The notes under the pieces: model-generated | Seen by the model: the letters and a program-made list of their open reading frames with translations, nothing else | Told to the model about the DNA's origin: nothing | Database searches by the model: none | Assembly (NCBI RefSeq): GCF_003201875.1 | Contig: NZ_QJKD01000002.1 | Span: 496,001 to 560,000, forward strand | Source: Hungatella effluvii | GTDB lineage: Bacteria > Bacillota > Clostridia > Lachnospirales > Lachnospiraceae | Length of the DNA stretch: 64,000 nt | Direction of reading: 5' to 3' | In this document: one piece after another, positions 1 through 64,000 of the stretch | Layout: each line of letters opens with the position of its first letter | Position numbering within the stretch: position 1 is the first letter of the stretch | Position numbers and translations under genes: made by a program

Positions 1-77
1 AGGGGTTATTGGCGGAGTCAGTATTCTGAAGTTTATGATACGCAGTACTGGTTACCTGTTGAGGGGAAAAATAGAAG

Positions 78-102
78 GAGGTGCCGGAAGGCGCCTCTTT
101 TT
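78..102 (+). terminator. Rho-independent terminator of an upstream gene
   Basis: An 8-bp GC-rich stem (one G-T wobble) with a GGAA loop is followed by five T. It probably ends a + strand gene lying mostly before the window. I could not decide which frame of bases 1-77 is coding: one frame stops at 27-29, another stays open to 144 through the hairpin. Confidence 0.6.
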
Positions 103-133
103 GCTGCCGCACCGTCTGTTTGTGCTCTGGTTA

Positions 134-162
134 TTGTTCTGTGAGGCGAAGATTCCTATAAT
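134..162 (+). promoter_or_regulatory. Promoter of the lipoprotein gene at 266
   Basis: TTGTTC (134-139) and a perfect TATAAT (157-162) are separated by 17 bp, just downstream of a terminator and upstream of the lipoprotein gene. Inferred from consensus only. Confidence 0.6.
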
Positions 163-171
163 TAGGGGGAC

Positions 172-237
172 GAATCAGAGAAGCGGCTGAATCAGAGAAG
201 CGGCTGGATCAGAGAAAGCGGCTGGATCAGTGAATCT
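172..237. repeat. 17-bp tandem repeat in a 5' leader
   Basis: Two exact 17-bp copies (172-188, 189-205), a third 18-bp copy with an extra A (206-223) and a partial fourth (224-237) carry the core ATCAGAGAAGCGGCT. The array lies between the predicted promoter and the ribosome site of the lipoprotein gene, so it would be in the mRNA leader. It may vary in copy number between strains. Confidence 0.8.
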
Positions 238-265
238 GACGTTTCACGGAAAGGAGAGAGGGCAA

Positions 266-1039
266 ATGAAGGGACTGAAAATGAGGCTTGTAATGGCAGC
301 AGTGGTATGTGTCTGCCTGGCAGCCTGCGGCGGGAAGAGGAGTACTGCCAATGCAGAGACGCCGGAAGCGGCGGTTAAGTCGGCCATGGAGGCTTTACAG
401 GCACTGGATTTAAGGACGTTTAATGCCTGCACGGATAATTATGTCAGCACCGACAGAAACTGGCTGGGGATACCGGTGGAGAGGAGATACCGGGTGTTCA
501 ACGAGCTGCAGCAGCCGGGGATCCTGCAGGGGGCGAAAGAGCGGTCTAATCAGGCGTTTGCGGAGAAAATGGTGGAGAATCTGACATGGGAGATCCTTGG
601 GGAGACGACAGAGGGCGGCCAGTCTGCTATTACCTTGCGCATTACGAATACGGATATGTCCAACGTCATGGGATATTATACGGTTCATATTCTGGAGAAA
701 ATGGCGGGCGGCAGGGGAACCGGGATGAAAGAGCTGTTTGAAGAGATCGCGGAGTCTGATTACGACAGAGGCGGAGTCCTTCCATTTCTCGATGAGGCGG
801 AAGGAAGTGTGACGACCGATGTGGAGGTGACGGTATGCCGGGAAAATAACAGATGGATTATGAAGATCACAGATCCATTTATTGAGGCGTTTATGGGGAA
901 TTTCGGAACAGGGGAATTTTCTGATGAGGTGAAAGTGCGTATCGATGAACTGGAAAAGGAGTATGAAAAGAAGATGGACCAGTGGGGAGAGGACTTCGGC
1001 AGCCGGATCGAGCAGTGGGTGGAAGGGATTTTTGATTAA
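266..1039 (+). CDS. Putative lipoprotein of unknown function
   Basis: A 257-residue secreted lipoprotein. The first ~21 residues form a lipoprotein signal peptide: KMR, a hydrophobic stretch and a lipobox LAAC followed by GGK, so it should be diacylated at that Cys and anchored on the outer face of the membrane. The start at 266 is chosen because AAAGGAGAGAGG lies just upstream; an in-frame codon at 230 would put the signal peptide too far inside. The mature part is acidic and mixed alpha/beta, with a charged C-terminal helix rich in Glu and Lys. It resembles small lipoproteins of clostridia with a domain of unknown function, but no catalytic motif is visible. Transcribed from its own promoter; the next gene has a separate one. 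Confidence 0.8.
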   Translation: MKGLKMRLVMAAVVCVCLAACGGKRSTANAETPEAAVKSAMEALQALDLRTFNACTDNYVSTDRNWLGIPVERRYRVFNELQQPGILQGAKERSNQAFAEKMVENLTWEILGETTEGGQSAITLRITNTDMSNVMGYYTVHILEKMAGGRGTGMKELFEEIAESDYDRGGVLPFLDEAEGSVTTDVEVTVCRENNRWIMKITDPFIEAFMGNFGTGEFSDEVKVRIDELEKEYEKKMDQWGEDFGSRIEQWVEGIFD

Positions 1040-1047
1040 AATACCGC

Positions 1048-1076
1048 TTGAATTATGGACCGGACTGTGCTAAAAT
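1048..1076 (+). promoter_or_regulatory. Promoter of the dGTPase-like gene
   Basis: TTGAAT (1048-1053) and TAAAAT (1071-1076) have a 17-bp spacer. This indicates that the HD-domain gene is transcribed independently of the lipoprotein gene that ends at 1039. Confidence 0.6.
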
Positions 1077-1127
1077 CTATTTTTTCCTAAAACGCAGGAG
1101 ATGGATGGAGCATCGGAAAGGAACCGT

Positions 1128-2558
1128 ATGGAGTGGGAGAAATTGCTTTCAAAGGAACGTTTTTATCATTCGGGAGACAGGGAAGAGTCTGGCCGGAATG
1201 ATTATGATACGATTATCAGGAGTACGCTGTTTCGGCGGCTTCAGGACAAGGCACAGGTATTTCCGCTGGAGGCGGACGATTATGTCAGAACGCGTCTTAC
1301 GCACTCTCTGGAGGTATCTGCCATCGGGAAAAGGCTGGGAGAGCTGACATTCCGGCGGCTGAAGGAGAGGCGGACAGACGCCTGGTTTGAAGAAAACCCG
1401 GAAACAGAATTTTCAGATACGCTTCTGTGTGCGGGATTGGTGCATGACATTGGAAATCCGCCCTTCGGTCATTTTGGAGAATATGCGGTCCGGGAGTGGT
1501 TTCAGCGTTATTTGAAGGACATGGAGCTGGGCGGACGCAGCGTCACGGAGGTGCTGGAGCGTGAGATGGTGACGGACCTTTACTGTTTTGAGGGCAATGC
1601 CCAGTCGCTGCGGCTTCTTTCCAAAACACCTCATCTCGGGAGGCAGCAGGGGTTCAATCTGACGTACCGTGTGCTGGCGTCCATTATCAAGTACCCGGTC
1701 TCCTCTTTTGCCATGAAGAATGGCAGCGGGAGCAGCCAATACGGAAAGTTCGGATATTATGTGGCGGAGCGGCCGCTCTTTCTGGCAGTCGAGGAGGCTG
1801 TCGGGACGGCCGGGGCGCGCCATCCGCTGTCCTATCTCCTGGAAGCGGCGGACGATATCGCTTACCGGACCTCGGATCTGGAGGATGCAATGGTAAAGAA
1901 GATTCTGACATTTTCCCAGATTGCCGCTGTGCTGGAGGAGTATGTGCCCGGAGACGGCATAAGCGGAGAAGGAAGAGAGGAGATGACGGAGGCAGTTCTT
2001 CTTCTGAAGCAGATGTATGAAGAGGAAATTGCACACGGTGACCGGAAGATGGGAGGCGCTGTGGTCAGAAACCCGAAGCCGGAGCTGGCGGCCGTCCAGC
2101 GCTGGAACCGGTACGTACAGGAGATGATGATCGGGGACGCGGCCAGTTCGTTTGAGAAAAATTATGATGCGATAATGAACGGCGCCTTTGAGGGCGATCT
2201 GCTGTCGGGGACGCCGTCCGGGTGCCTGGTGGAGGCCATCTCCAGGCTCTGCGAGGAGGTGGTCTATACAAGCCCTGTGAAAATAAAGGCGGAGCTGTTC
2301 GGGCGCAGAGTCATCGATTCCCTGATGGGCCAGTTTATGCCGGCGGCAGTCAAATATGATACCGGCGAGGCAATGACATTTATTGAACGGCGGATTATGG
2401 ATACGGTGTCGGATTTTTATAAATCCATGTACCATGCACAGGCGGTGGGAAAGAGCGAAGAGGAGAGACTGTATCTCAGAATTCTGATGGTAACGGATTA
2501 TATCAGCGGGATGACGGATAATTATGCCAGACGGCTGTATCGGGAGTTGTTTTCCTGA
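1128..2558 (+). CDS. dgt: dGTP triphosphohydrolase-like HD protein
   Basis: A 476-residue HD-superfamily protein of the deoxyguanosinetriphosphate triphosphohydrolase type, expected to hydrolyse dNTPs to deoxynucleoside and triphosphate in the cytoplasm. The N-terminal part has RRLQDKAQVFPLE and RTRLTHSLEVS, which hold the first metal-binding His. LVHDIGNPPFGHFGE carries the HD pair and GNPPFGHxGE, the most diagnostic string of this family. DDIAYRTSDLEDA matches the late metal/active-site Asp region. Length fits the family. The start at 1128 is preferred to an in-frame ATG at 1101 because GGAAAGGA sits 5 bp before it, while the AGGAG before 1101 directly abuts the codon. Allosteric behaviour and substrate preference cannot be read from sequence. 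Confidence 0.9.
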   Translation: MEWEKLLSKERFYHSGDREESGRNDYDTIIRSTLFRRLQDKAQVFPLEADDYVRTRLTHSLEVSAIGKRLGELTFRRLKERRTDAWFEENPETEFSDTLLCAGLVHDIGNPPFGHFGEYAVREWFQRYLKDMELGGRSVTEVLEREMVTDLYCFEGNAQSLRLLSKTPHLGRQQGFNLTYRVLASIIKYPVSSFAMKNGSGSSQYGKFGYYVAERPLFLAVEEAVGTAGARHPLSYLLEAADDIAYRTSDLEDAMVKKILTFSQIAAVLEEYVPGDGISGEGREEMTEAVLLLKQMYEEEIAHGDRKMGGAVVRNPKPELAAVQRWNRYVQEMMIGDAASSFEKNYDAIMNGAFEGDLLSGTPSGCLVEAISRLCEEVVYTSPVKIKAELFGRRVIDSLMGQFMPAAVKYDTGEAMTFIERRIMDTVSDFYKSMYHAQAVGKSEEERLYLRILMVTDYISGMTDNYARRLYRELFS

Positions 2559-2686
2559 GGCGGATGCGGGATTTAAAGCTATAGGCGATTGAAAAGGTAA
2601 TGCAGAAGTAAGAAAGATGTAAGGTGCCCCAACCGGTATCGTGATGTATAATGAGGGTAAAGAAGGGACCGGAAGGGGGATATCCA

Positions 2687-3178
2687 ATGAGAAAAACAGT
2701 TTTGTTGTGGATTGTGGCGGCTCTGACCGTGGGGATCACGGCCTGTGGGAGTGCGGAGAAAGCAGAAGCAGAAACCGAGTCAGAGTCAGAAGTGAAATCG
2801 TACTGCGCATATGTGATTAGTCTGGGAACGGATACGATCGAGGTGGATATTGCCGAATACATTACGGATGAAGACACGGAACGGATGAGGGAACTGGATC
2901 TGACCGAGGGGGATATGCCGGATGGATACTATATTTATAATCCGGATGAGACGACGGAGACGCTGCATTTGACGACGGAGACCAATTATACATTTATTGA
3001 CTGGGGACGTGACTTTGTAGATGCGGATCTATATGAAGACCTTCTGATCAGCACCACCAGCCGGGAACTGTTTCGTAGCTATCTGAAGACGTATCGCAAT
3101 TCGAGGCCGGGGATGCCGTTTTTCCTGGAGGTGGAGGACGGAACGGTTAAGAGTATTTTAGAGAAGCCCTTCATGTGA
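2687..3178 (+). CDS. Small putative lipoprotein
   Basis: A 163-residue lipoprotein of unknown function. A signal peptide (MRKTVLLWIVAALTVG) ends in a lipobox ITAC, followed by an acidic linker rich in Glu and Ser. The mature domain has several YITD/YNPDE stretches and a long helix near the C-terminus. The start at 2687 follows GGAAGGGGG; the earlier in-frame ATG at 2651 overlaps a TATAAT at 2647-2652 that may be its promoter. A strong hairpin directly after the stop makes it a single-gene unit. No domain is recognised. I would only call it an exported hypothetical protein. Confidence 0.75.
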   Translation: MRKTVLLWIVAALTVGITACGSAEKAEAETESESEVKSYCAYVISLGTDTIEVDIAEYITDEDTERMRELDLTEGDMPDGYYIYNPDETTETLHLTTETNYTFIDWGRDFVDADLYEDLLISTTSRELFRSYLKTYRNSRPGMPFFLEVEDGTVKSILEKPFM

Positions 3179-3181
3179 TGG

Positions 3182-3235
3182 AGAGGGCGAGACGCGATTA
3201 TTGGAATTGGATAATCACTGTTTCGCCCTCTTTTC
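3182..3235 (+). terminator. Terminator after the small lipoprotein gene
   Basis: A 9-bp outer stem (AGAGGGCGA with its complement at 3223-3231) encloses a second GATTATT/ATAATC stem and is followed by TTTT. It starts 3 bp after the stop codon. Confidence 0.8.
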
Positions 3236-3301
3236 TGGTATTATTTTCTAAAATATGTTAATATTTCTATTAGCGGTACATGATCCGGAAGGAGGCGGAA
3301 G

Positions 3302-4405
3302 ATGGAGAAGAACGATATCGGTATCATTCACGGTACAGAATACCGGGCGATGACGAAGAAACTTCTGGAGTGGGCGGATCTGGCGGGAATGATTGGAAGT
3401 AAGGATAAAAAGATCGGTTTAAAGCCGAATCTGGCGGTGGCGAAGGCGCCGGAGAGCGGGGCCACCACGCACAGGGAGCTGCTGGAGGGGACCATAGAGT
3501 ATTTGCAGGAACATGGATTTGGACGGATTTCCATTATGGAAGGTTCCTGGGTGGGGGACAGCACGAAGGCGGCATTCCGGGCGGCAGGATACGACCGGGT
3601 ATCTGAAAGGTATGGTGTGCCTCTGGTTGATTTACAGCGGGATTCTTTTACGGAGTATGACGCAGCGGGAATGAAGATCAGCCTTTGCGATGCGGCGGCG
3701 GAAGTGGATTTCATGATTAACATGCCGGTGCTGAAGGGCCATTGCCAGACTGCGGTCACGTGCGCATTAAAGAATCTTAAAGGAGTGATTCCCAATTCGG
3801 AGAAAAGACGGTTCCATACTTTGGGTTTACATAAACCGATCGCGCATCTGAATACGATAGCGAGAAATAATTTTATTCTGGTGGATAACATTTGCGGGGA
3901 TTTAGATTTCGAGGAAGGCGGGAATCCGGTGGTGATGAACCGGATTCTGGGATTTCTGGATCCGGTGCTGTGCGATGCCTGGGTCTGCGGCAGTATGGGG
4001 TACGAGACGGAGGAGGTGCCGTATATTGGGCTGGCAGAGAGACTGGGAGTCGGAAGCAGCGATACAGGGAGCGCCAATGTCGTCTTCCTGAACGAAGATG
4101 CAGCGGGAACAGCGAAATTTACCATGACCGGACGGGTGAAAAGGCTGGCTGGATATGTGGAACCGGAGGATGCGTGCAGTGCCTGTTATGGATCCTTGAT
4201 CTATGCGCTGGACCGGCTGAATGACCGGGGGCTGCTCTCGAAAGGGGCTGGTCCTGTCTCGATCGGCCAGGGATGCAGGGGAAAAACAGGAAATACGGGG
4301 ATCGGACGGTGTACGGAGCTGTACGAGCACTCTCTCGGCGGGTGTCCTCCGAAGGCGGTGGATATGGTGAAGTTTCTGGAGGAACATTGGGTTTCAGAAC
4401 AGTAA
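3302..4405 (+). CDS. DUF362 domain protein
   Basis: A 367-residue DUF362-family protein; the family is common in anaerobes and its biochemistry is poorly known. Visible hallmarks are KIGLKPNLA near residue 35, GSWVGDSTKAAFRAAGYD, NMPVLKGHCQTAVTCALKNLKGVIP in the middle and a C-terminal Cys-rich part with CSACYGSL and GCRGKTGN...GRC...GGCPP that could bind an Fe-S cluster. A strong site (GGAAGGAGGCGGAAG) precedes the ATG. The next gene, a two-cluster ferredoxin-like protein, starts 31 bp downstream in the same direction, so the pair is probably an operon with an electron-transfer or metallocentre role. That role is an inference from context. Confidence 0.85.
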   Translation: MEKNDIGIIHGTEYRAMTKKLLEWADLAGMIGSKDKKIGLKPNLAVAKAPESGATTHRELLEGTIEYLQEHGFGRISIMEGSWVGDSTKAAFRAAGYDRVSERYGVPLVDLQRDSFTEYDAAGMKISLCDAAAEVDFMINMPVLKGHCQTAVTCALKNLKGVIPNSEKRRFHTLGLHKPIAHLNTIARNNFILVDNICGDLDFEEGGNPVVMNRILGFLDPVLCDAWVCGSMGYETEEVPYIGLAERLGVGSSDTGSANVVFLNEDAAGTAKFTMTGRVKRLAGYVEPEDACSACYGSLIYALDRLNDRGLLSKGAGPVSIGQGCRGKTGNTGIGRCTELYEHSLGGCPPKAVDMVKFLEEHWVSEQ

Positions 4406-4436
4406 TAACAAGCAGAGCAGAAAGAAGGAAACAAGA

Positions 4437-5714
4437 ATGGGACATTTGACAACGCGGGACGCATACCGGAACTTAAGCGACCGTATCAATTGGTTTACAC
4501 AGGGCGCGCCTACTTCGGAGACCCTTTATAAAATACTGGAAGTGCTGTACACGGAGAAAGAGGCCAAATGGGTGGCACTCCTGCCTGTGCGCCCGTTTAC
4601 GGTGAAGAAGGCGGCGAAGATCTGGCAGACATCAGAGTTTAAAGCGGAGCGGCTGCTGGACCATTTATGCGAGAAGGCACTTCTGGTGGACTCTTACCAC
4701 AATGGAATCCGCAAGTTTGTGATGCCGCCGCCAATGGCTGGATTCATTGAATTTGCGTTGATGAGGACGAGAGGAGATATCGACCAGCACTATCTGGGGG
4801 AACTTTACTACCAGTATATGAACGTGGAGGAAGATTTTATCAAGGACCTGTTCTTTGCCACGGAGACAAAGCTGGGCCGGGTGTATGTACAGGAGCCGGT
4901 GCTGACCAATGACAAGACGAATCATATCCTGGATTACGAGCGTGCCACCCATATCGTGGAGGAAGCAGAGTACATTGGTCTGGGACTTTGTTACTGCCGT
5001 CACAAGATGTTCCACGCGGGCCATCCGTGTGAGATCAATGCACCCTGGGATGTCTGCCTTACGTTTGACAATGTGGCGCGTTCCCTGGCGCAGCATGGCG
5101 ACTATGCGCGGTTAACATCCAAGGCGGAGGCGCTGGATGCCCTGGAACGCTCTTACGCCAGCAATCTGGTACAGATCGGGGAAAATGTACGGGAACATCC
5201 GGCATTCATCTGCAACTGCTGCGGCTGCTGCTGTGAGGCGCTGCAGGCGGCAAGGCATTTCAGTCCGATGCAGCCGGTGGCTACGACGAATTATATACCG
5301 GAAATATCCCTGGAGAACTGTGTGGGATGCGGTAAGTGCGCCAAGGTCTGTCCGGTTCTGGCCATTTCCATGGAAGATGGGGAGAACGGAAAGAAAAAGG
5401 CAGTGGTGAACAAGGAAATCTGTCTGGGCTGCGGCGTCTGCGCGAGAAACTGTGCGGTGAAGGCCATCGAACTGAAGAGACGCCCGGAGCAGATTATCAC
5501 GCCGGTTAACAGCACTCATCGGTTTGTTCTTCAGGCGATTGAAAAGGGGACTTTGCAGAATCTGATTTTCGATAACCAGGCATTTGCCAATCACCGGGCG
5601 ATGGCGGCTGTGTTTGCATCTATTCTGGAGCTGCCTCCGGTCAAACAGGCGCTGGCGAGCAAACAGCTGAAATCTGTGTATCTGGACAAGCTGCTTTCCC
5701 ATCATAAGAAGTAA
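4437..5714 (+). CDS. 4Fe-4S dicluster-binding protein
   Basis: A 425-residue iron-sulfur protein. The N-terminal ~110 residues look helical and winged-helix-like without cysteines. The middle has GLCYCRHK...HPCEI and CNCCGCCCEAL, unusual Cys-rich strings that may hold an extra cluster. The C-terminal third has two classical 4Fe-4S motifs, CVGCGKCAKVCPV and CLGCGVCARNCAVKAI, about 35 residues apart. This is the arrangement of uncharacterised clostridial 4Fe-4S proteins, not of a simple ferredoxin. It lies directly after the DUF362 gene and before a strong bidirectional terminator. A role as electron carrier or partner of the DUF362 protein is inference. Confidence 0.85.
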   Translation: MGHLTTRDAYRNLSDRINWFTQGAPTSETLYKILEVLYTEKEAKWVALLPVRPFTVKKAAKIWQTSEFKAERLLDHLCEKALLVDSYHNGIRKFVMPPPMAGFIEFALMRTRGDIDQHYLGELYYQYMNVEEDFIKDLFFATETKLGRVYVQEPVLTNDKTNHILDYERATHIVEEAEYIGLGLCYCRHKMFHAGHPCEINAPWDVCLTFDNVARSLAQHGDYARLTSKAEALDALERSYASNLVQIGENVREHPAFICNCCGCCCEALQAARHFSPMQPVATTNYIPEISLENCVGCGKCAKVCPVLAISMEDGENGKKKAVVNKEICLGCGVCARNCAVKAIELKRRPEQIITPVNSTHRFVLQAIEKGTLQNLIFDNQAFANHRAMAAVFASILELPPVKQALASKQLKSVYLDKLLSHHKK

Positions 5715-5777
5715 TGGGAGGGAAGATGGGGAAGGAGACACAGAAGGAAATAATAAAAAGCATAATCCAATATCCAA

Positions 5778-5840
5778 CCAGTAAGATAAAAACTCCGGAA
5801 AAGGGCTGCAGTTCCTTTTCCGGAGTTTTTATCTTACTGG
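5778..5840. terminator. Bidirectional terminator, perfect 27-bp inverted repeat
   Basis: Two perfectly complementary 27-base arms (5778-5804 and 5814-5840) flank a 9-base loop. A-rich on the left and T-rich on the right, it can end transcription both from the ferredoxin-like gene on the + strand and from the convergent GGDEF gene on the - strand. Confidence 0.9.
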
Positions 5841-5844
5841 TTAT

Positions 5845-6840
5845 TTAAATGGTTCCCGCCGGTTTTAACGGATAGCAGTGATGCAGCAGCAGCTTGTCCT
5901 GAATCTCAGCAGTCTCTGCGTAAAAGGTTTCAGAGATTCTATTGGCGATCAGTTCCGCGTTCTGATTATCCACATCCGAAACCATGACGAGGTACTGACA
6001 GCTGCTGTACTGGGTGAAGACATCGCCGAGGCGAAGGGAATGCTGGGTGACGGACTTTAAGGTATCCATCTGCAGCTCCCGCGTTTGAAGCTTGGGGAAA
6101 TCTCCATTTTTGTCGGTCAAAGTAAAAAGAATAATGTAGGCGCTTTCACCGCTTCGGCGCAGCCGGCGTTCTACAAAACGGTATATGCTTTTAAAGGTTT
6201 CATAGTCCTGGCAGTAAGCGCCGGAGGTCAGCTCCTGTTCCGATAATTCGGAACGGATTAATGCCATATCGATGTCGATACCTTTTTTTGCGGTGGAACG
6301 GCGTTCCTCGGCGGCGGTCAGAGCCGGTTTCTTATTCTTCTTCCGTTTTTCTGCCAGAAGCAGCTGATCGGCGCGGTCAAACAGATTTTTATAATCATCA
6401 CCGGGCTGATAGAAGCTTCCGCATACAGTGACGGAAATACCGTTGATAAGCGGGCTGGTCATCTGGATTCCTAAAAGGCGGGTCCGTATCTGGCGGCACC
6501 GCTCATCTACAAAACTCTGGTCCTGGGCAAGCGGCATGTAGATGACGAATTCATCTCCGCCCACACGGCCCAGTATATCATTTTTAAAGGTCATGAGACT
6601 CAGGATCCGGACGACCTCCTGGATCACCGAATCTCCTGTAATATGGCCGTATCGGTCATTGATCTGCTTGAACTGGTCCACGTCAAGCACGAAAAGGACA
6701 CCGGTCTTTTTTTCGGCCAGCAGCTGGTTGATTTTTGTTTCTGTAGCACCTCGGTTATAGATGCCGGTCAGCCAGTCGTGGCTGGCCAGTTTGCTTAAAA
6801 TTTCGTTCTCCTCTTTCAAGGCTTCCAAATCCCGCTTCAT
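5845..6840 (-). CDS. GGDEF domain protein, probable diguanylate cyclase
   Basis: A 331-residue cytoplasmic protein. After a short N-terminal helix (MKRDLEALKEENEIL, possibly coiled coil) comes a GGDEF domain: HDWLTGIYNRGA, DVDQFKQINDRYGHITGD (metal and nucleotide site) and RVGGDEFVIYMP with an intact GGDEF. It should condense two GTP to cyclic di-GMP if dimeric. The Arg of the allosteric RxxD I-site is replaced (FKND before GGDEF), so product inhibition through that site is unlikely. There is no sensory or membrane segment. About 150 further residues after the domain, including LFTLTDKNGDFP, are unassigned and may form a second, degenerate GGDEF-like or regulatory fold. Confidence 0.88.
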   Translation of the reverse strand: MKRDLEALKEENEILSKLASHDWLTGIYNRGATETKINQLLAEKKTGVLFVLDVDQFKQINDRYGHITGDSVIQEVVRILSLMTFKNDILGRVGGDEFVIYMPLAQDQSFVDERCRQIRTRLLGIQMTSPLINGISVTVCGSFYQPGDDYKNLFDRADQLLLAEKRKKNKKPALTAAEERRSTAKKGIDIDMALIRSELSEQELTSGAYCQDYETFKSIYRFVERRLRRSGESAYIILFTLTDKNGDFPKLQTRELQMDTLKSVTQHSLRLGDVFTQYSSCQYLVMVSDVDNQNAELIANRISETFYAETAEIQDKLLLHHCYPLKPAGTI

Positions 6841-6871
6841 ATGTTGTTATGCCCCCTGTCACTCTGCCTTA

Positions 6872-6900
6872 ATGATACACAGAACCCTTCTGCAAGTCAA
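6872..6900 (-). promoter_or_regulatory. Promoter of the GGDEF gene
   Basis: On the minus strand TTGACT (6900-6895) and TATCAT (6877-6872) are spaced 17 bp and lie about 32 bp before the start codon. Confidence 0.6.
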
Positions 6901-7018
6901 GAAATATAGCATGGAATGCATGAAAAGAGGCACAAAGTGCATGCGCCATGGGAGATGCGGCTTGCTGTTTTGCAGGAAAGAAGGTAGAATAAATGATAAC
7001 GGGAAGGCGCGTTGCAGA

Positions 7019-7047
7019 TGGAAATGCTTCCGGCAATATGATATACT
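7019..7047 (+). promoter_or_regulatory. Extended -10 promoter of the greA operon
   Basis: TGATATACT supplies an extended -10 (TGn plus TATACT at 7042-7047), with a weak TGGAAA 17 bp upstream. It sits about 37 bp before the GreA-like start. Confidence 0.55.
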
Positions 7048-7084
7048 CGTAAGATGGCAGAATGACAGAAAGGAATGCAGAATT

Positions 7085-7588
7085 ATGTATGATAAGCTGA
7101 CAAAGAATGATATTCAGAAAATGCAGGAAGAGATAAATCACAGGAAGCTGGTGGTTCGGAAGGAAGCGCTGGAAGCGGTCAAGGAAGCGCGGGCCCACGG
7201 AGATTTAAGCGAGAATTTTGAGTACCACGCGGCCAAGAAGGATAAGAACCAGAATGAAAGCCGGATCCGGTATTTGGAGAGAATGATCAAGACGGCGCAG
7301 ATCGTGTCCGATGAATCACGGGAAGATGAGATCGGCCTTTACAATACGGTGGATTTATATTTTGAGGATGACGACGAAGTGGAGACGTATAAGCTGGTGA
7401 CCACGGTGAGGGGAAATTCCATGAAGGGTCTGATCAGCTCGGAATCACCTCTGGGCAGCGCCATTATGGGGCACAGGGTGGGAGACCGGGTCTATGTGAG
7501 GATTAACGAGAAGGCGGGATACTACGTGGTGGTGAAACGTCTGGAGAATACGACGGACGACGGGAGTGACAAGCTGAGAAGCTATTAA
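7085..7588 (+). CDS. greA: Transcription elongation factor GreA/GreB family
   Basis: A 167-residue Gre factor, the usual length. It should enter the RNA polymerase secondary channel and stimulate cleavage of backtracked transcripts. The N-terminal coiled coil contains the conserved tip AHGDLSENFEYHAAKKDKN with its two acidic catalytic residues (D and E of GDLSEN). The C-terminal FKBP-like domain has SSESPLGSAIMGHRVGD, the standard SP(L)G-AL-G-G signature. The start at 7085 has AAAGGAATG before it; a much longer upstream open frame is not supported. It is the first gene of an operon with an MFS permease 18 bp downstream. A GreA followed by drug-type exporters is unusual, but the family call is clear. 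Confidence 0.93.
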   Translation: MYDKLTKNDIQKMQEEINHRKLVVRKEALEAVKEARAHGDLSENFEYHAAKKDKNQNESRIRYLERMIKTAQIVSDESREDEIGLYNTVDLYFEDDDEVETYKLVTTVRGNSMKGLISSESPLGSAIMGHRVGDRVYVRINEKAGYYVVVKRLENTTDDGSDKLRSY

Positions 7589-7606
7589 AGCCGCGGGAGG
7601 CGAGGT

Positions 7607-8860
7607 ATGAAAAAAACACAGGGTGACGGCGGTCTTACGATAAAATATGCGGCGCTTCAGGGAAACTACTGGATGCTGTTTGGCTCGGTCTTTACGTTTA
7701 TAGCGGTATTTCTGCTGTCCCGGGGATTTTCGGCGGGCGGTGTCGGGGTTCTGATGGCCCTTGGAAATATCACGGGGGCAGTCCTGCAGCCGTGGATCGC
7801 CGCTGTGGCGGATAAGAGTGAGAAATATACGCTGAAACAGCTGATGATGTGTATCACCGTCCTGGGAATTATTCCGGCGGCAGCGCTGGCGCTTGTACCG
7901 GGATCGCGGTACCTGGCAGCAGGGCAGCTCATGGTGGTTATGGCCGTGGTAAGCGTTCAGCAGCCTCTGGTCAATGCGGTGAACGGATATTACTTAAGCC
8001 GCGGGAAATCCATGAACTTCGGGATTGCGAGAGGAACGGGCTCTCTGGGATTTGCGGTTCTTTCCTGGATTATGGGGTATTTTGTGGCGTCTTTCGGTGA
8101 AAATGTGATCCCTATTGCCATCTGCTTCCTGCTGGTCACCATGCTGGCAGTGCTTTCCTCATTTCGGATGGAACGAGGATGGGAAGATGACGCAGAAAAG
8201 GATGAGAGTGCAAAAAAGCCATCGGAGACCTCATCAAAAGGAGACGTCATTTCCCGGACACACGGCAGCGGCTGGGGGCTGATCAGAAAATACAGGAAGT
8301 TTTTCCTGGTGCTGGCCGGCATTGTATTTTTGTTCGCTTTTCACAATATGGTAAATACCTATTTAATACAGATCATGGGGCGGTTTGGCGGGGACAGCTC
8401 TGATATGGGAGCGTCCATAGCCATTGCTGCGGTCTGTGAGATTCCGGTGATGGTGATGTTTTCGAAAATTGCAGAGAGAATCAGGCCCAACCGTCTGCTT
8501 AAGATCGCAGGACTCGGCTTCCTGCTGAAAGCCGTTGCAATCTGGATGGCCGGCAGTGTGCTGCTGGTCCATGCAAGCCAGCTGCTTCAGGCCCTGTCCT
8601 TCGCGATCCTGATCCCGGCCTCCGTTTATTATTCGGATGAAGTGATGGAAGAGCAGGACCGGGTAAAAGGGCAGGCCTTCATTACTGCGGCTATCACGGT
8701 CGGCGGAATGGTGGGCAATCTCTTTGGCGGAAAGATCATTGACGCGGCAGGGGTTCCGGCCATGCTGACCATTGGTGTGGCCTGCGCGGGAGCCGGCATG
8801 CTCTTCGTCTGGATCGGTGCGGTTCCGACGAAAGAAAGGGGATCAGACGGCACATTATGA
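7607..8860 (+). CDS. MFS transporter
   Basis: A 417-residue permease with about twelve hydrophobic segments and a central cytoplasmic loop rich in charged residues (around residues 190-225). Its pattern, a short N-terminus followed by YWMLFGSVFTFIAVFLLSRGFSAGGVGVL, resembles the nucleoside/oligosaccharide proton-symporter-like MFS_1 group of Firmicutes. No substrate motif is evident. The stop overlaps the start of the following MATE gene by 4 bp (ATGA), so the two are translationally coupled and may export or import related compounds. Start supported by GGGAGGCGAGG. Confidence 0.85.
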   Translation: MKKTQGDGGLTIKYAALQGNYWMLFGSVFTFIAVFLLSRGFSAGGVGVLMALGNITGAVLQPWIAAVADKSEKYTLKQLMMCITVLGIIPAAALALVPGSRYLAAGQLMVVMAVVSVQQPLVNAVNGYYLSRGKSMNFGIARGTGSLGFAVLSWIMGYFVASFGENVIPIAICFLLVTMLAVLSSFRMERGWEDDAEKDESAKKPSETSSKGDVISRTHGSGWGLIRKYRKFFLVLAGIVFLFAFHNMVNTYLIQIMGRFGGDSSDMGASIAIAAVCEIPVMVMFSKIAERIRPNRLLKIAGLGFLLKAVAIWMAGSVLLVHASQLLQALSFAILIPASVYYSDEVMEEQDRVKGQAFITAAITVGGMVGNLFGGKIIDAAGVPAMLTIGVACAGAGMLFVWIGAVPTKERGSDGTL

Positions 8861-10194
8861 TGAAGGATATGACAAAGGGGAAGATACCGTCGGAGCTGAT
8901 CCGGTTTTCGATTCCGCTGATTCTGGGCAACTTGTTTCAGCTGACCTATAACGCGGTGGACTCGATCATCGTCGGCAGATGGGCGGGGGAGAATGCCCTT
9001 GCAGCGGTGGGAACGGCGAATCCCGTGATGAACATTGTGATCCTGGGGATTACCGGTATCTGTATCGGGGCCTCGGTATTAATGAGCGAATTTTTTGGGG
9101 CGGGCCGCGGGGAACAGCTGAAGCGCCAGGTGTCCACCACGCTGATCTTCGGCTGCTTCTTTTCGGCTGTCGTGGTTCTCCTGGGAGTGCTGTTTTCGGC
9201 CCCGGTTATGAGGGCACTGCGGGTGCCGGAGGAGATCTTTGGGGATGCAGTGCTGTATCTGAGGATTATCTTTCTCGGAATGCCGTTTACCTATCTGTAT
9301 AACGCGGTGGCGTCCGCCCTGCGGAGTGTGGGGGATTCCAGGACGCCGGTCCGTTTCCTGGCAATGGCCTCGGTGCTTAACGGCTGTCTGGACCTGATGT
9401 TTGTCGCCGGGTTTGGCATGGGAGTTGTGGGGGCGGCGCTGGCCACAGATATCGCGGAGGCGGTGTCTGCTGTCCTGTGCGTCGTCTACGTTTACCGGAA
9501 GGTGCCTCTGCTGCAATTGAAACGGGAGGATATCCGCATGGATAGAGAACTGCTGAAGCTGACGCTGAAGCACGGCTCCATTACAGCGCTGCAGCAGTCC
9601 TGCCAGCCCATTGGCAAGCTTCTGATCCAGGGAGCCATCAATCCGCTGGGGGTCAGTACGATAGCGGCATTTAATGCGGTGAACCGGGTGGATGATTTTG
9701 CATTTACTCCGGAACAGAGTATCTCAAGTGGTATGATGACGTTTATCGCCCAGAACCGGGGGGCAGGGAAGAAAGAACGCGTGAAGAAAGGCTTACGGTA
9801 CGGTCTCCTCGTCGAAGCAGGATACTGGGTGATAATCTGCACAGCGATCCTGCTTCTGAAGGAGCCTCTGATGAGGCTGTTTGTATCGGAGGGAGATACG
9901 AAGATGGTGGCGCCCGGCGTGGAGTATTTGAGCCTGATGGCATTCTTTTATCTGATGCCGGCATTTACCAACGGAATCCAGGGTTTTTTCAGGGGAATGG
10001 GGAATATGTCGATTACGCTGGTCTCCACGCTGATCCAGATCACCTTCCGTGTTGTCTTTGTATATCTTCTGGTGCCGCGGATGGGAATGACAGGGGTCGC
10101 CTGGGCCTGTCTGATTGGCTGGAGTTTCATGCTCATGGCGGAAGTTCCGTATTACTTCTGGTTTAAACGCCGCCACGAGCTGTTAAAGAATTAA
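8857..10194 (+). CDS. MATE family efflux transporter
   Basis: A 445-residue membrane protein with twelve predicted helices. The opening IPSELIRFSIPLILGNLFQ and the NAVDSIIVGRWAGENALAAVG string are typical of the NorM/DinF-type MATE proteins, which exchange H+ or Na+ for cationic drugs or metabolites. The second half repeats the fold (GSITALQQSCQPIGKLLIQG, then NAVNRVDDFAFTPEQSISSGMMTFIAQN). It overlaps the MFS gene by 4 bp and converges on the hydrogenase gene only 5 bp away, with no obvious terminator in between. The substrate is unknown. Confidence 0.9.
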   Translation: MMKDMTKGKIPSELIRFSIPLILGNLFQLTYNAVDSIIVGRWAGENALAAVGTANPVMNIVILGITGICIGASVLMSEFFGAGRGEQLKRQVSTTLIFGCFFSAVVVLLGVLFSAPVMRALRVPEEIFGDAVLYLRIIFLGMPFTYLYNAVASALRSVGDSRTPVRFLAMASVLNGCLDLMFVAGFGMGVVGAALATDIAEAVSAVLCVVYVYRKVPLLQLKREDIRMDRELLKLTLKHGSITALQQSCQPIGKLLIQGAINPLGVSTIAAFNAVNRVDDFAFTPEQSISSGMMTFIAQNRGAGKKERVKKGLRYGLLVEAGYWVIICTAILLLKEPLMRLFVSEGDTKMVAPGVEYLSLMAFFYLMPAFTNGIQGFFRGMGNMSITLVSTLIQITFRVVFVYLLVPRMGMTGVAWACLIGWSFMLMAEVPYYFWFKRRHELLKN

Positions 10195-10199
10195 ATCAA

Positions 10200-11576
10200 T
10201 CAACTTTTGCCTAAATCGCTGCTTCTGTCTATGTAGGAGGTGTGAAGCATCTCCTCCGCGAGAGGGCTGAGCGGTTTTTCATAGAAATTCTTATAAATGG
10301 CTTTTATCTCCGGGTTTTCATGGGATAAACGCAGCTTCATCTGGCGGTCTCTCGCGTAGAGGCCATCAATTCGTTTCTGACGCAGCCCGTCGCCGGAGAA
10401 GTTCTTGTCCTTCGGCTGTCCGCCGCCGCCGATACAGCCGCCCGGGCAGGTCATGACTTCTATGAACTGATAGAATTTTTCGCCGCGTTTGATGCTGTCC
10501 AATAGGCGTCTGGCGTTGGCTGTGCCATAGACGACGGCAATGTCCAGCCTGGTTCCCGCGATGGTGAGAGAAGCCTCCTTCGTGCCGGCCAGTCCGCGGA
10601 CTTCCTTAAGGTCATAGAGATCATCGGGGACCGGTTCGCCTGTAAGAGCAGCATAGGCGGTACGGACCGCGGCTTCCATGACGCCGCCGGTATTGCCGAA
10701 GATCACTCCCGCGCCGGAACCCTTTCCCATAAACGGATCGTATCCAGAAGGTTCCAGAGCAAGGAAATCGATGCCCTCCGCCCTGGCCCACTGGGCCAGT
10801 TCTCTTGTGGTGATGACGTAGTCCATATCACGCATGCCTTCGATTCCCAGCGTTTTGCCTGCGGAACACATCTCCTCACGGCGAATCTCGAATTTCTTTG
10901 CGGTACATGGGGTGACCGCTACGTTTACGATCTTTTTCGGGTCCAGGTTTTCCTGATTGGCAAAATACGTCTTGATGGTCGGACCCTGCATACCGATGGG
11001 GCTCTTGGAGGTGGAGAGATTTTCCTTGAATTCCGGATAGTACGTCTCCACAAATTTTACCCAGGCGGGGCAGCAGCTGGTGAGCTGGGGAATGGGGATA
11101 TTGCTGCTGGTTAACCGGCGGATCAGTTCGTTGGCCTCTTCCATAATGGTCAAGTCGGCTGCGAAATTGGTATCCAGAACGTAATCACCGCCCAGGGCGC
11201 GAAGCAGTGCAACCATGCGGTCTTCCACAAAGCTTCCCTCTTCCATGCCGAATTCTTCTCCGAGCGCCACGCGCACAGACGGCGATGTGGAGAAGATGAC
11301 GATTTTGCCGGGGTCGTTCACGGCTGCTTTTACGCTTTCCCATTCAGGAACTTCTGTAATACAGCCGACAGGACAGACATTGGCGCACTGACCACAGTGG
11401 ATGCAGATGGCGGTGTCGCCCGTCTTTAACAGATCATAGTAGCCTGCGACTCCGATGGACTCGGTACAGACCGTTTTACACTGGCCGCATTTGATACACA
11501 ATTCCTCATGCCGCATGACAGAGGGATTATCCGGCTCGATGGGGACCCGGATGTCGGTAAATAGGTGTTTGCTCAT
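10200..11576 (-). CDS. Monomeric [FeFe] hydrogenase
   Basis: A 458-residue [FeFe] hydrogenase that reduces protons with ferredoxin electrons or oxidises H2. The N-terminal ferredoxin-like domain has two 4Fe-4S motifs: CIKCGQCKTVC and CIHCGQCANVCPVGC. The H-cluster domain shows all three signature loops: L1 TSCCPAWV, L2 TPCTAKKFEI and L3 EVMTCPGGCIGGGGQP. L2 begins with T where best-studied group A enzymes have M. There is no N-terminal 2Fe-2S or His-ligated cluster, so it is of the short type seen in clostridia. No maturase or bifurcating partner lies nearby. It has a perfect consensus promoter with a palindrome over the start site, pointing to a strong, repressible gene. Confidence 0.95.
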   Translation of the reverse strand: MSKHLFTDIRVPIEPDNPSVMRHEELCIKCGQCKTVCTESIGVAGYYDLLKTGDTAICIHCGQCANVCPVGCITEVPEWESVKAAVNDPGKIVIFSTSPSVRVALGEEFGMEEGSFVEDRMVALLRALGGDYVLDTNFAADLTIMEEANELIRRLTSSNIPIPQLTSCCPAWVKFVETYYPEFKENLSTSKSPIGMQGPTIKTYFANQENLDPKKIVNVAVTPCTAKKFEIRREEMCSAGKTLGIEGMRDMDYVITTRELAQWARAEGIDFLALEPSGYDPFMGKGSGAGVIFGNTGGVMEAAVRTAYAALTGEPVPDDLYDLKEVRGLAGTKEASLTIAGTRLDIAVVYGTANARRLLDSIKRGEKFYQFIEVMTCPGGCIGGGGQPKDKNFSGDGLRQKRIDGLYARDRQMKLRLSHENPEIKAIYKNFYEKPLSPLAEEMLHTSYIDRSSDLGKS

Positions 11577-11603
11577 GTGAATATTCCTCCTGAGTACGAA
11601 TTA

Positions 11604-11620
11604 ATAACAGTAACTGTTAT
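11604..11620. promoter_or_regulatory. Palindromic operator at the hydrogenase start site
   Basis: ATAACAGT and ACTGTTAT are perfect 8-bp inverted arms around a single A. The site lies directly after the hydrogenase -10 box, where a repressor would block initiation. It does not match the Rex or Fnr consensus I know. Confidence 0.55.
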
Positions 11621-11622
11621 CG

Positions 11623-11651
11623 ATTATAAAACTTCTGACATATTTTGTCAA
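11623..11651 (-). promoter_or_regulatory. Consensus promoter of the hydrogenase gene
   Basis: Read on the minus strand: TTGACA (11651-11646), 17 bp, TATAAT (11628-11623). Both hexamers are perfect sigma-A consensus, which predicts strong expression unless repressed. Confidence 0.85.
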
Positions 11652-11771
11652 TGGCGTTCTCCTGTTTTTTATATTCGTTGGTAATGGTTCAGCCTTCGTT
11701 TGTGCCTTTTGCGACAGCAGATGGCGGCCAGAGAGCATCGTAAAGAAATCGTGAAGATTCGGGAAATGCCA

Positions 11772-11800
11772 TTGTAAGAAAGGCGCGGAGGCGGTATAAT
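11772..11800 (+). promoter_or_regulatory. Promoter of a candidate small RNA
   Basis: TTGTAA (11772-11777), 17 bp, TATAAT (11795-11800). No gene starts downstream before a strong terminator, so it would drive a short RNA. Confidence 0.55.
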
Positions 11801-11806
11801 TTTCTT

Positions 11807-11918
11807 GTAATTAAGGAAGCAGCCCCCCCAATAATAATGTTTCCATACAACACATTTCCCCGTCCGGGAACCACAGCCGCTGATTCAGCCGCTGTGGTTT
11901 TCGGGCGGGGGATTTTTA
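11807..11918 (+). ncRNA. Candidate ~110-nt small RNA
   Basis: The interval runs from the predicted start point to the end of a strong terminator hairpin. Its 5' part is unstructured and contains GGAAGCAG followed by seven C; its 3' half is a long hairpin (arms ~11859-11880 and 11888-11909) and a T-rich tail. A 29-codon frame beginning at an ATG in it lacks a spaced ribosome site. I do not recognise an Rfam family. Support is only promoter plus terminator plus absence of a gene. Confidence 0.4.
11859..11917 (+). terminator. Terminator of the candidate small RNA
   Basis: A GC-rich hairpin whose core CCACAGCCGC pairs with GCCGCTGTGG, extended by CCGTCCGGGAA with its partner, has a 7-base loop and is followed by GGATTTTTATT. 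Confidence 0.75.
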
Positions 11919-11946
11919 TTTCATAGAAAAGTTCGTTCTATGAAAT
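11918..11946. repeat. 11-bp inverted repeat ATTTCATAGAA
   Basis: Perfect 11-base arms (11918-11928, 11936-11946) with a 7-base loop follow the terminator. It could be an operator, or a processing hairpin of readthrough RNA. The 70 bp after it (to ~12020) hold another small hairpin (CCTCC/GGAGG, 11953-11966) and no gene. Confidence 0.5.
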
Positions 11947-12023
11947 AAAGACCCTCCGGGCAGGAGGCGTACTCTGCGCTAAGGAAGTATGACCGCTGAA
12001 GCAACCGCGCTCTGTGGGTTTTC

Positions 12024-12052
12024 TTGACGGATAGGGGAATATTCGATACAAT
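12024..12052 (+). promoter_or_regulatory. Promoter of the HAD phosphatase operon
   Basis: TTGACG (12024-12029), 17 bp, TACAAT (12047-12052), 38 bp before the HAD gene. Confidence 0.7.
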
Positions 12053-12090
12053 GTAGACATCTGTAATTACAAGAGACGGGAGATAAGAAG

Positions 12091-12711
12091 ATGATAAAGA
12101 ATATTGTATTTGATATGGGAAAAGTGCTGGTCGGCTATGACGCGGACAGAGTCTGCGGCCATTACATGGATGACGAAGAGGAGAAAAAGGCGGTCAGCAC
12201 CAGCGTGTTCGTGTCGCCGGAATGGCTGATGCTGGATATGGGCGTGATTTCGGAGGAAGAGGCTTTGAAACGGATGCAGGCCAGACTGGAAACGGATCAT
12301 GCGAAGGAGATGGCGGCCCTCTGCCTGGCGCACTGGCATGAGTATAACATGTGGCCTATGGAGAGTATGGGGGAGCTGGTTCGGGAACTGAAGGCGATGG
12401 GGTACGGAATCTACCTCTGCTCCAACGCGTCTGAGCGGCTTTTGGAATGTTACCGGATTATCCCGGGCATTGAATGCTTTGACGGAATCCTCTTCTCTGC
12501 AGAGGTGAAATGCGTGAAGCCGCAGCAGGAGATGTACCAGCATTTATTTGAAAGGTTCCATTTAAAGCCGGAAGAGTGTTTCTTCATTGATGATATGATG
12601 TTAAATATCGAAGGCGCCAGAGCCTGCGGTATGGACGGATACTGTTTTGCGGATGGTGACGAGGCGGCGCTCCGGGCTGCTTTGAAGCGGCTGAACAGGA
12701 ATGCGGATTAG
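12091..12711 (+). CDS. HAD family phosphatase (YihX-like)
   Basis: A 206-residue haloacid dehalogenase superfamily hydrolase. Motif I is FDMGKVLVGYD (nucleophile Asp at about residue 8, with G in place of the usual second Asp two residues later, as in FDxGxV subfamilies such as YihX). Motif II is LCSNAS, motif III the Lys of CVKPQQEMY, and motif IV FFIDDMMLNIEGA. A four-helix cap lies between I and II. Known relatives dephosphorylate sugar phosphates such as glucose 1-phosphate or act on small phosphoesters; the real substrate is unknown. A GGGAGATAAGAAG site precedes the ATG. The glycosylase gene follows after 19 bp and probably shares the transcript. Confidence 0.88.
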   Translation: MIKNIVFDMGKVLVGYDADRVCGHYMDDEEEKKAVSTSVFVSPEWLMLDMGVISEEEALKRMQARLETDHAKEMAALCLAHWHEYNMWPMESMGELVRELKAMGYGIYLCSNASERLLECYRIIPGIECFDGILFSAEVKCVKPQQEMYQHLFERFHLKPEECFFIDDMMLNIEGARACGMDGYCFADGDEAALRAALKRLNRNAD

Positions 12712-12730
12712 GGCATGATGGAGACCATGA

Positions 12731-13594
12731 ATGTACAAGACAGAGATTAAAAATATGGATTTGGGCCAGCTGGCGAAGTCCGGCCAGTGCTTCCGTATGC
12801 GGCTCGCTGCGGAAATGGAGCATGGCGGAATATGGTCCGCGGCCGCCGGGGGACGGTATGTGGAAGTCATGCAGGATGGGAGCCATTTCCTGTTTTCCTG
12901 TGAGGAAGACGAATTTGAAGGGGGCTGGCGTACGTATTTCGATATGGATACGGACTATGAGGCGGTAAAACGCTCGGTGGACCCGGAGGATGAGTACCTG
13001 CAGGCGGCCATGGCCTTTGGCGGCGGCGTGCGGATTCTCCGCCAGGATCTGTGGGAGATGATCGTCACCTTCCTGATTTCACAGAACAATAATATTCCCC
13101 GAATCCGAAACAGCGTGGACGCACTGTGTGCGAGATTCGGGGAAAAGAAAACCGGTATTGGGCTGGTTTTGGATCTGGAAGGCTGTGTGAAAACGGTGGA
13201 GAAGACGTACGACCCGTTTCCGGAGGCAGGGGCGGTAGCGGCGGGAGGTCTGGAAGGGCTTGCCGGCCTGGGACTCGGATACCGGGATAAGTACATATGG
13301 ACCATGGCGGAGAAATGCAGCGGCCCGGACGGCACAAAGTGGCTGGATGACCTGCGCGCCGCCGACTATCACACGGCTCACGGCATGCTCACGGCAGAAT
13401 TTGGCATCGGCAGGAAGGTAGCAGACTGTGTCTGTTTATTCGGGCTTCACCACGTGGAGGCATTTCCGGTGGACACCCATGTAAAACAGATTGTGAACAC
13501 TTATTATCCCGGCGGTTTTCCGCTCGAACGGTATCGGGGATACGCGGGGATTCTGCAGCAGTACATGTTTTATTATAAACTGAACGATAAGTAA
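12731..13594 (+). CDS. OGG1-like 8-oxoguanine DNA glycosylase/AP lyase
   Basis: A 287-residue HhH-GPD superfamily glycosylase. The N-terminal ~115 residues form the OGG/AlkA-type beta domain (FRMRLAAEMEHGG...). The helical domain has VTFLISQNNNIPRIRNSVDALCARFG. The catalytic hairpin is GIGRKVADCVCLFGL, whose Lys corresponds to the Schiff-base Lys of OGG1, and FPVDTHVKQ supplies the catalytic Asp. Presence of both Lys and Asp argues for a bifunctional glycosylase/lyase that removes 8-oxoguanine rather than a monofunctional AlkA. GGAG lies 7 bp before the start. It is followed after 13 bp by the J-domain/TPR gene, so the operon continues. Confidence 0.9.
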   Translation: MYKTEIKNMDLGQLAKSGQCFRMRLAAEMEHGGIWSAAAGGRYVEVMQDGSHFLFSCEEDEFEGGWRTYFDMDTDYEAVKRSVDPEDEYLQAAMAFGGGVRILRQDLWEMIVTFLISQNNNIPRIRNSVDALCARFGEKKTGIGLVLDLEGCVKTVEKTYDPFPEAGAVAAGGLEGLAGLGLGYRDKYIWTMAEKCSGPDGTKWLDDLRAADYHTAHGMLTAEFGIGRKVADCVCLFGLHHVEAFPVDTHVKQIVNTYYPGGFPLERYRGYAGILQQYMFYYKLNDK

Positions 13595-13607
13595 GGCAGG
13601 GGATCTT

Positions 13608-16600
13608 ATGGAAAAAGAGATGAGTTTTCATATCCTGGGCATCGAAGAGACGAAGGATGAGAACGCCGTGAAAATGGCTTACAGGAAGCTTCTGAAGGAG
13701 ACGAATCCGGAAGACGACCCGGAGGGCTTTAAGCGCCTGCGAACGGCGTACGAGACTGCGGCGGCATATGCCGCGAATTCGGATGACGAGACGAAACCGG
13801 AAAACGGCGGCTGTACGGAGGAAAAGACTGCGGTTGACGCGTGGATGGACCGGGTCGGCGAGTGCTACAGCGATGTATACGACCGCGCCGATGAACAGGC
13901 GTGGAGGGAGCTTCTGGAGGATCCGGTCTGTGACGGTCTGGATACGTCGCTGGAAGCCAGAGAGCGGCTTCTGGCCTATCTGATGAATCACGTCTATCTG
14001 CCGCAGAAGATATGGAAGCTGCTGGATAAAAACTTTCAGATTGTGGAAGATATCGAATTTCTGGAGGAGAAATTTCCAAAGAATTTTTTGAATTATGTCG
14101 AGTATTACGTGGGACATGAGGGCTTCATCCGGTTCGAGTATTTCCGGCGCAGGGGCGCGGGGGAAGAGAATGTGGATGGCTATCTGGACCACTATTTTGC
14201 GGTGAAGAAAAAGATGGACAGAAATGAGGTCGAGGGATGCGGGCAGGAACTGGACGACCTGGCGGCGTTTGGTGTCTGGCATCCTTACGAGGAGGTGGAG
14301 CGCCTGCGTCTCCTGCTTGCGGAGGATGATGCCGCCGGTGCGGCGCGTCTCGCCGATGAGCTGGAGGAAACCTGCGGCGGTTCCATGAGAAATGACCCTT
14401 ATATCTGGTCCTATATCGGACGGGCCCGTTATCGGGAAGGAAAAAAGGATGAGGCATATACCGTCTGGACCAGAGTGCTGAACGACTATCCGGACTATTA
14501 TCAGGCCAAGTCCGGCGCAGTCTCCTGTCTGATGGAGAAGGGGCGGTTCTGGCAGGCCCGGGAATGGATGATGGAGATCCTGGAGCTGGACGGGCGCGAT
14601 GAGGAGATACTCGGTCGGCTGAAGGAGGCCAATGAGGCACTGATCACAAGGCTTCAGGAAAATCCGGAGTACCATGAAGAGGCAAAGGACATCCCGGCGG
14701 AAGAGGGGGCCATTGAGCTGGCCTGGTGCCTGTTCCAGAATGAGAGGCTCGATGAGACGATACGGTATCTGGAGAACTATACACCGGAAGAGGGACAGGA
14801 ATACAGCTACACTAATCTGTTCGGCCGTGTTTTATATCAGGCGGAGCGCTATCGGGAAGCGCGCCCTTATTTAGAGGAGTGGCTCCGTATGATTACCGAG
14901 ACCGTGGATGACGGGACGCAGGAGAATCAGAGGCGGAGATCCAGACTGGGGCGGGCGCTCTATATTCTGGGCGGATGCTGTTACCAGCTGGGGGAACAGG
15001 AGGACGCGGCCGCGTATGTGGAACGGGCGGCAAAAGAAGCGGACAGCCAGCAGGAGCGTATGGGGTACCGTCAGTACCTCGCCCACATTCTCTGTGAGTC
15101 GAAGCAGTATGAGCAGGCGGTGGACGTCTGCGATCAGATTCTGGAGGAAGATGAGAATTACTATCCGGCCTATTTAATCAGGCAGGAAGCGTGCTATGAG
15201 CTGAGAAAGGGTCAGCAGGTTGTGGATGATTACCACCGGGCGGTAGGCATTTTCGCCGGATATTATAAGCCGTATCTTTTGGCTGCGCAGGTATTTTTCT
15301 ATCATGACCAGTTTGAGGATGCCAAGGGAGTCATCGACCGGGCAAAGGAGAACGGGGTGGAGTTTTCCAGCTGCTTAAAGCTGTATGAGGTGAAGATTCT
15401 GCGCAATCTGGCGGGGAAGAAGGAGGAGAGGGAGCTTCCCTTAAAGCTTTGCGGGGAGTTAATGAAGGAGATAGAGGGTGAAACGGACATTGAGGATACT
15501 TCCGAGGTGGAATTCGAGACGGCCCTCCTTCACTGGGATAACGATGAGTTTCAGGAGGCCCTGTCACACATGGCCGAGGCTATTCGGAAAAATGCGGGCC
15601 GGATGCAGTACCGGCTGGTGCGCGGGAACATTTATCTGGATATGAAGAAGTACAATGAGGCACTGACGGAATACGCCGGCGCCGAGGAGGTCTATCGCAG
15701 CTCGCCCTCCCTTTATTATAACCGGGGACTGTGCTATGAGGGAAAGAAGATGAAGGTGCAGGCCGCCGAGAACTTTGAAAAGGCGCTGGAACTTCAGGAG
15801 GGGTATCGAGATGCCTGCGAGAAGCTGGCGGATTACTACCGGGAAAAATATGAGGATCAGTACAAACGGGCTGATTTTGACACTTCTATCGCCTATATCA
15901 GCCGTCAGATCGCGGTTACGGAGAACTGCTACTATCTGGTGCACCGCGGCCTGATCTATATGAACGCCATGGAACTCGACGAGGCCATACGCGACTTCGA
16001 AAAAGCGCTCGAGTACGTCCCGGAGGACTGGGCGGCGCATAACAACCTGGGGTGCTGCTATAAGTATCTGGGCCGTTTTGAGGAGGCCATCGGATATTTC
16101 GAGAAGGCCGTGGAATATATGGAGGACAGCAAAAGCCTGCTTCCGTACAGCAATATGGCCGACTGCTATGAGGCGCTTGGGGATTACCGGAAAGCGATCG
16201 AATGCTATCAGAAGGATCTGAAGCTGTTTCCGGATTACACGTCGTTCTGGAAGGAAATCGGCCAGCTTTACGCCTACCTTGGAGAGTATGACAGGGCGGA
16301 GGAGGCCTACGGCCAAACGAAGAAGATGGACGACTACTACAGCCGTATGGGTGATCTGTGGTTTTACCAGGGAAACGATAAAAAGGCCCTGCATTTTTAT
16401 AAGAAAGGGATTGAGAATGCGGCGGCGGATAAGAAGGCGGAACGGCAGTCCGATTTAGGCCAGGCTTATATGGACCAGCTGCAAAACTATTCGAAGGCGG
16501 CGGCCTGGCTGAAACGGGCGATTGCCAGAACGACGGATCACGGCGATTTATTCGACTATGAACGGTATCTTGCGCGGGCGTATTACCTGATGGGCAAATA

Positions 16601-16979
16601 CGGTCCGGCAAAGGAACATGCGAAGGCGGCGCTGGAGCATTTTAAGCAGTCCGGAGAGGGAACAGAGGAGGACTATCTGGCCTACGGCCCCTACAAACCA
16701 GCCCGGGAAGGTGTGATGGGCTGGCTGTATCTGGCGATGGGAGAACGGGAGAAGGGCATGGAGCTGTTCGGACAGATGGACCGGGGATACCGGTGCAAGG
16801 GCTGCCGCTACCAGGGCTGCTATGAGAAATACCTTTTCCAGGGCTGGTGTTACGAGACCATGGGCGATCAGGAGAACGCGCTTCTCATGTACCGGGAGGC
16901 GGCCCGGCTGAATCCCCATTCTATCGCGGTGATGTGTGCGCTGGATAATTTACAGAAGAGGGTGGACAGAAAGAAATGA
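13608..16979 (+). CDS. J-domain-like and TPR repeat protein
   Basis: A 1123-residue cytoplasmic protein. Residues ~1-60 are J-domain-like (FHILGIEETKDENAVKMAYRKLL, then FKRLRTAYETA), but the HPD tripeptide of true J-domains is replaced by NPE in TNPEDDPEGF. The rest is nearly all helical tetratricopeptide repeats, clearest from ~680 onward (AHNNLGCCYKYLGRFEEAIGYFEKA, ADCYEALGDYRKAIECYQKDL). Near the C-terminus a small cysteine cluster, CKGCRYQGCYEK, might bind zinc. The stop overlaps the ATG of the following Hsp70 gene by 4 bp, so the two proteins are co-translated and probably form a dedicated chaperone/co-chaperone pair. Clients and trigger are unknown; no membrane segment. Confidence 0.85.
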   Translation: MEKEMSFHILGIEETKDENAVKMAYRKLLKETNPEDDPEGFKRLRTAYETAAAYAANSDDETKPENGGCTEEKTAVDAWMDRVGECYSDVYDRADEQAWRELLEDPVCDGLDTSLEARERLLAYLMNHVYLPQKIWKLLDKNFQIVEDIEFLEEKFPKNFLNYVEYYVGHEGFIRFEYFRRRGAGEENVDGYLDHYFAVKKKMDRNEVEGCGQELDDLAAFGVWHPYEEVERLRLLLAEDDAAGAARLADELEETCGGSMRNDPYIWSYIGRARYREGKKDEAYTVWTRVLNDYPDYYQAKSGAVSCLMEKGRFWQAREWMMEILELDGRDEEILGRLKEANEALITRLQENPEYHEEAKDIPAEEGAIELAWCLFQNERLDETIRYLENYTPEEGQEYSYTNLFGRVLYQAERYREARPYLEEWLRMITETVDDGTQENQRRRSRLGRALYILGGCCYQLGEQEDAAAYVERAAKEADSQQERMGYRQYLAHILCESKQYEQAVDVCDQILEEDENYYPAYLIRQEACYELRKGQQVVDDYHRAVGIFAGYYKPYLLAAQVFFYHDQFEDAKGVIDRAKENGVEFSSCLKLYEVKILRNLAGKKEERELPLKLCGELMKEIEGETDIEDTSEVEFETALLHWDNDEFQEALSHMAEAIRKNAGRMQYRLVRGNIYLDMKKYNEALTEYAGAEEVYRSSPSLYYNRGLCYEGKKMKVQAAENFEKALELQEGYRDACEKLADYYREKYEDQYKRADFDTSIAYISRQIAVTENCYYLVHRGLIYMNAMELDEAIRDFEKALEYVPEDWAAHNNLGCCYKYLGRFEEAIGYFEKAVEYMEDSKSLLPYSNMADCYEALGDYRKAIECYQKDLKLFPDYTSFWKEIGQLYAYLGEYDRAEEAYGQTKKMDDYYSRMGDLWFYQGNDKKALHFYKKGIENAAADKKAERQSDLGQAYMDQLQNYSKAAAWLKRAIARTTDHGDLFDYERYLARAYYLMGKYGPAKEHAKAALEHFKQSGEGTEEDYLAYGPYKPAREGVMGWLYLAMGEREKGMELFGQMDRGYRCKGCRYQGCYEKYLFQGWCYETMGDQENALLMYREAARLNPHSIAVMCALDNLQKRVDRKK

Positions 16980-18739
16980 TCATTGGAATCGATTTGGGAA
17001 CGACCAACAGCCTGGTGGCTTATTATACAGATGAGGGGCCGAAGATCATCCCGAACCGGCTGGGAAGGCGTTTGACGCCTTCCGTAGTCAGTATGGATGT
17101 GGAGACTCCCCCTCACATTCGTTCGGCGGAATGTGTGGAGACTCCCCCGCACGTTCGTTCGGCGGAAGGTGAGGAATATCAGATTTATGTGGGGGACTCT
17201 GCGGTGGAACGCGGACTGCTCCATCCGGAAAGTACGGCCAGCGTCTTTAAACGCGATATGGGAAGCAGGAAGCAGTTTCATTTGGGCCATAAAAGCTTTC
17301 TGGCTGAGGAGCTTTCCTCCTTTGTGCTCCGGGCGCTGAAGGAGGACGCGGAACACTATCTCGGGGAAGAGGTGACGGAGGCGGTGATCAGCGTGCCGGC
17401 CTATTTTAATGATGCCAGAAGGCGGGCGACGAAGCGGGCCGGGGAACTGGCGGGCCTTTCAGTGGAGCGGATCATCAGCGAGCCCACGGCGGCGGCTATC
17501 GCCTACGGTCTGTATCAGAACCGGGAACACGCCAGATTTCTGGTGTTCGATCTGGGCGGCGGGACGTTTGACGTGTCCATTCTGGAGCTTTACGATACCA
17601 TCTTAGAGGTGCGTGCCGTGGCGGGCGATAATTTCCTGGGAGGGGAGGACTTCACGGCGGTTCTGGAGGACATGTTCTTCGAGAAATACCGGGAGCTTGA
17701 CCGCCTGTCCCTGGATGAGAAGACGATTCGCCATATCCATAAGCAGGCGGAGTTGTGCAAGATCGGATTTACTGATGCCAGGAGCTCCTCGATGCACTGT
17801 AAGATCGGGGAGGAAATTATGGAATTTACCGTGGAGCTCTCCCGATACGAGGAGGCGTGTGAGGGCCTTCTGGAGCGGATACGGGGGCCGGTGAAACGAA
17901 GCTTATCGGACGCCCATATCCGGCTCTCTGATATCGACAAGGTGGTGCTGGTGGGCGGCGCCACGAAGAGTCCGGTTATCCGCCGGTTTGTGAGCCGGTT
18001 GTTTAAGATGCTGCCGGACACCAATGTAAATCCCGACGAGGCCGTGGCTCTGGGCGCTGCGATTCAGGGCGCCATGAAGGAGCGTAGGGAATCCATCAAA
18101 GAGGTGATCCTGACGGACGTGTGCCCGTTTACCCTGGGAACCGAGGTGGTGCGGGAATGGGAGAAGGGAGTGTTCGAAAACGGCGTGTTCTGCCCCATCA
18201 TCGACCGGAATACGGTGATCCCGGCCAGCCGTACGGAACGGCTCTACACCGCCGGCGACAACCAGACGAAGATACGCGTCAATGTGCTTCAGGGGGAGAG
18301 CCGCTTTGCGGCCAATAACCTGTCGCTGGGAGAGCTGATGATCGATGTACCGGCCGGCCGGGCCGGTGAGGAGGCTGTGGACGTGACGTACACCTACGAT
18401 ATCAACTCGATTCTGGAAGTGGAGGTGAAGGTGGTCTCCAGCCAGAAGCAGGTGAAGGAGGTATTTAAGGGCAGCGATGTGGATATGACGGATGAGGAGA
18501 TTAAGGAGCGGTTCGAGACGCTGTCCTACTTGAAGATCCACCCGAGAGACCGGGAGGAAAACAAGTATCTGCTGCTGCGCGGTGAACGGATCTATGAGGA
18601 AAGCATAGGAGAAAAACGGCTGTATGTGGAGGCGGCGCTTCATAAGTATGAGAAGGCACTGTCCTCGTATGATACGGGTCTTATTGATGAGGCGAAGAAA
18701 GAGTTTAAGAAGTTTCTGGAAGAGATTGAGGAACTGTAG
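16976..18739 (+). CDS. Hsp70 family chaperone (HscC-like)
   Basis: A 587-residue DnaK-type protein, shorter than DnaK (~610-640). ATPase signatures are intact: GIDLGTTNSLVAYY (phosphate 1), EPTAAAIAYGL, FDLGGGTFDVSILEL (phosphate 2) and VLVGGATKSPVIRRF (adenosine). The substrate-binding domain follows (CPFTLGTEV; NTVIPASRTERLYTAGDNQT) and the lid is short with an acidic helical end and no EEVD-like tail. Near residue 40 there is a 24-residue insertion made of two copies of a 12-residue unit, VETPPHIRSAEC and VETPPHVRSAEG, in a place where relatives have none that I know. A 4-bp overlap with the J/TPR gene and a terminator just after make this the last gene of the operon. Confidence 0.92.
   Translation: MIIGIDLGTTNSLVAYYTDEGPKIIPNRLGRRLTPSVVSMDVETPPHIRSAECVETPPHVRSAEGEEYQIYVGDSAVERGLLHPESTASVFKRDMGSRKQFHLGHKSFLAEELSSFVLRALKEDAEHYLGEEVTEAVISVPAYFNDARRRATKRAGELAGLSVERIISEPTAAAIAYGLYQNREHARFLVFDLGGGTFDVSILELYDTILEVRAVAGDNFLGGEDFTAVLEDMFFEKYRELDRLSLDEKTIRHIHKQAELCKIGFTDARSSSMHCKIGEEIMEFTVELSRYEEACEGLLERIRGPVKRSLSDAHIRLSDIDKVVLVGGATKSPVIRRFVSRLFKMLPDTNVNPDEAVALGAAIQGAMKERRESIKEVILTDVCPFTLGTEVVREWEKGVFENGVFCPIIDRNTVIPASRTERLYTAGDNQTKIRVNVLQGESRFAANNLSLGELMIDVPAGRAGEEAVDVTYTYDINSILEVEVKVVSSQKQVKEVFKGSDVDMTDEEIKERFETLSYLKIHPRDREENKYLLLRGERIYEESIGEKRLYVEAALHKYEKALSSYDTGLIDEAKKEFKKFLEEIEEL
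17098..17169 (+). repeat. 36-bp tandem duplication inside the Hsp70 gene
   Basis: Two 36-bp units (17098-17133 and 17134-17169) differ at only a few bases, keep the frame and encode two near-identical 12-residue units. The CACGTTCGTTCGGCGGAA core looks like a dispersed intergenic-type repeat that has landed in the gene, an idea that needs genome comparison. Confidence 0.85.
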
Positions 18740-18741
18740 AG

Positions 18742-18786
18742 ACAGGGGAAATGCGGCTGAACGGCTGCATTTCCCCTGTGTTTTTC
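18742..18786 (+). terminator. Terminator after the Hsp70 gene
   Basis: A perfect 13-bp stem, ACAGGGGAAATGC and its complement at 18767-18779, with a 12-base loop is followed by GTTTTTC. It begins 3 bp after the stop. Confidence 0.9.
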
Positions 18787-18794
18787 TGGTTAAG

Positions 18795-18908
18795 CTATGA
18801 GATGGCTCCGAGTGCACACTCATCAATTCGCCGGACTACGCCGCTGGTATACGGTTCAAAGTATTTGGGCCAGAAATGCGCCGTAGTGGTAAAGTCAATT
18901 GATATATG
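18795..18908 (-). pseudogene. Possible gene-end fragment
   Basis: On the minus strand a 37-codon open stretch ends in TAG and reads as a plausible protein C-terminus (AHFWPKYFEPYTSGVV, then RRIDECALGAIS), but it is closed upstream by another TAG and has no start codon. It may be the remains of a gene removed by rearrangement. I do not recognise the family, and chance is not excluded. Confidence 0.3.
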
Positions 18909-18943
18909 CTAGAATGGTGTCAACCTGTTAAGGAGGAAAAAAC

Positions 18944-19420
18944 ATGAATCGAATTGAGAAAGTGCGGGAAGCCGTTGACGCTGTCCTTTTAAACATCGCC
19001 GATGCCGGTGAAAGAAGATGCGGATATATGCATCTGTACGGGGTCTCCCAAGCCTGCGTGCTGATTGCCTTAAAGAGAGATGAGAACGCTGAACTGGCGG
19101 CGGTTAGCGGTATGCTTCATGATATTCACACGTATGCAACGATGGATCCCAGGGATCACGCGCATAAGGGATCGGCCATGGCCAGGGATTTACTGAATTC
19201 CATGAAGTGCTTCGAGGCCGGGGAGATTGACGTAATCTGCAGTGCAATCTATCATCACAGCAGCAAAGAGATAACCCACGCACCGTTTGACGAAGTGTTA
19301 AAGGATGCGGATGTCATGCAGCACTGCCTGTACAATCCTCTGTTTGATGTCATGAAGCATGAAACGGAGAGATTCGGAAAACTGAAGGAAGAATTTGGGC
19401 TGACAGGAAGGGAACCGTAG
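18944..19420 (+). CDS. HD domain phosphohydrolase
   Basis: A 158-residue HD-superfamily protein with the metal-binding pattern H (GYMHLYGVSQAC), HD (GMLHDIHTY), a second His group (DHAHKGSAMARDLL) and a late YHHSSKE followed by a DADVMQH Asp. These fit the small HD hydrolases that act on nucleotides or other phosphoesters. The substrate is unknown. GGAGGAAAAAAC gives a strong ribosome site; an extended -10 (TGCTAGAAT at ~18907) lies about 30 bp upstream. It stands alone between a terminator and the promoter of the LacI gene. Confidence 0.85.
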   Translation: MNRIEKVREAVDAVLLNIADAGERRCGYMHLYGVSQACVLIALKRDENAELAAVSGMLHDIHTYATMDPRDHAHKGSAMARDLLNSMKCFEAGEIDVICSAIYHHSSKEITHAPFDEVLKDADVMQHCLYNPLFDVMKHETERFGKLKEEFGLTGREP

Positions 19421-19497
19421 AATTTTTCAGCCATTGGTTCGGAGGAAATACTGAAAAATAGCTAAAAATCCCCTTTGGATTTTGTTACGTATCCGTA

Positions 19498-19526
19498 TTG
19501 TGAAACAGTTCCATAAATGGTATGAT
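19498..19526 (+). promoter_or_regulatory. LacI gene promoter with internal operator
   Basis: TTGTGA (19498-19503), 17 bp, TATGAT (19521-19526). Between them, at 19501-19513, is TGAAACAGTTCCA, one base different from the two perfect TGGAACAGTTCCA palindromes before the ABC operon. The placement predicts autorepression. Confidence 0.65.
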
Positions 19527-19613
19527 AATACAGAAGAGGCCGGCAGCATGATGATGCCTGAGCCGGAAATCGATGACAGAGACAAAAATGACAGAGACAG
19601 AAGGAGTGGGAAA

Positions 19614-20591
19614 ATGGCAAGTATCAGAGAGGTGGCCAGACTTGCCCGGGTGGCTCCCAGTACGGTCTCCCGCGCACTGAACGGGAGCGGATATGTGGCA
19701 GAAGAGACGAAGGAAAAGATCAGGGAAGCCGTGGATGAACTGGACTATGTGCCGAATCAGTGGATACGGAATCTTTATCAGCAGAAGACAGGAATCATCG
19801 GAGTCATGGCGCCTGAGATCGTGCATCCTTACTTTTCGTCACTGTGGAGTTTTCTGGAGCTGGAGCTGAACAAATACGGATATAACATGATGCTGTGCAA
19901 TACGTCCGGCAAGAAGGATATTGAACGGCAGTACCTTGACACGCTGGAACGAAACCTGTTCGACGGGATGATTGTCGGAGCGGCCTTTCTTCCGGATAAA
20001 TATTATGAGCAGATTCAGAAACCAATTCTGTCTCTGGACCGGATTATCCCGGGAATCCCCCTGGTGACATCGGATCACACACAGGGCGGCTTAATCGCGG
20101 CGGATAAGATGCTGGAGAAGGGCTGTAAGAAGGTGCTGAATTTAATCGATCCGCAGGCGAAGACCGTGGCGTCATCCCGCGGTGGATTGAATTTCATCAG
20201 GAAGATGCAGGAAGCGGGGGCGGAGGTCATCACGGAGGAGTTCCTGTGGGATGATGTCATCCACTACCCCAGAAGCATTCAGCGGACCAGAGAGATTCTG
20301 GCAGAATACCCGGGGCTGGACGGAATTATGGCCAATGACCTCTGTGCGTCGTCATTTTTAAAGACCGCAAGGGAGCTGAATATCAAAGTGCCGCAGCAGC
20401 TTAAAATCATAGCATACGATGGGACATACATTACTGACTTTAATTACAGGACGATCGCGTCGATCCAGCAGGACGTGGCCCTGATTGCAAAGGAGGCCGT
20501 CCAGGTACTGGTAAAGCTGATTAATGGGCAGCCGCTGGCGAACGAGGCGGTCTACGTGCCTGTGAGCTATAAAGAGGGGGATACGATATAG
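19614..20591 (+). CDS. LacI family transcriptional regulator
   Basis: A 325-residue regulator. The N-terminal helix-turn-helix is IREVARLARVAPSTVSRALNGSGYVAEET, and the hinge and periplasmic-binding-like effector domain follow (GIIGVMAPEIVHPYFSSLW; SLDRIIPGIPLVTSDHTQGG; CASSFLKTARELNIKVPQQLKIIAYD). It should bind operator palindromes and release them on binding a sugar. The start at 19614 has AGAAGGAGTGGG immediately upstream; an open frame extends 44 codons further but lacks any site. Matching operators lie in its own promoter and twice at the ABC operon 240-300 bp downstream, so it very likely controls alpha-glucoside uptake. Confidence 0.93.
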   Translation: MASIREVARLARVAPSTVSRALNGSGYVAEETKEKIREAVDELDYVPNQWIRNLYQQKTGIIGVMAPEIVHPYFSSLWSFLELELNKYGYNMMLCNTSGKKDIERQYLDTLERNLFDGMIVGAAFLPDKYYEQIQKPILSLDRIIPGIPLVTSDHTQGGLIAADKMLEKGCKKVLNLIDPQAKTVASSRGGLNFIRKMQEAGAEVITEEFLWDDVIHYPRSIQRTREILAEYPGLDGIMANDLCASSFLKTARELNIKVPQQLKIIAYDGTYITDFNYRTIASIQQDVALIAKEAVQVLVKLINGQPLANEAVYVPVSYKEGDTI

Positions 20592-20616
20592 AAGGTGATC
20601 AGTGGAAATCTGATTT

Positions 20617-20668
20617 AAACCGCGTCTGGCCGGGAAACGGAAGTTTCCGGAAGCAGGCGCGGTTTTTA
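20617..20668 (+). terminator. Terminator after the LacI gene
   Basis: A hairpin with outer arms AAACCGCG/CGCGGTTT and inner GGAAAC/GTTTCC is followed by TTTTTAG. It separates the regulator from the ABC operon. Confidence 0.8.
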
Positions 20669-20794
20669 GATACAGGATGGGGAAGCAGGCACACGTAAAA
20701 TATAGATCAGGAGGCCTTTTTTTGTAAATGTGCAATAAAATGACTGTATAAATTTAGTAAAAATGATGATTGTAGGAAAAATGTAAAAAAGTAC

Positions 20795-20823
20795 TTGAAA
20801 AAATGCTTCGAAAGTTGTATATT
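20795..20823 (+). promoter_or_regulatory. Promoter of the alpha-glucoside ABC operon
   Basis: TTGAAA (20795-20800), 17 bp, TATATT (20818-20823). The predicted start, ~20830, falls at the edge of the first operator. Confidence 0.8.
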
Positions 20824-20830
20824 AAGCACA

Positions 20831-20843
20831 TGGAACAGTTCCA
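20831..20843. promoter_or_regulatory. LacI-type operator 1
   Basis: TGGAACAGTTCCA is a perfect palindrome around a central A and overlaps the transcription start. A half-site TGGAAC lies at 20851. Confidence 0.8.
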
Positions 20844-20874
20844 CATATTGTGGAACTTTAAAAATAGGAAAATA

Positions 20875-20887
20875 TGGAACAGTTCCA
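20875..20887. promoter_or_regulatory. LacI-type operator 2
   Basis: An identical TGGAACAGTTCCA, perfect over 19 bp when the flanking ATA/TAT is included (20872-20890). Its centre is 44 bp from operator 1, about four helical turns, so a repressor could contact both on the same face. Confidence 0.8.
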
Positions 20888-21027
20888 TATTAGAAAATCA
20901 CTCCACCGGATTCATGGTAAATTTATGATACCCGAAGAAACAGGGCACGCTGAGTGGAGATGACATGTATCGCACACAAGTGACCACAAGAAGGTCACTG
21001 GGCGCTCATAACAAGGAGGATATTTTT

Positions 21028-22344
21028 ATGAAGGCAAAAAGAACAGCGGCACTCGGTCTGGCAGCAGTAATGGCGGCATCACTTCTTTCCGGATGCGGCG
21101 CAGGGGGCGGCAAATCGGCAAAAACAGAGATTACGATTTACCAGAGCAAGATTGAAGCAAACGAGGGTTACAAAAAGGCGATCGCAGCTTACGAGGAGTC
21201 CCATCCGGATGTGAAGATCAATCTGGAAGCAGTAACCGGCAACGACTTCGCAGCCTCCTTAAAGGCAAAGATGCAGTCCGATCCGCCAACCATCTTTTCC
21301 GTCGGCGGTTTCCAGGATTTAAAGGACTACGGCGATATTCTGGAGGATATCTCAGATCTGGAGGTGCTTAAGAATGCGCTGCCGGGAACCACGGATATGT
21401 TTACAAAGGATGGCAAGGTGCTTGCGGTTCCGCTTTATATGGAAGGATATGGATTTGTTGTGAACCGTCAGATGTTTGAGGATGCGGGCGTCGATTTTGA
21501 ATCCATGATGACGTTTGAGGGCATGAAGGCCGGTTTCGATACGCTGAAGGCGAAGATCGACAGCGGCGAGATGAAGGAGAAGTATCCGAATCTGGAAGCG
21601 GTTATGGAATATCCGACCAAGGAGCTCTGGATCGCAGGCGACCACGATGTGAACGTGGCGTTGACTCACGACTTTGATACGGCAAAGACTGCTTACGACT
21701 CCGCAACTCTTCCGGGCACCGGTTTTGCCGACTATAAGACGATGGTTGATTTCCAGGCCAGCTACACCACCAACGCGGAAAATACCGCAAACTTAAACTC
21801 CGTTGATTATACTGCTTCCCTGGAAGGCGGACTGGCAATTGAGCGTGTGGCTTCCATCAAGCAGGGCAACTGGATCGCACCGGCAGTAGAGACGACGGAT
21901 CCGGAAGTGCTGGCAAAGCTGGATATGCTTCCATACTCGGTTCCGGGATACTCAGACGGCAAGTATTTCGTGGGCGTGTCCGGCTACTGGGCCATCAACA
22001 GCAAGGTTACCGACGAGCAGAAAGCTGCGGCTAAGGATTTCATCAACTGGTTATATTCTGATCCGGCAGGACAGAAGATTGTAGTGGAAGATTGTAAATT
22101 CGTTCCTCCGTATGACAACTTCGGCGATTTAAAGGCAGGTGATCCCCTTTCTCAGAGAATCATGGATGCCAACGAGGCGGGAGATACCATGAACGGATGG
22201 GTATACAGCGGAGCTCCCAATACATGGGGACAGCAGGCAGCAGGCGTTGAAGTGCAGAAGTATTTAGCCGGACAGGCGACATGGGATGAAGTGACGGAGA
22301 GCAGCATTAAGCAGTGGGCGTCCATGCGCGAGTCTCAGAAATAG
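21028..22344 (+). CDS. Sugar ABC transporter substrate-binding lipoprotein
   Basis: A 438-residue solute-binding protein of the CUT1/MalE-like family. A lipoprotein signal peptide (MKAKRTAALGLAAVMAASLL) ends with lipobox LSGC. The mature part has the classical order: ITIYQSK strand, YEESHPDVKI, DGKVLAVPLYMEGYG, and near the end FINWLYSDPAGQ. It should capture an oligosaccharide outside the cell and deliver it to the two permeases encoded next. The start at 21028 is fixed by AAGGAGGATATTTTT; an upstream in-frame ATG has no site and would bury the signal. Under control of the two TGGAACAGTTCCA operators. The substrate is probably an alpha-glucoside, judging from the downstream GH13 gene. Confidence 0.92.
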   Translation: MKAKRTAALGLAAVMAASLLSGCGAGGGKSAKTEITIYQSKIEANEGYKKAIAAYEESHPDVKINLEAVTGNDFAASLKAKMQSDPPTIFSVGGFQDLKDYGDILEDISDLEVLKNALPGTTDMFTKDGKVLAVPLYMEGYGFVVNRQMFEDAGVDFESMMTFEGMKAGFDTLKAKIDSGEMKEKYPNLEAVMEYPTKELWIAGDHDVNVALTHDFDTAKTAYDSATLPGTGFADYKTMVDFQASYTTNAENTANLNSVDYTASLEGGLAIERVASIKQGNWIAPAVETTDPEVLAKLDMLPYSVPGYSDGKYFVGVSGYWAINSKVTDEQKAAAKDFINWLYSDPAGQKIVVEDCKFVPPYDNFGDLKAGDPLSQRIMDANEAGDTMNGWVYSGAPNTWGQQAAGVEVQKYLAGQATWDEVTESSIKQWASMRESQK

Positions 22345-22370
22345 GATTCCCGGAAAGAGGAAGGTGTAAA

Positions 22371-23240
22371 ATGAAAAAGAGCAAAGCAAGATTCTGGATA
22401 TTTCTGGCCCCTGCATTGATTTCTTTTTCCCTGGTTGTTTTGATTCCAATGCTGATTGGCTTCTTTTACGCCTTTACAGACTGGAACGGAATCGTGGGAA
22501 GTGAAATTACATTCGTAGGTTTTCGGAATTTCATTGAAATATTTACAAGAGACAGTTCCTTCATGCACGCGTTTGGCTTTACTGCGCTGTTTTCCATCTG
22601 TGCAGTGGTGCTGGTCAATATCGTCGGATTTGCCCTGGCGCTTCTGGTGACACAGAAGTTCCGCGGTGCGACGCTGCTTCGCGGCATCTTCTTCATGCCG
22701 AACCTGATCGGCGGCCTGCTGCTGGGCTTTACCTGGCAGTTCATCTTCGTCTCTATTTTCGGAGCCATCTCCAAGGCGACCGGATGGCAGGCACTTAACG
22801 GATGGCTTGCCGACCCGGTCACCGGATTTGTGGGACTTCTGATCCTGACTGTATGGCAGTTATCCGGCTATATGATGATTGTGTATATCGCGCAGATTCA
22901 GCAGATTCCAGAGTCCGTGAAAGAGGCGGCCCGTATCGACGGCGCCGGTTACAAGGATATGTTAAAGAGCATTATCATGCCGCTTATGATGCCGGCATTT
23001 ACGATCGGCCTGTTCTTATCCATCTCCAACTCGTTTAAGATGTTTGATCAGAACCTGGCGCTGACTCAGGGCGGCCCTTATAAATCAACGGAAATGCTGG
23101 CGCTGAACATCTACAACTCCGCATTTGGGGCCAATGAGTTCGGATTTGCACAGGCAAAGGCAATTATCTTTATGATCGTGGTGGCAGCCATCGGTGTTAC
23201 ACAGCTGGTGCTCACAAAGCGGAAGGAGGTAGAGATGTAA
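22371..23240 (+). CDS. Sugar ABC transporter permease (MalF type)
   Basis: A 289-residue inner-membrane permease with six predicted helices. The cytoplasmic EAA loop is EAARIDGAGYKDMLKSIIMPLMMP, which docks the ATPase. No N-terminal extension. The start at 22371 is set by AGAGGAAGGTG. It overlaps the next permease by one base (TAATG), showing tight coupling. No ATPase gene is present in the operon, as usual for CUT1 systems of Firmicutes that share an MsmX-like ATPase. Confidence 0.92.
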   Translation: MKKSKARFWIFLAPALISFSLVVLIPMLIGFFYAFTDWNGIVGSEITFVGFRNFIEIFTRDSSFMHAFGFTALFSICAVVLVNIVGFALALLVTQKFRGATLLRGIFFMPNLIGGLLLGFTWQFIFVSIFGAISKATGWQALNGWLADPVTGFVGLLILTVWQLSGYMMIVYIAQIQQIPESVKEAARIDGAGYKDMLKSIIMPLMMPAFTIGLFLSISNSFKMFDQNLALTQGGPYKSTEMLALNIYNSAFGANEFGFAQAKAIIFMIVVAAIGVTQLVLTKRKEVEM

Positions 23241-24091
23241 TGGCAGAGACGAAGAATGTAAAACGTGATTCCAAAGGTGCTCAGAGAATTATTATGGGAG
23301 CTGCCGGACTTTTTCTCGGTTGTCTGTTCCTGTTCCCAATCTATATTCTGGTTCTGAACTCATTTAAGAATACGAAGGGAATCTTTACCGATGTCATCGG
23401 ATTCCCGAACGCGGCTACCTTTACACTGGCAAACTACCCCAATGCGTTTGAGGCTCTGGAGTACATCAGATCTTTTATGAACTCCCTGACAATCACGGTG
23501 ATCGCAACAGTTCTGATCCTGCTGATCTCAGCTATGGCGGCGTGGGTTTTAGTCCGGTATAAGACAAAGACCAGCAAGATTATCTTCTTCCTGTTCGCGG
23601 CCTCCATGCTGATCCCGTTCCAGTGCGTGATGCTTCCGCTGGTGGGATTTGCCAGCCGCATCGGAATCATGAACCCACAGGGGCTGATCTTCATGTACAT
23701 GGGCTTCGGCAGCAGCATGTCCATCGTTATGTTCCACAGCTTCATCAAGAACATTCCGGAGGAACTGGAGGAGGCGGCTACCATCGACGGATGCGGTTCC
23801 TTCCGGCTGTTTTTCTCCATCGTGATTCCGCTTATGAGAACGATTTTAATCACGGTTGCGGTGCTTAATGTGATGTGGATCTGGAACGATTATCTGCTTC
23901 CGTCCCTGATTATCAACAAGCCGGGCTGGCAGACACTTCCGCTGAAGACCTACCTCTTCTTCGGACAGTTTGCAAAGCGCTGGGATTTAGCGTCCGCAGG
24001 ACTGATCATGTGTATCATACCAATTATCATCTTCTATCTGTGTTGTCAGAAGTATATTGTTAAGGGCATTACGGATGGCGCGATCAAATAA
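23240..24091 (+). CDS. Sugar ABC transporter permease (MalG type)
   Basis: A 283-residue permease with six predicted helices, partner of the preceding one. The EAA loop is EEAATIDGCGSFRLFFSIVIPLMRT and the C-terminus ends in KYIVKGITDGAIK, a typical MalG-type tail. It begins at the last base of the previous stop codon. Together with the lipoprotein it forms the membrane part of a CUT1 importer. Confidence 0.92.
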   Translation: MAETKNVKRDSKGAQRIIMGAAGLFLGCLFLFPIYILVLNSFKNTKGIFTDVIGFPNAATFTLANYPNAFEALEYIRSFMNSLTITVIATVLILLISAMAAWVLVRYKTKTSKIIFFLFAASMLIPFQCVMLPLVGFASRIGIMNPQGLIFMYMGFGSSMSIVMFHSFIKNIPEELEEAATIDGCGSFRLFFSIVIPLMRTILITVAVLNVMWIWNDYLLPSLIINKPGWQTLPLKTYLFFGQFAKRWDLASAGLIMCIIPIIIFYLCCQKYIVKGITDGAIK

Positions 24092-24118
24092 ATAGTAACT
24101 CATTAAAAGGAGAGAATT

Positions 24119-25804
24119 ATGGCGGCAGAATGGTGGAAAAAGGCAGTAGTCTACCAGATTTATCCCAGAAGCTTTAAGGACAGCAATGGAGACGGAATCG
24201 GGGATTTAAACGGCATCACGGAAAAGCTGGATTATCTAAAGGAACTGGGAGTGGATGTGATCTGGGTCAGCCCGATGTATTGTTCTCCCATGGATGATAA
24301 CGGATATGATATCTCTGATTACTATAAGGTAGACCCGATGTTTGGCACGAATGACGACATGGACCGGCTTCTGGCCGAGGCGGAAAAAAGGGGCATGAAG
24401 GTGATCCTGGATCTTGTGGTCAACCACTGTTCCGACGAACACCAGTGGTTTGTAAAGGCGAAGCAGGACCCGGACTGTGAGGAAGCAGGATACTTCTACT
24501 TTAGAAGGAAGGAAGACGGCGGAGAGCCGAACAACTGGAGGTCCAATTTCGGCGGCTCCGTGTGGACGGAGCTTCCGGATGGGCGGTGGTATTTCCATAC
24601 GTTTTCCAAAAAACAGCCGGATTTGAACTGGGAAAACCCGAAGCTGCGGGAGAAAATCTATGAGATGATCAACTGGTGGCTGGAGAAGGGCGTGGCCGGA
24701 TTCCGGGTGGATGCGATCACCTTCATCAAGAAAGACTTAACCTTTGCTTCCAGGGAGACGGAGGACGGCCTTCGCTACCCGATTGAAAATCTGACGGACT
24801 ATCCGGGAATCGGGGACTTCCTGGCGGAAATGAAGGAGAAGTGTTTCGACCTGCACGACTGTATGACTGTGGCGGAGGCCCCGGGAGTGGGAGAAGAAAC
24901 GTTCCGCAGATATGCCGGAGAGCATGGGTATTTCTCCATGATCTTTGATTTTACCTGGGAGAACATGGAAGGCGAGGCGGACAAATCTTCCGTGGAAGCC
25001 GTGGAGCGGTGGAAACAGAGAATTTTAAAGAGTCAGCGGTTTACCAGCGAGATTGGCTGGAACGGGCTGTTTCTGGAGAATCACGACCAGTCCCGCTGTG
25101 TCAACAAATACCTGGAAAAAGATCAGATTGGATATGCAGGCGCTTCGGCCATGGCTGTCATGTATTTCTATCTCTACGGGACCCCGTTTATCTATCAGGG
25201 GCAGGAGATCGGCATGACCAATGCGGTGTGGAACTCCATCGAGGAGATGGACGATGTGCGTGCAAAGGGAATGTACCGGGAGGCCCTGGAGCAGAAGAAG
25301 GATCCACAGAAGGTCCTGGAATACTTTGGAGAACTGGGCCGCGACAACGCGCGGACTCCGATGCAGTGGTGCAATGAAAAGAACGCCGGATTTACAGAGG
25401 GAACGCCGTGGCTGAAGGTGAACGAAAACTATCAGGACATCAACGTGAAAGCGCAGGAAGCGCGCGATGATTCCCTTCTGGCCTTTTATAGGAGGCTGAC
25501 TGCGCTGCGCCATCAGGAACCGTATGCGTCCGTGTTTGCGGAAGGCACGGTCCGGCCGGTGATGGAAGAGCTGCCTGCGGTGATCGCCTATGAAAGGGAA
25601 TGGAACGGGCGGACCGTAACTGTGGCTGTGAACTTTAAAAAGACGGAGCAGGAAATCCCGGCGATTAACGGGGCTTTGTCTGCGGCGGGGAATCCTACGG
25701 AAGGAACTTGCCTGCTGAGCAATGAGGGAGAGCCGGAACGGATCGGAGAGAGGTATTTGCTGAAGGCTTACCAGGCGGTGGTGTTCGATGGAAAAATGGT
25801 ATAA
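24119..25804 (+). CDS. GH13 alpha-glucosidase
   Basis: A 561-residue cytoplasmic glycoside hydrolase of the oligo-1,6-glucosidase/dextran glucosidase group. Signatures in order: VVYQIYPRSFKDSNGDGIGD, DVIWVSPMYCSPMDDNGYD, DLVVNHCSDEHQWF, GFRVDAITFI (nucleophile Asp), MTVAEAPGV (acid/base Glu) and FLENHDQSR (transition-state Asp). No signal peptide is present, so it would split imported oligosaccharides such as isomaltose, other alpha-glucosides or trehalose-type sugars. Exact linkage cannot be fixed; V in the region after the nucleophile that often separates 1,6- from 1,4-specific enzymes was not resolved here. It is the last gene of the LacI-controlled operon and is followed by a terminator. 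Confidence 0.92.
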   Translation: MAAEWWKKAVVYQIYPRSFKDSNGDGIGDLNGITEKLDYLKELGVDVIWVSPMYCSPMDDNGYDISDYYKVDPMFGTNDDMDRLLAEAEKRGMKVILDLVVNHCSDEHQWFVKAKQDPDCEEAGYFYFRRKEDGGEPNNWRSNFGGSVWTELPDGRWYFHTFSKKQPDLNWENPKLREKIYEMINWWLEKGVAGFRVDAITFIKKDLTFASRETEDGLRYPIENLTDYPGIGDFLAEMKEKCFDLHDCMTVAEAPGVGEETFRRYAGEHGYFSMIFDFTWENMEGEADKSSVEAVERWKQRILKSQRFTSEIGWNGLFLENHDQSRCVNKYLEKDQIGYAGASAMAVMYFYLYGTPFIYQGQEIGMTNAVWNSIEEMDDVRAKGMYREALEQKKDPQKVLEYFGELGRDNARTPMQWCNEKNAGFTEGTPWLKVNENYQDINVKAQEARDDSLLAFYRRLTALRHQEPYASVFAEGTVRPVMEELPAVIAYEREWNGRTVTVAVNFKKTEQEIPAINGALSAAGNPTEGTCLLSNEGEPERIGERYLLKAYQAVVFDGKMV

Positions 25805-25838
25805 ATGATCAGACGTGGAATTCCGTCTGTGACAGAAG

Positions 25839-25870
25839 AAAGTGCTGCCCGTTATCGGACAGCACTTTTT
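25839..25870. terminator. Bidirectional terminator
   Basis: AAAGTGCTG and CAGCACTTT arms with an inner CCG/CGG and TTAT loop lie between convergent genes. A run of T follows on the + side. The 3' end of the MATE gene (25852) lies inside the hairpin. Confidence 0.8.
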
Positions 25871-27231
25871 GGCGTTCTGAATACCTCGAATCGTTCTTTT
25901 TGATTCCAGAAGGTATCCTTCCGGCAGTAAATCAGCAGCAGCAGCCCTGTAACGGCAAGGCATGCAGTTTCCGATACCAGCGGAGACCACCAGATTCCTG
26001 CTCCTCCAAAGATTCTCGTCATGACGATGAGGCAGCCTGCCATCAGGACAAGGCCGCGGCCGGCGGAGATGACGAGAGCCTCGGCGGCCCGCTCGACAGA
26101 GGTAAAGTAGCCGCTGACCGCGATGTTGAAGCCAACCAGCAGGAATGAGGCTGCGAAGATGCGGAACGCAGTCACGGAACTGTCGCGCAGAGCCTGCAGT
26201 TCTGGTCCAATGAAAATATCCACGATACTGCGTGCCAGGATGAAACAGGCGGCGAACGATACGGTACACACCACGCCGGCAGCCACAAGACTGTAGCGGA
26301 ACAGCGACTTGCATTTATCAAGACTTTTCTGTCCGTAGTAATAACTGATCAACGGCTGCGCTCCCTGTGCGATACCGGTAGCGGACAGTACAACAATGTT
26401 ATTGACATAGGAGATGATGGTGTAGCTGACCAGCGCATCCTGAGTCAAATACATCAGGATGACCTGATTGAATAGAAAGGTCACCATACCGGAGGACATC
26501 TCCGTAACACCGGAAGAAAAGCCGTTGCGCATCTGCCGGACCAGGATACTGAAATCAGGCTTAAAGCGTTTGAAGCTCAAAACGCCTTTCCCACTCAGAA
26601 AATGGTGCAGGTACAGAATAATTACCGTGGCCTGGGAGAGGCTGGTTGCAAAGGCGGCGCCCTGAATCCCTTTGTGAAGCACCATGACGAAAAACCAGTC
26701 CAGAATGCAGTTTTCCACAGCACCAAAAATAACAATCAAAGTTGCTTTTTTCGGGTAACCATCGGTCTTCAATAAAATTTCGAAAGAGTAGGAGAGCAGG
26801 TAAACGCAGGAAAACGGTGCAATCCAGGTTATGTATTGGATTACGTAATCGGCAGTCTGCTGGTTCGGCGCTCCTAAAAAACGGGCAAAAGACTCCCGGT
26901 TTAACATGACCAGAAGCGCAATCACCAGAGAAAAGATTACCTGTAGAACAATATTCTGTGTAAATACCTCGCAGGCCCGCTGATGGTGGTTCTCCCCCAG
27001 CAGTATCGAGACAATGGTGGAAGCTCCCACTGCAAACAGAAGGGAGAGCGCAAAGAGAAACGCAACAAACGGATAGGATAAATTTACCGCGGTAAGTGCG
27101 ATTTCGTTGACCCCTTTTGCCACGAACATGCCGTCTACCATGGAGTAGAGTGAATAGACCCACTGCGCAAGAATGGATGGAATGATGTACCGGATAAAGT
27201 TGCTTTTTAAAGATTTGCCGTCCAGATTCAT
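25852..27231 (-). CDS. MATE family efflux transporter
   Basis: A 459-residue MATE transporter with twelve helices (LKSNFIRYIIPSILAQWVYSLYSMVDGMFVAKGVNE at the start; VINP-like second half with MSSGMVTFLFNQVIL and AQGAQPLISYYYGQ). The latter strings resemble the MepA-like branch. The start at 27231 has GCGAGG upstream on the minus strand; a longer open frame toward 27453 runs through the promoter and is not coding. The gene is divergent from a MerR regulator, and its promoter has the 19-bp spacer of MerR-activated genes, so it is probably a drug pump induced by its own substrates. Confidence 0.9.
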   Translation of the reverse strand: MNLDGKSLKSNFIRYIIPSILAQWVYSLYSMVDGMFVAKGVNEIALTAVNLSYPFVAFLFALSLLFAVGASTIVSILLGENHHQRACEVFTQNIVLQVIFSLVIALLVMLNRESFARFLGAPNQQTADYVIQYITWIAPFSCVYLLSYSFEILLKTDGYPKKATLIVIFGAVENCILDWFFVMVLHKGIQGAAFATSLSQATVIILYLHHFLSGKGVLSFKRFKPDFSILVRQMRNGFSSGVTEMSSGMVTFLFNQVILMYLTQDALVSYTIISYVNNIVVLSATGIAQGAQPLISYYYGQKSLDKCKSLFRYSLVAAGVVCTVSFAACFILARSIVDIFIGPELQALRDSSVTAFRIFAASFLLVGFNIAVSGYFTSVERAAEALVISAGRGLVLMAGCLIVMTRIFGGAGIWWSPLVSETACLAVTGLLLLIYCRKDTFWNQKERFEVFRTPKSAVR

Positions 27232-27283
27232 ACTATAACCTCGCTTTTTTACTTGAAAATATTGCCAAAAATTTTGTGCTTTC

Positions 27284-27314
27284 AGTATAAACCCTGGTAT
27301 TGTCCCAGAGTCAA
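27284..27314 (-). promoter_or_regulatory. MerR-type 19-bp-spacer promoter of the MATE gene
   Basis: On the minus strand TTGACT (27314-27309) and TATACT (27289-27284) are 19 bp apart. The spacer region carries a dyad, ACTCTGG and CCAGGGT, one mismatch. MerR regulators activate exactly this layout by untwisting the DNA. Confidence 0.8.
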
Positions 27315-27419
27315 GCCTTAAAGAAGGGCCTTGATAATATTTTGTAAAAACCGAAATTCTGTGATAGAGTAAGAGCAGAATTGCCAAATGTACAAAATGC
27401 AGATAGGGGGATTGTTTAC

Positions 27420-28244
27420 ATGGAACCAGACAAAGGAAAATATCGAATGACAAAGGAGAGGTATTATACCATAGGGGAAATCGCCAAAATGTATCATCTG
27501 GGAGTGGATACGCTTCGTTACTACGAGGAGAAAGGGATCCTGGAGCCGATTCGCGGCCAGAATGGATATCGTTATTATGACAGTCAGAGTATCTGGAGAA
27601 TGAATGTAATAACGAATCTTAGAAATCTCGGTTTCTCGGTGCCCCGAATCAGGGATTACTTTCAAAATCATACTGTGGAGACGACTCAGGAGCTGCTTTA
27701 TGAGGAGCTGGGAGTGATTGCCGAAAAAATAAATGAATGGACGAATCTGCAGAAAATGGTACAGGAGCAGGTGAGAACCATCAGACAGGCCCAGGCACTT
27801 GAGATTGGAAAAGTGAGGTCTCTGGAATTAGAACCCAGAAAGGCCTTTGAGATCCGTAAGGATTACAGTACAGACGAAGATATGGATCTTTTGATGATGC
27901 AGCTTCTGGAGCAGAATCACAGAAAACTTTATATGATTGGAAATAACCGGATGGCTTCCGTGATGTCTGAAAATGGCGATCATGCGCTTTTTGAGAGTGC
28001 GGTCATGTTTGATGAGGAGGGAGACATTGACATACCCGGAGGGACCTATTTATCGGTCTGCTACCATGGGGTGACAGACAGCCGCCGCCAGGCCGATATT
28101 ATAAGGGCATACGCCTCCGAACATCGTATTGTCCTGAAACCGCCATTTATGGATCTGATGTGGATCGATGTCCATATATCCGCGGATCCGGCTGAATATA
28201 TTTCGGAGGTGCAGGTCCGGGCTGAATGGAAGCAGGAGAAATAG
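27420..28244 (+). CDS. MerR family transcriptional regulator
   Basis: A 274-residue regulator. The N-terminal winged helix is YYTIGEIAKMYHLGVDTLRYYEEKGILEPIR, followed by NGYRYYDSQSIWRMNVITNLRNLGFSVPRIRDYF and a dimerisation coiled coil (~85-130). The C-terminal ~130 residues resemble a BmrR/GyrI-like effector domain (YLSVCYHGVTD...RIVLKPPFMDLMWIDVHISADP...YISEVQVRAEW). This is the BmrR architecture: drug binding in the C-terminal domain, activation of an efflux gene. Two starts are possible, 27420 (after AGGGGGA) and 27447 (after AAAGGA); I list the longer. It is divergent from the MATE gene. Confidence 0.9.
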   Translation: MEPDKGKYRMTKERYYTIGEIAKMYHLGVDTLRYYEEKGILEPIRGQNGYRYYDSQSIWRMNVITNLRNLGFSVPRIRDYFQNHTVETTQELLYEELGVIAEKINEWTNLQKMVQEQVRTIRQAQALEIGKVRSLELEPRKAFEIRKDYSTDEDMDLLMMQLLEQNHRKLYMIGNNRMASVMSENGDHALFESAVMFDEEGDIDIPGGTYLSVCYHGVTDSRRQADIIRAYASEHRIVLKPPFMDLMWIDVHISADPAEYISEVQVRAEWKQEK

Positions 28245-28267
28245 AATAAACCGGAGGGAAAGTATAA

Positions 28268-28322
28268 GAGAATGCAGCAGACGTGTTTAGATATCATGAC
28301 ATGTCTGCTGCATTCTCTTTTT
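28268..28322 (+). terminator. Terminator after the MerR gene
   Basis: A perfect 15-bp stem, GAGAATGCAGCAGAC and its complement at 28303-28317, is followed by TTTTT. It ends next to the stop codon of the convergent LacI gene. Confidence 0.9.
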
Positions 28323-29318
28323 CTAAGCCTGCAGCTTGAAGGTCTCTCCTTCAATCAGTTTTGGAGATACTATGATATGGTGAGCGGCGTCCTTGCCGTC
28401 CAGAAGACTCATAAGTGTATTGATTGCATTTGTACATAGGAACTCTCTCTGGTTGTCAACCGTTGTCAGGCGCGGAGTGCAGGCAAAGGCAAAGTCAGAG
28501 TTGTTGAAACCGACTACCGGGATGCTTAAACCGGCGGTATTCAGAGCCTGAAGGGCGCCGACAGCCAGGAGATCATCTGCGGATAGTATGGCGTCAATTC
28601 GCCGCCCGTTTCGGATGAGCCGTTCAATTTTTTGCTGTGCATCCAGGATCTCATTGCTGTAAATTGGAATTGTAATGCATTTGGAAGTTGCTTTCAGATT
28701 GCATTTGTTTACGCCTTCCAGGAATCCATTCCTTTTTTCGACGGCACAGAAGGTGGTATTGTCCTCCAGATAGTAGATATGGCGGCAATTCCGCTTATAC
28801 AACTCTTCGACCAGATTGCAGATGGCGCTTCGTTCATCACAGCGGATGCTGTAGACGGTTGGAACATCTACAAAGCCATTTAAGATTATAAGCGGAACCT
28901 GCTCTGAAACTTCTCTGTAGACCTCCAAATCATTGGCATCTCCGTAAGATGAACCAATTTCGATGATCGCATCTACCTGCTTTGCCATTAAAAATTCAAA
29001 ATGCTCCCGCTGATAGGGGCGATACTCTCCCGAGCAGCACAGAAAAGAGCTGAAGCCGTGTTCGCGCAGCTGTTTTTCCAGCAGAGAGAGGATTTTTGCG
29101 TGGTTGATATCGTCCAGCTCGGAACATAGAATACCAATACTTTTGGTCGATTTGGAATTCAAACCACGGGCAAAAATGTTAGGGGTATAACCATGGTCTG
29201 CCATAACAGACAAAACCAGTTCACGCTTTTCCGGCCGTACATTTGGCTGGTTGTTGATGACTCTGGAGACCGTTGCAACAGATACTCCGGATAGTTTTGC
29301 AATGTCTTTAATATTCAT
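28323..29318 (-). CDS. LacI family transcriptional regulator
   Basis: A 331-residue LacI-family protein. The helix-turn-helix is IKDIAKLSGVSVATVSRVINNQPNVRPEKR, followed by the effector domain (SIGILCSELDDINHAKILSLLEKQL; PLIILNGFVDVPTVYSIRCDE; DAILSADDLLAVGALQALNTAGLSIPVVGFNNSDFAF). GTGAGGAATAAT precedes the start. It is divergent from the operon at 29731, and two CTAGTT-centred palindromes lie in the shared region, so it most likely represses that operon and possibly itself. The effector is unknown, presumably a sugar handled by the isomerase/epimerase there. Confidence 0.92.
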   Translation of the reverse strand: MNIKDIAKLSGVSVATVSRVINNQPNVRPEKRELVLSVMADHGYTPNIFARGLNSKSTKSIGILCSELDDINHAKILSLLEKQLREHGFSSFLCCSGEYRPYQREHFEFLMAKQVDAIIEIGSSYGDANDLEVYREVSEQVPLIILNGFVDVPTVYSIRCDERSAICNLVEELYKRNCRHIYYLEDNTTFCAVEKRNGFLEGVNKCNLKATSKCITIPIYSNEILDAQQKIERLIRNGRRIDAILSADDLLAVGALQALNTAGLSIPVVGFNNSDFAFACTPRLTTVDNQREFLCTNAINTLMSLLDGKDAAHHIIVSPKLIEGETFKLQA

Positions 29319-29431
29319 AGAAGATATTATTCCTCACATTTATTTCCGCAGGGAGCGAGCCGGCTGATATACCTGGATGGTTTGCCGGTGACTCTGGCGG
29401 GCATTTCATTACGATATATAGAAACATCCAC

Positions 29432-29440
29432 ATTATAACA
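29432..29440 (-). promoter_or_regulatory. Extended -10 of the LacI gene
   Basis: On the minus strand TGTTATAAT is an extended -10 with a weak -35 (TGGATG) 17 bp upstream, about 110 bp before the start codon. Confidence 0.5.
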
Positions 29441-29473
29441 TGCAAAAAGCAAAACATCCAGTAAGAATATTGA

Positions 29474-29483
29474 TAACTAGTTA
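29474..29483. promoter_or_regulatory. Operator-like palindrome TAACTAGTTA (distal)
   Basis: A perfect 10-bp palindrome that shares the string AACTAGTTACATA with the site at 29641. It lies upstream of the regulator's own promoter. Confidence 0.5.
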
Positions 29484-29598
29484 CATATAGTTGCTGACTA
29501 AATCGGCTGAAAATCAATTGAAGAATGAAATAAATAGTAAAAATGCATATCAAAATACAAAAAATAATCAAATATAACAATGAATTGAACAAAACGTA

Positions 29599-29627
29599 TT
29601 GACAAAAAGAACAAAAGGTTATAGAAT
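29599..29627 (+). promoter_or_regulatory. Promoter of the cupin/isomerase operon
   Basis: TTGACA (29599-29604), 17 bp, TAGAAT (29622-29627). Predicted start ~29634, directly before the proximal operator. Confidence 0.8.
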
Positions 29628-29640
29628 ACAATCGTAACAA

Positions 29641-29656
29641 ATGAAACTAGTTACAT
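29641..29656. promoter_or_regulatory. Operator-like palindrome (proximal)
   Basis: ATGAAACTAGTTACAT is a 16-bp palindrome apart from one symmetric mismatch pair. Its position just after the start point suits repression by the divergent LacI protein. Confidence 0.6.
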
Positions 29657-29730
29657 AAAACCAAAAAATAAAAGTAAAAGGGGAAGAGAAATATCTCGGA
29701 AACCTGGAGAAAGGAAGGAGAATTGTGGCA

Positions 29731-30465
29731 ATGGATATTACCAAAAAAGAAGACATCGCACTAGAATTTCATAATGGATACGCCAGGACGGAGGTGCTGA
29801 AAGGCGTTTATCCACTGGTAAAGACGTACAAATGTCTGCTGAAGGCGGGGCATAGGGCAGAGCCGGAAAGATATTCGGATAAAATACAGGTGTTCAGCTT
29901 TACAAGTGGTACTGGTTACATATGCGGGGAGAAGAAAGCTTATAACATTGAAGAACTTAGTTTTTACATTCCTGATTTTGATCGTGAAAGGTTTTCAATT
30001 TATGCAGCAGAAGACATGGAAATTGTACTGTGGGTTATCGATATGCTGGAATCGGATCGTGTGGCATATGAGGATACGCACATGGTTCTTCCGAGTTTTA
30101 AACGCTTTTCAGAATGTGAGCCTTATGACCAGAGCTGTAAGGGACCGCATACCCAGAGCTGGACGGTCATCACCGACGGCAATCTGGCGAGAGTGCTTAT
30201 GGGGGTTGTAAAAGCGGAAGGCGAGGGGACGAAAGAGAGAGGCCACGCAGAGGTGGCGCAGTGGAATTACTGCCTTCCGGGGTCTGATTTCTATTTTACA
30301 GTTGAAGAGGAAACGGTAAATCATTATGAGGGGGATTTCAGCTATGTGACGGCCGGTCTGGATCATTCTCTGATCGCAGATCCCGGAAAGACTGTTTTTT
30401 ATATCTGGTTTGAGCACCGGGTGGAAGAAAAGAAGATAAACCCACAAAGCTATGAGGTGAAATAA
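29731..30465 (+). CDS. Cupin-like protein of unknown function
   Basis: A 244-residue protein with no signal peptide. The sequence is rich in beta strands and has two related halves, each with a likely jelly-roll (VFSFTSGTGYICGEKKAYNIEELSFYIPDF near 50-85; FTVEEETVNHYEGDFSYVTAGLDHSL near 190-225), suggesting a bicupin. A GHAEVAQWNYCLPGSDFY stretch may supply metal ligands. I cannot name the family. The ATG at 29731 is preferred to a GTG at 29725 given the AAGGAAGGAG site. It is the first gene of a LacI-controlled operon, and a decayed paralogue follows it. A role in handling a sugar intermediate of the downstream isomerase is inference. Confidence 0.7.
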   Translation: MDITKKEDIALEFHNGYARTEVLKGVYPLVKTYKCLLKAGHRAEPERYSDKIQVFSFTSGTGYICGEKKAYNIEELSFYIPDFDRERFSIYAAEDMEIVLWVIDMLESDRVAYEDTHMVLPSFKRFSECEPYDQSCKGPHTQSWTVITDGNLARVLMGVVKAEGEGTKERGHAEVAQWNYCLPGSDFYFTVEEETVNHYEGDFSYVTAGLDHSLIADPGKTVFYIWFEHRVEEKKINPQSYEVK

Positions 30466-30492
30466 TATATGCATTGAAAGGAGAAGGAAGCA

Positions 30493-31264
30493 ATGCAAAG
30501 GTATTAATTTCCAGGGGTAAAGATTACAATCCGACAGACTATGTGAACGGACTGGCAAAAGAGGAGGTCCTTCCGGGAATATGTGATGAGATTGCTATGT
30601 ATCGCTGTACTTTGAAGGGGGGACTTCGTTGAAGCCCGTGGTATTTGCGTTTGAAGAAAAAATGCAGATTTTTCTGTTCGTAGAAGGAAATGGTTACATA
30701 ACTACGGATACAGAGGCCTATCGTATTGATGACCGCGCTGTATTTGTATCGAATTTCAACAAGAACGAGGTGCTTATAAAAGCTGGAACAAAAGATCTGA
30801 CCTACATTCACATCGTGGGTGAAATGACCAGATGGGATCAGGAAAGAATGAAGATTGATCTTATTGTCCTGCCCCGCTTCCGCCTGCTGAAAGACTCCTG
30901 GGAATATGCGGAAGGCTTTACCGGAGATGCCGGTTCCAATATTAAAAGCCATATGGTTCTGGAACATGAATATCTTGGACGCTACAGTATGGGCTGGAAC
31001 TGTGGAAAAGGACCTGCGTTTATCGGTACCCATGTTCACGAAGACCTTCTACAGTGGTACTTAAATATGCCGGGTTCCAGTTTTACTTATCATGCTGCGG
31101 ATGAGACCGTGAATGTAGAAAGCGGTGATATCACATTTACCGAAATCGGTTCTCCGCATGGAAGTGAAGCGCCCGAGGGGCAGTGCATTGACTATGTGTA
31201 GTTTGAACTGGCAATCAACGGTTACCTCCATGATGACGATGTTTTGGAGAGAATCAAGTACTGA
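30493..31264 (+). pseudogene. Decayed paralogue of the cupin-like gene
   Basis: The translated pieces align along their length with the gene at 29731 (YVNGLAKEEVLPG against YARTEVLKG; YRCTLKGG against YKCLLKAG; FVEGNGYITTD; MPGSSFTYHAADETVN). Three lesions break it. After the ATG at 30493, which has a good ribosome site, the frame is lost within a few codons. A G6 run at 30617-30622 needs one more G to join the first ~40 codons to the rest. An amber TAG at 31199 stands where the intact copy has Trp (YIWFEH against YV-stop-FEL). Several independent lesions argue for true decay, not one sequencing error. The intact stretch 30629-31198 could still yield a partial protein. Confidence 0.8.
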
Positions 31265-31794
31265 GAGGCGTTAATACGAAGGTTGAGAAGGGCGAGGTGG
31301 TTTGTGTAATCGGACCGAGTGGATCGGGAAAAAGCACATTTCTTCGCTGTATCAATAAGTTGGAGGCAGCCACAGGGGGCATATCTACTTTGAAGGCGGA
31401 TTATCACGTTTCACTGGCAGTAGGCGGGAACAATGCGTTTGCCGCAGATCTGCCTGAATATAGAAGGCTGATGGAGAAAATAAAGAATCCTTCCGTAAAG
31501 TGTTTTTTTGAAACAGAAATTCTGCTGTTCAGCAAATATACGTTGCGGGAATGGCTTGGTGAACTGAAGGAGGCGCTGGTACATATTCATTTTGCAGATG
31601 CTAATGAAATGGGAAGCTGCAAAATAGGAGATGGCTGTCTGCCGATGAGACAATATCTGGGTGAAATCATGAAAAGCGGTTATCTGGGCGGTTTGAGCCC
31701 ATTTTTTACGGAATTTTCCTGTGAGAAGAACCCTGTTTTGATCAGTTTGGAGCATGAACGGGTTTTAAGAGAACTTTTAGAGGAGGAGCTTTAA
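31239..31794 (+). pseudogene. Chimeric remnant: ABC ATPase start fused to sugar isomerase end
   Basis: One open frame combines two unrelated parts. Codons from 31239 read FGENQVLRGVNTKVEKGE and a Walker A GPSGSGKSTFLRCINKLE, the N-terminus of a polar amino acid (GlnQ-type) ABC ATPase, but without its start codon. At about 31383-31390 it passes in frame into the C-terminal half of a xylose isomerase-like TIM barrel (LREWLGELKEALVHIHFADANE, then DGCLPMRQYLGEIMKSGYLGG), related to the intact gene that follows at 31796. A deletion that joined two neighbouring genes is the simplest reading. It lacks Walker B and half of the barrel, so function is very unlikely. Confidence 0.8.
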
Positions 31795-31795
31795 A

Positions 31796-32671
31796 ATGCT
31801 GAAACGGGAACAGATTGCAGGGATGAATCAAATGTACCGGTTTTACTCCTTCGAATACTTTTTAAGCTGTATGGAAGCAACGGGGATAAGAAGCCTGGAG
31901 CTCTGGCTGGGATCTCCTCATTTCTGGATTGATACAATAGGGTATTTCCAGTGCCTGGAAAAGAAAAAACAGATCTGTGGTCATCGGCTTAAAGTTGTGA
32001 GTGCCTGTGTCCCGAGCATGGCATACCAGTATCAGTATGGACACGGGAACAAGGAATACCGGGACAAATCGTTTCTATTTTTTTCGAATGGAATAAAAGC
32101 GGCAGCAGCTATGGGGGCGAGAATTGCCGTTGTAAATTCCGGCTGCTGTGAGTTAGACATCCCTTTTGAGGAGGCGGTGAAAGGGCCGGCGGAACTTTTA
32201 CACCGGCTGGGACGAGTGGCCGGGCAGGAGGGGGTTACCATGGCGATTGAATCCCTGACCGCCGATGAGACGAACATTGCAGACAGTCTTGCGCATACCA
32301 GGGAGCTCATCCGACAGGCCGATACGCCGAATCTGAAAGCGATGGCTGATACAGTCGCGGTCTATGCCGCGGAAGAAACCTTGGAAGAATGGTTTCAGGC
32401 TTTTGGAAAAGATTTGATTCATATGCATTTTATTGATGGATTTATGAAAAAACGTACCTATGATCATCTTGTTTGGGGAGATGGGGACTTTCCGCTTGCG
32501 GAAATGGTTCAATGTATGGAGAAATACGAATATGCAGGATACCTGACCCAGGAGCTGGAGTATGAAGCTTATTATGGAGATCCTGTGGAGGCGGAACGGA
32601 AAAACTGGAAAGCGCTTTCTGACACCGTGCTGTGTAAGGAATCGGGAGATACACGCTCTGGGGTTGGATGA
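31796..32671 (+). CDS. Sugar phosphate isomerase/epimerase (TIM barrel)
   Basis: A 291-residue member of the AP endonuclease 2/xylose isomerase-like superfamily. Probable metal ligands are seen as Glu in MAIESLT, Asp in AMADTVAVY, His in HMHFIDG and Glu at TQELEYE; WGDGDFPL before the end is typical of tagatose/psicose 3-epimerase and hydroxypyruvate isomerase relatives. It should interconvert a ketose, a keto-glycoside or a related intermediate in the cytoplasm. AGGAGGAGC gives a strong site. It starts 1 bp after the chimeric remnant and overlaps the MATE gene by 4 bp. The reaction is not deducible from sequence. Confidence 0.87.
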   Translation: MLKREQIAGMNQMYRFYSFEYFLSCMEATGIRSLELWLGSPHFWIDTIGYFQCLEKKKQICGHRLKVVSACVPSMAYQYQYGHGNKEYRDKSFLFFSNGIKAAAAMGARIAVVNSGCCELDIPFEEAVKGPAELLHRLGRVAGQEGVTMAIESLTADETNIADSLAHTRELIRQADTPNLKAMADTVAVYAAEETLEEWFQAFGKDLIHMHFIDGFMKKRTYDHLVWGDGDFPLAEMVQCMEKYEYAGYLTQELEYEAYYGDPVEAERKNWKALSDTVLCKESGDTRSGVG

Positions 32672-34068
32672 AACAGAGCTTGCGTTTTGTGAAAGGCGGT
32701 GAGTGGTCTGTGCGTGCTCGCAGTAAAGTGATTGATATGACGACGGGATCGTCGGTAGGCTGTATTATGTACTTTGCATTGCCGATAATCCTGGGAAATC
32801 TGTTCCAGCAGTTATATTCTCTGACGGATGCGGTTATTGTCGGGCGGTTTGTTAATCTGAACGCGCTGGCGGCAATCGGAGGCACCGGCTGGGTGCGCTG
32901 GGCGATATTGGGCGTCTGCATGGACTGTACGATGGGGTTCGGCATTGTGGCATCCCGAAGGATTGGCGCGGGAGACCGGACCGGATTCAAAGAGGTGGTG
33001 GCAGCCGGTATTGAATTTGTTCTGGCAGCAGGGCTTTCTCTGACACTGCTGTCGTGTCTTTCTCTTGACTTTGTGCTGCGCCTCCTGCATATTCCAGAAA
33101 ATATCTATGAAGATGCGAGACTTTATCTCTGGTATGCATCAGTCTCGATTCCGGTTGGGCTGATCTATAATATGGCCTGTGCATTTTTGAGGGCGGCGGG
33201 AAACAGTAAGGGACCGTTTGCGGCTGTCGTGCTCTCGGCAATACTCAATGTTGCCCTTGACCTGTATTTCATTGTGGACTTGCACTGGGGAGTCTGCGGT
33301 GCCGCCCGGGCAACTCTGATCGCGCAGACGGCTGCCGCTGTGCTGGTGTTGCTTCTGACGGTAAGGCAAGAACCGTTTCGTACTACGAGAAACAGCTGGA
33401 AGTGGAACCCGCGCATACTCAGGGAGACTTCTGCACTTTGGATTCCCATGCTTTTTAACAGTATAGCGATCTCGGCGGGAGGGGTGATTGTGCAGCGCTA
33501 TATTAATTCCTGCGGCGCCATTGTGGCGGCGGGAATCGATGCGGGTGAAAAAATTTACTGTTTGCTGGAAACGGTAGAGAAGGCGGTTTGCTCAGCCATC
33601 AGTGTTTTTGTAGGACAAAATCTGGGGGCTATGAAGACGGTCAGAATCCGTAAAGGGATGAAAAGCATGACTGTGTTTGCCTTCCTCTTTGCGGCGTGGC
33701 TGGCTCTTGTTTTACTTGTGTTCGGAGATTCCCTGATCGGGCTTTTTTTGAATAAAAATCAGGATCCTGCTGATCTGAAAGAAGCCTATCACGCGGCCAG
33801 AGTGTATTTGAATGTACAGTGCGTTTCTATCTTTTTCATGGTGCCCATGCATTTCTACAGAGGAGCCGTCCAGGCGCTTGGGCATGCGGTATATCCTATG
33901 ATAGCTGCGTTTCTGCAAATTGCCGCAAGGTGGCTTACGGTAGCGCTGCTTGTTCCTACGCTGGGGATGGTTGGAATGTGTCTACCTGATGGAGTCGCGG
34001 CGCTTGCCAGCCTGCCGGTTGTTGTTATACCGTATTTTATATTCATGAGGAGGCTGGAGCGGGAATGA
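32668..34068 (+). CDS. MATE family efflux transporter
   Basis: A 466-residue MATE protein with twelve helices (CIMYFALPIILGNLFQQLYSLTDAVIVGRFVNLNALAAIGG; second half LWIPMLFNSIAISAGGVIVQRYINSCG). A later in-frame ATG near 32737 could also start the protein; I keep the one that overlaps the isomerase stop (ATGA), since such coupling is common here. Its place behind sugar genes in a LacI operon is odd for a drug pump and may mean it exports a sugar-derived product. A terminator follows. Confidence 0.88.
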   Translation: MKQSLRFVKGGEWSVRARSKVIDMTTGSSVGCIMYFALPIILGNLFQQLYSLTDAVIVGRFVNLNALAAIGGTGWVRWAILGVCMDCTMGFGIVASRRIGAGDRTGFKEVVAAGIEFVLAAGLSLTLLSCLSLDFVLRLLHIPENIYEDARLYLWYASVSIPVGLIYNMACAFLRAAGNSKGPFAAVVLSAILNVALDLYFIVDLHWGVCGAARATLIAQTAAAVLVLLLTVRQEPFRTTRNSWKWNPRILRETSALWIPMLFNSIAISAGGVIVQRYINSCGAIVAAGIDAGEKIYCLLETVEKAVCSAISVFVGQNLGAMKTVRIRKGMKSMTVFAFLFAAWLALVLLVFGDSLIGLFLNKNQDPADLKEAYHAARVYLNVQCVSIFFMVPMHFYRGAVQALGHAVYPMIAAFLQIAARWLTVALLVPTLGMVGMCLPDGVAALASLPVVVIPYFIFMRRLERE

Positions 34069-34114
34069 GGAATGGAGAATGCTGAGCTGAGAATGCTGGG
34101 GCTGGTTTTAATTG

Positions 34115-34158
34115 AAAAGAGTGACAGATGATTGCGAAAAATCACCTGTCACTTTTTT
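34115..34158 (+). terminator. Terminator of the cupin/isomerase/MATE operon
   Basis: A long stem around GTGACAG/CTGTCAC (34121-34127, 34145-34151), extended by GATT/AATC, with T6 after it. Confidence 0.85.
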
Positions 34159-34203
34159 CGTTATAGTAAAGCCTGCCCTGTGAAACAAAAAACTCTCTGT
34201 TCG

Positions 34204-34297
34204 TGCAAATGTTAAAAAAATAACGGCTCCGGGTGACAATATATTGTTATATTTGCATAAGAAAACAAGATTTTTACAAAAAAAATAGTGTTATAAT
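34204..34297 (+). promoter_or_regulatory. Promoter region of the GH105 operon
   Basis: TATAAT is present at 34292-34297 without a good -35 at 17 bp, as expected for an activator-dependent promoter. Upstream are TGCAAAT (34204) and its inverse ATTTGCA (34251), and the palindrome ACAATATATTGT (34236-34247). These are candidate sites for the AraC-type regulator encoded at 39655. Confidence 0.4.
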
Positions 34298-34324
34298 AAT
34301 AAAAAATAAAAGGAGAACCTGGAA

Positions 34325-35200
34325 ATGAAGAGCTTTGAGCAGAAAATATTCCCATATCTTTTACTGGCTCCGACTATGATTATCTTCGGCCTGTTTCTGT
34401 TTTTTCCGGCGCTGAACGGCCTGTGGATATCGCTGACGAAATGGGATGGCGTTAATCCCCAGGTGTTTGTGGGGGTAAAAAACTATGTGACGCTTTTGGG
34501 CGATAAGAGCTTCTGGAACTCGTTTGTGAGGACGCTTATATTTACTCTGGTATCCGTCCCCTCGGTCTATGCGGCGGCCCTTGGACTGGCGGTTCTGCTG
34601 GCTGGAGGGATTCGCGGAAGCAATTTCTTCCGGGCGGTGTTCTACTGGCCGACCATGATTTCCACGATCATCGTCGGACTTACCTGGCGTTTTCTGCTGG
34701 GTGAAGATTTTGGCCTGGTCAATTACCTTCTGACTGCGATGGACCGGACGCCGGTCAAATGGCTGACTGATCCGAACAATGCCATGGGAGTCGTGATCTT
34801 TGTCACGGTCTGGAGCATGGCAGGCTACTACATGGTCATGTTTGTGTCGGGAATCAAGGCGATCTCTGAGACATGCTACGAGGCGGCCCGAATCGACGGT
34901 GCAGGCGCGTGGCAGCAGTTTCGGTTTATAACGCTTCCTCTGCTGAAACCCACCAGCCTTCTGGTGCTGGTTTTATCCACGGTATCGATCATCAAGACGT
35001 ATCCTCTCGTGTATTCCCTGACCCAGGGCGGTCCGGCCGGGGCTACGAAATTCATGGTGCAGATGATCCAGGAGACAGGGTTCGAAAAGAATAAGATGGG
35101 CTATGCCAGCGCAATGACCATGGCGCTGTTTCTTATCCTGGCGCTGTTTACAATTATTCAGTTCAAACTGAATCAGGGAGGTGAACAGGATGCAGACTAA
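34325..35200 (+). CDS. Sugar ABC transporter permease (MalF type)
   Basis: A 291-residue CUT1 permease with six helices and the EAA loop YEAARIDGAGAWQQFRFITLPLLKP. KGAGAACC-type site (AAAGGAGAACC) before the ATG. It overlaps the next permease by 11 bp. The binding protein of this system lies at the far end of the operon (40591), not next to the permeases. Confidence 0.92.
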   Translation: MKSFEQKIFPYLLLAPTMIIFGLFLFFPALNGLWISLTKWDGVNPQVFVGVKNYVTLLGDKSFWNSFVRTLIFTLVSVPSVYAAALGLAVLLAGGIRGSNFFRAVFYWPTMISTIIVGLTWRFLLGEDFGLVNYLLTAMDRTPVKWLTDPNNAMGVVIFVTVWSMAGYYMVMFVSGIKAISETCYEAARIDGAGAWQQFRFITLPLLKPTSLLVLVLSTVSIIKTYPLVYSLTQGGPAGATKFMVQMIQETGFEKNKMGYASAMTMALFLILALFTIIQFKLNQGGEQDAD

Positions 35201-36023
35201 AACAAAGAAAATCTGTACAGAGGGGCTCAAATGGATTCTTCTTCTGGTTTTGACCTTTTTGTTTCTGATGCCGGTAGTCTGGGTGATCTGTTCTTCTTTT
35301 AAGAGCGTCGGCGAGCTGTTTTCCTGGCCACCCAGCCTGCTGGGGAAGAATCCGTCTCTGGATAACTACACAAAGGCCATGGCGGAAGGCCACTTTGGCA
35401 TATACTTTTTCAACACGGTGTTTGTCAGCCTTGTGGCCACATTTCTGACCATAGTGGTAAATGTGATGAGCGGCTATGCATTTGCCAAGTACCATTTCAA
35501 GGGGGACAAAATCCTGTTTGGAATCGTTCTTGCAACGCTGATGGTACCGCTGGAAGTCATTATGATCCCCATTTTCAAGGTGATCGTGGCGACTCATCTA
35601 TACAATAATTTGTGGGGGCTTATCATTCCGGCGGTCGCATCCCCGACGGCGGTGTTCCTGGTGCGCCAGTATTATGTGGGAATCCCGGATGCCTATATGG
35701 AGGCGGCCAGAATCGACGGTGCGTCAGAGCTTAATATCCTCTTAAAGATCATGCTTCCCATGGCGAAGCCGGTCATATCGGTTCTCTGTATCTTCTCCTT
35801 CATGTGGAGGTGGAACGACTATCTGTGGCCGAAGCTGGTAATTAACGGAAAGGAGCGCTATACCATCCAGCTGGCCCTGGCCAACTATTCGGGCGAGTAT
35901 TCTGTGGACTGGAACAGCCTTCTGGCCATGTCCGTGATCTCGATGATACCGGTGATCATTGTATTTGTAACACTTCAGAAATATATTATCGGCGGCATGA
36001 CTGCCGGAGGAGTAAAAGAATAA
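35190..36023 (+). CDS. Sugar ABC transporter permease (MalG type)
   Basis: A 277-residue CUT1 permease with six helices, EAA loop MEAARIDGASELNILLKIMLPMAKP and tail KYIIGGMTAGGVKE. The start at 35190 is chosen because GGGAGGTG lies 7 bp before it; the GTG at 35181 is part of that site. Followed after 14 bp by an unrecognised large gene with its own AGAGGAGGG site. Confidence 0.92.
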   Translation: MQTKTKKICTEGLKWILLLVLTFLFLMPVVWVICSSFKSVGELFSWPPSLLGKNPSLDNYTKAMAEGHFGIYFFNTVFVSLVATFLTIVVNVMSGYAFAKYHFKGDKILFGIVLATLMVPLEVIMIPIFKVIVATHLYNNLWGLIIPAVASPTAVFLVRQYYVGIPDAYMEAARIDGASELNILLKIMLPMAKPVISVLCIFSFMWRWNDYLWPKLVINGKERYTIQLALANYSGEYSVDWNSLLAMSVISMIPVIIVFVTLQKYIIGGMTAGGVKE

Positions 36024-36037
36024 GAGGAGGGTCTGCT

Positions 36038-38566
36038 ATGAAGTACTTGGAATATCCGCTGTTTGCGGAAGGGTATGTCAACCGTTTTCTGACCGCCGGT
36101 GTCTTCACGGAGGTTCAGCAGTTTGACAAGGTGAAGCTTTACGGCCGGGTGAATGAGTGGCTGAAAAAGGGATTTGCAATCCATGAAAATCCGTGCAGAA
36201 AAGAGTTTGTAAGAAAGAGACAGGAGAAAATGCCGGATTATCTGGAACTTGACGGGGCAGTGGACGGGAAAACAGTAAAGGTCTTTGGACAGACGCGCCC
36301 GCTCATTCCGTACTTTCCGTTCGGCAACACGGGCGTGGATAGCTCTGGATTCTATTACTGCCCGACCTGGCTGCGCATGTACAGTTATGTGCTGCTGGAA
36401 GCAGAGGCGGAAGGTGACGTGGAGTTTGAGCTGGAAACCTGCGGCGGTGTTACAATTTGGGTGGATGGGGCGTTTGTCACGGACTTTACCCCATTTACAA
36501 GGAACATGGTGAAGAAGACGACGGTCGTTTTGCCGCTTAAGGCGGGAAAAAACCGGCTTCTGGTCTGCCTCGATGATCTGGCGGAGCGGGACACGGACTA
36601 CTATTTCCGCTTAAAACGCCTGGGAGACGCGTCGCTTACCATGCTGGTGCCGGTGAGGGATGAAGTGGATGCAGACGTGATCGGGCGGTTGGAAAATATG
36701 CTGGATCAGATGTATTTCGATAAGGAAGCGTATATCAGTGAGACGGTGAAGCTAAATATATCGAATCCATTTTCCTGTCCTCTGCCTGTCGCGGTAGCGG
36801 TAGCTCCGGGTGAATTTATCGAGAAGATGGAGGGGCAGGAAAGTCTGATGCGCGCCTTCCGCCATGAACTGGAACCGGATCAGAAGGTTCTGGAGCTTTT
36901 CGAGTCGGATGAGATCCCGCCGGGATACTGTTGCTTTACGGTGTGTGCAGAACATCGGGGGATTTCTCTGAAACGTAAGATTGGGAATCAGCTGGTAAGA
37001 AAAGAATTCTTAGAATATCATGAGGCTGATCTGGAGGATAGAAAACGCCATATCCTGAGGGTAATTACAGAGTATGCGCCGGAAAATACATACAAGGCGG
37101 CTGCGCTCTTAAAGCTGGGCCCTGAGACGGAACGTGCAGAGCGGATCCTTCTCACGGAACTTCCCGGCGTTTGGGCGAGAAAGGACTGTTCGGATTTCCA
37201 TTTTATTATTATGCTGTATATTTACCGTACATTTTATGAGCGTCTGTCGCCGAAGATGCGGGAGGAGCTGGAGCTTGCCATGTGCGGCTTCCGGTACTGG
37301 ATCGATGAGCCGGGAGATGACGTGATGTGGTTCTTCAGTGAGAATCACGCGCTTTTATTCCATTGCTGCCAGTACCTGGCGGGAAGCTGGCTTCCGGACA
37401 GAATCTTCACGGGCAGCGGGAAAACCGGGCGGGAGGCGAGCGCCAGAGGCGAGGAGCTGCTTCGCGAGTGGTTCGAGGACTTCTTCAAAGAATTTATCAC
37501 CGAATGGAACTCCAATGCCTATATTCCGGTGGATGTGCTGGGCCTGGGCACGCTCTATAATCTGACGGAACCCGGAAGCGAGTTCCATCAGAAGGCAAAA
37601 CGGGCTCTGGACATGATCTTCTGCTCGCTCCGGGTAAATGCGCACAAGGGCGCCGTGATGACCAGCTTCGGCCGCTCCTACGAAAAGGAAATGAAGGGAA
37701 ATTTCAATGCGGGTACGACGTCTCTCCTCTATCTCGCCTACGGAGACGGGTATTTGAACCGGGCCTGCAATGGCTGTATTCCGCTGGCTCTCGGAGACTA
37801 TGCGGCACCGGAGGAGTTTAGGCCTTACGGAGCGTTAAAGGAGAACCAGGAACTGATATTTAGGAATACTCAAGGGTTTGAGAAGCATGTGAATCTCTAT
37901 CTGTATAAGAACGCTTATGCCCTGCTCTCGACTGCGGTGGGATTCAAACCATTTCAGAAGGGATATCAGGAGCATATTGTTCAGGCAGTGATTGATGAAC
38001 TGGCCCAGGTGTTCGTAAACCACCCGGGGGAGTCATTCCCGTACGGCAGCGGCCGGCCTAACTTCTGGGCTGGGAATGGGATCCTGCCACTGGCAGTCCA
38101 ATACCGCAATACGGCGATTCTCCGGTATCGGATTGGCAGGGAGGAAAGAATCGGCTATACTCATGCTTATATACCGCTCTCCGCATTTACCCGGTATCTT
38201 GGGGAAGACGGCGTCATTGTCCTGGATAAGGACGGCGCTTACATTGCGGTGAAGGCGATGAACGGGCTGACCATGCAGCAGGAAGGACCAAACTGTTTCC
38301 GGGAATTCATGAGTCAGGGCCGCGATAATGTGTGGGTCATTCGGGCAGGACGAATGGACGAGTACGGCGATTTGGATGCGCTGCTTGCTGCGTTTAAGAA
38401 AATAGAGATCCGGACAGACGGGGAGGAGACTGTGGTAAGGGATGAGAGGGGAACGGAGTTCCTGACCGGCCCGGATTTCCTTCTGAAAGTAAACGGAGAA
38501 ACGGTCTATGACTATCCGCTGGACGTGGAGGGCAAATTAATTCTGGAGGAATGCGATCGTGGTTGA
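36038..38566 (+). CDS. Large protein, possible carbohydrate-active enzyme, family not recognised
   Basis: An 842-residue protein with no signal peptide. Residues ~100-200 look like a galactose-binding-like jelly roll (YVLLEAEAEGDVEFELETCG, then IWVDGAFVTDF and LPLKAGKNRLLVCLDD). Residues ~340-650 are helical with spaced aromatic and acidic residues (MWFFSENHALLFHCCQYLAG; EWNSNAYIPVDVLGLGTLYN), a pattern like the alpha/alpha toroid of polysaccharide lyases and GH105-type hydrolases. The C-terminal ~200 residues look beta-rich (GVIVLDKDGAYIAVKAMNG). It sits between CUT1 permeases and a GH105 gene that overlaps it by 8 bp, so it probably acts on the same imported oligosaccharide. I cannot assign a family or catalytic residues. 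Confidence 0.6.
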   Translation: MKYLEYPLFAEGYVNRFLTAGVFTEVQQFDKVKLYGRVNEWLKKGFAIHENPCRKEFVRKRQEKMPDYLELDGAVDGKTVKVFGQTRPLIPYFPFGNTGVDSSGFYYCPTWLRMYSYVLLEAEAEGDVEFELETCGGVTIWVDGAFVTDFTPFTRNMVKKTTVVLPLKAGKNRLLVCLDDLAERDTDYYFRLKRLGDASLTMLVPVRDEVDADVIGRLENMLDQMYFDKEAYISETVKLNISNPFSCPLPVAVAVAPGEFIEKMEGQESLMRAFRHELEPDQKVLELFESDEIPPGYCCFTVCAEHRGISLKRKIGNQLVRKEFLEYHEADLEDRKRHILRVITEYAPENTYKAAALLKLGPETERAERILLTELPGVWARKDCSDFHFIIMLYIYRTFYERLSPKMREELELAMCGFRYWIDEPGDDVMWFFSENHALLFHCCQYLAGSWLPDRIFTGSGKTGREASARGEELLREWFEDFFKEFITEWNSNAYIPVDVLGLGTLYNLTEPGSEFHQKAKRALDMIFCSLRVNAHKGAVMTSFGRSYEKEMKGNFNAGTTSLLYLAYGDGYLNRACNGCIPLALGDYAAPEEFRPYGALKENQELIFRNTQGFEKHVNLYLYKNAYALLSTAVGFKPFQKGYQEHIVQAVIDELAQVFVNHPGESFPYGSGRPNFWAGNGILPLAVQYRNTAILRYRIGREERIGYTHAYIPLSAFTRYLGEDGVIVLDKDGAYIAVKAMNGLTMQQEGPNCFREFMSQGRDNVWVIRAGRMDEYGDLDALLAAFKKIEIRTDGEETVVRDERGTEFLTGPDFLLKVNGETVYDYPLDVEGKLILEECDRG

Positions 38567-39638
38567 GAAACAGATTATGGAAGAAAAGCTGAATCTTGTA
38601 TCGGACAAGATGATGATACTGAAAAATAATGGAATGAAGGAGAAATATCCGGTCAGCCTGATCGACATCAACTGTTGGGAATGGCCGCAGGGGGTGGGGC
38701 TGTTCGGCCTTTACCGGTATTATGAGATGAGCCGGAAACCGGAGCTGCTCACGTTCCTGACGGAATGGTATGACAGACGCATGGAGGAGGGAATCGTTGA
38801 AAAAAATGTGAATACGACTTCCCCCATGCTGACACTCACCTACCTTTATGAAATTACGAAAAAGGAGTCCTATCTCTCCTTAATTGGAGAATGGGCGGAC
38901 TGGATCATGGAGGATAAAGGACTGATTCGGACCGGAGACGGCTGTTTTCAGCATATGATTACCGGCAATCCCAATGACTCGGAGATCCTGATCGACACAC
39001 TGTTTATGACGGTGCTGTTTCTGGCCCGGGCCGGCAAGCTCTTAAATCGGCCGGATTATATCGAGGAAGCAAAGTATCAGGTTTTGTGCCATATTAAATA
39101 CCTTCTGAATAAAAATGAGGGGCTGTTTTACCATGGCTTTAATTTTAAGAGGAACGACAATTATGGCGGAATTCTCTGGGGGCGGGGAAATTGCTGGTAT
39201 ACGATTGTGGCAATGGAACTGATCCAGGAAATTCCTATGGAGGAAGGGCTGAAACGCCATTTCCTTACGGTCTATGAAAATCAGGTGGAGGCGCTGAAAC
39301 GGTATGCAGATCCGGAAACGGGGCTGTGGCACACGGTGATCGACGACCCGGATACCTACCTGGAACTCTCCGCCAGCGCGGCATTTTTAAGGGGCATTAT
39401 GCAGGGCGTGAGGCTTGGAATTCTGAAGCGGGAAGCGTACGAGGGGCTCATAGAAAAGGCCGTGAAGGGGCTGCTGGACAACATCGGCGATGACGGAACG
39501 GTGAAGAATGTATCTTATGGCACCCCAATCGGGCTTGATAAGGAATTTTACAATAAAATTCCGTGCTGCCCCATGACGTATGGACAGGCACTGATGATAC
39601 TGGCCCTTCAGGAGGCATTGACGGATTACTGGCATTAG
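38559..39638 (+). CDS. GH105/GH88-type unsaturated uronyl hydrolase
   Basis: A 359-residue cytoplasmic alpha/alpha toroid hydrolase. WGRGNCWYTIVAMELI is the hallmark of YteR-like GH105 (WGRGNGW), and the N-terminal INCWEWPQGVGLFGLYRYYE fits the same fold; the catalytic Asp region around GDGCFQHMITGNPNDSEILIDTLFM carries the IDT element. The family hydrates the double bond of 4,5-unsaturated uronic acid at the non-reducing end of lyase products, releasing the uronate. It overlaps the preceding gene by 8 bp and starts with GTG (GGAGGA 10 bp before); an ATG at 38577 is the alternative. It suggests pectin, rhamnogalacturonan or glycosaminoglycan fragments as substrate. Confidence 0.9.
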   Translation: MVEKQIMEEKLNLVSDKMMILKNNGMKEKYPVSLIDINCWEWPQGVGLFGLYRYYEMSRKPELLTFLTEWYDRRMEEGIVEKNVNTTSPMLTLTYLYEITKKESYLSLIGEWADWIMEDKGLIRTGDGCFQHMITGNPNDSEILIDTLFMTVLFLARAGKLLNRPDYIEEAKYQVLCHIKYLLNKNEGLFYHGFNFKRNDNYGGILWGRGNCWYTIVAMELIQEIPMEEGLKRHFLTVYENQVEALKRYADPETGLWHTVIDDPDTYLELSASAAFLRGIMQGVRLGILKREAYEGLIEKAVKGLLDNIGDDGTVKNVSYGTPIGLDKEFYNKIPCCPMTYGQALMILALQEALTDYWH

Positions 39639-39654
39639 AATGGAGGTTGTGACA

Positions 39655-40569
39655 ATGAAAGAACGCGTATTTTTTGAAGAATTTGAATCTCTGTATTATT
39701 TTCATGGAAGTACACAAAACTGGTCGATGCAGGGCTTTCATTTTCACAACCAATATGAGATTATTCTGTTCTTAAGCGATGGGGCGCTGCTGGAAATCGG
39801 TGACCGCGTCTACCATGTGATGAAGGGCGATCTGTTTTTTGTTAACAACCGGGAATATCACCGCACCAGTGGGGCGGAGGGGCAGGAATACAACCGATAC
39901 GTCCTGATGTTTGAACCGGAACTGCTGGAACCGATGACAAAGGCGTTTGGCTATGACTTTACCATGTTTTTCGAGAACAGGGGAGACGATTTCGTCCACA
40001 AGCTCTATCTGGAGGGCGAAAATCTGAAGCGGGTGGAGCGGCTCCTGGCCAGAATCGAGACGAATATAGGCAGCGGCAGCAGTGATGAAGCGTCTGTTAA
40101 GATCCGCCTCTCCATTCTGGAACTGATTACAGCCATTAATGAGATGTATAAGTTTTTTACGAAGGAGAAACACACTGCCGCGGATCAGGAGGAACGGAAA
40201 CTGAAAGGGGACGAGGAGAAATTCCGGGACCCGATTCTGTACCGGGAGCGGGTGGAACAGATCAAGAAATATATCGCAACCCACGTGGAGGAAAAACTGG
40301 ACCTGGATGAGATTGCGGGAAAATTTTATATGAACCGTTATTATTTAAGTCATTATTTCAAAAAGGAGACCGGGTTTGCGGTTCTGCAGTATGTGACGAA
40401 CCAGAAGATTATTGCGGCCAAAGCACTTTTGAAAAAGGGCACTTCGGTTACGGATGTGGCGCTGAAACTTTCTTACAACAGTGACAGCCACTTTATCTCG
40501 GTGTTTAAAAAGAGTACGGGGATCACACCGAAAAAGTATGCACAGAATAAAAAGAACAATAATGTATGA
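39655..40569 (+). CDS. AraC family transcriptional regulator
   Basis: A 304-residue regulator. The N-terminal cupin domain (GFHFHNQYEIILFLSDGALLEIGD...GDLFFVNNREYHR) binds a small effector. The C-terminal ~100 residues hold the two helix-turn-helix motifs: LDEIAGKFYMNRYYLSHYFKKETG and VTDVALKLSYNSDSHFISVFKKSTGITPKKY. GGAGG 8 bp before 39655 fixes the start, not the ATG at 39640. It lies within the operon it probably controls, between the GH105 and binding-protein genes, giving a feedback loop. Confidence 0.93.
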   Translation: MKERVFFEEFESLYYFHGSTQNWSMQGFHFHNQYEIILFLSDGALLEIGDRVYHVMKGDLFFVNNREYHRTSGAEGQEYNRYVLMFEPELLEPMTKAFGYDFTMFFENRGDDFVHKLYLEGENLKRVERLLARIETNIGSGSSDEASVKIRLSILELITAINEMYKFFTKEKHTAADQEERKLKGDEEKFRDPILYRERVEQIKKYIATHVEEKLDLDEIAGKFYMNRYYLSHYFKKETGFAVLQYVTNQKIIAAKALLKKGTSVTDVALKLSYNSDSHFISVFKKSTGITPKKYAQNKKNNNV

Positions 40570-40590
40570 TTTTTGAAAGGAGAGAATCTT

Positions 40591-41850
40591 ATGAAGAAAT
40601 GGTTATCAGTTCTGCTGGCAGGGGCTATGGTATTGGGGACGCTTTCCGGCTGTTCCGGCGGGGGCAGGAAGACCGAAAATGAAGTAAAGACGTTGGATGT
40701 CGTCTGGTTCAGTGATGGAAAAGAGGGGGAATCCTTCATGAAACTGGCCGGCAAATATATGGAGGAGCATCCGAATATCAAGATCGAGCTGATCGAAGTT
40801 CCATATGCGGATCTCGAAAGCAAGATCAAGAACATGATCAACGGCAAGGAAGCTCCGGCGCTGGCCAGGCTTACGAATATCGGGCCGTTCCAGAACCAAC
40901 TGGTGGATTTGGGCGGATACGTGTCGGACAAGGATACGTTCCAGAACAGCTTTGGCGAGGGGTTAAAGTTTGTATTTGACGGAAAAATCCTGGCGGCTCC
41001 CATGGATGTAACAGCCAATGGATTAATTTATAATAAGACAGCGTTTGAAAAAGCCGGTGTGGCTGTGCCGCAGTCAGAGGATGAGATCTGGACCTGGGAT
41101 GAATGGAAGGAAGCCATGAAGACCGTGATGGATAAGAGTGACTGTAAATACGGACTGGTCTATGACAAGTCTCCGCAGCGTTTCACCACTCTGCTGTACG
41201 AGGCTGGAGGCAGCATGTTAAACAGCGATTTGACAGCGTCGAATTTCAATACAGATGAGACGAAAAGGGCGGTAAGCTTCTTTAAGGATCTGCACGACGA
41301 GGGAATTATCCCGACCTCTGTATGGCTGGGATCGGAAAACCCCAACAACCTGTTCCGTACCGGTCAGGTGGCCATGCATTTTGCGGGAAGCTGGATGATT
41401 GCAAACTATAAGGAAGAGATTACGGACTTTGACTGGGGCGTTACCTATCTGCCAAAGGAAGCGATCCGTTCCTCCGTACCGGGCGGCAAGTACCTGGCTG
41501 CTTTCCAGAACACAGGTGTGGAGAAGGAAGCTGCGGAATTCATTGAATGGATTTCCAAGGCGGAGAACAATGCGCAGTACTGCGTGGAAAACAGCTACTT
41601 ATCTCAGGTTAAGGGCAATGAGAGCCTGGACTATGAATACGGAAAAGAATTCTTCACGATCTTCTCTCAGGAGCTGGCAGCTACAGGACCGCAGCCGGGT
41701 GCAGAGTGGGGCTACCAGGCATTTACCGGGGCGATTCAGAATGATTTGAGAGATAAGCTGATCGAGGTGCTGGCCGGCCAGCTGACGGTGGATCAGTATG
41801 CGGAAGATATGGACAAGCTGATTACGGATACGCTGGAGGAATTGAAATAG
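40591..41850 (+). CDS. Sugar ABC transporter substrate-binding lipoprotein
   Basis: A 419-residue CUT1 solute-binding protein with a lipoprotein signal (KKWLSVLLAGAMVLGT, lipobox LSGC). Family hallmarks include EEHPNIKIELIEVPYADLESKI, DGKILAAPMDVTANGLIYN and WTWDEWKEAM. Start set by AAAGGAGAGAATC. It is the last gene of the operon and supplies the binding component for the permeases at 34325 and 35190; ~5.4 kb between permeases and binding protein is unusual. A terminator follows after 75 bp. Confidence 0.92.
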   Translation: MKKWLSVLLAGAMVLGTLSGCSGGGRKTENEVKTLDVVWFSDGKEGESFMKLAGKYMEEHPNIKIELIEVPYADLESKIKNMINGKEAPALARLTNIGPFQNQLVDLGGYVSDKDTFQNSFGEGLKFVFDGKILAAPMDVTANGLIYNKTAFEKAGVAVPQSEDEIWTWDEWKEAMKTVMDKSDCKYGLVYDKSPQRFTTLLYEAGGSMLNSDLTASNFNTDETKRAVSFFKDLHDEGIIPTSVWLGSENPNNLFRTGQVAMHFAGSWMIANYKEEITDFDWGVTYLPKEAIRSSVPGGKYLAAFQNTGVEKEAAEFIEWISKAENNAQYCVENSYLSQVKGNESLDYEYGKEFFTIFSQELAATGPQPGAEWGYQAFTGAIQNDLRDKLIEVLAGQLTVDQYAEDMDKLITDTLEELK

Positions 41851-41924
41851 TTGGAAGAGGATGCCTGAGGGAAAAGAATAATAAACTGGGATCAAAGGAA
41901 ATGGGTTTGTGAACCAGTGAGATG

Positions 41925-41970
41925 AGCTGCCGTACCGGATGAGGGGATCAGATGGGACGGCGGCTTTTCT
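41925..41970 (+). terminator. Terminator of the GH105 operon
   Basis: AGCTGCCGT pairs with ACGGCGGCT (one wobble) over a 23-base loop and is followed by TTTTCTT. Confidence 0.65.
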
Positions 41971-42050
41971 TGGGTAAAGATGAAATTGAGCGCTAGGCCA
42001 TAAATTGTAACGCCTTGCGAATTAATTTAGATTCTTTACTCCGTTAGGGA

Positions 42051-42078
42051 TTACAAAGTAAAAAATTCGGAGTAAAAT
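42051..42078 (+). promoter_or_regulatory. Possible promoter of the small toxin gene
   Basis: TTACAA (42051-42056), 16 bp, TAAAAT (42073-42078). In the leader CCTCC (42113-42117) can pair with the GGAGG ribosome site (42151-42155), which could hold translation low. Confidence 0.45.
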
Positions 42079-42163
42079 AATAAGTGAAAAGTACTCATGA
42101 CAGGAGTGACAGCCTCCCAGCCTTCGCCGGTTCGCCGGAATACATAGGAAGGAGGTGGCGCCC

Positions 42164-42280
42164 ATGACAGCATACGAGATCATAACGGTCTTCATAGGGA
42201 TATTAGGATTATTGATATCCTTTGGTTGCCTGATTGTAGCGTTGATCGCCTTTCTCGATAAGAGAAATAAGCACAAATAA
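42164..42280 (+). CDS. Holin-like small membrane toxin, type I
   Basis: A 38-residue peptide. It begins MTAYEIITVFIGILG, has one transmembrane segment of ~24 residues and ends in a positively charged tail, FLDKRNKHK. This is the plan of the putative holin-like toxins (TxpA/BsrG-like) of Firmicutes, which damage the membrane when overproduced and are restrained by an antisense RNA. AGGAAGGAGGTGG lies ~9 bp before the ATG. A minus-strand promoter and a shared hairpin at its 3' end indicate a convergent antitoxin RNA. It is not a phage holin: no lysis or phage gene is nearby. Confidence 0.8.
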   Translation: MTAYEIITVFIGILGLLISFGCLIVALIAFLDKRNKHK

Positions 42281-42310
42281 AATGCCCACCCTGTCAGCAG
42301 CAGGGTGGGC
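42275..42310 (-). terminator. Shared hairpin, terminator of the antisense RNA
   Basis: A perfect 10-bp stem GCCCACCCTG/CAGGGTGGGC with a 7-base loop is followed on the minus strand by ATTTTATTTG. On the + strand it sits just after the toxin stop and may also protect the toxin mRNA 3' end. Confidence 0.75.
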
Positions 42311-42380
42311 GATGTCCGTCATGGACATGTAACTGTTCATCTTGGGAGCATCCACTTTTGGAGTGAGTGCTTTTCCTTGT
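42275..42380 (-). ncRNA. Candidate antitoxin antisense RNA
   Basis: Predicted transcript of about 105 nt from the promoter at 42415-42387 to the hairpin at 42310-42284 and its T-rich tail. It is convergent with the toxin gene and overlaps the 3' end of its mRNA, as RatA does with TxpA. No reading frame of note. Prediction only. Confidence 0.6.
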
Positions 42381-42386
42381 AAATTT

Positions 42387-42415
42387 ATTATAAACAATAC
42401 ATCTTTAAAAATCAA
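42387..42415 (-). promoter_or_regulatory. Promoter of the antisense RNA
   Basis: On the minus strand TTGATT (42415-42410), 17 bp, perfect TATAAT (42392-42387), firing toward the toxin gene with no protein gene in its path. Confidence 0.75.
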
Positions 42416-42518
42416 GTAATTTCTGAAAAATCATCCGGAAAATTCCTCGGATGTTACTATTCATGGCCAATGTCAGTTAGCTAAGCCCATAACACTTGAC
42501 ATCAATGTCTAAATGTGC

Positions 42519-42587
42519 GGGTACTTTCACTGATTAATCAGCGAAAGTACCCCTTGTATTTATAGTGTTTTTTTCACTAAGTACAAG
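42519..42587. repeat. Two inverted repeats before the transposase relic
   Basis: A near-perfect 34-bp palindrome (42519-42552; arms GGGTACTTTC/GAAAGTACCC around CTGATTAATCAG) is followed by a second hairpin, CTTGTA...TAGTG with CACTAAGTACAAG (42553-42587). They precede the relic's AAGGAG site. Such hairpins at insertion sequence ends block read-in transcription; this may be the left end of the element. Confidence 0.6.
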
Positions 42588-42600
42588 GAGGTATTAATTT

Positions 42601-42875
42601 ATGACTTTTCCTTTCCGCATCAAAGAGGTTCTTCTCTTTGAAATCAAATGTATGGATTCGAAATAGGACAACTTTTCTAAACATCCGGTTCTGTTAACCA
42701 TGAACTCATGAAATTCTTCAACTGCCATAAGGACATACCTATACTCTCCGCTTTCTATCAACAGTGCAGCAAGCTTTCCGACGATGTTTTACAGGAGCTG
42801 TTTTACCGTTTTAATTCCCATTTTGCGCCAACCTGTTACAAGGACAAATACGCCTTAGTACAGCATTGCATGTGA
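42601..42875 (+). pseudogene. IS4-family transposase N-terminal relic
   Basis: Starting at an ATG with a good AAGGAG site, 21 codons (MTFPFRIKEVLLFEIKC...) end in TAG. A different frame from 42681 then reads SVNHELMKFFNCHKDIP, LSAFYQQCSKLSDDVLQELF and HFAPTCYKDKYALVQ before TGA at 42873. The second string is the conserved N-terminal region of IS4-type DDE transposases. The catalytic core and right end are gone. The remaining AT-rich DNA to ~43160 holds nothing I can name. The relic marks a past insertion between two sugar operons. Confidence 0.75.
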
Positions 42876-43172
42876 GTGTTCCTCTTTTACTTTTTCCAGG
42901 AATATGAAAGATGTGGCTTCCTAACATTTATAAATATAATTATCAAACTCCCCTAAAGGAGTATTGACAACATTTTGGCTACATGAAAAGGAAACAACCT
43001 GTTGTATGATTGCTTTGAATGGTTAAATAAAATATAATAACTATAAAAGTAAAAATAACAGTAAAAGTAAAAAACGATAAAAATATCTTTTGCATATAGT
43101 CGATAACGTTGTGTTATACAGAATTTACAAAATAACTTTGTTTGATTTGTTTAAAATAATGAAAAAGAAGAT

Positions 43173-43189
43173 ATTAAACTTAATTTAAT
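43173..43189. promoter_or_regulatory. Operator-like repeat, upstream copy
   Basis: ATTAAACTTAATTTAAT, with palindromic ends ATTAAA/TTTAAT, lies 8 bp before the -35 box. An identical copy is downstream of the promoter. Confidence 0.6.
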
Positions 43190-43197
43190 AAATGATA

Positions 43198-43226
43198 TTG
43201 ACAACGCCGCGAAAGAAGCGTATATT
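43198..43226 (+). promoter_or_regulatory. Promoter of the large GH38/GH36 locus
   Basis: Perfect TTGACA (43198-43203), 17 bp, TATATT (43221-43226). Confidence 0.85.
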
Positions 43227-43265
43227 AAAAAGCAGGAAGAGTATTGGAACTTCTAATGAGTAAAA

Positions 43266-43282
43266 ATTAAACTTAATTTAAT
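43266..43282. promoter_or_regulatory. Operator-like repeat, downstream copy
   Basis: The exact ATTAAACTTAATTTAAT repeat, directly before the GGAGGAG ribosome site. Centre-to-centre distance from the upstream copy is 93 bp, about nine helical turns, so a loop across the promoter is possible. The ROK protein encoded at 46625 is the obvious candidate ligand. Confidence 0.6.
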
Positions 43283-43295
43283 GGAGGAGAAAGGC

Positions 43296-44660
43296 ATGAG
43301 AAAAAAACTGATCGGTTTATCAATCGCCACAGCACTTGGGATCATGAGTCTGACCGCATGCAAGAGCCAGCCGGCTGAAAACGCGGGCACCAATGGAGCC
43401 GCGGATACGACGGCCCAGGCAGAAGGAACGAAAGAGGAAGGCACGTCAAAAGAGGCGTCGGGGGATCGCGTTAAACTGGAAATATGGGACTGGTGGGGAG
43501 ATGGTCAGTACAAACATGTAATTGAACAGCTCTGTCAGAACTTTAATGAGTCTCAGGATACATATGAGGTGGTGCATGTCAACTATCCATGGGGGGATGT
43601 ATGGACAAAGGCATTGGCAGCCACCGCGGCAGGGAATCCTCCTGACGTGATTATTCAGGATATCCGTACCGTTACGCACAGGGCGGAAGCGAAGCAGGCG
43701 ACGGACTTGACGGATCTGATTGCAAAAGAGGGCGATGGTTTTACAGACCAGTTTTATCCACAGCTGATGGATGCCATGATGTATGACGGACATGCCTATG
43801 GACTGCCTTACGTAACAGATACCAGAATTCTTTACTATGACAAGGATGCATTTGCGGAGGCGGGACTGGATCCGGAAGCACCGCCAGAAACATGGGCACA
43901 GCTTGTGGAGTATGCCAGAAAGCTGGATGTGAAAAAGGACAACGGTTCCTATGAGCGCCTCGGATTCTTCCCGGGAACCCTGGAGTGGAATGCATGGGCA
44001 TTTACCGCAGACGGAAAAGATTATACAGACGCAGACGGCAATGTCTACGTGAACACACCTGAAAAGGTAAAGATGTTTGAGAATATTTATAATGATTTTT
44101 ACCAGTATTATGGAAAGAAAGAACTGGACAGTTTTTCGGCTGAATTTGGCAATGGTATGACGAATCCTTTCGTCGCCGGCAAAGTGGCGATGTGGGTGAA
44201 TACACCGACCGAATTTACAAAGGTACGCGACTATGCACCGGATAAGAATTACGGTGTGGCCCTGCTTCCGGCACTGGAAGAAGGCGGCGAACACTATTCC
44301 TGGGGCGGCGGTTTCTCTGTTGAGATCCCTTATGGAGCCAAGGATACAGACGGTTCATGGGAATTCGTAAAATTCATCACCAGCAAGGAATCACAGATTT
44401 ACTGGGCATCTGAAGTTTACGATACCGTAGCGAATATTGAAGCATCACAGGATCCGTCCCTGATGGATATCCCTGTATTTAAGATGGCGCTGGAGGCCAT
44501 GCCGACCACAGTCGTTACTCAGGACCGTCTGACTGCACCGGGCGCTTCCGACATCGTGCTTCCGTATCTGGATGAGATCATTCTGGGTAACAAGACACCG
44601 CAGGAGGCACTTGACGAGGCTCAGGCTTCAGTTGAACAGTTGGTACAGGACAGCAAATAA
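43296..44660 (+). CDS. Sugar ABC transporter substrate-binding lipoprotein
   Basis: A 454-residue CUT1 solute-binding protein. Lipoprotein signal: RKKLIGLSIATALGIMS, lipobox LTAC. A Thr/Ala/Glu-rich linker (NAGTNGAADTTAQAEGTKEE) precedes the binding domain (LEIWDWWGDGQYKHVIEQL; AAGNPPDVIIQDIRT; DGHAYGLPYVTDTRILYYD). Start at 43296 after GGAGGAG, not the ATG at 43281. It is first in an ~18.5-kb set of catabolic genes and should bind the oligosaccharide that the locus degrades. Confidence 0.93.
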   Translation: MRKKLIGLSIATALGIMSLTACKSQPAENAGTNGAADTTAQAEGTKEEGTSKEASGDRVKLEIWDWWGDGQYKHVIEQLCQNFNESQDTYEVVHVNYPWGDVWTKALAATAAGNPPDVIIQDIRTVTHRAEAKQATDLTDLIAKEGDGFTDQFYPQLMDAMMYDGHAYGLPYVTDTRILYYDKDAFAEAGLDPEAPPETWAQLVEYARKLDVKKDNGSYERLGFFPGTLEWNAWAFTADGKDYTDADGNVYVNTPEKVKMFENIYNDFYQYYGKKELDSFSAEFGNGMTNPFVAGKVAMWVNTPTEFTKVRDYAPDKNYGVALLPALEEGGEHYSWGGGFSVEIPYGAKDTDGSWEFVKFITSKESQIYWASEVYDTVANIEASQDPSLMDIPVFKMALEAMPTTVVTQDRLTAPGASDIVLPYLDEIILGNKTPQEALDEAQASVEQLVQDSK

Positions 44661-44714
44661 CGGCGCTGGTAACTTTCTGTCACAGAGACAGGGGGAGACA
44701 CAGGGGGGTGTCAA

Positions 44715-45635
44715 ATGACAAAGATGAAACACACCATGACGAAGCGTGAAAGCAGAGAGGCGCGAGCGGGCTGGCTGTTTATCAGCCCGTGGCTGATAGG
44801 CTTCCTCTGTCTGACAGGAGGACCATTGCTTTTTTCGCTGTATGCATCATTTACGAATTATAACATGACTTCCAGAATGGACTTTATCGGGCTTTCCAAT
44901 TACATAAAGATGTTTACTAAGGATCCTGTATTCTGGAAGTCATTGGGAAACACACTTTACTACGTGGCGCTGGCAGTGCCCAGCTCCTGTATCTGTGCGA
45001 TTTTTCTTGCGACGCTGCTGAACCAGAAGGTGAAGGGAACACCGCTGTTTCGGATGCTTTTTTACCTGCCTACCGTACTTTCCGGTGTGGCGGTATATCA
45101 GCTCTGGATGCAGCTGCTGGCTCCTCAGAGCGGACTGATCAATTCCGTGCTGCGGCTGGTGGGAATCGAAGGGCCTTCCTGGCTCTCCGATCCGGCCTGG
45201 ACGAAACCATCTCTGGTTATGATGCGGGTATGGGCACTGGGAACCAGCATGCTGTTATACTTATCTTCCATGAATTCGGTTTCCAGGGATTTGTATGAAG
45301 CAGCCGATATTGACGGCGCCTCGTTTTTACAGAAATTCCGTAAGATCACACTGCCGCAGATTTCCCCTATTATCTTTTTTGACATCATCACCAATATGAC
45401 GGGTGCATTTCAGGTATTCCAGGAGGCGCTGGTCATGAGCAAGAACGGTAAGGGAGATCCGGCAGGGTCCCTTCTGTTCTATAATCTGCATATTTATCAG
45501 GAGGCATTTACCCATTACGACATGGGATATGCGTCTGCGATGGCATGGTTTTTGCTCCTGATTGTTATGTCGATAACCGTGGTCAATCTGATCGCATCAA
45601 AATACTGGGTACATACGGAAGAAGGTGAGACGTAA
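44715..45635 (+). CDS. Sugar ABC transporter permease (MalF type)
   Basis: A 306-residue CUT1 permease with six helices (GWLFISPWLIGFLCLTGGPL at the start) and EAA loop YEAADIDGASFLQKFRKITLPQISP. It overlaps the next permease by one base. No ATPase gene is in the locus, so a shared MsmX-like ATPase elsewhere is likely. Confidence 0.92.
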   Translation: MTKMKHTMTKRESREARAGWLFISPWLIGFLCLTGGPLLFSLYASFTNYNMTSRMDFIGLSNYIKMFTKDPVFWKSLGNTLYYVALAVPSSCICAIFLATLLNQKVKGTPLFRMLFYLPTVLSGVAVYQLWMQLLAPQSGLINSVLRLVGIEGPSWLSDPAWTKPSLVMMRVWALGTSMLLYLSSMNSVSRDLYEAADIDGASFLQKFRKITLPQISPIIFFDIITNMTGAFQVFQEALVMSKNGKGDPAGSLLFYNLHIYQEAFTHYDMGYASAMAWFLLLIVMSITVVNLIASKYWVHTEEGET

Positions 45636-46513
45636 TGGCTGCTGATACGAAAACAGGAAAGAGGGGCGGACTGACCAGCAGACGCAGGAAAAAGACAATC
45701 GTTAATGTGATCTGTTTTATTCTTCTGGCGGCCGCGTCCCTGACGGTGATCATGCCCCTGTGGTTCATGGTGTCCACCGCCTTAAAGAGCATGGATGAGA
45801 TATTTACGTATCCGATTACGTGGTATCCCCACGAGCCAATTTGGAGCAACTTTAAGGACGCCTGGGTAAGCGCGGAATTTACCCGGTGGTTTTTCAATTC
45901 CGTATTTGTGGCGGCATTTGCCATTCTCGGCGGTGTGCTCGCTAATTCTCTGGTGGCCTACGGATTCGCAAAGATACGGTTTCCAGGCAGAAACATCATG
46001 TTCTCCATTATCCTGGCGACGATGATGATTCCGGAATTTGTGACGATGATCCCCCAGTACGTCCTGTATGCGAAGCTGGGATGGGTCGGCACGTATCTGC
46101 CGCTTATTGTACCGCAGTTTATGGGATCAGCATACTTTATCTTTATGCTCCGGCAGTTTTACGCGGGGATTCCCAACTCGGTCATTGAATCGGCGCAGAT
46201 CGACGGCGCCTCCCATTTCCGGATCTGGAGAAGCATCATGCTTCCTATGGCCAAGCCTGCAATCATGACGGTGGTGGTACTCTCCTTTAACTGGAGCTGG
46301 AATGACTTTTTGAAGCCGCTGCTGTACCTGATGGATACGAAGACTTTCACCCTGCAGCTGGGGCTTAAGATATTCGTGAGCCAGTCCAATACCCAGTGGA
46401 ACTACTTAATGGCGGCTTCCTGTATTGTTTTACTTCCGATTATCGTCGTTTTCATGTGCCTGCAGAGATACTTTACAGATGGCATGAATATCGGCGGAGC
46501 GGTAAAGGGATAG
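45635..46513 (+). CDS. Sugar ABC transporter permease (MalG type)
   Basis: A 292-residue CUT1 permease with six helices, EAA loop IESAQIDGASHFRIWRSIMLPMAKP and C-terminal RYFTDGMNIGGAVKG. About 110 bp separate it from the ROK regulator, which has its own promoter. Confidence 0.92.
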   Translation: MAADTKTGKRGGLTSRRRKKTIVNVICFILLAAASLTVIMPLWFMVSTALKSMDEIFTYPITWYPHEPIWSNFKDAWVSAEFTRWFFNSVFVAAFAILGGVLANSLVAYGFAKIRFPGRNIMFSIILATMMIPEFVTMIPQYVLYAKLGWVGTYLPLIVPQFMGSAYFIFMLRQFYAGIPNSVIESAQIDGASHFRIWRSIMLPMAKPAIMTVVVLSFNWSWNDFLKPLLYLMDTKTFTLQLGLKIFVSQSNTQWNYLMAASCIVLLPIIVVFMCLQRYFTDGMNIGGAVKG

Positions 46514-46552
46514 TTTATTGCTGCTGTTCAATCTGTTGAAGCATTTGGCGAA

Positions 46553-46581
46553 TTGAAATATCATTTGCCCTGAAGTATAAT
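46553..46581 (+). promoter_or_regulatory. Promoter of the ROK regulator and downstream genes
   Basis: TTGAAA (46553-46558), 17 bp, perfect TATAAT (46576-46581), ~44 bp before the ROK start. It can drive the enzyme genes independently of the transporter promoter. Confidence 0.8.
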
Positions 46582-46624
46582 GGTACTATGAGTTTCAGAC
46601 AAATGAAAAGGAAAAGGAAGAAAT

Positions 46625-47839
46625 ATGGCAGACCAGAATAATCAGGTACAGCTCAAGAATTTTAACAGAAGAACAGTGCTGGGTTACATCAGAAGGAACG
46701 GCACGGCTACGAAGGCAGGACTCGCCAGCGTTACCGGCCTGACGTTTATGGCGATCAAGAAGATCCTGGCGGAGCTCCAGGAACTGAATCTGATCCGTGA
46801 CGGACAGATGGAATCGGGCGGCATGGGCAGAAAAGCAGTATCCTATGTGATCAATGAGAATTACCGCTACACCATAGGCATCCATATCAATAAATTTATT
46901 ACTGGTATTGCCCTCTTAAATCTGCGGGGGCAGATTCTGGCCATCGAGCGGTATTCCATGGATAAGGAATTTGAGAATCAGAACGATTTTGTGACCATGC
47001 TGGCTGAGGCCGTGAACAGGGTGATAGAAAAATCCGGTGTGAAGCGGGACGATATTCTGGGTATCGGTGTAGGCGCTCCAGGTCCTCTGGACTGTGAAAG
47101 CGGCGTAATTCTGACTCCGCCCAATATGCCGATGCTGGATTACCTTCCTTTGAAGGAAACGCTGGAGGGGAGAACCGGTTTTCCCGTCTTTCTGAATAAA
47201 GATACGAATGTAATTGCATTTGCCGAGTACTGGTACAGAAATAACCGGGACTGCTCCAATCTCGCATACGTGGAAGTGGATATGGGAATCGGCAGCGGTA
47301 TCATTATCGATGGAAAGCTGAACGTAGGCGCCAACTGTATCGCCGGTGAGTTCGGGCATATCACCATTGATTTAAACGGTCCGCTCTGCAACTGCGGGAA
47401 CCGCGGGTGCCTGGAGGCCATGAGCTCCGGCATTGCCGTACTGCGGATGCTGGGAGAACAGCTTGAGAATCAGAAGGACCACCCGCTTTACCATAAGAGG
47501 AATTCCCTGACGATCGAGGATGTGTTTGAGATGACGGACAAAAAGGATCTGCTCACCATTTCCATCTTAAACCGCTCCGCTTTCTATGTCGGAGTGGCGG
47601 TCAGCAATCTGATCAATACCTTTGATCCTGAGATGATTATTCTGGGCGGAATCCTGATACAGAAGTATCCCATGTATTTTAATATTGTCCAGGATGTGGC
47701 GAATCAGAGGAAGGTGAAGGGAGCAAAGGAAAACTATATGGCGGTATCTGTATTAAGGGAAAATGCAGGTGTCATTGGAGCCGGCGAGATTGTGACGGAT
47801 CACTTCTTCAATCAGTTTGTGAACGAAGTGTTCCATTAA
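46625..47839 (+). CDS. ROK family transcriptional regulator
   Basis: A 404-residue ROK repressor of the NagC/XylR/Mlc type. An N-terminal winged helix (RRTVLGYIRRNGTATKAGLASVTGLTFMAIKKILAELQELNL) is followed by the sugar kinase-like domain: GIGVGAPGPLDCESGVI, NKDTNVIAFAEYWY, GSGIIIDGKLNVGA, GEFGHITID and the zinc motif CNCGNRGCLEAM. It should bind the operator when free and leave it when a sugar is bound. Likely targets are the two ATTAAACTTAATTTAAT repeats around the promoter at 43198. AAAAGGAAAAGGAAG gives the ribosome site. The enzyme genes begin 28 bp after its stop. Confidence 0.93.
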   Translation: MADQNNQVQLKNFNRRTVLGYIRRNGTATKAGLASVTGLTFMAIKKILAELQELNLIRDGQMESGGMGRKAVSYVINENYRYTIGIHINKFITGIALLNLRGQILAIERYSMDKEFENQNDFVTMLAEAVNRVIEKSGVKRDDILGIGVGAPGPLDCESGVILTPPNMPMLDYLPLKETLEGRTGFPVFLNKDTNVIAFAEYWYRNNRDCSNLAYVEVDMGIGSGIIIDGKLNVGANCIAGEFGHITIDLNGPLCNCGNRGCLEAMSSGIAVLRMLGEQLENQKDHPLYHKRNSLTIEDVFEMTDKKDLLTISILNRSAFYVGVAVSNLINTFDPEMIILGGILIQKYPMYFNIVQDVANQRKVKGAKENYMAVSVLRENAGVIGAGEIVTDHFFNQFVNEVFH

Positions 47840-47867
47840 AAAGAGAAAAGAAGAAAAAAGGGGTTCT

Positions 47868-49952
47868 ATGTTTAGCAGCAGAAAAATAACTCAGTGTGAT
47901 CAGATAGAAGTGATTTGGGAGGACAGAGTAGTTTTTCTGCTGTCTCTTTCTCCAGAGGAGGGGACGGCGGGAGAACTGCAGGAGACAGCAGCGGAAGATA
48001 CTGTGCTTATTACGGTGCGGGCGGAAAAGGAGACGAGGGAGCCCTGTTTTGGACCACAGACATATTTTGATCCCCGGGAAGGCCTTGTATACCATATGGA
48101 GCTTCCTGAGACGGAACGTTTCCTTGCCGTCTATCAGCATAAGGACTGGTGGGTCAGACCCGCTTTTTTTTCGGACATAAAAGCGCTTCCGGACAGGACG
48201 CAGCTCCTTCTGTTTCAGAACGGAGCCACGTATTTCGTCATTCTTTCCGTATGCGGGGAGAATTGCCGGACGGATTTATGTAGGGTGGAATCACACGAGG
48301 GAGATCATTCCCGGTCTGAGAACCGTTTGGCAGTCCGCATGGCGTCAAATGCTGGAAACAGAAACCGTATGGAAGACTTAAGTCTGGTGCTTGCCGGAGG
48401 AACTGACCCGTATCTCTGCTGTGAGAGAGCGGTTAAGACGGCTCTCGACAGGCTGGGGAGAGCCTCCATGTTCCGAAAAAACAGGAGGTTTCCGGAAAAA
48501 CTGGATTCCTTTGGCTGGTGCACCTGGGATGCTTTTTACCACAGGGTTTCTCATGAAGGCGTGATGAAAAAGATGAGAGAGTTCCAGGTGAAGCAGCTTC
48601 CGGTAAAGTGGGTGCTGATTGACGATGGGTGGCTTGACGCGGATTACGATAAAAAGCTGCTGTTTGATTTGGACGCGGATAAAGGGCGTTTTCCGGAGGG
48701 CTTAAAAGGCTGTGTAGAGGAGCTGAAGGAAATCTGGAAGGTGGACAGCGTAGGGGTCTGGCACGCCGTCATGGGCTATTGGAACGGTCTGGCCAGCGGT
48801 TCTCCGGCGGCCCGGAAACTGAAAATGGGCTCCAGGGGGCTGCCGGATGGCCGGATTCTTCCGGAACCGGAGGCCGGAAAGGCATTTACCTTTTTTGAAA
48901 CGTGGCATGAGTATTTAAAGAACCGCTGCGGCATCGATTTCGTGAAGGTGGACGGACAAAGCGCGGTCTCGCTGGCTTATGAAGGGTTAGAGACGTACGG
49001 ACATGCATCCCGTGAGATTCAGAAAGGGCTGAACGCATCGGCGGCGCTTTATTTTGACAACTGCATCATCAACTGTATGGGGATGGCCAGTGAGGATATG
49101 TGGAACCGTCCCAGCAGCGCCGTAGCCAGAAGCAGCGATGACTTCGTCCCGGAGGTGCCTCACGGTTTCCGGGAACACGCGGTACAGAACAGCTATAATT
49201 CACTTCTTCAGGGCCAGTTTTTCTGGGGAGACTGGGATATGTTCTTCAGCAGCCATGAGGAAAACTGGCAGAATTCCATTCTCCGCGCGGTAAGCGGAGG
49301 CCCGGTCTATGTGAGCGACCGGGTGGGGGAGACGGATCCGGACTTTATCCGGCCCCTTATCACAGGAACAGGGCGTGTGATCCGGTGTGAGGACGTGGGC
49401 ATGCCTACGACGGACTGTCTGTTTGAAAATCCGGCAGACACGCTGCGGCCGCTTAAGATATTTAACCGGTACGGAGAAAACTATGTGATTGGCGCCTTCC
49501 ATATCTGCGGAAAAGAAGAAAACTGCCAGGGGAAGCTTGATAAGACCGACATTCCGGCACTTTCAGGACGAAACTGGCTGGTATACGATTATAAAGCGAG
49601 GACGGTTTGCAGACTGGGAGATGCCGGGATAAACTTTTTGCTGCCGGAAGGCGGGGCGAATCTGTTCCTGCTCGTTCCGGACTGCGGCCGGGGCAGGCTG
49701 ATCGGAATACTGGAAAAGTATATTTCCTGTGGCGGCCTCCGAATCCTGCGCAAAGAGGAATGCCGTGTGACTGCCCTCGTTTGGGAGGCCGGCACGCTTG
49801 GCTTTGCAGCGGATCAGGGACCGTACCGGGTGCGGATTGACGGCAGGGAATGTGAGGCGGTCTGCCGGGGCGGGATGCTCTGGACGGTTCCGTGTGAAAA
49901 AGTGGACTGCCTGGTGGAGATAGAGTGGTATGGGAAAGGTGAGGTTGTGTGA
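47868..49952 (+). CDS. GH36 alpha-galactosidase-like (Sip1/raffinose synthase type)
   Basis: A 694-residue cytoplasmic protein. After an N-terminal beta-sandwich (~1-190) comes the TIM barrel with the Sip1 strings DSFGWCTWDAFY, KWVLIDDGWLD, GIDFVKVDGQS (nucleophile Asp) and SSAVARSSDDFVPE (acid/base Asp), then a C-terminal beta domain. Plant relatives are alkaline alpha-galactosidases and raffinose/stachyose synthases; bacterial ones are mostly untested. It should cleave or transfer an alpha-galactosyl or similar residue. It overlaps the FGGY kinase by 4 bp (ATGA). Substrate in this locus is unknown. Confidence 0.85.
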   Translation: MFSSRKITQCDQIEVIWEDRVVFLLSLSPEEGTAGELQETAAEDTVLITVRAEKETREPCFGPQTYFDPREGLVYHMELPETERFLAVYQHKDWWVRPAFFSDIKALPDRTQLLLFQNGATYFVILSVCGENCRTDLCRVESHEGDHSRSENRLAVRMASNAGNRNRMEDLSLVLAGGTDPYLCCERAVKTALDRLGRASMFRKNRRFPEKLDSFGWCTWDAFYHRVSHEGVMKKMREFQVKQLPVKWVLIDDGWLDADYDKKLLFDLDADKGRFPEGLKGCVEELKEIWKVDSVGVWHAVMGYWNGLASGSPAARKLKMGSRGLPDGRILPEPEAGKAFTFFETWHEYLKNRCGIDFVKVDGQSAVSLAYEGLETYGHASREIQKGLNASAALYFDNCIINCMGMASEDMWNRPSSAVARSSDDFVPEVPHGFREHAVQNSYNSLLQGQFFWGDWDMFFSSHEENWQNSILRAVSGGPVYVSDRVGETDPDFIRPLITGTGRVIRCEDVGMPTTDCLFENPADTLRPLKIFNRYGENYVIGAFHICGKEENCQGKLDKTDIPALSGRNWLVYDYKARTVCRLGDAGINFLLPEGGANLFLLVPDCGRGRLIGILEKYISCGGLRILRKEECRVTALVWEAGTLGFAADQGPYRVRIDGRECEAVCRGGMLWTVPCEKVDCLVEIEWYGKGEVV

Positions 49953-51358
49953 TGATATCTTTGGGAATTGATATAGGGACCACTTCGATCTGTGCGGTTC
50001 TCTATGATCTGACAGAAGATAAAATAATAAGGAGTGTAAGTGCACCTAATTCCTTTGTAAATACAGGAAGCTATCTTCAGGATCCGGATAGAATTGTATC
50101 GGTGGTAAAAGAGTTATATAAAGAATTGATGATGGAATTAAAGCTTTGGACCGGGGAACGTGAAACAAGAAAAGATGCGGTGCTGGCCGGAGTGGGAATA
50201 TCCAGTCAGATGCATGGTATTTTGTATACAGATAGTATGGGGAAGGCGGTAACTCCGCTTTATACCTGGAAAAATGAAGATGGGAATAAGGAGTACCGCG
50301 ATGGCCTGACCTATGCCCGTTATCTGGCGAAGGAGACGGGACTGCCCTTTTATACGGGGTATGGAAGTGTCACACATTTTTACCTTCAGGAGACGGGGCA
50401 GATTCCGGATAACGCGGCAGCGTTTGTTGGGATTGGAGATTATCTGGCTATGCAATTAACCGGAAGCCGAAAGGCGGTCGTTCATAAGACAACGGCGGTC
50501 AGCTTCGGAGGCTGTGACTTGGAGGAAGGCCGGTTTGAGCTGGAAAAACTCTTGGCAGCCGGCGTGGATATATCCTATTATCCCGCGGTTGCAGGGGCGA
50601 AAGATCTGACTGCCGGATCTGTGAACGTGGAGAGTGAGATGGATTTGACGGGCGGGGATCGTGTTGTGCCAGAATCGGTTCCGGTGCTTTATGCGGTAGG
50701 AGACAATCAGGCCAGCTTCCTGGGGGCTGTCAGGGATCAGGAGCATGCCGTCAGCATCAATGTGGGAACCGGCTCTCAAGTGTCGGTTTACAGCAAAGAT
50801 TTTTACCCGGAGGCCGGAACCGATATCCGGCCCTGGATCGAAGACGGATACTTGTATGTGGGCGCCTCCTTAAACGGAGGAAAAGTGTATGAGCGTCTGG
50901 CTGCATTTTTCGAGGAGGTCTGCGAGAAATTTACCGGGCAGAAGATTGACGCCTACAAGGCTATGGAACGCCTGGCAATGGAGGAAAAAGAGACAAAACT
51001 GCGCGCGGTACCGACTCTTTATGGAAGCAGGAAAGAGATGGAACCGGGGCAGGAAGCGGGAATCTACGGGTTAAACCCGGATAATTTCCATCCGGAAGAC
51101 TTCATCCGCAGCTTTACGGCGGGCATGGCCCATGAGCTGTTCTCCTTATACAGCACATTTCCGGACATGGTATGTGCGGGAAAGACGCAGATTGTGGCGT
51201 CCGGCAACGGGATTCGGAAAAATACGCTTTTGAGGGAAGACGTGGAACGTGTATTCGGTCTGCCGGTTATTTTTACGGACCGGGAAGAAGAGGCGGCGTC
51301 CGGCGCGGCGCTGTACGTCCGGCGGGCGGTCATTGAGGGGGGAGCAGAATGCAGATAA
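49949..51358 (+). CDS. FGGY carbohydrate kinase, sedoheptulokinase-like
   Basis: A 469-residue sugar kinase. Phosphate 1 is SLGIDIGTTSICAVLYD; GISSQMHGILYTD is a substrate loop. Further strings resemble vertebrate sedoheptulokinase as I remember it: GDYLAMQLTG, AVGDNQASFLGAV, YLYVGASLNGGKV and VASGNGIRKNTLLREDVERVFGLPV. Xylulokinase and glycerol kinase fit less well. The likely reaction is ATP-dependent phosphorylation of sedoheptulose, or a related ketose, to the 7-phosphate. It overlaps the GH36 gene by 4 bp and the ROK kinase by 10 bp. A GmhA-like isomerase for the same phosphate ends the locus. ATG at 49952 is an alternative start. Confidence 0.8.
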   Translation: MMISLGIDIGTTSICAVLYDLTEDKIIRSVSAPNSFVNTGSYLQDPDRIVSVVKELYKELMMELKLWTGERETRKDAVLAGVGISSQMHGILYTDSMGKAVTPLYTWKNEDGNKEYRDGLTYARYLAKETGLPFYTGYGSVTHFYLQETGQIPDNAAAFVGIGDYLAMQLTGSRKAVVHKTTAVSFGGCDLEEGRFELEKLLAAGVDISYYPAVAGAKDLTAGSVNVESEMDLTGGDRVVPESVPVLYAVGDNQASFLGAVRDQEHAVSINVGTGSQVSVYSKDFYPEAGTDIRPWIEDGYLYVGASLNGGKVYERLAAFFEEVCEKFTGQKIDAYKAMERLAMEEKETKLRAVPTLYGSRKEMEPGQEAGIYGLNPDNFHPEDFIRSFTAGMAHELFSLYSTFPDMVCAGKTQIVASGNGIRKNTLLREDVERVFGLPVIFTDREEEAASGAALYVRRAVIEGGAECR

Positions 51359-52329
51359 TTGCTGGAATTGATATTGGAGGAACGAAGAGCGCCGTCTCCT
51401 TTGCCCGTTATGCGGACGGAGGAATCGAGATCCTGGATAAGGTGAAAAGGCCTACGAAGACAGACGATTACAGGGCAGCTTTCGAAGAGTATATCGGAAT
51501 TATCCAGACACAGTTAAAAACGAATCCGGACTGGCGTCTTTGTTCTATCGGTATTTCGTGCGGAGGGCCGCTGGACGCGGAAAAGGGAGTCATCATGGCG
51601 CCTCCTAATTTGCCCAAATGGGATAACGCGGATATTTTTACACCCTTACAAAATGCGTTTCGCGTTCCGGTTATGCTGCAGAACGACGCGGATGCATGTG
51701 CGCTGGCAGAGTGGAGGCTTGGTGCGGGAAAAGGGACGAAAAATATGGTGTTTTTAACCTTTGGAACCGGAATGGGGGCGGGCATGATCTTAAACGGCCA
51801 GCTGTATCAGGGATCCACCTGTATGGCGGGCGAGGTGGGGCATATCCGACTGGAAAAGGACGGGCCTTATGGGTATGGAAAAAATGGTTCCTTTGAGGGC
51901 TTTTGCAGCGGCGGAGGAATCGCTAATTTAGGAAGAATGAAGGCGAAGGAAGCCCTGGAACATGGCATTGTTCCCTCCTTCTGTACATCGATGGACAGGC
52001 TTTCTGAAGTGGACTGTAAGGAAATCGGCAGGGCGCTGGAGGAAGGAGATGCCACAGCCAGGGAGATCTTTGATATCGTGGCGGAGTATTTAGGGAGAGG
52101 CCTTTCTATCCTGATCGATATTTTAAATCCGGATATGATCGTACTGGGCAGTATTTACGCCAGGCAGAAGGATGCTCTGGAACCGGGAATGCAGGCCGTG
52201 ATCGCCAGGGAAGCCCTGGCCGCCTCGGGAAGAGCCTGCAAGATTGTACCGGCCACCCTGGGAGAGATGATTGGGGACTACGCGGCTGTTTCGGTAGGAA
52301 TGAAAGCCTACGACGACTTTTACAGATAA
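51349..52329 (+). CDS. ROK family sugar kinase
   Basis: A 326-residue ROK protein without a DNA-binding domain, so an enzyme. Phosphate loop AGIDIGGTKSAVSFARY; substrate loops ISCGGPLDAEKGVIMAPPNL and LQNDADACALAEWRLG (catalytic Asp); GTGMGAGMILNGQLYQG; CMAGEVGHIRL. The zinc motif CxCGxxGCxE is not present: the region reads GYGKNGSFEGFCSG, so this belongs to a zinc-free subset or binds metal differently. It should phosphorylate a hexose or heptose at the terminal hydroxyl. It overlaps the FGGY kinase and is followed after 12 bp by the phosphorylase. Confidence 0.88.
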   Translation: MQIIAGIDIGGTKSAVSFARYADGGIEILDKVKRPTKTDDYRAAFEEYIGIIQTQLKTNPDWRLCSIGISCGGPLDAEKGVIMAPPNLPKWDNADIFTPLQNAFRVPVMLQNDADACALAEWRLGAGKGTKNMVFLTFGTGMGAGMILNGQLYQGSTCMAGEVGHIRLEKDGPYGYGKNGSFEGFCSGGGIANLGRMKAKEALEHGIVPSFCTSMDRLSEVDCKEIGRALEEGDATAREIFDIVAEYLGRGLSILIDILNPDMIVLGSIYARQKDALEPGMQAVIAREALAASGRACKIVPATLGEMIGDYAAVSVGMKAYDDFYR

Positions 52330-52341
52330 GGAAATGATACG

Positions 52342-53790
52342 ATGAAAAATAAAATTATGCTGATTACATACGCCGACAGCTTTGGTAAGAACTTAAAAGA
52401 GATGAAGGGAGTGATAGACCGGTATTTCAAAAGGGAGATTCATTCCATTCATATTCTGCCCTTCTTCCCGTCCTCCGGAGACCGGGGATTCGCACCGATC
52501 AATTACCGGGAGGTGGATGAAGCCTTTGGTACCTGGGATGACATAAAGGATATCGCCGGTGATTACGAATTGATGTTTGACTTCATGATCAACCATCTGT
52601 CCAGGAGAAGTCCGGAATTTCTTGATTTTATTGAAAAACATGACGAATCAGAATACGCGGATATGTTTCTGCGTTTCTGTAAGTTCTGGCCGGGCGGGGA
52701 GCCGACGGAGGCAGAAGTGGACTTACTCAATAAACGGAAGCCATGCGCACCCTGTGAAGAAATTACATTTCGGGACGGGACCACGGAAAAGATCTGGTGT
52801 ACCTTTGATGATGAACAGATGGATCTGGATCTGCAAAACGAAGCGGCCTGGAATTATGTGGAAAGCACGCTGCGTTTTCTGATGGACCAGGGGCTTTCCC
52901 AGCTGCGGCTGGACGCATTTGCCTTTGCCACGAAAAAGGTGGGAACCACCTGCTTTTTCCTGGAGCCTGAGATATGGGAGATGATGGATCGGATTCAGCG
53001 TGTGCTGGATGAGAAGGGGATCCCCATGCTGCCGGAGATTCATGACCATTATACCGTGCAGCTTAAAATTGCAGAACACGGTTATGCAGTTTACGATTTT
53101 GTCCTGCCGGTCATGGTGCTCCATACTCTCTTTTCAGGCAGCAGCGCCAGACTCAGGCACTGGCTTTCCATCTGTCCCAGAAATCAGCAGACGACGCTGG
53201 ATACCCATGACGGGCTGGGAACCGTGGATGTCGTGGATTTACTCTCCGCGGAGGAGCTTCAGGCCGTGGTCCGTCAGACTGAACAGTATGGGGCTAATTT
53301 TAAATGGGATTACAGCAGCGGAAATAGCGGCGAAAAGGTGGTGTATCAGATTAACTGCTCCTACTATTCAGCGGTGGGGGAGCGGGATGACAGCTACCTT
53401 TTGTCCCGCGCGATTCAGTTTTTTACACCGGGGATTCCTCAGGTTTACTATATGGGGCTTCTGGCAGGGGAAAATGATTATGAGCTGATGGAGCGCACTA
53501 ACTATGACCGGAACATCAGCAGACATAACTATACATTAGAAGAGATTGACCGGCTGGCGGAGAAGCCGGTCGTAAAGAATCTGTGTGTCATGATGCGGTT
53601 CCGAAATGAATATCCCGTGTTTGACGGAGAGATGACTGTTCACGATGCACCGGACGAGTGTCTGTGGATTTCCTGGAGGGAGGGTCAGTATCGGGCGGAC
53701 TTAAAGGCGAACCTTAAGGACCATTCCTTTGTGATCACCTATCTGGACCACGAGGGCGTGGAGAAGAAACTGGATCTAAATGTCTGCTAA
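52342..53790 (+). CDS. GH13_18 sucrose phosphorylase-like enzyme
   Basis: A 482-residue glycoside phosphorylase. MKNKIMLITYADSFG, HILPFFPSSGDRGFAPINY, SQLRLDAFAFATKKVGT (nucleophile Asp), MLPEIHDHY (acid/base Glu) and TLDTHDGLGTVD (third acid) match GH13 subfamily 18. The family uses phosphate to split sucrose, sucrose 6'-phosphate, glucosylglycerol or glucosylglycerate into glucose 1-phosphate and the acceptor. GDRGFAPINY resembles the sucrose 6'-phosphate phosphorylase branch more than classical sucrose phosphorylase, as far as I recall. In this locus the acceptor could be a phosphorylated ketose. It overlaps the next gene by 11 bp. Confidence 0.9.
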   Translation: MKNKIMLITYADSFGKNLKEMKGVIDRYFKREIHSIHILPFFPSSGDRGFAPINYREVDEAFGTWDDIKDIAGDYELMFDFMINHLSRRSPEFLDFIEKHDESEYADMFLRFCKFWPGGEPTEAEVDLLNKRKPCAPCEEITFRDGTTEKIWCTFDDEQMDLDLQNEAAWNYVESTLRFLMDQGLSQLRLDAFAFATKKVGTTCFFLEPEIWEMMDRIQRVLDEKGIPMLPEIHDHYTVQLKIAEHGYAVYDFVLPVMVLHTLFSGSSARLRHWLSICPRNQQTTLDTHDGLGTVDVVDLLSAEELQAVVRQTEQYGANFKWDYSSGNSGEKVVYQINCSYYSAVGERDDSYLLSRAIQFFTPGIPQVYYMGLLAGENDYELMERTNYDRNISRHNYTLEEIDRLAEKPVVKNLCVMMRFRNEYPVFDGEMTVHDAPDECLWISWREGQYRADLKANLKDHSFVITYLDHEGVEKKLDLNVC

Positions 53791-56362
53791 TCGGTGGAGA
53801 GAGACCACCTACCTGATAACCGGCAATACGCTGGAGGCGGTAAAACGGTCTGTATGTCTGGCGCAACAGGGAAAAGCAGTTCTGCTGGCGGTGGAGGAGA
53901 CGTTTCTGGCCGCAGATACAGGCAGTTTTTTAAACTGTGAAAGCAGGGCGGAATGGAGGGCATTTTTCCCGGATTCGCTGTGGGAGAACGGTTATCTGCA
54001 TCCGGATGGATATAAAAAGTATCTGGAGCAGTTATGCCGCGAACAGGGAGCGGCCTTCTTATACGGATTATATTTTGTGGATGCGGTCCCTGCGGAAATG
54101 GGCGGTATCGAGGTAAGATTTGCCTCCAAGGGAGGGCTGTATGGAGTCCGATGCCAATATCATGAGGCCTATGGACCGGAGAAGAATTCGGAAAAGACCG
54201 CTTATGCCGCCTGGATAACCGATGAGAATGCCGGTGAAAACAGAATCCTGAAGGCGCCGTTTCCCTGGAATCCGGCGAAAACGGAAGCAGAGAATCTGCT
54301 CGCCGGACGAAGAGAACTGCTCCTGGCCTTTGGACGTTCAAAGGCGGAAAATCCGGCGCTCAATCTGGGGCGGTTTGCATTGCGGGGGGGAGACGGCTTC
54401 CTGGCCGGTACAAAGCTGACGAAGACACATTTTGACGTGATCGTAGCAGGAGGGGGCACTGCCGGAGCCATGGCGGCCCTGTATGCCGCCCGGGGCGGTG
54501 CAGAGACTGTTCTGATCGAACCGCAGTACGACCTGGGAGGAACCTCCACATTAGGAGGCGTCAGTACCTACTGGTTTGGAAACCGTTACAGAGATGTGGA
54601 AGAGATTGATCGGGAGACGGACCGGATCGAGCGTAAGCTTGGAATCAGGAGAAGACCAGGGCTGTGGAGTGAGCATGACGATTTTCATGCGGGAGTCAGG
54701 GGATACGTGCTGCTAAAGCTGTGTCTTGACGCTGGTGTGGCCGTGGTATTCGGGCAGATTGCCTATGATGTGGTGAAAGAGGGGCCGCGCGTATGCGGCG
54801 TAAAAACCGCGGGGCATGAGGGAAAACAGACTCTGTGTGGTTCACTGGTCATCGATGCAACCGGTGACGGGGATCTGGCGTATTATGCCGGAGCGAGGAC
54901 GGTCTACGGCTCCGGCCGAGACTGTTTTACCTACTGGGCTTCTCTGGCCCAATACACGGGAACTGACGGATACCGGAATAATTTTTCGTCTATGGTGATG
55001 GCAGCTGACCCGGAGGACATGACCCGGTTTACCGTTCTTGGAAGGCAGAGAGGGGAAGGGACGTTTGACCATGGGGCCTACGTGAGCATGCGTGAGAGCC
55101 GCCATATCATAGGGGAAAAAGTGATCGATCTGCGGGATTTATGCATGTTTCGGACATATGAAGACGGTATCTGCACTTTCTTTTCCAACTATGATCCAAA
55201 AGGAAAGCTGGATGCGGATATGGTATACTGCGGCTACCTTCCGCCTCAGGTGAAAATGCAGCTTCCCTTAAGGGCGCTGATCCCGATACATCTGGAGGGG
55301 TATGCACTGAAGGGATTGTATGTGGCGGGAAAGGCAGTCTCCGCTACTCACAACGCTTTTCCCGGACTGCGTATGCAGCCGGACCTGATGCATCAGGGGG
55401 CGGTATTGGGGCTGCTTGCGGCCAGGGCGGTATATGAAGGCTGTCTGATTGAAGAACTCCCCACTCTGCAGAGGAGAGAATGGATCAGGGAGGCGACGGG
55501 AGACAAGCTGACTCTTCCCGGGAAGCTCCGGTATCCATATGACGGCGGAGACAATCCTGACTTTGCATTTTATGCGGAACAGGTAACTGGAGACAGCCGC
55601 ACACACTGGATTGATGTTCCATTTACGTATGAAGAGAAGGAGATAAGTCCTATCCTGGCTCTTGCGTGCGGTGAGAGTGAGAGGGTGCTGCCCTGTATCC
55701 GGAAGAGGATACGGGAACTGGAGGAAGAGGAAAACGGGCGGAACCGTGGAACACTGGCGGCTCTGAAACGGATGGCTCTGTTTCATGGCTGCGTGGATGA
55801 TATGGAAGAGATTCAGCAGACTGTTATGAGAAAGATAAAGGAGACAGCACCCTGTCTGCCGGTGAGAGAAGGATCTGTGATGTGTGCGCAGCTTCTGCCG
55901 GATCATGGGGTGATGCCGGAGCTCGTGTATGACTTAAATCTGCTGTCATGGGGGACTGGATTTTCCATGGAACCATTTTACCTGGTGTTTGAAGCGCTGA
56001 AAACGGAAGAGCGGAATTACATGGATATCAGAAAAGGGACGTATTCCTATCTGGAATGCTTTGCCTATGCGGCCGAGAGAAGCGGCCGTGCGGAATTCAT
56101 CCCTCTGCTGAGGAAACTGGCGGAACTGCCTGAATTTAAAGAGGCGCTGCGGGAAGAAAATCAGGTATCGCTGCTGGCGGAACGCCTTCAGACACTGCTG
56201 CTCCTGCTTTACCGGGCGTTAGCCGGGCTGGGAGCGGAAGAGGGGATAAAAGGTCTGGAGCGGTTGAGTACGGTTCGCTGTCTGGCAATCCGCAAATCTG
56301 CGGAGATGGGGCGGAAAGCCGTAAAAGAAGGGATTTTTGACAGAACAGAAAAAACATGGTGA
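53780..56362 (+). CDS. FAD-dependent oxidoreductase, two-part
   Basis: An 860-residue protein. A standard FAD-binding fold starts near residue 218: FDVIVAGGGTAGAMAALYAA, then TVLIEPQYDLGGTSTLGGVS, with a second FAD contact LVIDATGDGDLAYYAGA and KAVSATHNAFPGLRMQPDLMHQGAVLGLLAA, as in the FAD_oxidored (PF12831) group. The first ~215 residues begin TYLITGNTLEAVKRSVCLAQQGKAVLLAVE, which has the shape of a nucleotide-binding fold but lacks GxGxxG. The C-terminal ~200 residues are helical. No signal peptide. It lies between a glycoside phosphorylase and two alpha-mannosidases; oxidation of a sugar hydroxyl before cleavage is possible but unproven. Confidence 0.8.
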   Translation: MSANRWRETTYLITGNTLEAVKRSVCLAQQGKAVLLAVEETFLAADTGSFLNCESRAEWRAFFPDSLWENGYLHPDGYKKYLEQLCREQGAAFLYGLYFVDAVPAEMGGIEVRFASKGGLYGVRCQYHEAYGPEKNSEKTAYAAWITDENAGENRILKAPFPWNPAKTEAENLLAGRRELLLAFGRSKAENPALNLGRFALRGGDGFLAGTKLTKTHFDVIVAGGGTAGAMAALYAARGGAETVLIEPQYDLGGTSTLGGVSTYWFGNRYRDVEEIDRETDRIERKLGIRRRPGLWSEHDDFHAGVRGYVLLKLCLDAGVAVVFGQIAYDVVKEGPRVCGVKTAGHEGKQTLCGSLVIDATGDGDLAYYAGARTVYGSGRDCFTYWASLAQYTGTDGYRNNFSSMVMAADPEDMTRFTVLGRQRGEGTFDHGAYVSMRESRHIIGEKVIDLRDLCMFRTYEDGICTFFSNYDPKGKLDADMVYCGYLPPQVKMQLPLRALIPIHLEGYALKGLYVAGKAVSATHNAFPGLRMQPDLMHQGAVLGLLAARAVYEGCLIEELPTLQRREWIREATGDKLTLPGKLRYPYDGGDNPDFAFYAEQVTGDSRTHWIDVPFTYEEKEISPILALACGESERVLPCIRKRIRELEEEENGRNRGTLAALKRMALFHGCVDDMEEIQQTVMRKIKETAPCLPVREGSVMCAQLLPDHGVMPELVYDLNLLSWGTGFSMEPFYLVFEALKTEERNYMDIRKGTYSYLECFAYAAERSGRAEFIPLLRKLAELPEFKEALREENQVSLLAERLQTLLLLLYRALAGLGAEEGIKGLERLSTVRCLAIRKSAEMGRKAVKEGIFDRTEKTW

Positions 56363-56379
56363 GTGTATACGGAGGCGTG

Positions 56380-58836
56380 ATGGAGAAAAAACAGCTCTAT
56401 ATGATAGGAAATTCCCATATTGATCCGGTGTGGTTCTGGGAATGGGAGGAGGGAATGCAGGAGGTAAAGGCCACTTTTCAGTCCGCCCTGGACAGAATGC
56501 GGGAATTTGAGGACTACAGGTTTACAACCACGTCCACAGCGTTCTTTCAGTGGATTGAAAAGCTGCTGCCCGATTTATTGGAGGAGATCAGGCAGCGGGT
56601 TTACGAGGGCAGGTGGGAGATAACCGGAGGCTGGTTTATCGAGCCGGACTGTCTTCTGCCCTGCGGAGAAGCGTTTGCCCGCCACGGCCTGTACGGCCAG
56701 CGCTATTTAAAAGACCGTTTCGGGGAAATCTGCCGGATTGGCTCCAATGTAGACAGTTTTGGCCACAGCGGAAACCTTCCGCAGATATTGAAGAAAAGCG
56801 GCATGGATTCCTATGTGTTCATGCGTCCCAGGCTGAATACCCCGGTTTTTCGGTGGGAAAGTCCGGATGGAAGCAGTGTGAATGCAATATGTCTCCCAGC
56901 GGAGTACACGACCTGGTTCAGAGAGCCTACCCTGAAAAATATAGGCGATACGCTGGAACGAACTAAGGGATACGACAGAATGGTCTGCTGCTATGGAGTG
57001 GGAAATCATGGGGGAGGACCGACGATCGAGAATATCGAGACGATCCGTGAACAGATGGAAGACTTTGACGGAGCGGATCTGCATTTTTCTTCCTTTGGGG
57101 AGTATCTGAAAGATATCAGGGACTGGGAACTGCCCGTGAGAAAGGGGCCGTTTGAACGAATAAATGAGGGCTGCTATTCCAATGATTCGGAATTTAAGCG
57201 TCTGAACCGCCTTGCGGAGGGCCGGCTCATAGCGGCCGACACCTATCTGGCCATGGCGGCTGCGCAGACAGGAGAGTGGTCAGAAGAAACTACAAAGATA
57301 GAGGAGCTGTGGAACACGCTGCATTTTAATGAGTTTCATGATACCATGGGCGGCACCACCATTAAGCCGGCCCGGGAGGAAGCGGTGATGCAGCTGTCGG
57401 CGGTATGCGCAAAAGCCGCTTTCATCAGAGAGACGGCGAAGCAGAGAATCGTAAACAGTCTGGATACCAGAGGCGAGGGATATCCGCTGTTCCTGTTCAA
57501 TTCTCATGGCAAGGACTTTTCCGACTGCGTGGAGGTGGAACTGGAATGGTTTTGCCAGAGTCCTCTTAAGGTGTCAGATCCTTTCGGTAAAGAGGTTCCG
57601 TATCAGAGAATTCATACTGCGGCCAAAGTCCGCCACACGGTGCTGGGAGGCAGACGCCGCATCGTCTTTTACGCGTCGGTTCCCTCCTGCGGTTATGCCG
57701 TATACCGGCTTTCTAAAGAGGCTCCTTCTCTTGGGTTTAATCAGAAGATGGAAATTGATAATCCGGATCCCTATACGCTGGAAAACCAGTTTCTGCGGGC
57801 CGAATTTGATAAGGAAACGGGAATGCTGTGTGTACTGATGGATAGAACTACAGGATACGACGCCTTAATAGGCCCGGCTTCGGTCCGGCTGTATGTGGAC
57901 GAGCGGGACGCGTGGGGCGGTCTGCAGGGCAGGCGTTACGAGGACAGAAACGTATCATTCCGGCTGGAATCCATCGACAAGGTGGAGAGCGGAAAGATCC
58001 GGGAGACCATCCGGGTCAGGCTTACTTATGAGGGGACGAGGCTGGAGCAGCTCTATACTCTGGGAGCCGGTGACCGGGAGCTCCGGGTAGAGAACCGGCT
58101 GTGCTTTACGCAGCCGTGCGCACTCTTAAAGGCTGCCTATCCGACTGGGGAAGACTGCATCGCAACCAGAGCGGAGACCGCGTATGGAATTGTGGAGAGA
58201 GTGCATGAGGCGGATGACGGGGAATACAGTATGCAGCGTTTTCTCGATGTGGCGGACAAAAGAGGCCGTGGACTCGCTGTCGCCAATGACGGAAAATATG
58301 CATTTAATCTGACAGAGGGCAGAACACAGATAACCGTGGCCCGGAGTGCCATTTACGCTCAGGGCAGCAGTCCTGACTGGGAGAACGAAATTGAGAGCTA
58401 TGAATATATGGATATCGGAACACAGACGTATCACTTACTGTTAAGGCCTCACGGGGAGCGGCTTCCTGCATCTGAGCTGTACCGTATTGCAGAGAAAGCA
58501 AACGGTTCTTATGAGTATCTCATGGACAGCGCTCACATGCCGCTGACAAAAAACAGCCGTAATTCCGTTGTCTCCTCTTTTGTGGGAACTGACCGGGATA
58601 ATGTGGTGGTGCAGGTTGTAAAGAAGGCGGAGGATGATGATGGCTTCATTATACGACTGCTGGAGCTGGAGGGAGAAGATACAGACTATCACCTGTTCCT
58701 TATGGGAAATGCGTATCCCCTGGCAATCGGGCATTATGAGATACAGACCATCAAAACGGACCGGGAAGGCAGAAGCATAAAAGCAGTGAATTTACTGGAA
58801 TGGGAAGAGGAAAGGGAACGGAATGGAGAAAGATAA
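56380..58836 (+). CDS. GH38 alpha-mannosidase (copy 1)
   Basis: An 818-residue glycoside hydrolase of family 38. YMIGNSHIDPVWFWEWEEG holds the zinc-binding His and Asp; GSNVDSFGHSGNLPQILKKSG has the nucleophile Asp; LHFNEFHDTMGGT has a further zinc His. The middle three-helix bundle and C-terminal beta domains follow the usual order. No signal peptide, so it works in the cytoplasm on imported material. It should remove alpha-linked mannose, or a manno-configured sugar, from non-reducing ends. The start at 56380 follows GGAGGCGTG; an ATG at 56356 is weaker. It overlaps a second GH38 gene by 14 bp. Confidence 0.92.
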   Translation: MEKKQLYMIGNSHIDPVWFWEWEEGMQEVKATFQSALDRMREFEDYRFTTTSTAFFQWIEKLLPDLLEEIRQRVYEGRWEITGGWFIEPDCLLPCGEAFARHGLYGQRYLKDRFGEICRIGSNVDSFGHSGNLPQILKKSGMDSYVFMRPRLNTPVFRWESPDGSSVNAICLPAEYTTWFREPTLKNIGDTLERTKGYDRMVCCYGVGNHGGGPTIENIETIREQMEDFDGADLHFSSFGEYLKDIRDWELPVRKGPFERINEGCYSNDSEFKRLNRLAEGRLIAADTYLAMAAAQTGEWSEETTKIEELWNTLHFNEFHDTMGGTTIKPAREEAVMQLSAVCAKAAFIRETAKQRIVNSLDTRGEGYPLFLFNSHGKDFSDCVEVELEWFCQSPLKVSDPFGKEVPYQRIHTAAKVRHTVLGGRRRIVFYASVPSCGYAVYRLSKEAPSLGFNQKMEIDNPDPYTLENQFLRAEFDKETGMLCVLMDRTTGYDALIGPASVRLYVDERDAWGGLQGRRYEDRNVSFRLESIDKVESGKIRETIRVRLTYEGTRLEQLYTLGAGDRELRVENRLCFTQPCALLKAAYPTGEDCIATRAETAYGIVERVHEADDGEYSMQRFLDVADKRGRGLAVANDGKYAFNLTEGRTQITVARSAIYAQGSSPDWENEIESYEYMDIGTQTYHLLLRPHGERLPASELYRIAEKANGSYEYLMDSAHMPLTKNSRNSVVSSFVGTDRDNVVVQVVKKAEDDDGFIIRLLELEGEDTDYHLFLMGNAYPLAIGHYEIQTIKTDREGRSIKAVNLLEWEEERERNGER

Positions 58837-61252
58837 AAAATTATACATGATAGGAAATGCTCATATTGATGTTGTCTGGCTCTGGCGGTGGCAGGAGGGG
58901 CTGCAGGAGGTGAAGGCAACTTTTAAATCCGTACTGGACCGGATGAAGGAATACGACGACTTTATCTTTACCGGCAGTTCTGCCGCTTATTATGAGTGGG
59001 TAGAAGAAAATGATCCCGCCATGTTTGAGGAGATATGCATGCGGGTGAAGGAGGGCAGATGGGTGATCGTGGGCGGCTGGTGGACTGAGCCGGACTGCAA
59101 CGCTCCCTGCGGGGAATCCTTTGTGAGACAGGGGCTTTATGGCCAGAGGTATTTTGAGGAAAAATTTGGTGTAAAGTCCGTCTGCGGTTATAATGTCGAC
59201 AGCTTCGGCCATAACGGTAACCTTCCGCAGATCCTTAAGAAATGCGGCATGGACAGTTATGTATTCATGCGCCCTGGCCGCCACGAAAAGGGGATTGCAG
59301 GGGAAACCTTTGTCTGGAAGTCCGCCGATGGTTCATCGGTGCATGCGTTTCGGCTTCCCTTTGAATACTGCACCTGGCCCGACCAGATCGAAGAACATGT
59401 CAGACGGTGCGCCGGTGAGATTAAGAATTCCGGCGGCGGTATCATGTGCTTTTACGGCGTCGGCAATCATGGGGGCGGTCCCACAAAGAGAAATATCGAC
59501 AGTATTCACCAGATGGATGCCAGACCCGATATGCCCGAGCTTAAGCTGTCTTCTCCCAATGAATATTTTGAGGACGTGAAAAAGAGCGGGAGAGATCTGC
59601 CTGTGGTCTGCGGAGGACTGTTCCATCATTCCAGCGGCTGCTACAGCGCAGAATCGAGAGTCAAGGCGTTAAACCGGGAGGCGGAGATGCGCCTGCTTAT
59701 GGCGGAGCGTGTTTCCGTGATGGCAGGGCTCCTTGCCGGCGGAAAATATCCGGCAGAGGAGTATCGGAAAGCCTGGAAGAGCGTGCTGTTCAACCAGTTC
59801 CATGATATTCTGGCGGGGACCAGCCTGCGGGAGTCGTACGAGGATGCCGCAGAGGATTACGGCTATGCGCTTCACATTGCGGGAAGAGGTTTAAACAGTG
59901 CCGTTCAGTCCTTGTCCTGGCAGATAAATATTCCGATGGAAGAGGGGATGAAGCCTCTCGTTGTGGTCAATCCGAATGCGTTTGAGGCGAAGGCCGAGGT
60001 ACAGGCAGAGTCCTGGACGTTCCAGGAGGGCACGGTGCTGCTGGACGAGAAAGGGAACCAGATTCCCTATCAGCTGGTGCAGTCTGGCGCATCTTTGCAG
60101 GGCAGATGCCGTATCTGCTTTGTGGCGGATCTTCCTTCCCTGGGCTGGAGGACGTACCGGTTTGCAGTCAGGGAGAAGGCGGAGACATTTCCGGAGGTGA
60201 CTGTATCGGAGTGCAGTGCAGAAAATAAGTGGTTTAAGCTCACCCTTGACCCGGAAACAGGATATATTACCTCACTGTTGAAAAAGAGCGACAGTACGGA
60301 GTATTTCTCCGGTCCGGCGGCAGTCCCGGTTGTGATCAGGGATGAGAGCGATACCTGGTCTCATGCAGTGCGGATTTTTGATGATGAAATCGGCCGGTTT
60401 AAAGCCGTTTCTGTGCGCCTGATCGAGAGTGGTCCCGTTAAGTGCGTATTCCGTGTAACCAGCGTTTACGGCGACTCCAGAATGATTCAGGACTTCTCTG
60501 TTTTTCAGGATCTGGATTATATTACGGTTAAGACTACGGTAGACTGGCATGAAAAACTGGCCATGCTAAAGCTTCAGTTCCCCATGAATATGAACTATTT
60601 GCGGACCAGCTGGGAGATTCCATATGGAGTGGAACAGAGAGAGCCGGACGGTGAAGAGTACCCGATGCAGATGTGGATGGATCTGGAGGGAACGAACCCT
60701 GGCATGGAGACTTCCATGAATGGGCTGTCCATCTTGAATGACGGAAAATTTGCAGGCAGCGTGGCGGGAAAGACGGCGGCGCTCACCGTGCTTCGGAGTC
60801 CGGTCTACACCCACCATGAGCCATACCAGCTGCAGGAAAACCTGGAATATGTTTATGTCGATCAGGGAACGCAGACGTTTACGTACGGTCTCTATCCCCA
60901 TGACGGAAGCTGGGAAAACGCGGCGACCGTGAGGCGGGCGAAAATGTTGAACTGCCGGCCGGCAGTCCTGTTCGAGACGTATCATGAGGGTAGTCTGGAG
61001 CAGAGCGGTTCCCTGCTGGAGGTCAATCAGAAAAATATCATTGTGGAAGTTCTGAAAAAAGCGGAAGACGGCAGCGGGGATTTGATCCTCCGGGCTTATG
61101 AGACGGCTGGCCGGGCGGTGAAGGCAGAAATCATAATCGGTGTATTGGGACAGACCATAGAGGCGGATTTCCAGCCATTTGAAATTAAGACTCTGCGGCT
61201 GCCGGGCCAAAAAGACGGAGAGGCTGTCTGGACTAACATGCTGGAGGAATAG
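58823..61252 (+). CDS. GH38 alpha-mannosidase (copy 2)
   Basis: An 809-residue paralogue of the preceding protein with the same catalytic frame: YMIGNAHIDVVWLWRWQEG, GYNVDSFGHNGNLPQILKKCG and LFNQFHDILAGTSLRESYED. Differences cluster in loops around the active site (P to V after HID, EFHDTMGGT to QFHDILAGT), so the two may split different linkages or partners. Cytoplasmic. It is followed after 3 bp by the SIS isomerase. The pair probably arose by tandem duplication and then diverged. Confidence 0.92.
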   Translation: MEKDKKLYMIGNAHIDVVWLWRWQEGLQEVKATFKSVLDRMKEYDDFIFTGSSAAYYEWVEENDPAMFEEICMRVKEGRWVIVGGWWTEPDCNAPCGESFVRQGLYGQRYFEEKFGVKSVCGYNVDSFGHNGNLPQILKKCGMDSYVFMRPGRHEKGIAGETFVWKSADGSSVHAFRLPFEYCTWPDQIEEHVRRCAGEIKNSGGGIMCFYGVGNHGGGPTKRNIDSIHQMDARPDMPELKLSSPNEYFEDVKKSGRDLPVVCGGLFHHSSGCYSAESRVKALNREAEMRLLMAERVSVMAGLLAGGKYPAEEYRKAWKSVLFNQFHDILAGTSLRESYEDAAEDYGYALHIAGRGLNSAVQSLSWQINIPMEEGMKPLVVVNPNAFEAKAEVQAESWTFQEGTVLLDEKGNQIPYQLVQSGASLQGRCRICFVADLPSLGWRTYRFAVREKAETFPEVTVSECSAENKWFKLTLDPETGYITSLLKKSDSTEYFSGPAAVPVVIRDESDTWSHAVRIFDDEIGRFKAVSVRLIESGPVKCVFRVTSVYGDSRMIQDFSVFQDLDYITVKTTVDWHEKLAMLKLQFPMNMNYLRTSWEIPYGVEQREPDGEEYPMQMWMDLEGTNPGMETSMNGLSILNDGKFAGSVAGKTAALTVLRSPVYTHHEPYQLQENLEYVYVDQGTQTFTYGLYPHDGSWENAATVRRAKMLNCRPAVLFETYHEGSLEQSGSLLEVNQKNIIVEVLKKAEDGSGDLILRAYETAGRAVKAEIIIGVLGQTIEADFQPFEIKTLRLPGQKDGEAVWTNMLEE

Positions 61253-61255
61253 AGG

Positions 61256-61861
61256 ATGGATCATTTAAAACGGCTTCTGGAGCGGTATCCCGCTTTATGC
61301 GGCATGAAAGAGGAGATAGAACGTGCTTATGGCCTGCTGGAAACCGCTTATTCACAGGGTGGAAAACTGCTGGTCTGTGGAAATGGAGGCAGCGCGGCAG
61401 ATTCCGACCACATTGTGGGGGAACTGATGAAAGGATTCTATAAAAAGCGCCCGCTGAGTGACGCAGAAAAGGATGGGCTGGGAGATCTGGGAAACCGTCT
61501 GCAGGGCGCGCTCCCTGCGGTCTCGCTGACAGGGCACAGCGCCCTGTCCACCGCCTTTTCAAATGACGTAGACCCGGAAATGGTATTTGCCCAGCAGGTG
61601 TACGGCTACGGAAGGCGCGGTGATGTGCTGATGGCGATCAGTACTTCCGGCAATTCCATAAATGTGGTAAATGCCGCCAGAGTGGCAAAAGCAAAGGACC
61701 TTTCTGTCATATCTCTGACCGGAGGTGCCGGGGGCCTCTTAAAGGAAATCAGTCACGTATGTCTTGCGGTTCCAGCACTGATGACAGCCGACATTCAGGA
61801 ACTGCATCTTCCTGTCTATCATACGCTGTGTGCGATGCTGGAAGAACATTTTTTTCCGTGA
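61256..61861 (+). CDS. SIS-domain phosphoheptose isomerase-like (GmhA-like)
   Basis: A 201-residue SIS-domain protein. LLVCGNGGSAADSDHIVGELMKGF, TAFSNDVDPEMVFAQQVYGYGRRGDVLMAISTSGNS and TADIQELHLPVYH match sedoheptulose 7-phosphate isomerase GmhA, including the His and Glu of SDHIVGEL and the Gln and final His of QELHLPVYH. GmhA makes D-glycero-D-manno-heptose 7-phosphate from sedoheptulose 7-phosphate for surface glycans. Here it closes a degradative set instead, so the reverse direction is possible. A 15-residue insertion (KKRPLSDAEKDGLGD) after GELMKGF sets it apart from classical GmhA. A terminator follows. Confidence 0.82.
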   Translation: MDHLKRLLERYPALCGMKEEIERAYGLLETAYSQGGKLLVCGNGGSAADSDHIVGELMKGFYKKRPLSDAEKDGLGDLGNRLQGALPAVSLTGHSALSTAFSNDVDPEMVFAQQVYGYGRRGDVLMAISTSGNSINVVNAARVAKAKDLSVISLTGGAGGLLKEISHVCLAVPALMTADIQELHLPVYHTLCAMLEEHFFP

Positions 61862-61881
61862 CAGACGTGGTGCTGGACGGC

Positions 61882-61932
61882 AAGCAGAGGAGGACTGGAA
61901 CGCAGATGCGTTTCAGCCGCCTCTGCTTTTTT
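61882..61932 (+). terminator. Terminator of the GH38/GH36 locus
   Basis: AGCAGAGGAGG pairs with CCGCCTCTGCT (one mismatch) and is followed by TTTTTT. The further 160 bp to the next gene hold no promoter I can name with confidence. Confidence 0.8.
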
Positions 61933-62096
61933 GGTTCACACTTTTATCACAGAAACATCAAAATATGAACACAGAATCAACACATTTATTTTTTACCCTA
62001 TGTATTAACACCGAATATGCGAGGCGTGTGGTGAGGCCAGATGTCAGCGGCCATTTCCTGCGCCCGCGTAAATATAGAAATCAGGAGGAGAACGAG

Positions 62097-63110
62097 TTGA
62101 TAGAAGTAAAGAATCTCGTAAAAGATTACGGCGGCCATCTGGCAGTGGATCATCTGAACTTTACCATCGAAGACGGTCAGATTTACGGCTTTTTAGGACC
62201 TAACGGCGCCGGAAAATCGACTACCATGAACATCATGACCGGTTATATCGGTGCTACGGAGGGAGATGTCCTGATTAACGGACACAACATACTGGAAGAA
62301 CCTGAGGAAGCGAAGAAATGTATCGGCTATCTGCCGGAGCTTCCTCCTCTTTATGTCGATATGACGGTTATGGAACAGTTGGAATTTGCAGCGGAATTAA
62401 AACGGATACCGAAGAAGGAACGGAAAAGTGCCATCGGCGAGGTGGTGGAGCTGGCGAAGCTGGAAGACGTGCAGGGAAGGCTGATCCGAAATCTGTCAAA
62501 AGGCTACAGGCAGCGTGTCGGGCTGGCCCAGGCGGTGCTCGGTATGCCTCCTGTGATTATTTTAGATGAGCCGACGGTAGGCCTCGATCCAAAACAGATC
62601 ATCGAGATCCGGGATATGATCCGGGAACTGGGAGAAAAACACACAGTGATATTAAGCTCCCACATCCTTTCCGAGGTCAGCGCGGTCTGCGACCACATCC
62701 TGATCATTGACCGCGGAAAGCTGATTGCCAGCGACACGCCGGAGAATTTGGAGCGTCAGATGGCCGGGGCCTCCGGCATGGAACTGCTCGTCAAGGGAGA
62801 GGAAGAAGAGATCCGGGAGATTCTCGAACCGATTGACGGAGCAGAAGAAATCGCGGTGAGCGAGAGCGGCGAGGAAGGTGTGAGGAAAGTGACCTTCCAG
62901 CTGATAGGAGAGAATTGCCTGGAAGACATCGATATCATTCCGCAGACGGACATCAGAGAGACTATTTTCTTTGCATTTGCAGATCGGAAGATCCCGATTT
63001 TATCCATGCATACTTCAAAGGCATCTCTGGAAGAAGTATTCCTGGAACTGACTGCGGACAATGCTTCGGACGAAGACTTCACGGCGGAGACGGAAAAGGA
63101 GGAAGTATAA
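62097..63110 (+). CDS. ABC-2 exporter ATPase (GldA-like)
   Basis: A 337-residue ABC ATPase with Walker A GPNGAGKST, signature LSKGYRQRVGLAQA, Walker B VIILDEP and the H-loop region TVILSSHILSEV. The C-terminal extension (~220-337) is acidic and typical of drug/lipid or gliding-type exporters. The start is TTG at 62097, 8 bp after AGGAGGA; an open frame extends 89 codons upstream without a site. It energises the permease that starts directly after its stop. The gene order resembles the gldA-gldF-gldG set, which in Firmicutes is not about gliding. Confidence 0.9.
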   Translation: MIEVKNLVKDYGGHLAVDHLNFTIEDGQIYGFLGPNGAGKSTTMNIMTGYIGATEGDVLINGHNILEEPEEAKKCIGYLPELPPLYVDMTVMEQLEFAAELKRIPKKERKSAIGEVVELAKLEDVQGRLIRNLSKGYRQRVGLAQAVLGMPPVIILDEPTVGLDPKQIIEIRDMIRELGEKHTVILSSHILSEVSAVCDHILIIDRGKLIASDTPENLERQMAGASGMELLVKGEEEEIREILEPIDGAEEIAVSESGEEGVRKVTFQLIGENCLEDIDIIPQTDIRETIFFAFADRKIPILSMHTSKASLEEVFLELTADNASDEDFTAETEKEEV

Positions 63111-63977
63111 ATGGCGGCGATTTATAAAAGGGAAGTGAAATCGTATTTCCAATGCATGACCGGATATGTATTCATCGCGTTTCTGGTTCTGTTTGTCGGA
63201 ATTTACTTCATGGCTTACAATCTGATGAGCGGTTATCCGTATTTTTCCTATACATTGTCCGGCATGGTAACGATCGTGATGATCGGCATTCCGGTTCTGA
63301 CCATGAGAAGCTTTGCAGATGACAGGAAGACGAAGACGGACCAGCTGCTTCTCACAGCACCGGTCTCCGTACCGAAAATGGTCCTGGCCAAATATCTGTC
63401 CATGGTTACCGTTTTTGCGGTACCGGTCCTCATTTCCTGCCTTTGCCCGCTCATAATAAAGATGAACGGAACGGCATACTTAAAGACGGATTACGCGTCA
63501 ATCCTGGCGTTTTTCCTTCTGGGCTGTGTTTACATTGCTATTGGAATGTTTATATCGTCCACCACAGAGAGTCAGATTATCGCGGCGGTGGGAACCTTCG
63601 GAGTTATTTTGCTGCTGCTTTTATGGCCCAGCCTCGTGAACTTCCTTCCAACCTCGGCTTCCGGTTCGCTGGTGGGTTTCCTGCTTCTCTGGACACTTTG
63701 CGTGGTGATCCTTCATCGGGTAACGAGCCATAACCTTCTGGCGTTTGTGCTGGAGGCGGCGGGAATTGTCGCCCTGGTGGGAGCGTATGTTGCCAAAAAG
63801 AGCATGTTTGACCGCGCTCTCGTAAATCTTGTAGAGAAGATTGCGGTTACGGATGTGTTTCAGAATTTTGCCAACAACTATATTTTTGATGCGGGTGGTC
63901 TCATTTACTATGCGAGCATTATTTTTCTGCTGGTATTTCTGACCGTGCAGTCCGTGGAAAAACGCAGATGGAGCTAA
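63111..63977 (+). CDS. ABC-2 exporter permease (GldF-like)
   Basis: A 288-residue membrane protein with six predicted helices (YKREVKSYFQCMTGYVFIAFLVLFVGIYF; TIVMIGIPVLTMRSFADDRKTKTDQLLLTAPVS, the last typical of GldF). It follows the ATPase with no gap. A ribosome site (AGGAGG at 63989-63994) begins a further gene beyond the window, probably the GldG-like partner. Confidence 0.88.
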   Translation: MAAIYKREVKSYFQCMTGYVFIAFLVLFVGIYFMAYNLMSGYPYFSYTLSGMVTIVMIGIPVLTMRSFADDRKTKTDQLLLTAPVSVPKMVLAKYLSMVTVFAVPVLISCLCPLIIKMNGTAYLKTDYASILAFFLLGCVYIAIGMFISSTTESQIIAAVGTFGVILLLLLWPSLVNFLPTSASGSLVGFLLLWTLCVVILHRVTSHNLLAFVLEAAGIVALVGAYVAKKSMFDRALVNLVEKIAVTDVFQNFANNYIFDAGGLIYYASIIFLLVFLTVQSVEKRRWS

Positions 63978-64000
63978 TTACTCAAAACTAGGAGGCTGGA

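Follow-up and report, generated by a model that had tools for sequence, protein, structure and literature searches.

An unnamed, widespread bacterial protein family encoded beside GH105/GH88 genes: a candidate cytoplasmic oligosaccharide lyase of the heparinase/alginate-lyase fold

The lyases of the heparinase fold (PL12, PL15, PL17, PL21, PL35 and PL39), and those of PL8, combine a toroid with an antiparallel beta-sandwich, use an Asn with a neighbouring His together with a Tyr, and leave an unsaturated uronate. According to Table 4 of PMC12088678, the distance from the Asn to the Tyr, taken as the difference between their residue numbers, is 53–57 in seven entries from PL12, PL15, PL17, PL35 and PL39, 59 in the PL8 enzyme 1RWA and 63 in the PL23 enzyme 3VSM; in six of the seven entries with a distance of 53–57, a His follows 130–166 residues after the Tyr, and in HepII the step from Tyr257 to His406 is 149 residues (PMC12088678). 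There are PL15 and PL17 enzymes in which the Tyr can act as both base and acid (PMC11921355). The PL15 exo-lyases Atu3025 (3a0o) and BIexoHep, an exolytic heparinase (6lja), consist of three parts, a beta domain lying ahead of the toroid; BIexoHep has an adjacent Asn336 and His337 and a Tyr390 (PMC12088678), is described with a signal peptide and uses His555. Enzymes of GH105 and GH88 require an unsaturated uronate, and in ulvan breakdown by Formosa agariphila it is P29_PDnc, an ulvan oligosaccharide dehydratase acting on the non-reducing-end uronate, that supplies GH105 (PMC8511951). Finally, one rhizobial cluster, with the NCBIfam names PglB and BglB, has side by side a GH28 enzyme, a GH88-type enzyme (whose name, 'beta-galactosidase BglB', is that of the NCBIfam model) and a 'hypothetical protein' that belongs to the family described here.

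The window analysed is a stretch of 64,000 nucleotides from Hungatella effluvii. It contains an operon in the order permease, permease, family gene, GH105, AraC-type regulator and solute-binding protein:

34325..35200, + strand: ABC sugar permease 1 (PF00528)
35181..36023, + strand: ABC sugar permease 2 (PF00528)
36038..38566, + strand: family gene, 842 amino acids, predicted cytoplasmic uronate-oligosaccharide lyase (open reading frame, relatives, predicted structure)
38559..39638, + strand: GH105/GH88 enzyme of the unsaturated uronyl hydrolase family (PF07470, 4.3e-83; PDB 3pmm, 3qwt, 4xuv, yteR)
39640..40569, + strand: AraC-type regulator (PF12833)
40573..41850, + strand: solute-binding protein with a hydrophobic leader (PF01547; hydropathy)

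The frame of the family gene is open over 842 codons from an ATG downstream of GGAGG, and 17 aligning relatives at 20–89% identity support its being a real gene; in a record of Hungatella hathewayi DSM 13479 the family protein is 89% identical and the DNA 82–91% identical over the matching pieces. A sequence-only reading of the window had described the gene as translationally coupled to a GH105 enzyme, and the match to PF07470 bears this neighbour out. As called, the GH105 gene starts with GTG at 38559, has AGGA upstream and overlaps the stop end of the family gene by 8 nt; its true start may lie downstream of the called GTG. By a simple hydropathy test, a signal-peptide-like stretch was found in 0 of 68 alignment rows of family proteins.

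The same reading had found no family signature in the 842-residue protein, and this holds against every sequence collection we compared. Pfam gave nothing at E<=1, PF07470 included, and the heparinase II/III and Lyase_8 models (PF16889, PF07940, PF08124) matched neither the protein nor 18 members of the family at E<=1, nor 51 members at E<=0.1. None of the curated NCBIfam models scored above its cut-off, the sole match being to the alpha-D-galacturonidase model NF049878, which scored 13.8 bits where the cut-off is 1300. We reject this assignment and read the match as chance, because no other family member in the sets of 18 and 51 gives it. No PDB sequence matched the protein at E<=5, and no PDB chain, those of PL17, PL35 and PL39 included, matched a profile of 51 family sequences at E<=10. 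Three members from alphaproteobacteria likewise match neither a Pfam nor an NCBIfam family at E<=0.01. Across Pfam, NCBIfam and the PDB sequences there was thus no strong match to any described CAZy family. Among the titles and abstract openings listed by searches of open-licence full texts, none reported the family, which is unnamed and might appear in a paper under a locus tag.

Comparison of profiles with hhalign gave scores of 24–26 against heparinase II/III relatives and 26–27 against PL8, where five unrelated controls scored 13–21 and 20 shuffles at most 16.9; in the weak alignment that results, E489, S492 and Y495 stand opposite the E-x-S-x-x-Y motif of the heparinase II/III relatives. 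We do not take these matches as proof of homology, as they are not significant and are outscored by the toroid of the neighbouring GH105 enzyme, which ranks top with 36–37. Given that ranking, the lyase scores may reflect helical-hairpin repeats only. At the level of sequence, homology to the known lyases is not established.

An AlphaFold2 model built on 51 sequences (pLDDT 92.0, pTM 0.92) divides the protein into four parts:

36065..36631, + strand: N-terminal jelly roll resembling the sugar-binding domain of GH2 enzymes and PA14, residues 10–198 (VIA, PA14 Pfam matches)
36632..37000, + strand: second beta domain, residues 199–321 (DSSP of the model)
37001..37843, + strand: alpha/alpha toroid, residues 322–602 (predicted structure, Foldseek, VIA)
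37844..38563, + strand: antiparallel beta-sandwich with Q644-E-H646 and N-H662-P-G, residues 603–842 (model, alignment)

The binding-module-like N-terminus and toroid-like core that had been read from the sequence are therefore recovered in the predicted structure. Residues 10–198 resemble the jelly rolls of GH2 enzymes and PA14 with VIA Z of about 9–9.8 (6mvg: Z 9.8, 3.1 Å, 123 residues). PA14 Pfam matches occur in 6 of 18 members at E<=1 (best 0.0012) and 4 of 51 at E<=0.1 (best 5.7e-8), the Hungatella protein itself having none. With the whole model, Foldseek placed TEP1 and GH2 enzymes on top (TM 0.10–0.16), and the first lyase, 8khv, came at rank 31. When the core was modelled alone (residues 322–842, pLDDT 91.2), the top 16 chains, representing about 11 different proteins, were lyases of PL12, PL15, PL17, PL21 and PL35, the chondroitinase 9o3q and human dermatan-sulfate epimerase 1, with E from 1.4e-8 to 2.5e-5 and TM of 0.32–0.48; the PL15 exo-lyases 3a0o and 6lja were matched at E 2.2e-7 and 6.4e-7. 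The PL numbers of the matched chains are in part those of the structure titles and of PMC12088678. The next chain after these 16 was a GH127 enzyme at E 1.3e-3. PL40, PL37, PL33 and PL38 were missing among the structural matches listed, which is evidence neither way.

Alignment with VIA extended over both core domains for the chondroitinase 9o3q (Z 11.5, 393 residues, 6.3 Å), PL17 4nei (Z 11.5, 425 residues, 5.5 Å) and PL8 1c82 (Z 10.5, 434 residues, 5.0 Å), Z values of 10–11.5 being middling by VIA's own note. The predicted protein thus has a toroid followed by an antiparallel beta-sandwich, as in the heparinase-fold lyases, with about 370–450 aligned residues. It differs from those lyases in having no Pfam- or PDB-level sequence match to them, in two additional domains, the N-terminal jelly roll and the beta domain after it, in a Gln at the spacing of their C-terminal catalytic His, and in the lack of an export signal; its beta domain before the toroid is shared with the PL15 exo-lyases, to which it has no sequence match either. 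Judged by the model, the family would belong with the heparinase/alginate-lyase group while standing outside every sequence-defined family compared. A common predicted fold with lyases does not in itself establish function.

A 70-row alignment spans Bacillota, spirochaetes and alphaproteobacteria, some of its rows being close relatives. N436, H437, E489, S492, Y495, R546, Y548, R673, H709 and E756 do not vary in any of the 70 rows, and two of the segments that hold them form the candidate active site:

37343..37348, + strand: Asn436-His437, proposed charge neutraliser and base (invariant in 70/70 rows)
37502..37522, + strand: Glu489-Trp-Asn-Ser492-Asn-Ala-Tyr495, proposed catalytic Tyr motif E-x-x-S-x-x-Y (E489, S492 and Y495 in 70/70 rows)

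N436 and Y495 are 59 residues apart, so that an invariant Asn, the putative neutraliser, and a Tyr of the toroid are found at the usual spacing. His437 follows Asn436 directly, as His337 follows Asn336 in 6LJA and His187 follows Asn186 in 6JP4 (PMC12088678). N436, H437 and Y495 may be placed in space as in the known lyases. The C-terminal catalytic His of those enzymes is, by contrast, not clearly kept in the alignment. Counted from the Tyr as in HepII, Gln644 (67 of 70 rows) stands where His406 would be; near it, H646 is a His in 53 of 70 rows and H662 in 69 of 70. H646, invariant in 18 rows, at first seemed the best candidate for this role, but the case for it weakened when it proved conserved in only 38 of 51 rows and then 53 of 70. 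Because a Tyr can serve as both base and acid (PMC11921355), Gln644 need not abolish catalysis.

The family is large, widespread and unnamed among bacteria. A scan of GTDB genomes confirmed 538 stretches encoding relatives, of which the best 80 were retained for comparison of loci; the titles of these 80 include Lachnospiraceae, Oscillospiraceae, Paenibacillus, Bacillus, Halanaerobium and spirochaetes. Plasmids contributed 200 matching records (Rhizobium 123, Pseudosulfitobacter 40, the archaeon Haladaptatus 3), and phage records none; where a feature label was shown, in the 50 plasmid rows listed (some records twice), it was 'hypothetical protein'. The host genome has two paralogues (31% identity by tblastn, 25% by alignment). 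Matches were found in 15 of 299 genomes searched from the same bacterial family and in 6 of 398 from a sparse sampling of the phylum, with the host included in both counts. The compared loci include that of P. amylolyticus 27C64 (L089), a strain on which there are two pectin papers.

Across 97 distinct loci, the family gene has a GH105/GH88 gene on the same strand within 400 nt in 57, further away in 12, and none in the stretch in 28; several of these loci are closely related to each other, and they do not count as independent events. (The 97 are 98 minus one duplicate, L086 being L134; the near count was 58 of 98 before its removal.) The 80 loci from the GTDB scan have the gene near in 56, further in 10 and not at all in 14, some of these 14 being short contigs or contig ends (L055, L066, L072 and L096, for example), and in the 17 loci from a genome search the numbers are 1, 2 and 14. 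The host genome contains 22 PF07470 matches in 6.86 Mb, and we estimate the chance of a GH105/GH88 neighbour there at roughly 1–2%. Gene order varies between lineages, which speaks against a single fixed block inherited whole.

In the alphaproteobacterial relatives the family gene occurs with GH88 and KduI/KduD, or with GH88 and a GH28 polygalacturonase. In Pannonibacter, Pseudosulfitobacter and Salipiger the next gene upstream is kduI, and in the latter two (Roseobacteraceae plasmids) kduD and a TRAP transporter are also in the cluster. KduI acts on the product released by GH105/GH88 enzymes, and its presence next door implies an unsaturated product. Four Rhizobium clusters have, in order, the family gene, GH88, GH28, ugpC and two permeases; the GH28 enzyme of the one cluster scanned is 'polygalacturonase PglB' (713.7 bits, NCBIfam cut-off 600). 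No other lyase appears in the gene tables of seven alphaproteobacterial clusters, tables that are incomplete: the four that were checked have gaps of 0.5–1.8 kb. A KduI at 44% identity is encoded in the host genome away from the window, and a search by similarity found none in the 97 Bacillota and spirochaete stretches.

A GH28 enzyme resembling that of Rhizobium occurs in 5 of the 97 distinct loci. In four of them (L106, L128, L131, L132) the stretch contains no GH105/GH88, in the fifth (L101) it is 3.1 kb off, and GH28 stands beside GH88 only in the four Rhizobium clusters. No such GH28 was found in the close relatives of the window among the compared loci. A GH31 cluster was seen in 11 loci (three members scanned), and GH36 and GH38 in some spirochaetes (one member each scanned). 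The GH28 enzymes in the Rhizobium operons and at five other loci suggest a pectic substrate, which we weakly favour; their absence from the close relatives of the window, and their position mostly apart from GH105/GH88, mean that the substrate may differ between clades. We do not favour a glycosaminoglycan as the substrate: these GH28 pectinases are the neighbours that say most about it, but they occur in part of the family only.

Taken with the requirement of GH105/GH88 enzymes for an unsaturated uronate (PMC8511951), the predicted lyase fold and the lack of an export signal suggest that the family probably makes this sugar in the cytoplasm. Beside GH105/GH88 and KduI, it is this protein that recurs without a characterised role, and so it is the probable source of the unsaturated end. 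We therefore suggest that it is probably a cytoplasmic oligosaccharide lyase of an unnamed family with the heparinase/alginate-lyase fold, forming the substrate of GH105. The ABC transporter would import a short uronate-containing oligosaccharide, possibly pectic. By beta-elimination the lyase would cut a 1,4-bond in it, on the non-reducing side of a uronate. The uronate carboxylate would be neutralised by Asn436, perhaps together with an Arg, the C5 proton would be taken by His437 or Tyr495, and Tyr495 would protonate the leaving group, giving a 4,5-unsaturated uronate at the new non-reducing end. The GH105 enzyme of the adjacent gene would then remove this sugar, and KduI/KduD-type enzymes would process the released uronate. 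Catalysis, the roles of the residues, the substrate and the direction of action are all inferred from the model, the alignment and the neighbouring genes. The hhalign scores, the low TM of 0.32–0.48, Gln644 and the 28 of 97 loci with no GH105/GH88 weaken the proposal of a lyase.

The sequence-only reading had allowed for either a hydrolase or a lyase acting on the substrate of its neighbour. The fold, the Asn-His/Tyr set, the GH105/GH88 partner and KduI favour an eliminating enzyme, be it lyase or dehydratase, and the hydrolase half of that proposal has become less favoured. A glycoside hydrolase of the toroid type, with the same oligosaccharide as its substrate, would be in keeping with the GH2-like jelly roll, with the neighbouring GH105 enzyme as the best sequence-profile match, and with likeness to GH105 4ce7 (Z 9.3, 242 residues) and GH116 5o0s (Z 9.2, 219 residues), although in both the likeness covers the toroid only. 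For the core, the top 16 chains comprise lyases and a single epimerase, GH127 and GH146 following at E 1e-3 or worse, and the adjoining KduI implies a product that is unsaturated; a hydrolase is accordingly quite unlikely. The one epimerase, human dermatan-sulfate epimerase 1, ranks second for the core (E 1.3e-7) and raises the thought of a uronate C5-epimerase that would ready the sugar for GH105 or some other enzyme. GH105/GH88 would still require an unsaturated sugar, for which the seven alphaproteobacterial gene tables offer no other lyase, and we regard this as the least probable of the functions considered. Scarcely more probable is a non-catalytic, carbohydrate-binding partner of GH105, to which the GH2/PA14-like N-terminal domain might point: such a role fits poorly with lyase-type polar residues that are invariant in 70 of 70 rows across Bacillota, spirochaetes and alphaproteobacteria.

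The main rival is an oligosaccharide dehydratase, which would remove water (the C4 hydroxyl) from a saturated non-reducing-end uronate and so yield the GH105 substrate. P29_PDnc is a precedent, and here too an enzyme with no export signal is paired with GH105/GH88; a TRAP transporter, a type that suits a small substrate, lies beside the family gene in the two Roseobacteraceae plasmids. The reported catalytic residues differ, however: for P29_PDnc, which tolerates Y306F, Asp and Lys are the proposed ones (PMC8511951), whereas the family has an invariant Asn-His and Tyr set of the lyase type. We therefore favour a lyase acting on imported oligosaccharides and consider a dehydratase unlikely, though the alternative to be taken most seriously. 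There is a correspondingly small chance that an intracellular uronate dehydratase on the heparinase-lyase fold provides a general route to the GH105 substrate that dispenses with an extracellular lyase; were this so, gut Bacillota, spirochaetes and plant-associated rhizobia would convert small sugars with a saturated terminal uronate.

Set apart as it is by Pfam, NCBIfam and PDB sequences, the family probably represents a new family of polysaccharide lyases. The gene tables of the clusters show no other source of unsaturated uronates for GH105/GH88. If the protein is the lyase that we propose, the family fills that gap and makes such GH105 operons testable, and it would add to the lyases a family that is probably new, as well as an enzyme that might serve as a tool for work on acidic oligosaccharides.

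In 11 Lacrimispora/Hungatella/Clostridium-like loci (L034, L035, L037-L040, L042, L044, L046, L062, and L070), the sugar operon that carries the family gene has rpoB-rpoC on one side and the fusA cluster on the other, in a region that is compact as a rule; the Pfam check of this placement covered L034. In L036, L041, and L045, one side of this arrangement is visible, the contig ending or being cut short of the other. At L062 (Lacrimispora xylanisolvens ASCUSBR21), the family gene shows up as two ORFs (8001-10471).

Further proteins are encoded near the family genes of other loci. Adjoining a distant family member, L125:5167-7500 encodes a 778-residue protein whose GH105-like domain is confined to residues 440-772, the remainder of the chain carrying no domain assignment. 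A 551-residue protein (L121:14625-16277) recurs close to family genes in L121, L123, and L127, and is adjoined by GH105 in L121 and L123; the L121 member, which was scanned, has no Pfam or NCBIfam match. The 462-residue protein found close to the family gene in L057 (10486-11871), L060, and L096 gave, for the L057 member scanned, a short and weak match to the PL11 rhamnogalacturonan lyases YesX/YesW.

Downstream in the window, a second large sugar cluster (43281-61861) comprises:

solute-binding protein and permeases
regulator
raffinose-synthase-type protein
two kinase-like genes (from a look at the sequence)
GH13-type protein
FAD-oxidoreductase-like protein, 860 residues
two GH38 enzymes
sugar-isomerase-like gene (likewise from a look at the sequence)

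An FAD_oxidored cluster is also close to the family gene in L081, L084, L088, and L092 (one member scanned).

Across its own genome, Hungatella effluvii has 22 GH88/105 (unsaturated uronyl hydrolase) matches, three heparinase-like ones (PF16889), and two that are PL8-like (E<=0.001), which mark the organism, as judged from sequence, as a uronate-rich degrader.
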